NCBI GenBank assembly: GCA_905235625.1
Contig: CAJOLX010000010.1
Coordinates: 1-39,074 of the forward strand
From: an uncultured Clostridia bacterium
GTDB lineage: Bacteria; Bacillota; Clostridia; Oscillospirales; Acutalibacteraceae
Reading direction: 5' to 3'
Length of the DNA: 39,074 bases
Part shown: positions 1 through 39,074 of the stretch, one piece after another
How positions within the stretch are numbered: position 1 is the stretch's first letter
Layout of the letters: each line of letters starts with the position of its first letter
Notes under the pieces: model-generated
Seen by the model: only the letters and a program-made list of their open reading frames with translations
Database searches by the model: none
What the model was told of the DNA's origin: nothing
Made by a program: the position numbers and the translations under genes

Positions 1-2906
1 CCCCTTATCTCAAGGTCGCGCATGGCTATCTGGAAGCCAGAGCCGAACTCGGTGAATTCTCTTATCGCCTCGAGCCTCTTTTCGGCAACCTCCGAGAGCT
101 GTTTGCCCATTGTGAAGGTGAAATAGGCGCTCGCTCTTCTTGCCGACCTGCCCACTCTGCCTCTTATCTGGTGAAGCTGGGCAAGGCCGAGCCTGTCGGC
201 GTTTTCAATTATCAGAGTGTTGACGTTGGGCACGTCAACGCCCGTTTCGATTATCGTGGTGCAAACGAGGATGTCGATTTCTCCCTCGAGCAAACGCCTC
301 CAAACGTCGCTGAGCTCCTCCTCGTTCATTTTGCCGTGAGCTATCGCGACGACGGCGTCGGGGATTAAGTCTTTGATTTCGGCGGCTTTTCGGTCGATGG
401 TTTCAACTTTATTATAGAGGTAATAGACCTGGCCGCCTCTGCGAAGCTCCTGCTCCATTGCCTGCACGAGCACGCCCATATCGTATTCGATAACGTAGGT
501 CTGAACGGGCTGCCTGTCGAGCGGAGCCTCTTCCAAAACGGACATATCCCTTATGCCGCTCATCGCCATATTGAGCGTGCGCGGAATGGGGGTCGCCGTG
601 AGGGTGAGCACGTCAACGCTCGGGTAAAGCGTTTTGAGCTTCTCTTTTTGATTAACGCCGAAGCGCTGCTCCTCGTCTATGATTATGAGCCCGAGGTCGC
701 GGAACTTAACGTCTTGCGAAATGAGGCGGTGAGTGCCTACAACGATGTCAACGCTGCCCCGCTTTAAGCCGACGAGGGTTTGCTCTATATCACGCTTTGA
801 GCTGAATCTTGAGAGCATGCCCGTTTCCACCGGGAAGCCGTCAAAACGCTTTAATATCGTTTGATAATGCTGGAGAGCGAGTATGGTGGTCGGCACCATT
901 ATCGCCACCTGCTTGCCGTCGGCAACGGCTTTGAAAACGGCTCTTAAAGCGACCTCGGTCTTTCCGAAGCCGACATCGCCGCAAAGCAGACGGTCCATGG
1001 GGTAGGGGCGCTCCATATCGCGCTTTATTTCTTTAATGCAGCGCACCTGATCTTCCGTTTCGAGAAACTCAAATTTGCTCTCGAAATCCGCCTGCATATC
1101 TATATCGGGCGAAAAGGCGTGACCCTCTATCTTGAGCCTCTTGGAATAAAGCTCTATCAGCTCCTTCGCCATTTCCTTAACGCTCGAACGCACTTTGGAG
1201 CGGGTGTTTTTCCACTCTGCGCCGCCGAGCTTGTTGAGCTTAACCGCCCTGCCGCTGTCGGAGCCGCCGATGTATTTGCTCACCTGGTCGAGCTGGGTGA
1301 CGGGCACGTAGAGAATGTCGCCCTTGTCATATCTTATCTTGATATAGTCCTTGACCGTGCCGGAGGATTCAAGCGTGTTAATGCCTTCAAAAATGCCTAT
1401 GCCGTGAGCGGCGTGCACAACGTATTCGCCCCTTCGCAGCTCGTTAAGGCTGTTGAAGGCGTTTTTACTGCTTCTCTTTGCTCTGCTCTGCTGCTTTATC
1501 GCCGCCGCTCTCGCCCTGTAAGTGAAAACGGTGAAGCCCGCGGAGGGGTATTCCATGCCGTAAGACAGCGAGCCCGGCAAAACGGAAACGGAGTTTTCGG
1601 GGAATTTTTCGGGCAGATTTTCGGTGTAGCAGGTGTTGGCGATGCCTTCTTTTCTCAAATCGGCAGAAAGAGTTACTGCGGATTTTTCGGTGCCGGCGAG
1701 CACTATGCAGGTGTGCTTTTGCTTTGCCGTTCTGCCATCGATATCCTCTATGAGAGCCGAAAGAGAGCCGTTCCAGGGAGCTATCTGCTTTGCGGAGAAC
1801 GAAATGAGCTCCTTTACGCCCGTGTCAAAGCTGCCCCTCGGCAGATTGTCGAGATAAACGGCGCCCATGTCGACGTAGGCCTTGTAAAGCTCGTGGTCTT
1901 CGAGAGTGTATCTGTCAAGCCCTCTGCAGAGAGTGCCGTCGGAGAGCAGCGCTTTCACCGTTTCGTGCTGAATAGTCGCCGCAGTGTTCCACTTATCCTT
2001 CACGGCAAAGCTCTCGCAGACAAAGAGCATAGCGTCTTTTGCATAGTCGAATATGCCTCCCGAATCCTTATAGATGAGGGGCATGAATTTATCCGCGGAG
2101 CTTATTCTCACCCCGCTGTTTATGGTTTCTTTTTCTTCCTCAAGCATTTTGAGGCCGGCGCCTCTTATGCGCTTGTCTTTTATGTGCCTGTCAATGAGGG
2201 CGGTGAGCAGCTCGGGGGTGGCTATGACCTCTTTTGCCGGGCTTATTCTCACCTCGTCGAGCATTTCGGTGCGCCTTTGAGAGTCCAGGTCAAAGGAAAA
2301 AATGCTGTCAACGCTGTCGCCCCAGAATTCAACTCTGCAGGGCTCCGACGCATCGGGAGGGAAAAAGTCGAGTATGCCGCCTCTGACGGCAAACTGCCCG
2401 GGGCCGTCGGTCTGATCTGCTCTTGTGTAGCCGCTTTTTGAGAGAGCGGCGGTGATTTCGTCAAGATTATATTGCTCGCCCGCTCTTATGGTAAGGCTCA
2501 TGCCCATGAGCTCCTCGGGCGGCACGGTAAGCTGCATTGCCGCCTCGGACGAGGCGATGACCACGTCGTATTCGCCCGTGAGCATTTTGTCAAGCACGTT
2601 GAGCCTTCTGTGCTCGTATTCCCTTGAGGTGGTTTCTTTCGTTCTGTAAGAAAAATCCCTCGCGGGGAAAACGAAAGCCCTCATGCCGAAGGTTTCGAGG
2701 TCGGAGCGCAGCCTTTCAGCCTGAGCCTCGTCCGGCACGAGCGTGAGAGCGCGGCGCTTAAAGCCCGTGCAGAGAGACGATATGACAAACGCCTTGTGAA
2801 CGTAAGAGAGCCCGGTAACGCCCAGAGGCACCCGCCCCTTATGGACGGCGTTTACCAGGGAACGGAATTCCGGTATTGTTTTTGCGATTTCAGTGTAGCT
2901 GTTCAT
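1..2906 (-). CDS. mfd: Transcription-repair coupling factor Mfd (C-terminus beyond the left edge)
   Basis: Superfamily 2 DNA translocase that removes stalled RNA polymerase from damaged template and recruits UvrA. About 968 residues lie in the window; the family is usually near 1150-1180, so roughly 200 C-terminal residues are missing. Seen in the minus-strand translation: a UvrB-like N-terminal module, a polymerase-interaction domain with YVVHAAHGIGIFEG near residue 495, Walker A GDVGFGKTEVALRA near 645, the DEEQRFG box near 747, LTATPIPRTL shortly after, and RGRVGRSARRASAYF near the edge. The last visible residues, AMRDLEIRG, match the family's conserved helicase end. The reading frame appears uninterrupted. 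The ATG at 2906 overlaps the TGA of the upstream HAD gene in an ATGA, which suggests translational coupling. Identity is secure. Confidence 0.96.
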   Translation of the reverse strand, partial: MNSYTEIAKTIPEFRSLVNAVHKGRVPLGVTGLSYVHKAFVISSLCTGFKRRALTLVPDEAQAERLRSDLETFGMRAFVFPARDFSYRTKETTSREYEHRRLNVLDKMLTGEYDVVIASSEAAMQLTVPPEELMGMSLTIRAGEQYNLDEITAALSKSGYTRADQTDGPGQFAVRGGILDFFPPDASEPCRVEFWGDSVDSIFSFDLDSQRRTEMLDEVRISPAKEVIATPELLTALIDRHIKDKRIRGAGLKMLEEEKETINSGVRISSADKFMPLIYKDSGGIFDYAKDAMLFVCESFAVKDKWNTAATIQHETVKALLSDGTLCRGLDRYTLEDHELYKAYVDMGAVYLDNLPRGSFDTGVKELISFSAKQIAPWNGSLSALIEDIDGRTAKQKHTCIVLAGTEKSAVTLSADLRKEGIANTCYTENLPEKFPENSVSVLPGSLSYGMEYPSAGFTVFTYRARAAAIKQQSRAKRSSKNAFNSLNELRRGEYVVHAAHGIGIFEGINTLESSGTVKDYIKIRYDKGDILYVPVTQLDQVSKYIGGSDSGRAVKLNKLGGAEWKNTRSKVRSSVKEMAKELIELYSKRLKIEGHAFSPDIDMQADFESKFEFLETEDQVRCIKEIKRDMERPYPMDRLLCGDVGFGKTEVALRAVFKAVADGKQVAIMVPTTILALQHYQTILKRFDGFPVETGMLSRFSSKRDIEQTLVGLKRGSVDIVVGTHRLISQDVKFRDLGLIIIDEEQRFGVNQKEKLKTLYPSVDVLTLTATPIPRTLNMAMSGIRDMSVLEEAPLDRQPVQTYVIEYDMGVLVQAMEQELRRGGQVYYLYNKVETIDRKAAEIKDLIPDAVVAIAHGKMNEEELSDVWRRLLEGEIDILVCTTIIETGVDVPNVNTLIIENADRLGLAQLHQIRGRVGRSARRASAYFTFTMGKQLSEVAEKRLEAIREFTEFGSGFQIAMRDLEIR

Positions 2907-3508
2907 ATCTTAACTCCCGCCGCTCTGAGCTTTTCGGCAAGCCCTTCGGCGCCGCCTTTGTGGCAAACGGCTTTCATTCCCGCGTTTTCACTGCCTCTTA
3001 CGTTTTCGGGGCTGTCGTCTATAAAAACGCATTCCTCTCTGTTAAGACCGAATTTTGTGAAGAGCTTTTCATAAATTTCGGGCTCGGGTTTAAGAAGGTG
3101 ATAATCCGCCGAAATCAGATAGCCGTCAAAAAGCGCGAGCGCGGGAATGCCGCTTTTGCGCTCGTAAAAATCGCCGGAAGCGTTGCTGAGCAGATAAACT
3201 CCGTATCCGTTTCGCTTTAGAGAAAGCACGAGAGGGTACATATTTTCAAACGGCGGCATATAGGGGTAGTAGTTAAAGACCATTTCTTTAATTTTATCAT
3301 AGGAATCAGCGGGTATTTTATCGCCCGCAATTCTCATTATATCCTCGGGGAAAACGTCGCCTCTGTCTTTAGCCGACCACAGCTTGTTTCTGAAAATCTC
3401 ACGCAGAGCGGCGTCGGCGGTTTCCCTGTCAAAAATCGAATAGAGAGTTTTTTCGGGGTCGTAGTCTATAAGCACTCCGCCCATATCGAAAATCACGTTT
3501 TTAATCAT
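2903..3508 (-). CDS. HAD-superfamily hydrolase (subfamily IA-like phosphatase)
   Basis: Predicted 201-residue cytoplasmic haloacid-dehalogenase-fold phosphatase. Motif I is VIFDMGGVLIDYD at residues 5-17: the nucleophile Asp8 is present, but the second Asp of the usual DxD is Gly, as in YihX-type members (DxGNV). Motif II is LLSNAS, motif III is the Lys of LLKPEPEIY, and motif IV is VFIDDSPENV, so the fold and metal site look complete. I chose the ATG at 3508 because GAGGG lies about 9 nt upstream. A GTG at 3532 is in frame but has a poorly spaced ribosome site. Its TGA overlaps the mfd start, so the two genes form one transcription unit. Substrate is unknown; sugar phosphates or nucleotides are typical for the family. 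Confidence 0.88.
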   Translation of the reverse strand: MIKNVIFDMGGVLIDYDPEKTLYSIFDRETADAALREIFRNKLWSAKDRGDVFPEDIMRIAGDKIPADSYDKIKEMVFNYYPYMPPFENMYPLVLSLKRNGYGVYLLSNASGDFYERKSGIPALALFDGYLISADYHLLKPEPEIYEKLFTKFGLNREECVFIDDSPENVRGSENAGMKAVCHKGGAEGLAEKLRAAGVKI

Positions 3509-3594
3509 ATTGAATGCCCTCTTCATAAACACCCTTATGCCCCAACACGAAAAGGTGAGGGGGCAGGTAAGATTTTTATTATTTACGGTATATA

Positions 3595-3623
3595 ATAATA
3601 CTATTTTAAAAGCATTTCGTCAA
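3595..3623 (-). promoter_or_regulatory. Sigma-A promoter for the HAD-mfd operon
   Basis: On the minus strand TTGACG (3623-3618) is followed after 17 nt by TATTAT (3600-3595). Transcription would begin near 3588. The leader contains TGCCCC and GGGGCA (about 3564-3539) that could pair into a hairpin upstream of the start codon. The assignment rests on consensus match and position only. Confidence 0.65.
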
Positions 3624-3641
3624 TGAAAATGTTAATTTTGC

Positions 3642-3670
3642 TTGATTACGCAACCCGCTGCTGATATAAT
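3642..3670 (+). promoter_or_regulatory. Sigma-A promoter for the tandem hydrolase genes
   Basis: TTGATT (3642-3647), a 17-nt spacer, then a perfect TATAAT (3665-3670). It diverges from the HAD-mfd promoter; the two -35 boxes are about 18 nt apart. The downstream start at 3721 has an AGAGGA ribosome site at 3707-3712. Confidence 0.75.
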
Positions 3671-3720
3671 ATATCTATTACAGAAAGATTTCAAAAGAAA
3701 GTCTTCAGAGGAAATATAAA

Positions 3721-5424
3721 ATGGATGAAAAAGGCTCCGTAAGTCCTCTCATAATACTGCCGGGCATAAACCATTCGCCCGTTTATCTTTACGGCGAAAA
3801 CGGCGAGCCCGTTAAAAATTCGCAAGGCAAAGACGTCGGCGGCACTCTGCTCATACCGGACGTTGACGCTCTTAAAGAGAAGCTGCCCGGGCTCATAAAA
3901 GCGATCGCGTTAAGCTCCGTTACGAGAAAGAGCGAAGAGGTTCGCGCGAGGGCTTACGAATGCGGCAAAGCTCTGTGCAGAGCGCAAAAATGCGGCAAAG
4001 ACGGCAATTTCGTAAATAATCTTAAAGTCAAAAGGTTTGAATATCCCATATCCGAAATGGATGAGGAAACCAAAAAATGGGCTTACGTTATGGTGCCCAT
4101 ACAGGGCTTAACAGAGCAGATAGGGGAGGAAAACGTGTTTTTCTTCACCTTCAATCTCGCGGGCGACCCTATGGAGTCCGCAAAGGAGCTTAAAGACTAC
4201 GTTGCGCTTGTAAAAGAAAAAACGGGCAGCGAAAAGGTCAGCTTTTTGCCGGTGAGCCTCGGCGGCACGATACTTACCGCCTACGCTTACCTTTACGGGC
4301 TTGAAGATATTGACCGCATAGTGAATATCGTAGCGTGCCTTGACGGCACTGATATCGTCGCGGATATTTTCGCGGGCGAATTTGACACCTCCGACCGCTT
4401 TTTAAGGCACGAGCTGCTGCCTGCCGTTATCAAAGAAGAAACGGGCAAGGCGCTGCCCGGATACGCCGCTAACATATTGCTTCACGCTCTGCCCGAAAAG
4501 GCGTTTACCGGAGCGCTTGACGGCTTTATCGGCGGAATGCTTGACGAGTTCATGCTTTACTGCCCGCAGTTCTGGGCTATGGTGCCGTCTTACAGATATG
4601 ACGCCCTTGCCGAAAAACGTCTTTCTTCGCCCGAGCTTAAAGAGCTCAAAAGCAAAACGGACGCTTTTCAGAAGGCGAGGCTTTCCCTCGGCGACACTCT
4701 GATAAAAGCGCAGAAAGACGGAGTTAAAATTGACTTTATAGCCGCCGGCGGGCTGAGCTTCGGCGATAAAGAATACGGCATTTTATCCGCCGTAAAATCA
4801 AAGAACGCTTACAGCACCGACGGAGTGGTAAATCTCTCTTCCGAAACTCTCGGAGCTTACGGCGCCCCCAAAGGGCAAAAGCTGCCGAAAGGATACAGGC
4901 AGGTCAGAGAATGCGCAGAAGAGCCCGGCTACAGCTACATTTCGCCCGACGGCTCAATTGACGCCTCGCGCGCCGCATTGCCCGACAACGTGTGGATTTT
5001 CTGCGGCCAGCATCACGAGGTGGGCAAAAACAGCGCCGTTTTAAACCTCGCCGCAGACATTTATTTAGGCAAGGTTAAAAACGTTCACTCGGACCCGCAG
5101 GGGCATCCGCAGTTTAACAATCCCGAAAACACCTATCATCTCAGGCGCTGGAGGCTTGCCGACGCAAAGCGCGCGCTCGAGGACGTATATTCGGGCAAAA
5201 TCAAGACTGCGCCGAGCGTGAAGGCGAGGCTTGAGCAATCGATCAAAGACGCCGAGAAGGTGCTCGAATCGAGAATAGCGGATGAATTTGAAGCGGAAAA
5301 GGTAAAAAGAGAAATTGACGACATACTTATCCGCCTCGGCAGAGCCGAAGCTCCCGCGAAAGAAAGCAAAGTAAAAAAGGCGATAGAAAAAGCCGCGGAA
5401 AAAATAAGCGAGGCAACGGTTTGA
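3721..5424 (+). CDS. Alpha/beta-hydrolase-like protein, cytoplasmic paralogue (function unknown)
   Basis: A 567-residue protein I place in the lipase/esterase-like alpha/beta-hydrolases (LCAT/PGAP1-like layout), without a confident family name. Near the N-terminus is LIILPGINHSPVYL, the usual strand-loop around an oxyanion hole. A nucleophile elbow FLPVSLGGT puts Ser179 in a variant PxSxGG context. The acid candidate is Asp367 in STDGVVNLSS and the His candidate is His432 in GQHHEVG. The last 100 residues are charged and helical. There is no signal peptide or membrane segment. AGAGGA sits 8 nt before the ATG. It is followed 49 nt later by a secreted paralogue sharing all these motifs. The triad is inferred by comparing the two paralogues, not from a solved family. 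Substrate is unknown; an acyl or peptide ester is only a guess. Confidence 0.72.
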   Translation: MDEKGSVSPLIILPGINHSPVYLYGENGEPVKNSQGKDVGGTLLIPDVDALKEKLPGLIKAIALSSVTRKSEEVRARAYECGKALCRAQKCGKDGNFVNNLKVKRFEYPISEMDEETKKWAYVMVPIQGLTEQIGEENVFFFTFNLAGDPMESAKELKDYVALVKEKTGSEKVSFLPVSLGGTILTAYAYLYGLEDIDRIVNIVACLDGTDIVADIFAGEFDTSDRFLRHELLPAVIKEETGKALPGYAANILLHALPEKAFTGALDGFIGGMLDEFMLYCPQFWAMVPSYRYDALAEKRLSSPELKELKSKTDAFQKARLSLGDTLIKAQKDGVKIDFIAAGGLSFGDKEYGILSAVKSKNAYSTDGVVNLSSETLGAYGAPKGQKLPKGYRQVRECAEEPGYSYISPDGSIDASRAALPDNVWIFCGQHHEVGKNSAVLNLAADIYLGKVKNVHSDPQGHPQFNNPENTYHLRRWRLADAKRALEDVYSGKIKTAPSVKARLEQSIKDAEKVLESRIADEFEAEKVKREIDDILIRLGRAEAPAKESKVKKAIEKAAEKISEATV

Positions 5425-5473
5425 GAATTTAAAGGCGATTTTTTATAAAAATCACAGAAAGGAAGAGTAAAAA

Positions 5474-7318
5474 ATGAAAAAGATTATTTCAATGCTTCTC
5501 GCGCTTTGTCTTGCGTTTGGCGCTTGCGTAATGGCGTTCGGAGCGGAGAGCGGGGTCAAAACGACCTGCGGCGGCGAAGGCGAGTGCGATTTCGTGCCCA
5601 CCATCGTCATTCCGGGCATAGGCCAGAGCAGAGTGTATCTCGTTGATGACAACGACGAATTCGTGCTCAACGACGGCAAAAAAATCAACTGCTTCCCTGC
5701 TTACGCAGATATCGGCAGCATAATCAAAAAGGCGCTTCTGCCCGCAATGTTTACGCTGCTGACTCAGCATGACGTCGGCCTTTCCAAAACGGCTTGCAGC
5801 ATTCTTGACGATTGCTTCTACATGAACGTTTGCGACAATGAAGGCAATCCCTCAAAATACGGCAAGCTCGAGGAGTATCCTTATTCGCTCGCAGAGTGCA
5901 GCGAAGAGGAGAAAGACGTTATCTACGGCAATATTCCTCTCAGAAATTACGGTGAAATAGTGGGAGAGGATCATCTTTATTATTTTGCTTACAATTCCTT
6001 CGGCAACAACATTCAGATAGTTGACAGGCTTTATGAATACATCGAGATGGTAAAAGCCGAAACGGGTCACGATAAGGTCAACATCGCGCCCATCAGCCTC
6101 GGCGGCACCATCGCAAACGGCCTGCTTGAGTATTACAGCGGCCGCTACGAAGGCAGACCCTGCGTTTACGAAAGCCTTAACAAGATAATATACATCGTGC
6201 CTGCGGTTGACGGCTCGTCAATAGTGGGCGACATCGCCACCGGCGACCTTGCTTTCCTTGACAGGGAATATCTCTACAACGGCTTCCTTGAGGGCCTCAT
6301 GGACGAAAAAGAGGCAAGGCAGATCGAAATTCTTCTGCGCATTCTGCCCGACGAGGTGCTCATGAAGGTGCTTAACGCCGCCGTTGACCACCTTATTGAA
6401 ACGGTTATCGCTCACTCCACCTGCATGTGGTCGCTCATACCGGGTGAAAATTATGAAGAGGCTACAGAAAAGTGGCTTTCAACGCCCGAAATGGCGAATT
6501 TAAAAGAGCAGGCGGATATGTACTATGCGGCTCAGACAAATCGCTTTGACAACCTTGCCGCCGCTCAGGCTGCGGGAGTTAAGGCATTCAACATAGTTGA
6601 CTACGGCGTTGCTCTTTACAACGTGGGCAGCTCGTGGAACAAGGAAAACGCGGACGGCGTTATAGACCTTGACTCCACCTCCATGGGCGCTTATTCGGCA
6701 AACGTGGGCGAAACTCTCCCCGAGGGCTACACTCAGGCAGGCACTAACTGCTCCGACCCCAATCACAATCACGTTTCCCCCGACAATGTTGTTGACGCTT
6801 CCACGTGCTTCATGCCCGATCACACCTTCTTCTTCGCAAATCAGGGCCACGAGCAGACCGCGAGAAACGACATCATAATGTCCCTCGCGACCGAGCTGCT
6901 CGCTTATGATAACATTACGGACGTTTATTCGGATGAGAACTATCCTCAGTTTAACGAAGGCAGAGACGCAAAAACTCTGCGCGGCTTGCTTGACACGGCG
7001 GCAGAGGTGGACAGAGCCTCCATTTCGGCAGAGCAGGCGGCAAAGCTTGACGCCGCGGTTGAAAACGCCGAAGACCTGCTCTCCACCACTATCGGCAACA
7101 CCGCCGCAACAAAGCAGGCTGAGAAGGATTTAAGAGCGGCGCTCGTTGAGCTCGGTTACGCAAGCCCCAAATCGGAGCCTCAGGACCCCGGATTCGCCGG
7201 CACGTTCAGCCTCTGGCTGCTTAAGAATTTCGGCACAAACGGCTTCTCGGAATATCCCGTTGTCGCCGTTAAAAACGTTTTCGCTTTCCTTCTTTCTCCC
7301 TTCAAAAAAGGGAACTGA
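5474..7318 (+). CDS. Secreted alpha/beta-hydrolase-like paralogue with a FIVAR-like C-terminal module
   Basis: A 614-residue protein with a typical Sec signal peptide: MKK, a hydrophobic run to about residue 22, and a probable cut after AFGA. The mature part repeats the architecture of its upstream neighbour: IVIPGIGQSRVYL near residue 44, nucleophile Ser208 in IAPISLGGT, acid candidate Asp394 in NADGVIDLDS, and His459 in NQGHEQT. Residues from about 505 to 560 form a helical stretch (LLDTAAEV, then AAVENAEDLL, then LRAALVELGY) that resembles FIVAR-type wall-associated repeats. A final hydrophobic and basic segment, VFAFLLSPFKKGN, could contact the membrane. No LPxTG anchor is visible. GGAAGAG precedes the ATG. 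It is likely co-transcribed with the upstream copy and ends at a strong terminator. The natural substrate is unknown. Confidence 0.74.
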   Translation: MKKIISMLLALCLAFGACVMAFGAESGVKTTCGGEGECDFVPTIVIPGIGQSRVYLVDDNDEFVLNDGKKINCFPAYADIGSIIKKALLPAMFTLLTQHDVGLSKTACSILDDCFYMNVCDNEGNPSKYGKLEEYPYSLAECSEEEKDVIYGNIPLRNYGEIVGEDHLYYFAYNSFGNNIQIVDRLYEYIEMVKAETGHDKVNIAPISLGGTIANGLLEYYSGRYEGRPCVYESLNKIIYIVPAVDGSSIVGDIATGDLAFLDREYLYNGFLEGLMDEKEARQIEILLRILPDEVLMKVLNAAVDHLIETVIAHSTCMWSLIPGENYEEATEKWLSTPEMANLKEQADMYYAAQTNRFDNLAAAQAAGVKAFNIVDYGVALYNVGSSWNKENADGVIDLDSTSMGAYSANVGETLPEGYTQAGTNCSDPNHNHVSPDNVVDASTCFMPDHTFFFANQGHEQTARNDIIMSLATELLAYDNITDVYSDENYPQFNEGRDAKTLRGLLDTAAEVDRASISAEQAAKLDAAVENAEDLLSTTIGNTAATKQAEKDLRAALVELGYASPKSEPQDPGFAGTFSLWLLKNFGTNGFSEYPVVAVKNVFAFLLSPFKKGN

Positions 7319-7352
7319 GAACGCTTTGAATTTCCGATAATAAGATAAAAAG

Positions 7353-7392
7353 ACCCGCCGGTTTTATGAGAAAGCCTCATTGACCGGCGGGT
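7353..7392. terminator. Bidirectional intrinsic terminator between the hydrolase pair and galU
   Basis: A perfect 10-bp stem (ACCCGCCGGT at 7353-7362 with ACCGGCGGGT at 7383-7392), with an inner ATGAG/CTCAT pairing in the loop. On the minus strand it is followed by CTTTTTATC, a good U-tract for galU. On the plus strand it is followed by the weaker TTAATTATT. The two flanking genes converge here. Confidence 0.82.
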
Positions 7393-7420
7393 TAATTATT
7401 CGCTTTTCGGTTTCAAACCG

Positions 7421-8308
7421 TTAAAAGGTTTTTACAAGCTCCTTGAGATATTCCCTGAAGCTGTCGCCTATTTCGGGGTGGTCGAGCGCAACCTCGCAGT
7501 TTGCCTTCATAATGCCGAGCTTGTTGCCCATGTCGTAGCGCCTTCCGTCAAAGTCGTAAGCGAGCAAATTGCCCGCCTTGCCGAGCCGGGTGAAAACGTC
7601 GGTTAAGTAAAATTCCTTATCGTCCGGCGTTGCGGCAATGCCCTCTTCAATAAGGTCAAATGCCTCGGGCGTGAGCACGACTCTGCCGAGAATGGCAAAA
7701 AGCGAAAGGATTTCGTCATCTGTGGGTTTTTCGTTGATTTGCCAACAATTCATCAGCCTGTCTTCGCCCTCGATCGGGGTAACGCCGAGCGAGCAGTAAA
7801 GGTGAATTAGCTCTCTCGGCACGCTCTGAACGCCCACTATCGACTTGCCGTATTTTTCAAAGCAGCGGCACATCTGAGCGGTGACGGGGTTTTCGTTGTT
7901 TATCACCACGTCGTCGCCGTAAAGCACGGCGAAGGGCTCGTTGCCGATGAAGGATTTGCCGGCGAGAATCGCGTGAGCGAGACCCTTGGTTTCCTTCTGA
8001 CGGATGAAATAAATATTCGCAAGCTCGGAGCATTTTTTGACGCTCTCGTAAATATCCGCTTTTGAGGGATTGTTTTTGAGCTGGCTTTCAAGCTCAAACG
8101 AGTGGTCAAAATGGTCTTCTATAACGCCCTTGCCGCGGTTTGTGATTATGAGGATATCCTCAATACCGCTTGCGGCAGCTTCTTCAACGATATACTGAAC
8201 AGCGGGCTTATCGACTATATTCAGCATTTCTTTAGGCACCGATTTTGACGCCGGAAGCACCCTTGTGCCGAGCCCGGCGGCGGGAATTATGGCTTTTTTT
8301 ATTTTCAT
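7421..8308 (-). CDS. galU: UTP--glucose-1-phosphate uridylyltransferase
   Basis: Makes UDP-glucose from UTP and glucose-1-phosphate, supplying wall and surface polysaccharide synthesis. At 295 residues it has the normal bacterial GalU length. The nucleotidyltransferase signature is AAGLGTRVLPASKSVPKEM at residues 10-28. Other family marks are DKPAVQYIVEEA, LIITNRGKG, FAVLYGDDVV (metal and nucleotide site), EFYLTDVF and YDMGNKLGIMKAN. AAAGGA lies about 9 nt before the ATG. It is the last gene of the minus-strand block, 23 nt after the zinc-ribbon gene, and is closed by the 7353-7392 hairpin. Identity is secure. Confidence 0.95.
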   Translation of the reverse strand: MKIKKAIIPAAGLGTRVLPASKSVPKEMLNIVDKPAVQYIVEEAAASGIEDILIITNRGKGVIEDHFDHSFELESQLKNNPSKADIYESVKKCSELANIYFIRQKETKGLAHAILAGKSFIGNEPFAVLYGDDVVINNENPVTAQMCRCFEKYGKSIVGVQSVPRELIHLYCSLGVTPIEGEDRLMNCWQINEKPTDDEILSLFAILGRVVLTPEAFDLIEEGIAATPDDKEFYLTDVFTRLGKAGNLLAYDFDGRRYDMGNKLGIMKANCEVALDHPEIGDSFREYLKELVKTF

Positions 8309-8331
8309 GGCGCAAATCCTTTCAACGCAGA

Positions 8332-9390
8332 TTATATTTTATCGGCTATCGCCTGAGCGACGGAAAAGAGAATGCTGCTGATTATGTAATAGGTCAGCAC
8401 TCCGCTGAACGCGGAAAGGAAAGACAGACCGCCGCGCCTGTAAACGAGCATCGCCTGCAGGTTTTTGTCGGGCGTTTGCTTAACGGCGTTGTCAAGCTCC
8501 CTTTGCGTTTTATTGTAATAAAACCTGTCACCCGCGAAGCCGCAGAAAATTCTGATAATCAAAATCGCGGCGGCGGCAATGAGAAACGGCGTTTTGGCAA
8601 GCTCCCACATCTGGGAGTAAACCGCCTGAAGCTCTTCGGCGGGTATTTCGGTCGCTCCGCTTTCAACGTAAGGATACATCAGCTCCGCCGCCTTCTGAAA
8701 ACCGGAGGCGGAGGAAGCGGCGAGATACACCGTTGAAACGAGCAATATAATGACAAGCCCCTGCTTGTAAAGCTTTCTCGCGAAAAGCCACACGTAGCCG
8801 AAGAAAAATGCCGCCCAGTTGAACGAAACCTTCTGACCGTTTTCAATTCTTTTGAATTTTTCGAGATATTTTCTCACGGAGGACCTCACGAAGGTGGCAA
8901 TTTCGCCGGCGGTGTGCTTGCCGATGATTTCATTTTCGTTTATGCCCGCCGCGGCAACATAAGGATTTTCACGAGGCCTGACGTATGGCGTGAGAGGCGC
9001 TCCGCAGTTTTTGCAGTGAGAATTCTCCGCCGGATTTTCACTGCCGCAGTAAATGCACTTGGTGGTGACGGGCTCGTCCGAATTCGGCATGAGAAGCGCT
9101 CCGCAGCGGCCGCAGTGAGCGAAGTCGGCGGGGTTTTCGCTGCCGCAGACGTGGCACCGCCTTATGTCGGCGCTTTCGGCGTGCGTTTCGGGCTGCTCGT
9201 CATGAGAACCGCCCGCGCTTTCGCGCGACCACCTGTAGCCCGAGGCGTGAAGAGCGTCGTTTGCGCACTTGCCGTTTTCGACCCAGCAGGAGCGGTGCTG
9301 AGGCGTGCCGCAAACGGGGCACACCACAACGTCGTCACCGTCGTGAAGGTGAGAGCCACACGCAGGGCAGGGATAATTTTCATAGTCCAT
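8332..9390 (-). CDS. RING-finger/zinc-ribbon membrane protein with a DUF2628-like domain
   Basis: A 352-residue protein with three predicted zinc-binding modules and a membrane C-terminus. Residues 8-42 form a prokaryotic RING-like knuckle set (CPAC, CPVC, HRSCW, C42). Two zinc ribbons follow: CHVCGSENPADFAHCGRC around 79-96 and CIYCGSENPAENSHCKNC around 112-129. After a linker, NWAAFFFGYVWLFARKLYKQ (about 191-210) is typical of DUF2628. It leads into hydrophobic helices at about 211-225 and 270-290 and near the C-terminus. The soluble zinc domain would therefore face the cytoplasm. GGAGA precedes the ATG, and the gene sits 19 nt after the DUF2974 gene, probably in the same transcript. The role is unknown; bacterial RING-like proteins of this kind are not shown to be ubiquitin ligases. 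Confidence 0.82.
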   Translation of the reverse strand: MDYENYPCPACGSHLHDGDDVVVCPVCGTPQHRSCWVENGKCANDALHASGYRWSRESAGGSHDEQPETHAESADIRRCHVCGSENPADFAHCGRCGALLMPNSDEPVTTKCIYCGSENPAENSHCKNCGAPLTPYVRPRENPYVAAAGINENEIIGKHTAGEIATFVRSSVRKYLEKFKRIENGQKVSFNWAAFFFGYVWLFARKLYKQGLVIILLVSTVYLAASSASGFQKAAELMYPYVESGATEIPAEELQAVYSQMWELAKTPFLIAAAAILIIRIFCGFAGDRFYYNKTQRELDNAVKQTPDKNLQAMLVYRRGGLSFLSAFSGVLTYYIISSILFSVAQAIADKI

Positions 9391-9409
9391 GATATTTCTC
9401 CGAGTTTTT

Positions 9410-10576
9410 TCAGCCGTTTGCAGTAACTACTCTCGCGGCGATAATATCGGCTGCGCGATCCGCGGCATTGTCTTTGGCGTTCCTTGCCGCCTTGAGCAGC
9501 AGCTTGCCCGCTCCGGAAAACGCATCCCAAAAATCCTGTTTTATCTGAGGGTCAATTTCTTTGTAAGCCGACACGGCTCCTCCCACGGCTGATTTAAGAT
9601 GCTTTGAAAACTCCGTAAGAGTGAGCACTCCGGTTGCCTGAGTAACGGCGGATACCACCGAGCCAACGGCAGCTATGTTGGACTGAGAGAGGCTGTCCAC
9701 AAGGGAAGCGAGCCATTCGTCGGTAAGCTTTGCCATGAAGTTAGTGTCATCCTTAACGACGAACTCTCCGTCTTTTATCTGCCAGGTGCCCAGGTCATGC
9801 TGGAAAGCGCCCGTGAGCCTGCTGCTTTTGACCGCTTTATAGTCATAGTCGTGGCAGAGCATCATGCCCACCATTGACGATGAGGGAACGTAATGCCTGT
9901 AGCCGGGCAGAAGCTCCGTGTAAGCGGGGGTGTTGAAAAGATGATAATTGCTGTAGCCGGGGCCGTCGTAGTTATAGACGGAAACTATTCTGCCGCGGGT
10001 TTCTTCACTGCACTTTATTGCGGTGCGAAGAGCGATGTTGCCGCCCTTTGAGTGGCCCGCGATATAGATTTTTCCGCTGTATTTCGCCGCGGCGCTTTCA
10101 AGATGATTAAGAGCGAGGTCGTAGGCGGGGGTGCCTTCGTTGACTATGAGGTCAAGGTCTTCGACCCAGCCTGCTATTGAATCGTCTGTGCCTCTGAAAA
10201 TGACGGCTATGTCGCCCGTGGGCAAAACGAACGTGCCTGCGCAGTATTGCAGGGCGGGCTCGGTGCTGAAAACTTCCTCAACTGCGGCAATTTTCATCTC
10301 GCCGAATCTTTTTGTTTCCGCCATTGCCATGAGCACTTCGCTGGTCTTTTTGGAAATCATAAGCCCGAGCGGCTTATGCTCGTTTCCCCTCAAATCAAAA
10401 AGCTCGTTGCACGCATACGAAAAATCGGTTTCTTCATCTTCAAAAGAGGATGAAACCACCTTCTCCAGAGGCATGTAGATGACCTCGCAAAGAGCGAGAG
10501 CGTCCGCATCGCCGAACGGCCTTTCCTTAAATGAAACGTCTGCGAATTCTTTAATGTAATCTTTTGATGACGGCAT
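9410..10576 (-). CDS. DUF2974 (Mbeg1-like) lipase-fold protein
   Basis: A 388-residue predicted alpha/beta hydrolase of the DUF2974/Mbeg1-like group, related to class 3 lipases. The nucleophile elbow is IYIAGHSKGGNIAL, with Ser176 in the classic GxSxG. Upstream, DIAVIFRGTDDSIAGWVEDL (about 122-141) is the oxyanion and lid region seen in class 3 lipases. Later VYNYDGPGY fits the strand after the elbow. No signal peptide is present. The C-terminal third (residues about 290-380) is Ala-rich and helical. GAGGAGG lies before the ATG. It follows pheA by 53 nt and precedes the RING/zinc-ribbon gene by 19 nt. The substrate is not established for this family as far as I know. Confidence 0.85.
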   Translation of the reverse strand: MPSSKDYIKEFADVSFKERPFGDADALALCEVIYMPLEKVVSSSFEDEETDFSYACNELFDLRGNEHKPLGLMISKKTSEVLMAMAETKRFGEMKIAAVEEVFSTEPALQYCAGTFVLPTGDIAVIFRGTDDSIAGWVEDLDLIVNEGTPAYDLALNHLESAAAKYSGKIYIAGHSKGGNIALRTAIKCSEETRGRIVSVYNYDGPGYSNYHLFNTPAYTELLPGYRHYVPSSSMVGMMLCHDYDYKAVKSSRLTGAFQHDLGTWQIKDGEFVVKDDTNFMAKLTDEWLASLVDSLSQSNIAAVGSVVSAVTQATGVLTLTEFSKHLKSAVGGAVSAYKEIDPQIKQDFWDAFSGAGKLLLKAARNAKDNAADRAADIIAARVVTANG

Positions 10577-10629
10577 TGCGATAACCTCCTCGTAATTTGA
10601 AAAATATTTTTACGCGCCTTAAGCGGCGG

Positions 10630-11751
10630 TCAGTTTTTGATTTTGAATATATCTCTGTCGGAAAGGTCGGAGCCTGCGGCGTAGTGCCCTATGATTTTTA
10701 TCGTTTCGCACTGCTGAGAAAGCTCGCCGAGCATTTTAACGCCGTTTTCGCTCGTTTCGTCGCCCTCAAGCTCCGCGTAAAAATAATATTGCCACGCTTT
10801 CTGCTTAACCGAGCGGGAACGGAGCGCCAGCATATTAAATCCGTTTTCGCCTATGATATTTATCGCTTTTGCGAGAGCGCCCGCAACGTTGTTCACCGTG
10901 AACATCATGATGAACCTGCCGTCCTTCGAGCCTTTTGAAATATAATCCGCTCTCGAGAAAACTCCGAATTTGGTTGTGTTGCTGCCGCTTTCGTTAATGT
11001 CGTGGTCAAGCACCTCGAGCCCGAAGGTTTTGGCGGCTTCGTCGCTCGCTATGGCGGCAACGTTCTTTTCCGCGCTTTCGGCAACGAGCTGAGCGGCGTA
11101 AGAAGTGCTTGAAACGGCTCTGACGGACCAGCCGCGGCTGTTTACGTATTTTTCGCACTGAGCGAGCGCCTGAGAATGGCTGAGCACGAGCTCGATATCC
11201 TCAACCGAAGCGCCGGGCTTCGCGAGCAGATTGTGAACGACTGGCAGGGTGAAAGCTCCGGTGAGCTTGAGCGAGCCGTCAAACATAAGGTCCATGACCG
11301 CGCCCACTTCGCCCGCGTAGCTGTTTTCGACCGGTATCACGGCGCAGTCGCATTCTCCGCTTTCGACCGAGGCGTAAGCGTCGCTGAAAGAGGGGTAAGC
11401 CTTATGCACGGCGCCCGGGAAAATGGTTTTTGCGGCGATGTGCGCAAAAGCCCCTTCCTCGCCGTTGTAAGCGACCTTCATGCCCTCGTTGAGCCTGTTT
11501 TGATACCTGTTTGAAAGGTTCATCAAGTTCTCCATAAAATCAACGTAATACGGAGCGAACTTTTGATTTTGAAGCTTCGAGAGATTATCGCTTAAAATGG
11601 CGCTTTCCGCGTCCCTGTCGAGAATGGGCAGACCGTGCGTCTTTTTATATTCCGCGAGAAGAGCGGACTGCGACATCCTTTTTTCAAAAAGGGCGAGCAT
11701 TTCACCGTCCGTTTTGCTTATTTCTTCTCTGATTTTTTCTATTTCGTTCAT
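10630..11751 (-). CDS. pheA: Bifunctional chorismate mutase/prephenate dehydratase (P-protein)
   Basis: Converts chorismate to prephenate and then phenylpyruvate for phenylalanine synthesis. In 373 residues the order is an AroQ-type chorismate mutase (about 1-85, IREEISKTDGEMLALFEKRM), a prephenate dehydratase (about 91-268, with VAYNGEEGAFAH, CAVIPVENSYAGEV and SHSQALAQCEKY) and an ACT domain (about 278-360, NNVAGALAKAINIIGENGFN). Two details differ from textbook PheA. The dehydratase TRF motif reads TTKF at 259-262. The ACT ESRP Phe-binding motif is not recognisable (LRSRS instead). AAGGAA precedes the ATG. It lies 30 nt after the symporter gene of the sulfosugar cassette, with no promoter or terminator that I can see between them. 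Confidence 0.92.
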   Translation of the reverse strand: MNEIEKIREEISKTDGEMLALFEKRMSQSALLAEYKKTHGLPILDRDAESAILSDNLSKLQNQKFAPYYVDFMENLMNLSNRYQNRLNEGMKVAYNGEEGAFAHIAAKTIFPGAVHKAYPSFSDAYASVESGECDCAVIPVENSYAGEVGAVMDLMFDGSLKLTGAFTLPVVHNLLAKPGASVEDIELVLSHSQALAQCEKYVNSRGWSVRAVSSTSYAAQLVAESAEKNVAAIASDEAAKTFGLEVLDHDINESGSNTTKFGVFSRADYISKGSKDGRFIMMFTVNNVAGALAKAINIIGENGFNMLALRSRSVKQKAWQYYFYAELEGDETSENGVKMLGELSQQCETIKIIGHYAAGSDLSDRDIFKIKN

Positions 11752-11781
11752 ATTTTTCCTTCCCCGTGAAGAAACGGCGGA

Positions 11782-13215
11782 TTATTCCGCGGCCTCTTCC
11801 TCGGCATTTGAGGCGGTTTTTCTTTGCGCCTCAAGGTCATTGCGCATTATTTCAAGATTTTGTTTATTGAATTTGTAGAAGAAGCCGAGCAGCGCAAACA
11901 TTACGGCGAGCACGATTGCAGGCACGAGAGTGGAGGCGTCGTAAAGCCTTGTGAGCACGCCTTCGCCCTGATTGCCTATGGAGTTTACGTTGTAGCCGAT
12001 AATGCCGAGCAGAGCGGCTGAGCCAGAGCCCGCGAGAGTCTGACCGAGCTTTCTCATGAATGAGAATATCGAGTAGCAGGAGCCTTCTTCCTGCCTGCCG
12101 GTGCGAAGCTCGTGATAGTCGATAACGTCCATAACGAGCGCCCAAACTTCAAGCACAAGGAAGGTCTGACCTGCTCCGCTCAGAAGGCAGAGAGCGAGGA
12201 ACACGTAAGGATTTTCGCAAAGAGGGGTAAATCTGAGCAGGTACATGATAACGTTTATCACGCTCGAAAAAGCGAGGCCCGCGGCGCAGATTTCCTTTTT
12301 GCCGTATTTTCTTATGAGCTTGCCCATGAAGGGTATGAACACCGCCATGGGGAGGTAGGTGCATATCGTTACGAGAGAGAAAAGACCCGGCTTTTCAAAA
12401 TAATCCTTGAAAAGATAGTTGTAATAGGTCTGAGTGTACTGCTGAAACGCGATAAGAAGCATGGAGGCTATGCCGACCACCATGAATTCCTTGTTGGTGA
12501 TAAGGTTGCCGACGGTTTTGAAGATGTTGTATTTTTCGCCGGACTTTTTCTTCGTTACCACAACGCGCTCTTTCGTCATCTTGAAGTGGGCGAAATAAAC
12601 GACTATCGAGAGAGCGGCGACCGCGGCGACGGCGATGAAAAACTTGCGGGAATCAAGCACCTTGTTGCCTGCGTCATTTATCGAATAAACGAAAAGGGGC
12701 ATGAGAATCTGAGCGGGCAGACCGCCGAGACCCGCGCCTATCGAGCGCCACATTGAGAGAGAGGCGCGCTCAATCTCATCGTCCGTTATAACGCTTGCGA
12801 GCGAGCCGAAGGGGATGTTTACGCAGGTGTACATCATGCCGTAAAAAATGTAGGTGACGTAGGCGTAAACGAGATATTGAGCGGCTGTGAGACCGGGCAT
12901 CTTCGTAAACATCAAAACGCCCGCTATCGCAAGAGGAATTGAGAAGCCGAGGATGTAGGGGCGAAATCTGCCGTATTTGGTAGGCTTTCTCGAATCTATG
13001 AACGCTCCCCACATCGGGTCGTTGACAGCGTCCCAAATTCTCGCAACAAGCAGCAGCAGAGACGCCTGACCGGGGTTTATGCCGAGAACGTCGGTGTAAA
13101 ACATCAGCTGAAACGGCGTGATGATGCCGAAGGTGAGAAGACCCGCGGTGTCGCCGAGAGCGTAGCCGATCTTATCCTTCATTTTAATGCCGTGAGTAGA
13201 ATTGTTTTCCTGCAT
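11782..13215 (-). CDS. GPH-family sugar:cation symporter, probable sulfoquinovose/SQ-glycoside importer
   Basis: A 477-residue, 12-helix major facilitator of the glycoside-pentoside-hexuronide (MelB-like) family. Supporting motifs are IGYALGDTAGLLTFG near the N-terminus, the early loop YGRFRPYILG with its preceding RKPTK, and the late DVIDYHELRTGRQEEGSCYS typical of GPH proteins. E. coli YihO and YihP, from the sulfoquinovose locus, belong to the same family, and here the gene is the sixth of a sulfoglycolysis-type cassette. Import of sulfoquinovose or sulfoquinovosyl glycerol is therefore the likely role. GGAGAGG lies just before the ATG at 13215, which starts 18 nt after the TauE gene ends. 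The C-terminal tail is charged (EAQRKTASNAEEEAAE). Substrate is inferred from context only. Confidence 0.83.
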   Translation of the reverse strand: MQENNSTHGIKMKDKIGYALGDTAGLLTFGIITPFQLMFYTDVLGINPGQASLLLLVARIWDAVNDPMWGAFIDSRKPTKYGRFRPYILGFSIPLAIAGVLMFTKMPGLTAAQYLVYAYVTYIFYGMMYTCVNIPFGSLASVITDDEIERASLSMWRSIGAGLGGLPAQILMPLFVYSINDAGNKVLDSRKFFIAVAAVAALSIVVYFAHFKMTKERVVVTKKKSGEKYNIFKTVGNLITNKEFMVVGIASMLLIAFQQYTQTYYNYLFKDYFEKPGLFSLVTICTYLPMAVFIPFMGKLIRKYGKKEICAAGLAFSSVINVIMYLLRFTPLCENPYVFLALCLLSGAGQTFLVLEVWALVMDVIDYHELRTGRQEEGSCYSIFSFMRKLGQTLAGSGSAALLGIIGYNVNSIGNQGEGVLTRLYDASTLVPAIVLAVMFALLGFFYKFNKQNLEIMRNDLEAQRKTASNAEEEAAE

Positions 13216-13233
13216 TGAAACCTCTCCAGATTG

Positions 13234-13971
13234 TTATTTTGCCAAAAGAGATATTCCGCTTATAAGCATAAGCACATAAGTGAGTATTAAAAATACCTCT
13301 TTGTTTAATTTTTTGTAAATTATTTTGCCTATCAGCAGCGCCGCGGCAAGCACGGCGATTGATATAAGAGTGAGCCTTACGGTGGGCGGAGTAAAGTAGC
13401 CGGCGCGGTAATCCCACAAAGCTATGAGGCCGTTCAGCAGTATCCACGACGCCGAAACGGTTGAGCGAAATTCGTCCTTATCGGTCATTTTGCTCGATGC
13501 GTAGGTTACGAGCAATGGCCCGCCGCAAACGAAAATGCCGTGCACCGTGCCCGCGGAAACAAGCACGAACAAATTAACGACAGCAGGCAGCTTTTTGTCG
13601 TCCGTTTTGCGAAAATGTCTGACCGCGTTGTAAATCGCAAACAGTATGACCAAAACGCCGAGAATTCTGCATATGAGCGCCTCGTCATCGGAAAGGCTGA
13701 AATGCCTGTTTATCAAAACGCCGATTACCATGCCCGCGAGCATTCCGCCGAGCATTTTGGCAAGCTCTTTGTAATTAACTTGTTTGTAATTGGGCACCGC
13801 TATCGCGAAAGAAGCGGCAAGCCCTAAAACGTTCAGTATCGGCTTCGCTACGGCATATCCTACCGCCATTATGGAAAACGGCATGGCAAGCACCGTGCCC
13901 GCAAAGCCCGTGATGCACTGAACGACGTTTGACAGTAAAACTATTATCAGAAAGATGACCTGTCGATGCAT
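13234..13971 (-). CDS. TauE/SafE-family exporter, probable dihydroxypropanesulfonate export
   Basis: A 245-residue integral membrane protein with about 7-8 hydrophobic helices. The N-terminal CITGFAGTVLAMP and a second half repeating the pattern (VHGIFVCGGPLLVTYASSKM) are hallmarks of the TauE/SafE anion-exporter family, many of which move sulfonates or sulfite. Its ATG shares one base with the TGA of the isomerase gene (TGATG at 13973-13969), so translation is probably coupled. In a fermentative sulfoglycolysis pathway the C3 sulfonate end product must leave the cell, and TauE-family genes occur in described sulfo-TAL clusters. Direction and substrate are inferences from family and neighbourhood. 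Confidence 0.84.
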   Translation of the reverse strand: MHRQVIFLIIVLLSNVVQCITGFAGTVLAMPFSIMAVGYAVAKPILNVLGLAASFAIAVPNYKQVNYKELAKMLGGMLAGMVIGVLINRHFSLSDDEALICRILGVLVILFAIYNAVRHFRKTDDKKLPAVVNLFVLVSAGTVHGIFVCGGPLLVTYASSKMTDKDEFRSTVSASWILLNGLIALWDYRAGYFTPPTVRLTLISIAVLAAALLIGKIIYKKLNKEVFLILTYVLMLISGISLLAK

Positions 13972-15305
13972 CAGAATTCACATACCTCAATTCCGAGCAT
14001 ATTTGCGAAGCATTCGAGCTCCTTTGAAATATCGCCCATCGCAACGGCGAAGTGGGGCTCCCAGCCGTCTTTGACCGCCGAGGTGACAACGTCGTAGGCG
14101 CTCCTTTCGGTTTTTACCACCATTGAAGCGCCGTAAAACTGCTTTGGCTTGTCGAGCGCCTCGCCCTTTGCGATAAAGAGCCTGAACGAGCCGTCGCTTT
14201 CGCGGCCTATGCGCAAAACGGTGACCGCGGGCTCGGCTTTGCAGCCGAACTCAAGGGTGGGGCCTATCTTTCTGTTGCAGTGCACGCCTGCGCAGGCGCC
14301 GGTATCCTCTCTCGCAAGGGAGCAGGGCGCCATGCCGCAGTGCCAGAAGGTCACCGTGTTTTCGCTTTCATCGAGCGAAACGGGGTCGCCGAAGAACGCG
14401 CTCTTGCCCGTGAGAGAAGAGGCGATATACATTGACAGCGCGCCGTATGAATCCGCCTCGCACGCGGCGGGAATGCCCAGGTCGTTGAGTATGCCGAGCA
14501 CGGAGCAGACGGGCGTGCCGAAGGAAGTGAAGAAATCGGGCCAGCAGCGGCTCGCGAGAGCGCCTATGCCGTTGTCTTTAACGTATTCGTCATAAGCTCT
14601 GTAAAGCCTCGCGAAGTCAAGCACGTTTTTGCCGTCAATCGAGTCAAGCCCGGTTATTCTTTCTTTTGCGTCTTTGAGATATTCGGCGGCTTCTTCGTCG
14701 GAATAAGCCTTTGCTTTTTCTATCAGCTCTCTCGCCTCAATGCTCGTGAGGGTTACTCCGAAGGTTTTGAGCATATCCGCGTCAAGCGCTCTGCCGAAGC
14801 CGAAGCCCTGAGGGGTGTGACCCACTTGAAGGAGCTTTAAGCTCTTCATGCTCTTAATGAGCCTTGCGGAGCTTACGGCTGCCGAAATTTCTTTTATGAC
14901 CCGCTCTTCGTCGGGCGAGCCGAAAACGTATTCAAAGCTTCTGCCGCAGCTTCTCATGGCGTTCGCGGCGGAGAAAGCTCCCGTAAGGGAATTGAGGCGA
15001 AGCCTCGTGCCGTCGATGACGGGCTCTCTGAGAGTCCAGAGAATTACGGGGCAGTCAAAGCGCTTTATCACCTCAAAGACGTAGGCGGAGTTAGCGAAAG
15101 TGAGATTTTGCACTATCACCGCGTCGGGCGAAACGACGTCGAGATAATCCGACAGGCTGTCGACCGTTAAGAGCATATCGTCGGGCGCGGCAAAGCCGCC
15201 GTCAATATCTTTGAGCATTTTCACGCTCTCGTCAAAAAGCCTGCGGGCGCTTTCAAGGTGGAAGGTTCCCACACCTATGGGTACGTATACGGGGGTAAAG
15301 CTCAT
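13971..15305 (-). CDS. Fucose/arabinose-isomerase-like sugar isomerase, probable sulfoquinovose isomerase
   Basis: A 444-residue member of the L-fucose isomerase-like superfamily. The C-terminal half carries the family's metal-ligand pattern: Glu283 in CEADSYGALSMYI, Asp307 in FFGDPV and His322 in WHCGMAPCSLA. The N-terminal half holds alternating Rossmann-like strands (DAVIVQNLTF, CPVILWTLREP). In the cassette it would convert sulfoquinovose to 6-deoxy-6-sulfofructose, the substrate of the transaldolase. AGAGGA lies 9 nt before the ATG at 15305, 4 nt after the reductase stop. The superfamily assignment is firm. The substrate is inferred from neighbours; other sulfo- or deoxy-sugars are possible, and I cannot say from memory that all described sulfo-TAL isomerases share this fold. 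Confidence 0.82.
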   Translation of the reverse strand: MSFTPVYVPIGVGTFHLESARRLFDESVKMLKDIDGGFAAPDDMLLTVDSLSDYLDVVSPDAVIVQNLTFANSAYVFEVIKRFDCPVILWTLREPVIDGTRLRLNSLTGAFSAANAMRSCGRSFEYVFGSPDEERVIKEISAAVSSARLIKSMKSLKLLQVGHTPQGFGFGRALDADMLKTFGVTLTSIEARELIEKAKAYSDEEAAEYLKDAKERITGLDSIDGKNVLDFARLYRAYDEYVKDNGIGALASRCWPDFFTSFGTPVCSVLGILNDLGIPAACEADSYGALSMYIASSLTGKSAFFGDPVSLDESENTVTFWHCGMAPCSLAREDTGACAGVHCNRKIGPTLEFGCKAEPAVTVLRIGRESDGSFRLFIAKGEALDKPKQFYGASMVVKTERSAYDVVTSAVKDGWEPHFAVAMGDISKELECFANMLGIEVCEF

Positions 15306-15309
15306 CTTA

Positions 15310-16173
15310 TTATTCCTCTGTTCCGTTTACTAACATGTAAGTTGCGCGATAATCCATTTTGCCCATGCCGAGCTCCATGCCCTTGTCAAAAATCCTCTTC
15401 ACGTTGTTGAGGCCGGGCATATCGAAGCCCTGCTGCTCGCTGAGCTTTTTGGCGATGGTGACGTCTTTGTGCTCGTTTTCGAGCGAAAACGCCGTGGTCC
15501 AGTTTTTATTTTTGAGATTTTCTTTTTGCGATTCAAGATAGAAGTTGCCCGCTCCGCCGTAGGAAACGGCAGTGGCGAAATCATCGACTGAAATGCCGAG
15601 ACGGGTCGCGAGACCGAGCGTTTCGTTAACGGCGTTTTGAATTTCGGCAACGAGAGCGTTGTGGCAGATTTTCATCGTGATGCCCGTGCCGTTTTCGCCC
15701 ATTCTTATCACGTTGCAGCCCATGTATCTCACTATGGGCTCAATAACGGGGAAGAGCTCCTCGTCGCAGCCTACGAGAATGCCGAGAGTGCCGTCAATAG
15801 CGGCGGGCTTTGATTTAACGACGGGAGCGTCGGCAAACTGAGCGCCCTTCGCCTTTATCATCTGAGCCACCTCGAGCGAAACCGACGGGTCTATCGTGCT
15901 CATATCTATGCAAATCTTGCTGCTGTCAATGTAAGGCAAAAGCTCGGTGTAAACGCCCTTCACGTGCTCCGATTTCGGCACCATGGTGATTATGACGTCC
16001 GCGTTCTTTGCCACTTCAACGTTGTTTTCGCAGGGCACGGCGCCGAGCTGCGCAAGCTTCTCGACCTGAGCCTTGTTAAGGTCGGAAACGTAAACCTTGT
16101 CGTCATGCTTCTTAACGATGTTTGCGCTCATGCTCTCGCCCATTATGCCGAGGCCTATAAATCCTATTTTCAT
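15310..16173 (-). CDS. 3-Hydroxyisobutyrate-dehydrogenase-family reductase, probable sulfolactaldehyde reductase
   Basis: A 287-residue NAD(P)-dependent beta-hydroxyacid dehydrogenase. It has the dinucleotide motif GFIGLGIMGESM (residues 4-15), the substrate loop DAPVVKSKPAAIDGTL (115-130) and the catalytic Lys168 with Asn172 in GTGITMKICHN. The substrate loop usually reads DAPVSGG; here it carries Lys120 and Lys122. In E. coli YihU, the sulfolactaldehyde reductase of the same family, I recall PVGRTS at this site, with the Arg contacting the sulfonate. Lys120 aligns with that Arg. The predicted reaction is sulfolactaldehyde plus NADH to 2,3-dihydroxypropane-1-sulfonate. The gene lies 13 nt after the transaldolase and 4 nt before the isomerase. 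Family is certain; specificity is inferred from the loop and the cassette. Confidence 0.86.
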   Translation of the reverse strand: MKIGFIGLGIMGESMSANIVKKHDDKVYVSDLNKAQVEKLAQLGAVPCENNVEVAKNADVIITMVPKSEHVKGVYTELLPYIDSSKICIDMSTIDPSVSLEVAQMIKAKGAQFADAPVVKSKPAAIDGTLGILVGCDEELFPVIEPIVRYMGCNVIRMGENGTGITMKICHNALVAEIQNAVNETLGLATRLGISVDDFATAVSYGGAGNFYLESQKENLKNKNWTTAFSLENEHKDVTIAKKLSEQQGFDMPGLNNVKRIFDKGMELGMGKMDYRATYMLVNGTEE

Positions 16174-16186
16174 ATTCCGCTTCTCC

Positions 16187-16873
16187 TTACTCGGTTATCG
16201 TGTTGTCCCACGCTTTTGAAAATCTCTCGATGCCGTAATCCGTGAACGGATGATAGAAGCTGTCTTTAAACACCTGAAGACCGGCGGTCACGATGTCAGC
16301 TCCGGCAACGGCGCAGTCAACTATCTGTTTGCCGTTTCTGACGGCGGCGCAGATTATCTGAGTTTCGCCGAGATAGCCGTAATTCGCGTAAATCTCAACT
16401 ATATCGTTGATGTACTGCGCGCAGTCCTCGCCGCTGTTCTCTTTCCAGCCGATGAAGGGAGAAACGAAGAGAGAGCCGTTTTTGGCGGCTATGAGAGCCT
16501 GAGAAGCGGAAAAGACGAGGGTGAGATTCGTTCTTATGCCCTCTTGCTCAAGCCTGCGGGCGGCGGTAATGCCCGCCTCGGTGCAGGGGATTTTTATGAC
16601 GAAGTTTTTGCACATTGCGGATATTTTTTCAGCCATGGCGACCATTTCGTCGGGGTCGTCAAGGTGAGGATTTATCTCAACCGAAATCGGGAATACGTCC
16701 CAGCCCTCGATGCCTTTTTCTTTAACAAAATCCGCAAGCTCGCCGATTACGGTGTAAAACGGCTTGCCGCTGTTCATTATATGATTGGGGTTTGTGGTGA
16801 CGCCGTCGATGCCGAAGGTGTCATACGCTTCCCTTATCTCATCGATTTTTGCGCTGTCAAGAAAGTATTTCAT
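16187..16873 (-). CDS. TalC/FSA-type transaldolase, probable 6-deoxy-6-sulfofructose transaldolase
   Basis: A 228-residue single-domain (beta/alpha)8 class I aldolase of the small transaldolase/fructose-6-phosphate aldolase group. MKYFLDSAK at the N-terminus, GVTTNPNHI (24-32) and the Schiff-base Lys94 in FVIKIPCTEAG are diagnostic, as are RTNLTLVFSASQALIA and the C-terminal tail YGIERFSKAWD. In the sulfo-TAL pathway this enzyme moves a dihydroxyacetone unit from sulfofructose to glyceraldehyde-3-phosphate, giving fructose-6-phosphate and sulfolactaldehyde. The start overlaps the end of the GH31 gene by 17 nt, and its GGAGGAA ribosome site lies inside that gene, 8-9 nt from the ATG at 16873. 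Acting on a sulfosugar is inferred from the cassette; an ordinary transaldolase or FSA cannot be excluded by sequence alone. Confidence 0.85.
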   Translation of the reverse strand: MKYFLDSAKIDEIREAYDTFGIDGVTTNPNHIMNSGKPFYTVIGELADFVKEKGIEGWDVFPISVEINPHLDDPDEMVAMAEKISAMCKNFVIKIPCTEAGITAARRLEQEGIRTNLTLVFSASQALIAAKNGSLFVSPFIGWKENSGEDCAQYINDIVEIYANYGYLGETQIICAAVRNGKQIVDCAVAGADIVTAGLQVFKDSFYHPFTDYGIERFSKAWDNTITE

Positions 16874-18875
16874 TATAAAATTCCTCCGTTTTCTTAATTG
16901 TATCCAAAGCCTTTTTATCGGCGTTTTTCCTGTAAAATACCGGTATCGTGCCGAGCGGAGCGGAAACCTCGTATTCGCCGCCCGTATATTCTTCGCCCGT
17001 GCCGAGCCTTATCCACTCGTCCCCGGGCAGATAAACCTTTCGGCTTTTCGCGTTTCTTTCAAGCACGGGAGCTACGAGAATATCTCTGCCCAGAAGGTAT
17101 TCGCTGCTCTCGGTGTAAGCTCTTTCTTCATCGTAATAGAAGAAGAGCGGTCTTACCATGCCCACGCCCGTTTCGGAATTTTGAGCGGACAGGTCTTTGA
17201 GGTAAGGGGCGAGAGAAGCGTGAATGCGGCTCATCTTTGCCTGATGGAGCAGCGTTTTTTCGCTCGCGTCAAACTGAGCGTTCAAATCGGGATTGTTGCC
17301 CTCGTGGCTTCTCATAAGCGGGCTGAAGGCGTTCATTTCGCCCCAGCGCATAAAGAGCTCCTCGCTGCGGCGCAGTTTTTTGAAGGTGGTGTAGCCTCCC
17401 GTGTCGGAGTGGCTCACTCCGAAGCCGCTGCACGTGAGCGACAGCATGGCGGGTATTACCGAAGGCATGCCGTAATCTATCGAAAAGTCAACGTGATTGT
17501 CGCCGTTCCACATCAAGGTGGAATAAGCCGTAGTGCCGGTGAAGCCCGCTCTCGTGAAGAAGGTCACGTCGTTTAAAACGCCCGCTTCCTCGAGCGCCTC
17601 GCGGTTGAGCAGAGCCCAGCGCGCGGGCCAGGTGTTATGGGCAAGCTCAGCGCTTTCGCCCGAATACAGCACGGCGTCGGTAGGCAGATATTCGCCGAAA
17701 TCAGCCATCCAGCCCGAAAAGCCGAAATCAATCATATTCTTTTTGATAATGCCCTTGAGCCATTCGCGCGCCTCGGGGTTGGTTAAATCCACTATCGCGG
17801 CGGGGAAGGTGGTAATCGTTACCATATAGTCTTCGCCGTCTTTGTTTTTAACGCAGTAGCCCTTTTCTTTGGCAATTTGGTAGAGCGGTTTTTCTATGGC
17901 GAGGAAGGTGTTGCAGTAGCCCATTACCCTTATGTTGCTTTGCCTTAAGCGTTTTATGCTCTCGTCAAGCCCGGGGTAAAGCTCGCTGTCCCACTCCCAG
18001 TTCCATTGAAGCTGTTTGCCGAACGAGGTTATTCTGCGGCCCTCCCAGTCCTGTATCCAGGCTCCGGCAACCTTTGTGCCGCAGTCAAGGCAGCGGTTTA
18101 TTTTGCTCTCCATTATTTCGGTGCCGCCCTGTATGCCGAGAATAACTCCGCCGTAAACCCAATCGGGCAGGGGAGGCTGTCTGCCGATAAGCCCGGTGAG
18201 CCCCGAAAGCACCTGCTCAAAAGTATCGCCGAAGCCGACGTAGAAATCGGACACGCTGTCAAATTTAAGCGTGTGCCTGTCGCCGGCGGTAAAGTCAAAC
18301 TCGCTCCTCGCCGTCGTTTCGGAATGGAACCAGTATTTGCGGCTCGAAATGAAGGTCGGCTGAGCGTAGTAGGTTTCGTATTTTGAGTATTTTTCTTTCC
18401 TTTTCCCGTCTTTTATGCCGAGAGAGGTTTTTCTGATTTTTCTCGCGATGCAGCGCTCGTTTTCGTGCTCCGCGACCCAGTTGTCGGTTTTAACTCCTCT
18501 CAGGTCAAACTCACTGAAGGTTTCGCCCGTGCCGTAAACGTGCTCATCGGGCAGAGCGGGCAGAGTGACGATGAGCCTGTTGTATTCGTCAAGCTCTTCA
18601 AAATGAACCTTGAGCGTGTCGTCCGAAAGAGTGAGCACTGCTCTGCCCTTATCAAAAAGCAGAAGAGCGCCTTTATCGTAAACGGAAATCCGCTTTATTC
18701 TGAAGCAGTCCTCCGAGAAGGTTTTTTCCTTTATTTTGAAGCTCCCCTTGCGCATCTCATAGCTGTTTTCCGCCTTCCTGACGGTCACGGGATGCTCGCC
18801 GGGAGATATTGTGTGAATTACTTTTCCGTTTCTTACAAGCTTCAGCCTGTCATCTGTCATTTTAAAGGACAGCAA
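16857..18875 (-). CDS. GH31 glycosidase, YihQ-like sulfoquinovosidase homologue with an altered sulfonate pocket
   Basis: A 672-residue retaining alpha-glycosidase that closely tracks E. coli YihQ through the catalytic core. The nucleophile is Asp392 in GWMADFGEYLPTDAV and the acid/base is Asp459 in MWNGDNHVDFSIDYG, with HSDTGGYTT at 489-497 and RSHEGNNPD. Of the five YihQ sulfonate-pocket residues as I recall them (Q262, Q288, R301, W304, Y508), the equivalents here are Gln249, Gln275, Gln288, Trp291 and Tyr495, so only the Arg is replaced. The codon is a clear CAG. The TTG at 18875 is preferred because AGGGG lies 8 nt upstream; an in-frame ATG at 18860 lacks a ribosome site. There is no signal peptide, so it acts after import. 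It heads the six-gene cassette. Expected role: release of sulfoquinovose from its glycosides, with specificity uncertain. Confidence 0.88.
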   Translation of the reverse strand: MLSFKMTDDRLKLVRNGKVIHTISPGEHPVTVRKAENSYEMRKGSFKIKEKTFSEDCFRIKRISVYDKGALLLFDKGRAVLTLSDDTLKVHFEELDEYNRLIVTLPALPDEHVYGTGETFSEFDLRGVKTDNWVAEHENERCIARKIRKTSLGIKDGKRKEKYSKYETYYAQPTFISSRKYWFHSETTARSEFDFTAGDRHTLKFDSVSDFYVGFGDTFEQVLSGLTGLIGRQPPLPDWVYGGVILGIQGGTEIMESKINRCLDCGTKVAGAWIQDWEGRRITSFGKQLQWNWEWDSELYPGLDESIKRLRQSNIRVMGYCNTFLAIEKPLYQIAKEKGYCVKNKDGEDYMVTITTFPAAIVDLTNPEAREWLKGIIKKNMIDFGFSGWMADFGEYLPTDAVLYSGESAELAHNTWPARWALLNREALEEAGVLNDVTFFTRAGFTGTTAYSTLMWNGDNHVDFSIDYGMPSVIPAMLSLTCSGFGVSHSDTGGYTTFKKLRRSEELFMRWGEMNAFSPLMRSHEGNNPDLNAQFDASEKTLLHQAKMSRIHASLAPYLKDLSAQNSETGVGMVRPLFFYYDEERAYTESSEYLLGRDILVAPVLERNAKSRKVYLPGDEWIRLGTGEEYTGGEYEVSAPLGTIPVFYRKNADKKALDTIKKTEEFYNEILS

Positions 18876-18909
18876 ACTATCCGCCCCTTTTCTGATTTAA
18901 TCGCTCAAT

Positions 18910-18938
18910 ATAATAACAAAAATTTTTAAAAATATCAA
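18910..18938 (-). promoter_or_regulatory. Sigma-A promoter of the sulfosugar cassette with possible operator palindromes
   Basis: On the minus strand TTGATA (18938-18933), a 17-nt spacer, then TATTAT (18915-18910). The spacer contains the 12-bp palindrome ATTTTTAAAAAT. A GC palindrome CCGCGCGCGG (18940-18949) lies just upstream of the -35. Either could be a regulator site, but no regulator gene is nearby. The rest of the 18876-19055 gap holds GC-rich imperfect repeats (GCGCGG) and nothing coding that I can see. Confidence 0.65.
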
Positions 18939-19055
18939 CCCGCGCGCGGATTTATTTTTATATTACTTTGCAATAAGCGCCCGCGCGGAAGCTTTGCGCG
19001 GCGTTTCGGATCGGGTTCTGCTTGCAAATTTGCCGCCGAATCGGCATAAACAGCC

Positions 19056-19100
19056 GAAAAAGCCGCCTGCCCCCGGCGGTAAAGCCGAGGACAGGCGACT
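19056..19100 (-). terminator. Intrinsic terminator of gdhA
   Basis: On the minus strand about 16 bp of stem (GTCGCCTGTCCTCGGC pairing with GCCGGGGGCAGGCGGC, three G-U pairs) closes the loop TTTACC and is followed by TTTTTC. It lies about 45 nt beyond the gdhA stop and insulates the sulfosugar cassette promoter from nitrogen-gene read-through. Confidence 0.88.
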
Positions 19101-19142
19101 CACAAACAAGTATATCAAAATCAAAGGTAAGGTCTGAATAAA

Positions 19143-20555
<1,413 letters not shown>

Positions 20556-20567
20556 TTAACCGCGGAT

Positions 20568-21149
20568 TTAATCTCCGTCGATAATTTCCTGAGCGACGAG
20601 AGCCTTTGAACGTCTTGAGTCCATGGCCTCTTTCTCAATGTATCTGTGAGCCTCCGGCTCGCTCATTCCCTTCTTTTCAACGAGAACGAATTTCGCCTTG
20701 CTCACGAGCTTTGTTTCGGCGAGCTTGTCCTGCAGCTTAGCAAGGCGCTTCTCTTCGTTAAGAAGCCTTGAGCTTGCGGCGCAGGCGAGCTTAACCGCTT
20801 TGTAGAGCTCGTCTTTGGTTATGGGCTTTGACACGGTCAAAACGCCGAAATCCTCAACCTTTTCGCACATCCTGTCATACATGTCGCTTTTGACCATGAG
20901 TATCACCGCTGTGTGCGAATTCTGAGTGGAATCGATTGCAAAGTCGGTTCCGAATTCATCCGGCAGGGGAGTGTCCACAAGTATCACGTCGTAAACGCAT
21001 TGAAGCAGCTTTCGCTTTGCCTCGCCCGCGCTTAACGCGGAGTCCACCTGACCGAGGGAAAAAGAGCCGAGCATCGCCGTGAGAAGCCCTGAGCTTTGCT
21101 GCTTGCCGCTCACGACAAGCAAGCTGAAGCTTCGTTTTCGGCTTGGCAT
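20568..21149 (-). CDS. ANTAR-domain RNA-binding antiterminator with a degenerate receiver
   Basis: A 193-residue protein with an N-terminal response-regulator-like domain (about 8-125) and a C-terminal ANTAR helical bundle (about 135-190: ETKLVSKAKFVLVEKKGMSE, then AHRYIEKEAMDSR). The receiver keeps Asp59 in VILVDTPLP and the Lys of VSKPITKDEL. It lacks the usual N-terminal acidic pair (LVVSGKQQ instead), so normal phosphorylation is doubtful. ANTAR proteins bind paired hexaloop hairpins in leader RNA and block terminators. In clostridia such a gene (NitR type) follows glutamine synthetase. Here it starts 21 nt after glnA with GGGAGG as ribosome site, and a candidate target lies in the glnA leader. 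I infer nitrogen-dependent antitermination. Confidence 0.9.
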   Translation of the reverse strand: MPSRKRSFSLLVVSGKQQSSGLLTAMLGSFSLGQVDSALSAGEAKRKLLQCVYDVILVDTPLPDEFGTDFAIDSTQNSHTAVILMVKSDMYDRMCEKVEDFGVLTVSKPITKDELYKAVKLACAASSRLLNEEKRLAKLQDKLAETKLVSKAKFVLVEKKGMSEPEAHRYIEKEAMDSRRSKALVAQEIIDGD

Positions 21150-21170
21150 ATATTTTCCTCCCTTCGGCTG

Positions 21171-22379
21171 TTACGCCTTACAGGAAGCGTATATGTCGAT
21201 AACTCTCTTCGGGATAACGCTTTTAACAAATTCGCTGCCGCCCGCGTTTTTCATCGCTTCGCCGAGCGAAAGCGGAAGAGTTTTGATGCCGTCAAAATCT
21301 TTGGGAACGGCTCTGAAGAGATTTGCGTTTGTCGGCGGGGGAGGGGTCATGCCCTTCTCTATGCCTTCTATGCCGGCGTAAATGAGCAGTGCGCAGGCGA
21401 GATAGGGGTTCGCCGTCGCGTCGGGGGAGCGCAGCTCCATCCTTCTGCTGCCTGCCGGTATTCTGATAAGCTGAGAGCGGTTTTGCTCCGACCAGGTGAT
21501 GAACTTGGGCGCTTTTTTGGAGCCGAGCCTGCGGTAGGATTCTTCGGTGGGGTTGAGAAACGCGGTTATTTCCGCAATCCTGTTAAGAATGCCCGCCATG
21601 AAAGGATCGAGGCAATCCTCGCCGCTTTTGCTCTCAACGGAAATATTCATGTGAAGCCCGCTTCCGCTTTCTTCGGGCAGGGGCTTGGGCGAAAAGTCCG
21701 CGTAAAGGCCGTATTGCTCCGCCATTGCGGACACGACCGACCTGAAGGTTACGGAATTGTCCGCCGCGCTCAAGGGGTCGCTGTATTTGAAATCTATCTC
21801 GTGCTGACCGGGGCCTTCCTCGTGATGCGAAGCTTCCGGCAGAATGCCCATTTCGCTCAGCGACAGGCAAATCTCTCTGCGAACGTTTACGCCTCTGTCA
21901 TCGGGAGCGATGTCCATATATCCGGCTCTGTCGTGAGGAATTTTGGTGGGGTAGCCCTCGTCGTCCGTTCTGAAAAGATAAAATTCGTGCTCCGGGCCGA
22001 AGCTTACGCTATAGCCTTTTTCGTCTGCGTAAGCGACCGCGTCCTTGAGAATTTTGCGGCAGTCGGCTTCAAACGGCGTGCCGTCGGGATAGCGTATGTC
22101 GCAATACATTCTCACCACCTTGCCCTGAGAAGGTCTCCAGGGAAGAACCGCGAGAGTGGAGGGGTCGGGGAAAAGGAAAAGATCGCTTTTTTCTTCGCTG
22201 CCGAAGCCTTTTATCGCGGAAGCGTCAAACGCTATACCGCTCTCGAAGGCTCTGTCAAGCTCGGAAATCATGATGGACACGTTTTTCTGCCTGCCGTAAA
22301 CGTCGCAAAAGGCAAGCCTGATAAAGGAAACGTCCTCTTGCTCGAGGCAGTCCTTCACTTCGGACACTGTGTAATTCAT
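21171..22379 (-). CDS. glnA: Glutamine synthetase, type I
   Basis: ATP-dependent amidation of glutamate to glutamine. From the ATG at 22379 the protein has 402 residues, somewhat shorter than the roughly 440 of GSI-alpha enzymes. This start is preferred because AAGGAG sits 10 nt upstream, the mapped promoter leaves a coherent leader, and the N-terminal beta-grasp reads MNYTVSEVKDCLEQEDVSFI. Catalytic marks are FGPEHEFYLF, EASHHEEGPGQHEIDF, GSGLHMNIS, NRSQLIRIPAG and RRMELRSPDATANPYLA. The Tyr adenylylation loop of proteobacterial enzymes is not recognisable. It is followed by the ANTAR gene and gdhA in the same direction and is controlled by a leader attenuator. Confidence 0.95.
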   Translation of the reverse strand: MNYTVSEVKDCLEQEDVSFIRLAFCDVYGRQKNVSIMISELDRAFESGIAFDASAIKGFGSEEKSDLFLFPDPSTLAVLPWRPSQGKVVRMYCDIRYPDGTPFEADCRKILKDAVAYADEKGYSVSFGPEHEFYLFRTDDEGYPTKIPHDRAGYMDIAPDDRGVNVRREICLSLSEMGILPEASHHEEGPGQHEIDFKYSDPLSAADNSVTFRSVVSAMAEQYGLYADFSPKPLPEESGSGLHMNISVESKSGEDCLDPFMAGILNRIAEITAFLNPTEESYRRLGSKKAPKFITWSEQNRSQLIRIPAGSRRMELRSPDATANPYLACALLIYAGIEGIEKGMTPPPPTNANLFRAVPKDFDGIKTLPLSLGEAMKNAGGSEFVKSVIPKRVIDIYASCKA

Positions 22380-22402
22380 AGCACTCAAGCTCCTTAAAAG
22401 AT

Positions 22403-22454
22403 AAAAAGCACCCATTGAGTGCCGTAATTTCGCAGCCAATGAACGCCTTTGTTC
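22403..22454 (-). promoter_or_regulatory. glnA leader attenuator: ANTAR-type hexaloop hairpin and terminator
   Basis: Read on the minus strand from the predicted start near 22454. Hairpin 1 is GAAC-AAAGGC-GTTC (22454-22441), whose six-base loop has A at position 1 and G at position 4, the published ANTAR target rule. It is followed by an intrinsic terminator, GCACTC-AAT-GGGTGC (22422-22408) plus TTTTT (22407-22403), just before the ribosome site. An alternative pairing of ATTG (22440-22437) with CAAT (22417-22414), enclosing GCTG/CGGC, would use up the terminator's 5' arm. A second small hairpin in this region has loop AAATTA, with A1 but not G4. The attenuator reading is inference. Confidence 0.72.
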
Positions 22455-22460
22455 TTTAGA

Positions 22461-22489
22461 ATTATATTATCTGCATTGAATTATGTCAA
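22461..22489 (-). promoter_or_regulatory. Consensus sigma-A promoter of glnA
   Basis: On the minus strand a perfect TTGACA (22489-22484), a 17-nt spacer, and a perfect TATAAT (22466-22461). Such a strong core promoter fits control after initiation, through the leader terminator, rather than by activation. The 22490-22601 stretch between this and the asnB promoter has several TTGCA/TTGTA words but nothing else I can name. Confidence 0.9.
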
Positions 22490-22601
22490 CTGTTTTTGCC
22501 TTCCTTTCGGGATATTCTGTCATTTGCACAAAAAACGGTTTATATTGCAGCGGGGGGTTGTAAAAATTGCAAAAATATGCCGAAAGCGGCGGGAATTGTT
22601 A

Positions 22602-22630
22602 TTGACAATGCATTATCGCTGTGCTAAAAT
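22602..22630 (+). promoter_or_regulatory. Sigma-A promoter of asnB
   Basis: TTGACA (22602-22607), a 17-nt spacer, TAAAAT (22625-22630). It diverges from the glnA promoter. The start of transcription is predicted at about 22637, only a few bases before a strong terminator hairpin. Confidence 0.85.
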
Positions 22631-22642
22631 TGCACGAGTAAA

Positions 22643-22682
22643 GGCAAGGGCGCCGGTTAACGGCTCCCTTGCCCTCTTTTTT
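22643..22682 (+). terminator. Promoter-proximal intrinsic terminator in the asnB leader
   Basis: GGCAAGGG (22643-22650) pairs perfectly with CCCTTGCC (22666-22673). An inner GCCG/CGGC stem closes the loop GTTAA, and a CTCTTTTTT tract follows (22675-22682). The hairpin lies between the asnB promoter and its ribosome site, AAAGGAGG (22687-22694). It therefore looks like an attenuator rather than the end of an upstream gene. No obvious antiterminator partner is visible in the very short leader 5' of it. Confidence 0.8.
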
Positions 22683-22701
22683 GCCGAAAGGAGGCATAAT
22701 C

Positions 22702-24279
22702 GTGTGCAGTTTGATAGGAACGCTGTCGGCTCCCGTCGATCTTGACAAATTCAAAGAAGCATTCAACAAAACCAAATCGAGAGGCCCCGACGACACCCGC
22801 GTGATAAGCGCAGGCACGGGTCTGCTCGGCTTTCATCGCCTCGCCATAATGGATCTTAATGATTCCGGAATGCAGCCTTTTGAGCTTGGTAAAAACAAGC
22901 TGGTTTGCAACGGCGAAATATACGGCTTCCGAAATTTGAAGAAGGAGCTCGAGAAGGAATATGAATTCACAAGCGATTCCGACTGCGAGATTCTGCTTCC
23001 CATGTATGAAAAATACGGCGTTGATATGTTTGCAAAGCTTGACGCCGAATACGCTCTCGTTATTTACGACGGCGAAAAGCAAAAGCTCATAGCCGCGAGA
23101 GACCCCATAGGCATAAGACCTCTGTTTTACGGCTACGACGAAAACGGCGGGATTATATTCGCGAGCGAAGCGAAAAACCTCGTGGGCCTTTGCAAAAAGG
23201 TAATTCCTTTTCCGCCCGGGCATTACTATGACGGCGAAAAATTCGTTTGTTACAGGGATATGACCGCAACCGACACCGTCGTTTCCGGCTCGCTTGACGA
23301 AATATGCAAAAACATTCATGACAAGCTGACCGCGGGCATCGAAAAGAGGCTCGACGCGGACGCTCCGCTCGGCTTTCTGCTCAGCGGCGGGCTTGACAGC
23401 TCCCTTGTGTGCGCCGTGTCGGCAAAGCTGCTCGGCAAGCCCATAAAGACCTTCGCGATAGGCATGGACGAAGACGCCATTGACCTTAAATACGCAAGGC
23501 AGGTGGCGGATTACATAGGCAGCGAACACCGCGAAATCATAATCACCGGTCAGGACGCGATAAACGCCGTTGAAGAGGTCATAGCCGCTCTCGGCACGTT
23601 TGACATCACAACGGTCAGAGCGAGCATAGGCATGTATCTCATCTGCAAAGCAATTCACGAAACCACCGACGTTCGCGTGCTTTTGACGGGCGAAATTTCC
23701 GACGAGCTTTTCGGCTACAAATACACCGATTTCGCGCCCGACGCCGAGAGCTTTCAGCAGGAGGCGTGCAAGAGAGTCAGAGAGCTCTATATGTACGACG
23801 TGCTCAGAGCCGACCGCTGCATTTCCGTAAATTCCATGGAGGCGAGAGTTCCGTTCGGCGACCTCGATTTTGTGCAGTACGTCATGTCGATAGACCCCGA
23901 GCTCAAGATGAACAAATACGGCAAGGGCAAATATCTGCTCAGGCGCGCCTTTGAGGGCGACTATCTGCCCGAGAGCATTCTCATGAGAGAAAAAGCGGCG
24001 TTTTCCGACGCCGTGGGCCATTCGATGGTCGATTACGTCAAGGAATTCGCCGAGAGCGTTTACACCGATGAGGAGTTTGCCGAAAAGAAGGCAAAATACA
24101 CTCACGCGGCGCCGTTCACAAAGGAATCTCTGCTCTACAGGGAAATATTCGAAAAATATTATCCGGGGCAGGGAGAGATGATAAAAGATTTCTGGATGCC
24201 AAACAAGGATTGGGAGGGGTGCAACGTAAACGACCCCTCCGCGAGGGTATTGTCAAACTACGGAGACAGCGGAAAATAA
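22702..24279 (+). CDS. asnB: Asparagine synthetase, glutamine-hydrolysing
   Basis: Makes asparagine from aspartate, ATP and glutamine. I place the start at the GTG at 22702. It leaves Cys as residue 2, the required N-terminal nucleophile of class II amidotransferases (M-CSLIGTLS), and AAAGGAGG lies 7 nt upstream. A start at 22669 would bury that Cys and lie inside the leader terminator. The product is 525 residues. The glutaminase domain (about 2-190) has LLGFHRLAIMDL and ARDPIGIRPLFYG. The synthetase domain has the pyrophosphate loop LSGGLDSSL at 227-235 and the later ARVPFGDLDFVQYVM. It is followed 24 nt later by pyrG, another glutamine-dependent enzyme. Confidence 0.94.
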   Translation: MCSLIGTLSAPVDLDKFKEAFNKTKSRGPDDTRVISAGTGLLGFHRLAIMDLNDSGMQPFELGKNKLVCNGEIYGFRNLKKELEKEYEFTSDSDCEILLPMYEKYGVDMFAKLDAEYALVIYDGEKQKLIAARDPIGIRPLFYGYDENGGIIFASEAKNLVGLCKKVIPFPPGHYYDGEKFVCYRDMTATDTVVSGSLDEICKNIHDKLTAGIEKRLDADAPLGFLLSGGLDSSLVCAVSAKLLGKPIKTFAIGMDEDAIDLKYARQVADYIGSEHREIIITGQDAINAVEEVIAALGTFDITTVRASIGMYLICKAIHETTDVRVLLTGEISDELFGYKYTDFAPDAESFQQEACKRVRELYMYDVLRADRCISVNSMEARVPFGDLDFVQYVMSIDPELKMNKYGKGKYLLRRAFEGDYLPESILMREKAAFSDAVGHSMVDYVKEFAESVYTDEEFAEKKAKYTHAAPFTKESLLYREIFEKYYPGQGEMIKDFWMPNKDWEGCNVNDPSARVLSNYGDSGK

Positions 24280-25911
<1,632 letters not shown>

Positions 25912-25954
25912 TCGGCAATTATCTTTGTTTCTTCAATCAATTTATCAATTACGG

Positions 25955-25998
25955 CAAATCTCCTCTCTTTCTTTTCGACAGGGGGGAGATTTGTTTTT
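25955..25998 (+). terminator. Intrinsic terminator of pyrG
   Basis: CAAATCTCCTCTC (25955-25967) pairs with GGGGGGAGATTTG (25981-25993) over 13 bp with two G-U pairs, and is followed by TTTTT (25994-25998). The rsuA promoter begins 5 nt later. Confidence 0.88.
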
Positions 25999-26002
25999 CG
26001 GC

Positions 26003-26031
26003 TTGACACGGCAGGCGGGCGAGTATAAAAT
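26003..26031 (+). promoter_or_regulatory. Sigma-A promoter of rsuA
   Basis: TTGACA (26003-26008), a 17-nt spacer, TAAAAT (26026-26031). Initiation near 26038 rules out an upstream TTG at 26031 as the start codon and supports the ATG at 26061. Confidence 0.82.
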
Positions 26032-26060
26032 TGAAGCATAAAAGCAAAGGATGTGAGAGG

Positions 26061-26783
26061 ATGAAAAGGCTCGACAAGCTCATAGCTCTGAACTGCAACG
26101 TTTCGAGAAGAGACGCAAGGCAGCTCATAAAAGACGGCGAAGTGACCGTTAACGGCGCGCCCGCTCTGAGAGCGGAGGAGCTTGTGAACGAGGAGTCGGA
26201 CGTCATATCCGTAAAGGGAAAAACCTTTACATCAAAAGACCACATCTATCTTATGATGAATAAGCCCGAAGGGGTGGTTTCCGCAACCGATGACAAGACC
26301 CATAAAACGGCCGTTGACCTTATACCCGACGAGCTTTCGCGCAAGTCGCTCTTCCTTTGCGGCAGGCTCGACAAAGACACCACCGGCCTTTTGATTATAA
26401 CGGATGACGGCGCTTTCTGCCACGAGATAATGAGCCCTAATCACAAGGTTTACAAAACTTATATCGCCACTCTCGCCTATCCGCTCGATAACGAAGCGAT
26501 AAGCGCGCTCGAGAGCGGAGTTGAGCTTTCGGACGGCACGAAATGCCTGCCTGCAAAGGTAAAATACTTTACAGATAACGGCGAATATAAATGTGAGCTG
26601 AAAATAAGGGAAGGCAAGTATCATCAGGTCAAAAGAATGCTTTATGCCGTGGGCAACAGAGTTGACGCTCTCGAGAGGGTCGCGATAGGCGGGCTGGAGC
26701 TCGACCGCGCTCTGCCGGCAGGCTCGTGCAGGGAGCTTACAGAGGATGAAAAAGCGGCGATTTTTGCCGAAAACGAAGGCTGA
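26061..26783 (+). CDS. rsuA: RsuA-family 16S rRNA pseudouridine synthase
   Basis: A 240-residue RNA pseudouridine synthase. An S4 RNA-binding domain occupies about residues 1-48 (MKRLDKLIALNCNVSRRDAR, then GEVTVNG). The catalytic domain has MMNKPEGVVSATDD and GRLDKDTTGLLIITDDG with the catalytic Asp104. The C-terminal KIREGKYHQVKRML is the family's RNA-contact helix. RsuA enzymes modify U516 of 16S rRNA in E. coli; RluB/E/F relatives act on 23S, and this protein looks closer to RsuA. The start is at 26061, with AAGGA 9 nt upstream. It forms its own unit between a promoter and a terminator. Confidence 0.92.
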   Translation: MKRLDKLIALNCNVSRRDARQLIKDGEVTVNGAPALRAEELVNEESDVISVKGKTFTSKDHIYLMMNKPEGVVSATDDKTHKTAVDLIPDELSRKSLFLCGRLDKDTTGLLIITDDGAFCHEIMSPNHKVYKTYIATLAYPLDNEAISALESGVELSDGTKCLPAKVKYFTDNGEYKCELKIREGKYHQVKRMLYAVGNRVDALERVAIGGLELDRALPAGSCRELTEDEKAAIFAENEG

Positions 26784-26793
26784 TATTTTCCGA

Positions 26794-26833
26794 GGGGCTG
26801 TTTCGCTTGAGGGGCGACGCAGCCCCGTTTTTT
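26794..26833 (+). terminator. Intrinsic terminator of rsuA
   Basis: GGGGCTG (26794-26800) pairs with CAGCCCC (26820-26826), followed by GTTTTTT. It starts about 10 nt after the rsuA stop. Confidence 0.82.
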
Positions 26834-26888
26834 GCGCCAATTTTTATTCGGACAGCTTTGGCCGATTGTTACAATGATGTAATAATTC

Positions 26889-26917
26889 TTGACTTTTACG
26901 GCGTCGATAACTATAAT
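26889..26917 (+). promoter_or_regulatory. Sigma-A promoter of the greA-lysS-surface polymer unit
   Basis: TTGACT (26889-26894), a 17-nt spacer, a perfect TATAAT (26912-26917). It is the only clear promoter I find for the plus-strand genes from greA to the TagF-type gene at 36125. Confidence 0.85.
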
Positions 26918-26976
26918 TAAGAGACCAAAACGCATATTTTAATTTAAAAACTATTAATATAAAAGGAGATGCGGTT

Positions 26977-27444
26977 ATGGCAAAGCAGATAACCCAAACT
27001 GAATTTGACAAGAAGCAGAAAGAGCTTGCTTATCTCAAAAAAGAGGGCAGAGAAGAAATAGCGCTCAAGCTGCAGGAGGCGCGTTCACACGGCGACCTTT
27101 CCGAAAACGCGGAGTATGATGAAGCGAGAAACGACCAGGCAAGGCTTGAAGAAAAAATAGCTCAGCTCGAGCAGGAAATCGACACCGTTGAGGTTGTCAG
27201 CGACGATTTCTTTGAGCATGGCGTCGTGCACGTCGGCTCGGTAGTTGAGGTTGACGACAACGGCGAGGTCGTCAAGGTCATAATCGGCAGCACTTCCGAA
27301 GACGACGACATCATTTCCATTACCGACGATTCACCCGTCGGCGCCGCTCTCATAGGCAAGAGAGCGGGCGATAAGATCAAAGTTAACCTTCCCTCCGGCG
27401 AAGTAACCACTATGAAGGTTCTTTCCACGGAGTATAAAGCGTAA
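26977..27444 (+). CDS. greA: Transcription elongation factor GreA
   Basis: Rescues backtracked RNA polymerase by stimulating transcript cleavage in the secondary channel. The 155 residues have the standard two parts. The N-terminal antiparallel coiled coil has SHGDLSENAEYDEARNDQ at its tip, with the acidic residues that reach the active site. The C-terminal FKBP-like domain has VGSVVEVDD, DDSPVGAALIGKRAGD and VNLPSGEV. AAAAGGAG lies 8 nt before the ATG. lysS follows after 16 nt. Confidence 0.97.
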   Translation: MAKQITQTEFDKKQKELAYLKKEGREEIALKLQEARSHGDLSENAEYDEARNDQARLEEKIAQLEQEIDTVEVVSDDFFEHGVVHVGSVVEVDDNGEVVKVIIGSTSEDDDIISITDDSPVGAALIGKRAGDKIKVNLPSGEVTTMKVLSTEYKA

Positions 27445-27460
27445 GACAGGAGGCGGCAAA

Positions 27461-28969
27461 ATGGCGGAAGAAAACACCATGATCCCCGAAAACGCCGAGG
27501 CGGAAGCGCAAGACGTCAATTCGCTCAGGCAGATAAGAGTTGAAAAGCTTGAGGCTCTGCAGGCCGCGGGCAAAGATCCCTTCAAAATCACCACTGCGGA
27601 TTGCAATATACACACCGATGAAATCGTTGCCCGCTTTGACGAGCTCGAAAACACGGACGTGTGCATTTGCGGCAGAATGATGAGCCGCCGCGATATGGGC
27701 AAGGCGAATTTCATTGATATAAGAGACCGCAACGGCAGAATTCAGTGCTACGTTCGCATTGACGACGTGGGTGAAGAATCGTTTGCGGATTTCAAAAAAT
27801 GGGATATAGGCGACATTATTGAGGTTAAGGGTTTCGTTTTCAGAACGAGACGCGGCGAAATTTCCGTGCACGCAAAGCAGATTCGCCTGCTTTCAAAATC
27901 CCTTCTGCCCCTTCCCGAAAAATTCCACGGCCTTACCGACGTTGACACGAGATACCGCAGGCGCTATCTTGACCTTATCATGAACCCCGAGGTCAAAGAC
28001 ACCTTCTACAAGCGCTCCGCGATAATCAAGGAGATAAGAAACTTCCTTGACGCTCAGGGCTTTATTGAGGTTGAAACCCCCGTGCTCGTTCCCAACGCGG
28101 GCGGCGCGAGCGCAAGGCCGTTTGAAACGCACTTCAACGCTCTGGACGAAGACGTTAAGCTGCGCATTTCGCTTGAGCTCTACCTCAAGAGGCTCATAGT
28201 CGGCGGCATGGAAAAGGTTTACGAAATAGGCAGAGTGTTCAGAAATGAGGGCGTTGACACAAGGCACAACCCCGAGTTCACTCTCATGGAGCTCTATCAG
28301 GCCTACACCGACTATCACGGAATGATGGACCTTACGGAAAATCTTTACCGCCACCTTGCCGAAACGGTTGTCGGCTCAACGCTCATTTCCTACAACGGAG
28401 TTGAGATGGATCTCGGCAAGCCCTTCGAGCGCATTACCATGGTGGACGCCGTTAAGAAATACGCGGGCGTTGATTGGAAAGAGGTCAAAACTCTCGAGCA
28501 GGCGCGCGCTCTCGCCGACGAGCATCACGTTGAATACGAGCAGCGCCACGGCAAGGGCGACATTCTCAACCTCTTCTTTGAAGAATTTGTTGAGGAGCAT
28601 CTCATTCAGCCCACTTTCGTAATGGACCACCCGATAGAAATTTCTCCGCTCACCAAGAAAAAGCCGGACGATCCGGAATACGTTGAGCGTTTTGAATTCT
28701 TCATGAACGGCTGGGAAATGGCAAACGCTTATTCCGAGCTCAACGACCCCATAGACCAGAGAGAGCGCTTCAAGGCGCAGGAAATACAGCTCGCTCAGGG
28801 CGACGAGGAAGCTTCCACCACAGACGAAGACTTCCTTACGGCGCTTGAATACGGCATGCCCCCGACAGGCGGCATAGGCTACGGCATTGACAGAATGTGC
28901 ATGCTGCTCACCGACTCTCAGGCAATCAGGGACGTTATCCTCTTCCCCACCATGAAGAGCCTGGACTGA
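27461..28969 (+). CDS. lysS: Lysyl-tRNA synthetase, class II
   Basis: Charges tRNA-Lys. 502 residues. After a short Glu/Ala-rich N-terminus, an OB-fold anticodon domain (about 55-160, VCICGRMMSRRDMGKANF) is followed by the class II catalytic core. Motif 1 surrounds GFIEVETPVLVPNAGGASA, motif 2 is FRNEGVDTRHNPEFTLMELY, and motif 3 is GIGYGIDRMCMLL close to the C-terminus. CAGGAGG precedes the ATG. The stop is separated by a single base from the ATG of the first glycosyltransferase gene (TGA-T-ATG), so read-through and coupled translation are likely. Identity is secure. Confidence 0.98.
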   Translation: MAEENTMIPENAEAEAQDVNSLRQIRVEKLEALQAAGKDPFKITTADCNIHTDEIVARFDELENTDVCICGRMMSRRDMGKANFIDIRDRNGRIQCYVRIDDVGEESFADFKKWDIGDIIEVKGFVFRTRRGEISVHAKQIRLLSKSLLPLPEKFHGLTDVDTRYRRRYLDLIMNPEVKDTFYKRSAIIKEIRNFLDAQGFIEVETPVLVPNAGGASARPFETHFNALDEDVKLRISLELYLKRLIVGGMEKVYEIGRVFRNEGVDTRHNPEFTLMELYQAYTDYHGMMDLTENLYRHLAETVVGSTLISYNGVEMDLGKPFERITMVDAVKKYAGVDWKEVKTLEQARALADEHHVEYEQRHGKGDILNLFFEEFVEEHLIQPTFVMDHPIEISPLTKKKPDDPEYVERFEFFMNGWEMANAYSELNDPIDQRERFKAQEIQLAQGDEEASTTDEDFLTALEYGMPPTGGIGYGIDRMCMLLTDSQAIRDVILFPTMKSLD

Positions 28970-28970
28970 T

Positions 28971-29672
28971 ATGAAAATATCCGTAGCTTTGGCTGCATAT
29001 AACGGCGAAAAATATATTCGCCCGCAGCTTGAATCCGTTTTGTGTCAGCTCGGCGCCGACGATGAAATAATCGTTTCGGACGACAATCCGTCGGGCGGCA
29101 CGAAAGAGGCGGTTTTATCCGTCGGAGACGGCAGGATAAAATACGTTGAGGGCGAGGGAAAAGGCGCTCAAAAGAATTTTGAAAACGCACTGAAGCTCAC
29201 CTCGGGCGATATAATATTCCTTTGCGACCAGGACGACGTGTGGCTGCCCGGCAAGGTTGAAGCAGTCGTTAAAGAGACAGAGTCCGGCGCGTCGCTCGTG
29301 CTTCACGACGCGAGCGTAACCGACGCCGAGCTTAACGTAACGCAAAGCTCGTATTTCGCCCTTCACAAGCCTTCGGATTCATTAGCCGCAAACCTTATTA
29401 AAAATTCCTTTGTCGGATGCTGCATGGCATTTACAAGGCCCGTTTTGCAAAACGCGCTTCCGTTCCCCGACGACGTGCCGATGCACGACTGGTGGATAGC
29501 GCTCACCGCGATAAAGAGCGGCTTTAAGGTCGCTTTCATAAACGAGCCTTACATATTGTGGCGCCGTCACGGCGACAATGTGACCGGCGGGAAAACAGAT
29601 CTTTCGCAAAAGCTCAAATGGCGAGAGAGCATTATCCGCTCGCTCTCCGGGAGCCGCGGAAAGGATAAGTGA
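28971..29672 (+). CDS. GT2-family glycosyltransferase
   Basis: A 233-residue GT-A-fold glycosyltransferase, probably rhamnosyltransferase-like. The N-terminus SVALAAYNGEKYIRPQLESV is the nucleotide-sugar strand. The metal-binding region is FLCDQDDVWLPGKVE (near residues 84-98), typical of the DQDD(V/I)W group. MHDWWIALTA supplies the catalytic-base region. It is somewhat short for the group. No membrane segments are seen. It starts 1 nt after lysS and ends 3 nt before the next glycosyltransferase, so it opens the surface-glycopolymer section. Donor and acceptor are unknown. Confidence 0.88.
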   Translation: MKISVALAAYNGEKYIRPQLESVLCQLGADDEIIVSDDNPSGGTKEAVLSVGDGRIKYVEGEGKGAQKNFENALKLTSGDIIFLCDQDDVWLPGKVEAVVKETESGASLVLHDASVTDAELNVTQSSYFALHKPSDSLAANLIKNSFVGCCMAFTRPVLQNALPFPDDVPMHDWWIALTAIKSGFKVAFINEPYILWRRHGDNVTGGKTDLSQKLKWRESIIRSLSGSRGKDK

Positions 29673-29675
29673 CCC

Positions 29676-30440
29676 ATGGACAGAAAAATCACGGGCTGTA
29701 TTGTCACCTATAACAATATCAGGACCATTGACAAAGCCGTGCGCACCGTGCTTAACTGCACAAAATGCGATTTTAAGCTTTATGCGGTTGACAACGGCTC
29801 AACGGACGGCACTCCCGAATATATCGAAGAGCGCTTCCCCGAGGTCACCGTTTTGAGAACGGGCGAAAACATCGGCTTCGGCGCGGGCCACAATTTCATA
29901 ATCGACAGGCTCGATTCCGATTATCACGCCGTTATAAATCCGGACGTTATCCTCAAAGACGACATTATCTCAAACATGGCGGATTATCTGGATTCTCACC
30001 CGGAATGCGGCATGCTCTCGCCGAAAATTCTCTTTCCGGACGGAAGAGACCAGATTCTCGGCAAAAGGGTTCCTCTGCCGCAATATCTCGTTGCGAGCAG
30101 GCTCAGAGGCAAGGAGCCCGGCAAAACGCTTTCAAAATACGCCATGCTGGACTGTGACCTTTCCGAGCCCACTCAAATTCAGAACGCGACGGGCTGCTTT
30201 ATGTTCATACGCACTTCGCTCTTTAAAGAGCTCGGCGGATTTGACGAAAGATACTTTATGTATTTTGAAGACTGCGACCTTACCCGCAAGGTAAACAGCG
30301 TGAGCAAGGTGCTGTTTTATCCCTACGCCGTGGTATATCACGAATGGGGCAGGGAATCAAAAAAGAATTTTAAGCTTAAAATGGTGCAGGTAAGCTCCAT
30401 GCTTAAATATTACGCAAAGTGGGGCCTTTCTTCCGATTAA
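29676..30440 (+). CDS. GT2-family glycosyltransferase, WbbL/rhamnosyltransferase-like
   Basis: A 254-residue GT-A glycosyltransferase. Key motifs are TGCIVTYNNIRTIDKAV at the N-terminus, AVDNGSTDGTPEYI, GENIGFGAGHNF, the DxD-like region VINPDVIL, and FDERYFMYFEDCDLTRKV. The last is typical of WbbL/RfbF-like rhamnosyltransferases that act on lipid-linked intermediates. The gene lies between another GT2 and the ABC exporter, as expected for assembly of a polymer before export. Sugar specificity cannot be read from the sequence. Confidence 0.9.
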   Translation: MDRKITGCIVTYNNIRTIDKAVRTVLNCTKCDFKLYAVDNGSTDGTPEYIEERFPEVTVLRTGENIGFGAGHNFIIDRLDSDYHAVINPDVILKDDIISNMADYLDSHPECGMLSPKILFPDGRDQILGKRVPLPQYLVASRLRGKEPGKTLSKYAMLDCDLSEPTQIQNATGCFMFIRTSLFKELGGFDERYFMYFEDCDLTRKVNSVSKVLFYPYAVVYHEWGRESKKNFKLKMVQVSSMLKYYAKWGLSSD

Positions 30441-30462
30441 AGCCCCGATGCGGAGGATTTTA

Positions 30463-31272
30463 ATGAAATATCTCAAAAACTTCTACAAGTACAGAAACCT
30501 GATGTATGAGATAATCCGCAAAAACGTCAAGCTTCAGTACCGCGACTCCGTGCTGGGCATGTTCTGGACCTTCCTCCAGCCCCTGCTCACCACGATTATT
30601 CTCGTTGTTATTTTCGGCAACGTTTTCGGCAGGTCAAGCGACGGCATAGTAAACTATCCCATATATCTTTTGTGCGGCAGGCTGCTTTATGAATTCTATT
30701 CGCAGTCCACTAAAAGGGCGATGCGCTCCATAAGAAACAGCGCTTCGGTCATCAAAAAGGTTTACGTGCCGAAATACATTTATCCCGTGGCGAACGTGCT
30801 GTCAAATTTCGTGACGTTTTGCATTTCGCTGTCGGTGCTGGTTTGCTTCATTATCTTCTTTGTGGCAACGGGCAAAAACCCGCCGCACATAACGGGATAT
30901 ATTCTGCTTTTCCCCGTGCCGATACTCATCCTTCTTACCCTTTCGATAGGAGTGGGGCTGATACTCAGCACGCTTGACGTTTTCTTTAAAGATATAGATT
31001 ATCTCTACGAGGTTTTCTGCCTGCTGCTGTTTTACCTCACCCCCATATTCTATAAAATTTCGTCGCTCGGCATGACAAACAAGTTTTTCCTCATGTTCAT
31101 CAAGGCAAATCCGCTTTATTCGATAACGGAGATGTTCAGGTGCTGCGTGCTTTACGGCAGGATGTTCTCGCTGAGCCACTTCATTTATTCCCTGTCGTTT
31201 GCGCTCGCGACCGTTTTGATAGGATTGCTTGTTTTCTACAAAAAGCAGGATAAATTCATCCTTCATCTTTAA
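30463..31272 (+). CDS. ABC-2 type polysaccharide/teichoic-acid exporter permease, TagG/Wzm-like
   Basis: A 269-residue membrane protein with about six hydrophobic helices. The N-terminal amphipathic section (YKYRNLMYEIIRKNVKLQYR) and the following DSVLGMFWTFLQPLLTTIIL are characteristic of polysaccharide-export ABC-2 permeases. The C-terminal region has YLTPIFYKIS and ANPLYSITEMFRCCVL. I use the ATG at 30463, since GGAGG at 30452-30456 fits it and not the ATG at 30448. The ATPase subunit follows 27 nt downstream. Role: flipping an undecaprenyl-linked glycopolymer across the membrane. Confidence 0.92.
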   Translation: MKYLKNFYKYRNLMYEIIRKNVKLQYRDSVLGMFWTFLQPLLTTIILVVIFGNVFGRSSDGIVNYPIYLLCGRLLYEFYSQSTKRAMRSIRNSASVIKKVYVPKYIYPVANVLSNFVTFCISLSVLVCFIIFFVATGKNPPHITGYILLFPVPILILLTLSIGVGLILSTLDVFFKDIDYLYEVFCLLLFYLTPIFYKISSLGMTNKFFLMFIKANPLYSITEMFRCCVLYGRMFSLSHFIYSLSFALATVLIGLLVFYKKQDKFILHL

Positions 31273-31299
31273 GCTTCAAGGCGAAAGGAAAGCAAATAC

Positions 31300-32052
31300 A
31301 TGGGCGAACCGGCAATTGTCATAGAAAATATGAGCATGATGTTCAACCTCAACAAAGAGAAGGTTGACAATCTCAAAGAATATTTCATAAAGCTTGTCAC
31401 TCACAAGCTGCATTTCACGGAATTCTGGGCTTTGCGCAACATCAACCTGACCGTTGAAAAAGGCGACAGAGTCGGAATTCTCGGCCTTAACGGCGCGGGA
31501 AAATCCACCTTGCTCAAGGTGATAGCGGGCGTTATGAAGCCAACGGAAGGCACGGTTAAAACGAAGGGCGTCATCGCCCCCATGCTCGAGCTCGGCGCAG
31601 GCTTTGACCTTAATTATTCGGGCAAAGAAAACATCTATCTTTACGGCGCCACAATGGGCTACTCGCGCAAATACATTGACGAAAAATACGATGAAATAGT
31701 GGAATTTTCGGAGCTTAAGGATTTTATTGACGTTCCCGTCAAGAATTATTCCTCCGGCATGAAAGCCCGTCTCGGCTTCGCCATAGCTTCCGCGGTCGAC
31801 CCCGACATTCTCATTCTTGACGAGGTGCTTTCGGTAGGCGACGCAAAATTCCGCAAAAAGAGCGAAAACAAAATACGCTCCATGTTTGACAAGGGCATAA
31901 CGGTGCTGTTTGTTTCTCACTCCACCTCCCAGGTGCTCAACATTTGCAACAAGGCGATAATTCTCGAACACGGCGAGATAATCGCTCAGGGCTCCGCGGA
32001 GGAAATATGCAGGCAATATGATGAAATCGTAAACTCCGGAAAGGGGAAATGA
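31300..32052 (+). CDS. ABC transporter ATPase for glycopolymer export, TagH/Wzt-like
   Basis: A 250-residue ATP-binding subunit. It has an N-terminal extension (IENMSMMFNLNKEKVDNLKE) as in TagH, Walker A GLNGAGKST, the Q-loop region, signature YSSGM in VKNYSSGMKARLGFAIAS, Walker B ILILDEVLSVGD and the switch FVSHS. It ends soon after the nucleotide-binding domain, so it lacks the C-terminal carbohydrate-binding domain of Wzt(O9a). Polymer length control by that route is unlikely. AAAGGA precedes the ATG. It pairs with the upstream permease. Confidence 0.93.
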   Translation: MGEPAIVIENMSMMFNLNKEKVDNLKEYFIKLVTHKLHFTEFWALRNINLTVEKGDRVGILGLNGAGKSTLLKVIAGVMKPTEGTVKTKGVIAPMLELGAGFDLNYSGKENIYLYGATMGYSRKYIDEKYDEIVEFSELKDFIDVPVKNYSSGMKARLGFAIASAVDPDILILDEVLSVGDAKFRKKSENKIRSMFDKGITVLFVSHSTSQVLNICNKAIILEHGEIIAQGSAEEICRQYDEIVNSGKGK

Positions 32053-32055
32053 CAT

Positions 32056-32772
32056 ATGGTATTCGCAGCTGTACTCGCAGGCGGCATAGGCTCCCGCATG
32101 GGCAACATCGACACGCCGAAGCAGTATCTTGAGCTCGGCGGCAAGCCCGTCATAGTTCACACTGTCGAAAAGCTGTTTGTTAACGACAGAATTGACGAAA
32201 TAATAGTGCTTTGCCCGAAATCATGGGTAGCTCACACCAAGGCGCTCGTTGAGGCAAACCTGCCCGCGGGCAAAAAGGTGAGCGTTATTGAGGGCGGCGA
32301 AACGAGAAACGGCACCCTCGAAAACGCGATAAAATTCATCGAGCAAAATTACGACGTTGACGACGACACCGTTATTCTCACTCACGACGCCGTCAGACCT
32401 TTTCTAACTCACAGAATTATCGGCGACAATATCGACGCCGCTCTCGAATACGGCGCCGCCGACACCGTTATACCCGCGACCGACACCATAGTTGAAAGCG
32501 GCGACGGCAAAATAATTTCTTCAATACCCAACAGAAACAGCATGTATCAGGGTCAGACCCCTCAGACCTTCCGCTTAAAGCTGCTCGAGCAGGTGCTCGG
32601 CGAGCTTACGGAGGAAGAGAAAGGCACTCTCACCGACGCCTGCAAAATCTTCACCATAAAGAACAGGCCCGTTTACATGGTTGAGGGTGAGCTTTTCAAC
32701 ATCAAGATAACCTACCCCTACGATATGAAGGTAGCAGCTACTCTTCTGAAAGGCAAAGACAGCGATGATTAA
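32056..32772 (+). CDS. tarI: D-ribitol-5-phosphate cytidylyltransferase, TarI-type
   Basis: Forms CDP-ribitol from CTP and ribitol-5-phosphate. The 238 residues belong to the IspD/TarI nucleotidyltransferases, with LAGGIGSRMGNIDTPKQYLE near the N-terminus and later THDAVRPFLTHRII and NSMYQGQTPQTFR. I call TarI rather than IspD because of GGIGSRMG with PKQYLEL, and because a TarJ-like reductase overlaps its end by 8 nt. That is the standard TarIJ pair for ribitol-phosphate teichoic acid. AAAGGGG lies in the end of the ATPase gene. The main alternative is IspD. Confidence 0.86.
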   Translation: MVFAAVLAGGIGSRMGNIDTPKQYLELGGKPVIVHTVEKLFVNDRIDEIIVLCPKSWVAHTKALVEANLPAGKKVSVIEGGETRNGTLENAIKFIEQNYDVDDDTVILTHDAVRPFLTHRIIGDNIDAALEYGAADTVIPATDTIVESGDGKIISSIPNRNSMYQGQTPQTFRLKLLEQVLGELTEEEKGTLTDACKIFTIKNRPVYMVEGELFNIKITYPYDMKVAATLLKGKDSDD

Positions 32773-33787
32773 TCAGGTTTACAGGCTGACAAGCCCCGGA
32801 GTGATAGACGTGGCGTGCACAACGCCGGATATAACCGGCAGCGTGCTTCTTCGCCCGCTCTATATGTCCATCTGCAAGGCGGACCAGCGCTACTACCAGG
32901 GCAACAGAAGCAAGCAGGCGCTCAAATCCAAGCTCCCCATGGCGCTCATTCACGAGTGCGTGGCGAAGGTTGAATTTGACCCGACCGGCACGTTCAAGCC
33001 CGGCGAAATTGTCGTGCCCGTGCCGAACACTCCCACCGAGGATGACGACGTTATAGCCGAAAACTACCGCCTTTCGAGCTATTTCTGCTCGAGCGGTCAC
33101 GACGGATTTTTGAGGGATTACGTAGACATCTCTCCCGACAGGCTCGTAAGAGTGCCCGAAAACACCGACCTTAAAATAGCCGCGTTTGCGGAGCTTATCA
33201 GCGTTGCGGTTCACGCCGTTTCGCGCTTTGACGCTTTTTCGCATTCGCGCCGCGACGTTATAGGCGTTTGGGGCGACGGCAACGTCGGCTTCATAACCTC
33301 GCTCGTTTTAAAAATGCTCTATCCGCAAAGCAAGGTTTACGTTTTCGGCACGGTTTATCAGAAGCTCTCCTGCTTCTCGTTTGCCGACGGCACTTTCCAC
33401 GTTGACCGCGTGCCGGATGACCTCTACATCGACCACGCTTTCGAATGCGTCGGCGGCGAAGCCTCCCGCTACGCCATTTCTCAGATAATCGACCGCATTT
33501 CTCCCGAGGGCTCCATAGGCCTTATGGGCGTTTCCGAAAGCCCGGTGAGCATAAACACGAGAATGGTGCTCGAAAAGGGCCTTCGGCTCTACGGCTCGTC
33601 CAGGAGCGGCGTTAAGGATTTTGAAAAGACGATGGAAATTCTGTCGCAAAATCCGCAGGCGATAAACTATCTTGAAACCCTTGTGGGCGACGTTGTGACG
33701 GTGCGCACCGTTGCCGATATTCACAAGGCGTTCGCTTCCGACATCAGCAGAAGCTTCGGCAAAACGATAATAAAATGGGAGAAATAA
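32765..33787 (+). CDS. tarJ: Ribulose-5-phosphate reductase, TarJ-type medium-chain dehydrogenase
   Basis: Reduces ribulose-5-phosphate to ribitol-5-phosphate for TarI. 340 residues of the zinc-alcohol-dehydrogenase superfamily. The N-terminal catalytic domain has LRPLYMSICKADQRYYQGNR (about 27-46, with Cys35 as the usual first zinc ligand) and LIHECVAKV. The Rossmann part has VIGVWGDGNVGFITSLV. The C-terminal part reads GSSRSGVKDFEKTME. The SICxADQRYYQG pattern is the one I associate with TarJ. It overlaps tarI by 8 nt, and the next gene starts 2 nt after its stop. Identity relies on this motif plus context. Confidence 0.87.
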   Translation: MINQVYRLTSPGVIDVACTTPDITGSVLLRPLYMSICKADQRYYQGNRSKQALKSKLPMALIHECVAKVEFDPTGTFKPGEIVVPVPNTPTEDDDVIAENYRLSSYFCSSGHDGFLRDYVDISPDRLVRVPENTDLKIAAFAELISVAVHAVSRFDAFSHSRRDVIGVWGDGNVGFITSLVLKMLYPQSKVYVFGTVYQKLSCFSFADGTFHVDRVPDDLYIDHAFECVGGEASRYAISQIIDRISPEGSIGLMGVSESPVSINTRMVLEKGLRLYGSSRSGVKDFEKTMEILSQNPQAINYLETLVGDVVTVRTVADIHKAFASDISRSFGKTIIKWEK

Positions 33788-33789
33788 CC

Positions 33790-35031
33790 ATGGAATATAA
33801 AATTTCCGTTATTGTTCCCGCATATAACTGTGAAAAAACTCTGCCCGAGACGCTTGATTCCCTTCTCGGGCAGACTGTTCATAATGAAACTCAGATAATC
33901 GCCGTTAACGACGGCTCGACCGACGGCACAGCCGAAATCATAAAATCCTACGCCGCGAAATACGACAACGTAGTGTTTTGCGACAAGGAAAACGGCGGCG
34001 TTTCGGACGCGAGAAACGTCGGCTTAAAAGCGGCGAGCGGCAAATACGTCATTTTTCTTGACGCCGACGATTTGCTGACCCCTTCTTCGTGCGAGCAGGC
34101 GTATATTGCTCTCGAAAAAACGGGAGCCGAGTGCGGAGTGTTCAGGCTTTCGCGTTTCGGCTTCGGCGGCGAGCAGTATAACCCCGTCACGGAGGAAATC
34201 ACCTCAAACGAAACTCTTGAATATAACGACAAAAGGCTTATCTGGACTTTTCTCATAGGCAACAAATGCTTCCTGAGGCAGGCGGTTATTGACAGCGGAG
34301 TGCTCTTTCCGCCTACCGCATACTGCGAAGACGGCGTTTTCTGGATGAGCTTTCTCATGAAAAGGCGCTGCAAGGTGGCGGGCGTGAGGCTTGCCGAGTG
34401 CAGATACCGCCGCCTTGACCCGATCGAAGGCAGAAGCGTAACGCAGACGATGAAAATTTCTCTCGTTCGGGATTTTTTCACCTCTTCCGAAATGATACTT
34501 TCGTTGCTCGAAAGCGAAGAGATTAAAACGGAAATGAAGGTAAAAATCTGCCGCACCGTTACCAATGAATTTTACAGACGGCTTTGGCAGACGGACGACG
34601 AAATTTTAGCTTTGCTTAAAAGCGGCTATGAAAAATATTATAACGAATTGCCGTCCGAGCTTAAAGGCAGGGTGCTGTCGCTCGACCCCGACATCGGAGA
34701 GCCTGTTTTTTCAAAGCAGCTTGCGGCAAAAAGCCCGAAGGTGACGGTGAAGGCAAAAGCTCCGTCGGCGGAGTTTCTCTCATCGCTTTATTCTCAGACC
34801 ATGCCGCTCTTCGAGCTCGTAACGCCCGACGCGGGAGAATATGAAAAATGCGAAAACGCCGTGAAGACCGCTTCCGGCGCTCCCGTAACGCTTAAATTTT
34901 CGGGCAAACGCCCTCTGAAACCGGGATTTTTGAGGATAGTCGTTTTGCTTAAAGGCAAAAAGCCGTTTTCGCTTTTGCCAGATTTTATTCTCAAGCATGC
35001 GGCTCTCATATACACGAAAGCAAAGGGATAA
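33790..35031 (+). CDS. GT2-family glycosyltransferase with a C-terminal extension
   Basis: A 413-residue protein whose first 230 residues or so are a GT-A domain: ISVIVPAYNCEKTLPETLDS, AVNDGSTDGT, ENGGVSDARNVGLKAASG, the DxD motif IFLDADDLLTP, then YCEDGVFWMSFL. The remaining 180 residues are helical then mixed, and I do not recognise them. Such extensions in teichoic-acid loci often tether or couple to a partner transferase. The ATG at 33790 is chosen because GGGAG lies 8 nt upstream and it matches the family N-terminus; an ATG at 33775 overlaps tarJ. A TagF-type gene follows 5 nt later. Confidence 0.88.
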   Translation: MEYKISVIVPAYNCEKTLPETLDSLLGQTVHNETQIIAVNDGSTDGTAEIIKSYAAKYDNVVFCDKENGGVSDARNVGLKAASGKYVIFLDADDLLTPSSCEQAYIALEKTGAECGVFRLSRFGFGGEQYNPVTEEITSNETLEYNDKRLIWTFLIGNKCFLRQAVIDSGVLFPPTAYCEDGVFWMSFLMKRRCKVAGVRLAECRYRRLDPIEGRSVTQTMKISLVRDFFTSSEMILSLLESEEIKTEMKVKICRTVTNEFYRRLWQTDDEILALLKSGYEKYYNELPSELKGRVLSLDPDIGEPVFSKQLAAKSPKVTVKAKAPSAEFLSSLYSQTMPLFELVTPDAGEYEKCENAVKTASGAPVTLKFSGKRPLKPGFLRIVVLLKGKKPFSLLPDFILKHAALIYTKAKG

Positions 35032-35036
35032 TCTCA

Positions 35037-36125
35037 ATGAAAAAGCTCCTTTATCGCGTTTTTGCCCTTATTTTTAACATAGCGGGCTCGGCGCGCTTAA
35101 AAGAAAACAGAGTGGTTTTTCTCGCGCCTCACAAGGGCGGCGGGAACGACTCGCTGAGCGTTATGCAGAGATATACCGAGAGCCTCAAAAAATACGAGGT
35201 GATAAGAATTTCATCCTCGCCCTCGTCCGTTGCGGAGGCTCTGCGCTTTTTATTCGTTTCGCCCGTAAAGCTCGCCCGCGCAAAATATATTTTTCTAAAC
35301 GATAATTTTATGCCCATGGCGTATCTCCGGTTTTCGCCCGATGCCGTTATAACTCAGCTTTGGCACGGCGAGGGAGCGTTCAAAAAATTCGGTCTTATGA
35401 CCGACCTCAAGCCCGACGTTGCCGAAATTGAAAAGAAAGCGGGCGAAAAGCTGACCTTCGTTATCTGCACGAGCGAAAACGTGAAGAGCGTTTACGCCCG
35501 GGCGTTCGGCTGCGGCGAAGAGAAGGTGCTGCCCCTCGGCAGCCCGAGAGCCGATTATCTGCTTGCGGAGCATGACAAAGCCGAAATCTCAGAGCGGTTT
35601 TACGCGAAATTTCCCGAATGCAGGGGCAAAAAAGCCGTGCTTTACGCTCCGACATTCAGGGACGACCCGGAAGACGACAGAGCCATTCTCTCTCACGTGG
35701 ACGCGGAAAAATTCCGCTCCGAGCTCGGGGATGAATATTGCCTGCTCGTAAAGCTTCATCCGCAGGTGCGCTCGAGCGGCGCTTTAAGCGGAGCTGCGGA
35801 CGTTACCGATTACGACATAGGCGAGCTTTCGCTAATCTGCGACACGCTCGTGACGGATTATTCCTCCGTTTGCATGGACTTTGCGCTGCTTAACAAAAAA
35901 TGCGTTTTTTACGCTTACGACCTCGAAAAATATGACGCGTCAAGGTCGTTTTGCTTCGGCTATGAGGGCTATGTGCCGGGCGAAATCGCAAAGGATTTTG
36001 ACACCGTTTTAAACGCGATAAAAAATCCCCGAAGCGACGAACGTCTCGAACGCTTCAGGAACTTTAATTTTGATTATTTTGATACCGATAACGCCCGCAG
36101 GATCGCCGACAGGGTGTTCGGTTAA
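35037..36125 (+). CDS. CDP-glycerol/ribitol:polyol-phosphate transferase, TagF/TarL family
   Basis: A 362-residue peripheral membrane GT-B enzyme of the TagF/TagB family, which adds polyol-phosphate units to teichoic-acid chains. Family motifs are TQLWHGEGAFKKFG (catalytic His region), VICTSENVKSVYARAFG, PLGSPRADYLL, VLYAPTFRDDPEDD, LVKLHPQ and DTLVTDYSSVCMDFALL. It lacks the long N-terminal region of full TagF. The nearby tarIJ pair suggests CDP-ribitol as donor, but CDP-glycerol cannot be excluded. Its stop TAA overlaps the stop of the converging gene on the other strand. Confidence 0.9.
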   Translation: MKKLLYRVFALIFNIAGSARLKENRVVFLAPHKGGGNDSLSVMQRYTESLKKYEVIRISSSPSSVAEALRFLFVSPVKLARAKYIFLNDNFMPMAYLRFSPDAVITQLWHGEGAFKKFGLMTDLKPDVAEIEKKAGEKLTFVICTSENVKSVYARAFGCGEEKVLPLGSPRADYLLAEHDKAEISERFYAKFPECRGKKAVLYAPTFRDDPEDDRAILSHVDAEKFRSELGDEYCLLVKLHPQVRSSGALSGAADVTDYDIGELSLICDTLVTDYSSVCMDFALLNKKCVFYAYDLEKYDASRSFCFGYEGYVPGEIAKDFDTVLNAIKNPRSDERLERFRNFNFDYFDTDNARRIADRVFG

Positions 36126-37246
36126 GACTGTTTTAAATATCCGTATATCAAATCCGCTGTTCTTTGAGCCGCTTTGCCGTCGCAGGCGCCGAGCTGATTT
36201 TCCTTGAATCGCTCGATTTTTTCAAAGGGCGGATTTTCGTTTGCCTTCCTCACCTCTTCGAGAAGTGAGCCGGGATTTTTTATCATCTCGCCGGGCAGGT
36301 CGTCGGGGAATTTCAGATAAAAGCCCCGTTCGTATTCGTCCGCGTCGGGGCAGTAAAACACCATGGGCTTTTTAAACAGAGCCGCGTCGTGGCATACGGA
36401 GGAATAATCCGTTATTACAACGCTTGCGGCGGAAACGAGCGACAGAGTGGATTCGCTCGTCATGTCGATCACGTTTTTATAATTGCCCTTTATGAGGTCA
36501 TAGTCCGCCATGGGATGCCTTGAAACGATGAAAATTTCATCATCCGCAAGGCTTTCGCTCAAAGCTCCGAAATCAATGCCGCAGTCAAATTCAATTCTTT
36601 TGCCGTCTTTTTCGCGAAAAGTCGGGCAGTAGAGATAAATCTTTTTGCCTTTAAGGTCGGGGTGAGCGGAGAAAAACCCGTCTCTTATTTTATCCGGGCT
36701 GTTTATAATAACGTCCGTTTTGGGTATTCCGAGCGCAAGGCACACGCTTTCGTCTATGCCGAAGGCGTTTGCGAAAACCTGCCTGCTTTTTTCGCTCGTT
36801 ACCGCCACCGCGGTATATTGGGAATGAGTGGCTCTTTCTTCCTCTTTGGTAAGGTCGGTGTCGGCGTCAAGAGCGAATTTTTTGAAATAACCGCAGCCGT
36901 GCCAAATCTGCAAAAGAGCCTGACCGGGCCTTAACTTGATAACCCGCATATATCTGCAATAGTCGTCGGTTACTATGACTTTTGAGGTGAGCAGCAGGCG
37001 GTAGGCTTTGGCTTTTTCAAAATTGCCGTGAGGCAGCTTTGAGGCAAATATCACCTTTTTGCAGTCGAGCGTGTCGTAAAGAATACCGGCATTGTCAAGC
37101 AGAACGCCGTTGCTTCTTATCGTGTAAAAGCACACCCTGTTTTTTAAGGGCAAACGGGAGCAGAAAGCGACCCACGTTCTGTTTAAAAATTCCAGTATTT
37201 TGCGGCGCGCGCGGAGAGGAATAATTTTTTTGATAAGCTCTTTCAT
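36122..37246 (-). CDS. Second TagF/TagB-family polyol-phosphate transferase
   Basis: A 374-residue relative of the upstream transferase, on the opposite strand. It begins with a basic, amphipathic stretch (KELIKKIIPLRARRKILEF) fit for membrane attachment. Motifs are LLQIWHGCGYFKKFALDADT, VAVTSEKSRQVFANAFG, ALGIPKTDVI, LYCPTFREKDG, VSRHPMADYD and VVITDYSSVCHDAALF. The two copies may split priming and polymerisation, as TarF/TarL or TagB/TagF do; which does which cannot be told. Its TAA lies within TTAA shared with the converging gene's stop. The ribosome site before 37246 is weak (GGTGA). Confidence 0.9.
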   Translation of the reverse strand: MKELIKKIIPLRARRKILEFLNRTWVAFCSRLPLKNRVCFYTIRSNGVLLDNAGILYDTLDCKKVIFASKLPHGNFEKAKAYRLLLTSKVIVTDDYCRYMRVIKLRPGQALLQIWHGCGYFKKFALDADTDLTKEEERATHSQYTAVAVTSEKSRQVFANAFGIDESVCLALGIPKTDVIINSPDKIRDGFFSAHPDLKGKKIYLYCPTFREKDGKRIEFDCGIDFGALSESLADDEIFIVSRHPMADYDLIKGNYKNVIDMTSESTLSLVSAASVVITDYSSVCHDAALFKKPMVFYCPDADEYERGFYLKFPDDLPGEMIKNPGSLLEEVRKANENPPFEKIERFKENQLGACDGKAAQRTADLIYGYLKQS

Positions 37247-37281
37247 TCTATCACCGAGTCTATTTTATATCATTTGAGCGC

Positions 37282-37309
37282 CTTATACAACACTTTTATT
37301 TTTGTGCAA
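37282..37309 (-). promoter_or_regulatory. Candidate promoter for the minus-strand TagF-type gene
   Basis: On the minus strand TTGCAC (37309-37304), 16 nt, TATAAG (37287-37282), giving a leader of about 28 nt. An overlapping alternative, TTGTAT (37290-37285), 17 nt, TAAAAT (37267-37262), would leave almost no leader. The sequence does not decide between them. Confidence 0.5.
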
Positions 37310-37347
37310 AATCAAAAATTGTCTGATTTCATATTTGTTACATCTTA

Positions 37348-37376
37348 TTGAATTTAAATTATATTTGTGATAATAT
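37348..37376 (+). promoter_or_regulatory. Candidate promoter of the DagK-like gene
   Basis: TTGAAT (37348-37353), a 17-nt spacer, TAATAT (37371-37376), with TGTGA just before the -10 box. It diverges from the TagF-type promoter. The ribosome site AAGAGG (37391-37396) and the ATG at 37406 follow. Confidence 0.6.
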
Positions 37377-37405
37377 TGCTTCACTTTATTAAGAGGTATT
37401 GCGAA

Positions 37406-38605
37406 ATGGATAAGAAAAAAATACTGCTTATTGTAAATCCCTGCGCGGGAAGAAATAAAACGAGAACCGGCACTTTTGACATAGTGGATAAATTTTCCGC
37501 CGCCGATTATGACTTTGACGTAAAGACTACGACAGGGCCGGGCGACGCGACCGGCATAGTTGAAAAATATATCGGCGACAACGATATGGTGGTTTGCTGC
37601 GGCGGCGACGGCACCTTCAACGAAACCATTAACGGCGTTATGAGGCTGCCCAGAAGAGTGCCCATAGGCTATATACCCGCAGGCTCAACCAACGACCTTG
37701 CAAACACCATAGGCCTTCCGACGGACATAAGCCTTGCCACCGACACCATTATCGAAGGCCACAAAAACGCTTACGACATCGGGCTTTTCAACAACAGGTT
37801 TTTTGCCTACATCGCGTCCTTCGGCGCCGCTACTTCTCTGTCATACACCACACCGCAGTGGCTTAAGAATTCTCTCGGCCACGCCGCTTATATGATAAAC
37901 GGCTTTGTTTTCAACATAATCCCCATTTTAAGAAGCCTTAAGCCCATTCACGCCCGCATTGAATACGACGGCAAAGAGCTTGAAGACGATTTTTATTTCG
38001 GCTCCATATCAAACTCCACGTCGGTTGCCGGCCTGTTTAAGTTTGACAGAAACGACGTTAAGCTGGACGACGGCAAGTTTGAGGTGCTGCTTGTAAGAAA
38101 TCTTTCGAGCCCGCTCGAAAGCTTCGGTCTTTTGGGCAAAATCCGCCGCAAGGATTATGACGGCGACAAGATAATCTATTTCAAAACCTCAAACCTTAAA
38201 ATCACTTTTGATAAAGAGGTGCCCTGGACTCTGGACGGCGAATACGGCGGAGACAACCGCGAGGTGTATTTCTCGGTGCTCAACCGCGCAATCGACGTTG
38301 TGTCGGGAGTTAACCCGATGTTCCTCGGCAACAAGATAGATATTCCCGTGTTTGACGTTGCGGACGCAAACAGCGAGGAAGCCAAAAAAGAAGAGCCTCA
38401 GGTTCGCTTCAACCGCTTCAGGCGCAAGAAGAAGGCGGAGGAAGAGCCCGCGGAGGAAAATAAAGAAGCCGAAGAAACCGAGCTCGCAAACGCGGAAAGC
38501 GGCGAAGAACAGCCCGCCGAAGAGCCGAAAGAAACGGAAGAAAAGGCTGAAGAAAACGAGAAGAGCAAAGGCGAAGAAGCCGCCGCTCCCGAAGAAGATA
38601 AATAA
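37406..38605 (+). CDS. DagK/YegS-type lipid kinase with a long charged C-terminal tail
   Basis: A 399-residue soluble diacylglycerol-kinase-fold protein. The nucleotide site is CCGGDGTFNETINGVM (GGDGT at 66-70), preceded by LLIVNPCAGRNKTRTG and followed by GYIPAGSTNDLANTIGLP. The C-terminal beta domain (about 120-320) matches YtlR/BmrU/DagK relatives. In Gram-positive bacteria DgkB recycles diacylglycerol left by lipoteichoic-acid synthesis, which would fit the surface-polymer genes next door. Residues 323-399 are an unusual low-complexity tail: a basic patch RFNRFRRKKK, then mostly Glu, Lys, Ala and Pro. I use the ATG at 37406 because AAGAGG fits it; an ATG at 37367 lies inside the promoter. 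Substrate is inferred. Confidence 0.88.
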   Translation: MDKKKILLIVNPCAGRNKTRTGTFDIVDKFSAADYDFDVKTTTGPGDATGIVEKYIGDNDMVVCCGGDGTFNETINGVMRLPRRVPIGYIPAGSTNDLANTIGLPTDISLATDTIIEGHKNAYDIGLFNNRFFAYIASFGAATSLSYTTPQWLKNSLGHAAYMINGFVFNIIPILRSLKPIHARIEYDGKELEDDFYFGSISNSTSVAGLFKFDRNDVKLDDGKFEVLLVRNLSSPLESFGLLGKIRRKDYDGDKIIYFKTSNLKITFDKEVPWTLDGEYGGDNREVYFSVLNRAIDVVSGVNPMFLGNKIDIPVFDVADANSEEAKKEEPQVRFNRFRRKKKAEEEPAEENKEAEETELANAESGEEQPAEEPKETEEKAEENEKSKGEEAAAPEEDK

Positions 38606-38621
38606 AGTTTTAAACAAAAAT

Positions 38622-38670
38622 CAAGCTGAGATAATGCGGCAAACACCGCTCATCTCAGCTTGTATTTTTT
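38622..38670. terminator. Bidirectional intrinsic terminator between the lipid kinase and rnfB
   Basis: CAAGCTGAGAT (38622-38632) pairs perfectly with ATCTCAGCTTG (38652-38662), with an inner GCGG/CCGC pairing. TATTTTTT follows on the plus strand; on the minus strand ATTTTTGTTT follows. The plus-side T-tract touches the rnfB stop codon at 38669-38671, so both genes end on one compact element. Confidence 0.88.
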
Positions 38671-39074
38671 ATGCTCTTATGTCAACCAAATCAATGGCTC
38701 CTACGGGGCACTGACTGTGGCAGGCGCCGCAGCCGGTGCATTTTTCATAATCGACCTCGGCGCAGAAATTGTTGATGGTGATTGCGCCCTGCGGGCAGGT
38801 TTTCACGCATTTCATGCAGCCTATGCAGCCTGCCGAGCATTCCTTGCGGGTCTGAGCGCCCTTGTCGTGATTTTTGCAAAGCACGGCGGCTTTGACTTCC
38901 TCAAGAGGCATCATCTCAATGAGCCCCTTCGGGCAGGTCTTTAGGCATTTTTTGCAGGCTCTGCACGCCGAAGGATTTATTCTTGCAACGCCTTCGCAAA
39001 TTGAAATCGCGCCGTATTCGCACGCCTTTGCGCAGTCGCCGTAGCCGAGGCAGCCGTAAATGCACTCTTTCGGC
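38669..39074 (-). CDS. rnfB: Rnf electron-transport complex subunit RnfB (5' part beyond the right edge)
   Basis: The C-terminal 134 residues of RnfB, the iron-sulfur subunit that passes electrons from reduced ferredoxin into the ion-pumping Rnf complex. The frame is open to the window end, so the ATG visible at 38914 is internal. The visible part begins PKECIYGCLGYGDCAKACEY, the recognisable RnfB sequence, and continues with CRACKKCLKTCPKGLIEM, CSAGCIGCMKCVKTCPQGAI and CTGCGACHSQCPVGAIDLV. That makes four ferredoxin-type Cys clusters in succession. A plain multi-cluster ferredoxin is less likely given YGCLGYGDC. In clostridial rnfCDGEAB operons rnfB is last, which fits the terminator right after it. 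It implies ferredoxin-driven ion pumping in an anaerobe. Confidence 0.9.
   Translation of the reverse strand, partial: PKECIYGCLGYGDCAKACEYGAISICEGVARINPSACRACKKCLKTCPKGLIEMMPLEEVKAAVLCKNHDKGAQTRKECSAGCIGCMKCVKTCPQGAITINNFCAEVDYEKCTGCGACHSQCPVGAIDLVDIRA

Follow-up and report, generated by a model that had tools for sequence, protein, structure and literature searches.

Do six genes on the minus strand of a 39,074-nt stretch of DNA from an uncultured member of the Acutalibacteraceae (the whole stretch is here called the window) encode a complete route for the breakdown of sulfoquinovose (SQ), and, if so, which one? They very probably form a complete reductive sulfo-TAL (sulfo-SFT) cassette, which would lead from an SQ glycoside to dihydroxypropanesulfonate (DHPS). 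The cassette is a variant, its sulfoquinovosidase (SQase) belonging to a clade with Gln at position 301, and SftX being absent.

The genes occupy positions 11782-18875, all in one direction, and are spaced by -17, +13, +4, -1 and +18 nt in transcription order (Table 1), in agreement with the layout given in a sequence-only reading of the same DNA. The families of the six proteins were confirmed by Pfam, and by NCBIfam partly with scores below the curated cut-offs; the TauE/SafE protein had no match in the NCBIfam profile scan. The GPH symporter is 28% identical to YihO and 29% to YihP. The earlier family calls hold for the YihQ-family GH31, the SF-transaldolase, the isomerase, TauE and GPH; the reductase, which had been called YihU-like, is not especially so by score. 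The single promoter proposed for the cassette corresponds to a promoter-like site lying 34 nt ahead of the GH31 start codon, but the region holds 11 such sites against 7.3 (sd 2.6) in shuffles, and the match is therefore weak on its own. A hairpin followed by a T-run (19079-19063), located after gdhA, separates the cassette from the upstream gene; terminator-like sites number 17 against 14.9 (sd 4.1) in shuffles. At the other end pheA starts only 30 nt past the cassette, and the hairpin found there (-18.5 kcal/mol, z -2.4) has no clear T-run.

Table 1. Features of the cassette in the window, in order of transcription after the promoter-like site
Feature	Positions	Strand	Basis
Promoter-like site TTGATA-17-TATTAT	18910-18938	-	Consensus match only, 10/12
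GH31 sulfoquinovosidase homologue (SftG/YihQ type)	16857-18875	-	TTG start; NCBIfam PRK10426
SftT, SF-transaldolase	16187-16873	-	BmSF-TAL 8bc3, 304.2 bits; key residues
SlaR (SftR role), beta-HAD reductase, putative sulfolactaldehyde reductase	15310-16173	-	Pfam PF03446 + PF14833; tree, motif
SftI, putative sulfoquinovose isomerase, fucose/arabinose isomerase fold	13971-15305	-	NCBIfam, 402.5 bits
TauE/SafE exporter, putative DHPS exporter (SftE role)	13234-13971	-	PF01925, 77.1 bits
GPH-family symporter, putative SQ or SQ-glycerol importer	11782-13215	-	TIGR00792, 306.8 bits

In the proposed pathway the GPH symporter would import sulfoquinovosyl glycerol or SQ, the GH31 sulfoquinovosidase would free SQ, and SftI would convert SQ to 6-deoxy-6-sulfofructose. 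SftT would pass the dihydroxyacetone part, through a Schiff base at Lys94, to glyceraldehyde-3-phosphate, yielding fructose-6-phosphate and 3-sulfolactaldehyde. The latter would be reduced by SlaR to DHPS, with renewal of NAD+, and DHPS exported by TauE, which matches the TauE/SafE sulfonate exporters at the family level. Substrates, direction, cofactor, product and export are all predictions made from sequence.

SftT scores 304.2 bits with the B. megaterium SF-transaldolase (8bc3), 161.5 with the T. maritima transaldolase and 81.9 with FSA. FSA and TAL bind phosphate with an Arg, at the place of which SftT has a Trp. The key residues D6, E66, K94, N116, S138 and W143-A177-R179, which include the Schiff-base Lys and the W-A-R sulfonate motif, are present, as assigned in PMC11659671; all eight are found in 93 of the 105 matched loci (some genomes being counted more than once), 11 loci are cut off before at least one of them, and one has a stop read at the last. 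The catalytic D/E/K, the sugar N/S and the sulfonate W-A-R are common to 8bc3 and SftT. Arg30 is replaced by Asn in SftT, which is also longer by five residues, spread over two gaps near 48-58, and by another two near 168. The W-A-R residues together with the bit scores rule out an ordinary FSA or transaldolase, and the grouping with ordinary FSA that the sequence-only reading had named as damaging to its proposal was not observed.

SftI has the AraI/FucI fold and a fitting metal-type E/D/H triad, found in 145 of 146 matched loci, the remaining one being cut off. Its score of 402.5 bits lies far below the NCBIfam equivalog cut-off of 700, and the SftI matches sampled from genus, family, order and phylum all likewise fall far short of it. 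No solved structure was matched by sequence at E <= 0.01, and the best plasmid record reached 32.8% identity among the matches listed (15 of 24). For SlaR, BLAST against four E. coli enzymes gave the highest score with GarR (148 bits; YihU 119), and profile scores are likewise higher for GarR-type enzymes than for YihU. SlaR carries APVVKSKP (KSKP) where GarR has PVSGG, and in the tree falls in a cassette-only beta-HAD clade (100/99), YihU being a weakly placed neighbour (91/46) on long branches. For the reductase, the same condition, a grouping with ordinary hydroxyisobutyrate enzymes, gives a mixed picture, the scores favouring GarR-type enzymes and the tree a clade of its own.

Of 92 distinct relative loci, 16 have the order SQase-SftT-SlaR-SftI-TauE-GPH and 20 more have these genes with SftX and a ROK gene inserted; the remaining 56 are arranged differently or truncated at contig ends. 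The gene order is more than chance and common in relatives. The earlier suggestion that composition and order may be a new variant does not hold for the order; the variant features are the Gln301-type SQase and the lack of SftX, which the sequence-only reading had not named. Of the 45 genomes of the genus, 23 have all three of SftT (at E <= 1e-10), SftI (at >200 bits) and SQase (at E <= 1e-100), and the other 22 have none of the three at these thresholds; G037, which has only a 50-bit SftI paralogue, was left out of the 23. PF00923 shows a parallel distribution, with one match in each cassette genome and none in the other 22, and is found in 10 of 14 control genomes. No TAL/FSA gene besides SftT occurs in the 23 cassette genomes, and SftT gives the sole TAL_FSA match in the window's genome; the transaldolase is found in the genus only alongside SQ genes. 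An exchange of TAL for TK within the genus was considered for five genomes apparently devoid of SftT (G007, G008, G016, G038 and G040) and discarded, SftT and SQase lying together on another contig.

SftX (DUF4867), a usual sulfo-TAL companion that is not known to be needed, and the role of which is left open in PMC11968277, was searched for as PF16161 and not found in the window's genome. Of the genus's 23 cassette genomes, only 3 have it and 20 lack it. Its loss is not tied to the Gln301 SQase, as many loci of other genera hold both.

The GH31 scores 757.7 bits with NCBIfam PRK10426 (cut-off 553; next family 212.6) and 611.6 bits with YihQ 5aed, to which it is 43% identical over 673 columns. 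Nucleophile Asp392 and acid/base Asp459 (D405 and D472 in YihQ) are kept, and both the YihQ equivalog score and the Asp pair mark it as a probable sulfoquinovosidase. Yet its Gln288 occupies the position of YihQ Arg301, which we take to be a hallmark of sulfonate recognition and binding. The other positions of the sulfoquinovosidase signature QQRWY (Q262, Q288, W304 and Y508 in YihQ numbering) are present in the window GH31 and intact in 60 of 60 members of its clade. Compared with E. coli YihQ and E. rectale SftG, these four residues, D405, D472 and H537 are kept, and R301Q, D341E, E369T, G373A, Q473N and R541N are changed.

Gln is found at 301 throughout the clade (60 full-length distinct sequences). 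Outside it, 25 of 27 compared sequences have Arg and two have Gln; Arg is also found in four solved YihQ-family enzymes (8r56, 5aed, 6pnr and 5ohy). Changes at 341 and 369 go with Gln301 in every case. Of the 108 alignment columns that do not vary among the 25 Arg301-type sequences, four carry a different, nearly fixed residue in the Gln group: D341E, Q473N, R541N, and 301 itself, the criterion by which the groups were split. Arg541, found in 25/25 Arg301-type sequences, is absent from the window SQase. QQRWY is not strict among Arg301 types either, 10 of 25 having K/E at 262/288 and one Y304/F508. A compensating Lys or Arg was considered, and at the sequence level six positions gain K or R in the Gln clade.

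The distant L174 shows changes at 301, 341, 369 and 373 as well; sampling for more of its relatives reached 3 and 4 genomes. Gln is also found in L184, a contig from a viral collection, whose branch measures 3.4 changes per site. At least two changes between Arg and Gln, in either direction, are supported, and three independent origins of Gln301 are not claimed, given the length of the L184 branch. The independent-pair test on 301 had two pairs only (p 0.5), with which significance is unreachable. For three genomes of the genus the search for YihQ-family genes gave only an Arg-type SQase, on a contig other than that of SftT, which suggests that the two SQase types are interchangeable. No report of a Gln variant at Arg301 was found in the open-access literature that was searched. 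We tentatively propose, at somewhat less than even confidence, that GH31 sulfoquinovosidases include a second functional type, represented by the Gln301 clade, which would recognise the sulfonate without the conserved Arg, its residues at 341 and 369 being altered as well. This type would have been reached or retained in two or more lineages and would be a major one in rumen and gut Clostridia. The Gln301-type enzyme may differ in its preferred SQ glycoside.

A rival reading, in which the Gln301-type GH31 would act preferentially on a different sulfosugar glycoside or aglycone (e.g. SQDG, intact or in its lyso form, in place of SQ-glycerol), with the later enzymes suited to the same substrate, draws on the four switched columns and on the changes shared with L174, and is unlikely, since SftT retains the W-A-R motif, the other signature positions are unchanged throughout the clade, and the three sister genomes with a like SftT locus use Arg-type SQases. 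A bifurcated or transketolase route (sulfo-TK) of the kind present in Faecalicatena and Caproiciproducens, built on the same isomerase, is very unlikely: none of the 30 scanned window proteins is a transketolase, a ribose-5-phosphate-isomerase-B-type protein or an Fe-ADH, and the cassette holds a candidate sulfolactaldehyde reductase, even though such pathways are described in PMC11659671 and PMC13219744, and in L043, a genome of the same family, the genes around SftI include an Arg-type SQase, SftX, Fe-ADH and a split transketolase. Hardly credible is an operon for ordinary, unsulfonated sugars, with an alpha-glucosidase, an aldolase of the FSA type and a reductase of the hydroxyisobutyrate type, a reading to which the generic Pfam names and the GarR score of the reductase would point, in view of the YihQ-model score of the GH31, the nearly two-fold higher score of SftT for SF-transaldolase than for the next PDB transaldolase, and its Trp at the phosphate Arg of FSA/TAL.

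The reductive sulfo-TAL reading, first put forward from the sequence, passes most sequence tests (the W-A-R residues of SftT, the SftI-type fold and triad, the co-occurrence in 23/45 genomes, the lack of another transaldolase gene). Against it stand the SftI score, the preference of the reductase for GarR over YihU, the SQase devoid of Arg301 and Arg541, the absence of SftX, and rumen isethionate: the published SQ microcosm from the rumen in PMC13219744 yielded isethionate, with no DHPS detected. The nearest known system is the reductive sulfo-TAL/sulfo-SFT cluster that Agathobacter (Eubacterium) rectale has in common with other gut Firmicutes. The window has counterparts of its SQase, SftT and exporter and putative ones of its SftI and SLA reductase; it differs in lacking SftX and in having Gln at 301 of the SQase, where E. 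rectale SftG (6pnr) has Arg, and, unlike many relatives, has no ROK-type regulator gene inside the cassette. The four core genes are reported in PMC8397734 from 23 species clusters of the human gut, belonging to Lachnospiraceae and Ruminococcaceae. The rumen sulfo-TK bacteria Caproiciproducens and Ca. Limivicinus, as documented in PMC13219744, live in a habitat like that of many named relatives and have related entry enzymes, but use transketolase in place of transaldolase and reductase, and form isethionate rather than the DHPS predicted here.

Sulfo-TAL gene sets can occur without SftX. The Gln301 clade would warn against annotating or excluding SQases by that residue, and its 60 distinct sequences, from loci or genomes also holding SftI, make possible a direct test of what sulfonate recognition needs. 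The host would ferment SQ, release DHPS and cross-feed its neighbours; the cassette predicts DHPS-forming SQ fermenters in ruminants.

The six genes are transcribed in the order GH31 hydrolase, small transaldolase (SftT), reductase of the beta-hydroxyacid dehydrogenase type, fucose-isomerase-like protein (SftI), TauE/SafE exporter and GPH symporter, as assigned by Pfam and NCBIfam. gdhA is the upstream neighbour of the cassette, and on the downstream side pheA begins after 30 nt. The 2.06-Mb genome comprises 93 contigs, of which the window is contig 10; other blocks seen in the window are included in the table.

Cassette, candidate signals and other blocks in the window
Feature	Position	Strand	Remarks
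Six-gene cassette	11782-18875	minus	head to tail; spacings -17, +13, +4, -1, +18 nt
Promoter-like site	18938-18910		consensus match; similar numbers in shuffles of region
Terminator-like hairpin after gdhA	19079-19063		consensus match; similar numbers in shuffles of region
Nitrogen block adjoining cassette	19143-25911		NADP-glutamate dehydrogenase, ANTAR response regulator, asparagine synthase-like, CTP synthase; glutamine synthetase (422 aa) under curated cut-offs
Teichoic-acid-type cluster	28971-37246		glycosyltransferases, ABC-2 transporter pair, IspD-like/zinc-ADH-like pair, two CDP-glycerol glycerophosphotransferase-family proteins
Three long ORFs	1119-7318		440, 567 and 614 aa; zero Pfam matches at E <= 0.001

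The sulfo-TAL cassette proposed by the sequence-only reading is borne out on balance by the sequence tests, with weak points in the isomerase, which falls short of its cut-off, and in the scores of the reductase. SftT scores 304.2 bits against BmSF-TAL, 161.5 against the Thermotoga transaldolase, and 81.9 against FSA. The accessible text on BmSF-TAL names D6, E61, K89, N111, S133 and a sulfonate-orienting W-A-R set (PMC11659671); the equivalents in the window are D6, E66, K94, N116, S138, W143, A177 and R179, the placement of A and R being our own reading, as only W138 is numbered in that text. All eight residues are found in 93 of 105 matched loci, to which certain genomes contribute more than once; 11 loci end before at least one of them, and in one the last column reads as a stop. 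SftI, SftT and the GH31 sulfoquinovosidase (SQase) homologue each reside, at the thresholds used, in the identical 23 of 45 genomes of the genus, many of them incomplete MAGs (63-100% complete), a 50-bit SftI paralogue in genome G037 being left out of the count. The TAL/FSA family has one match per genome in these 23, none in the other 22, and is present in 10 of 14 control genomes. By this distribution, which includes many incomplete genomes, SftT is not a housekeeping pentose-phosphate enzyme in the genus.

Outside the genus SftI is sparse, being detected in 8/250, 3/245 and 19/398 genomes of the family, order and phylum samples, each of which counts the window's own genome. Among the best 80 of at least 521 matches, the closest named loci belong to MAGs, of which many have a rumen or other animal gut origin; their labels are Clostridia, Ruminococcaceae, Oscillospiraceae and similar. 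A rumen study, in its accessible part, reports that yihQ richness is high, that Ca. Limivicinus has several clades of the gene, and that isethionate is formed by a sulfo-TK route, dihydroxypropanesulfonate not being detected (PMC13219744).

The reductase carries PF03446 and PF14833, the domains given for sulfo-SFT clusters in the text available of PMC11968277. Against E. coli enzymes it scores 148 bits with GarR, 125 with GlxR, 119 with YihU and 64 with YgbJ, and NCBIfam gives the same picture, with 191.8 for the GarR-type profile and 145.2 for that of sulfolactaldehyde reductase, neither reaching its cut-off. In a tree including 26 cassette reductases, chosen out of 112 close loci, these form a single clade (100/99), with YihU adjacent at 91/46 on long branches; the nearest relative thus differs between tree and scores. 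A motif reading PVVKS in the window is PVGRT in YihU and PVSGG in GarR, GlxR and YgbJ, and its Lys is present in 110 of the 112 loci, the remaining two being unread at that column. A basic residue at this site in both the cassette reductase and YihU would be consistent with a sulfonate substrate.

The GH31 protein scores 757.7 bits against a YihQ cut-off of 553, the next family reaching 212.6. Residues Q262, Q288, R301, W304, D405, D472 and Y508, which we take to act jointly in recognition of sulfoquinovose (SQ) and catalysis, were checked in the E. coli YihQ sequence. Arg301 is found in the aligned chains of four solved YihQ-family enzymes (8r56, 5aed, 6pnr, 5ohy; 5ohs was matched, with no alignment given), and is Gln in the window. 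In a set made up of YihQ and 74 distinct full-length sequences, Gln occupies this site in 61 and Arg in 14; 60 of the Gln sequences make up one clade (SH-aLRT 100). A more careful tree, built without the trait columns and with only 20 rows of the clade, recovers it at 100/100. Within the genus, the 23 genomes with the cassette show Gln at residue 301 in 18 cases, Arg in 3 and His in 1 (the partial SQase of G023), the residue being unreadable in 1. No mention of a residue-301 variant was found in the open-access literature searched. The amplicon of the rumen study, named for positions 1201-1526 in the part accessible (PMC13219744), would miss codon 301, given E. coli numbering.

The set was enlarged by 13 sequences (12 plasmid, 1 from a viral-collection contig), one being dropped for a wrong frame; of 27 sequences then outside the clade, 25 have Arg301 and two, L174 and L184, Gln301. 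All 25 Arg types feature Asp341, an acidic residue 369 (24 Glu, 1 Asp), Gln473 and Arg541; the Gln clade features Glu341, Thr369 and Ala373 (60/60 each), Asn473 and Asn541 (59/60 each). Of 108 columns invariant among Arg types, the Gln group shows a switch in four, 301 being among them by definition. Nor do the Arg types adhere strictly to the other signature residues, as 10 of the 25 have Lys/Glu at 262/288 and one has Tyr304/Phe508. The L174 SQase, from a genome of another class and nested among Arg types in the tree, combines Gln301, Glu341, Ala369 and Ala373, yet retains Gln473 and Arg541. Its neighbourhood, with SftI, an opposite-strand class II aldolase (PF01116) and ORFs reading by eye as an ABC transporter, may be sulfo-EMP2. 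L184 has Gln301 with Arg341 and Ala369. Residues 301, 341 and 369 thus change jointly at two well supported points of the tree, the Gln clade and L174, and perhaps at a third; two independent pairs are too few for significance, and polarity could run either way. L184 (2773-5028) is a YihQ-like GH31 of 751 aa with an N-terminal hydrophobic stretch by eye, lying among small ORFs on the viral-collection contig.

Loss of Arg301 and Arg541 counts against activity of the Gln type on SQ. Counted for it are the retrieval of Gln-clade loci via SftI, or from genomes of the genus also holding SftI and SftT, a retrieval biased toward SQ loci, and the adjacency of SftT to the Gln-type SQase in many of them. 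Three genomes of the genus, G015, G025 and G028, pair a like SftT locus with an Arg-type SQase on a separate contig, as though either type could take the other's place.

The order SQase-SftT-SlaR (the putative sulfolactaldehyde reductase)-SftX-SftI-TauE-ROK-GPH is found in 20 of 92 distinct loci, and the order of the window, without SftX and ROK, in 16; the other 56 have different orders or are cut. Split cassettes occur in G008 and G007, where SQase and SftT are followed by an MFS-like gene, with SftI-TauE-GPH on another contig; no SlaR match was found beside SftT in either (L181, L182). Seven loci (L098, L104, L111, L112, L118, L127, L129) carry SQase, SftX and SftI as a triad, and neither SftT nor SlaR was matched within the stretch retrieved. 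In L041 a Peptidase_S51-family gene (12574-13275) lies between SftT and SQase. L043 (2799-10530), from a genome of the same taxonomic family as the window, is a sulfo-TK-like locus in which a split transketolase and Fe-ADH accompany SftX, TauE, an Arg-type SQase and SftI.

SftX (PF16161) is described, in the accessible part of PMC11968277, as conserved in the sulfo-SFT pathway, with no activity found, and as possibly non-essential, sulfo-EMP and sulfo-TK clusters without it being the argument. PF16161 has no match in the window's genome and passes its cut-off in just 3 of the 23 genomes that carry the cassette; most genomes of a sulfo-TAL genus here are without SftX. Publications already describe the sulfo-TAL pathway in Priestia, Agathobacter rectalis and further organisms, as seen in the available text of PMC12890257 and PMC8397734. 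On balance, the cassette appears to be a sulfo-TAL one, ordinary in kind, and a variant by its entry enzyme and the missing SftX.
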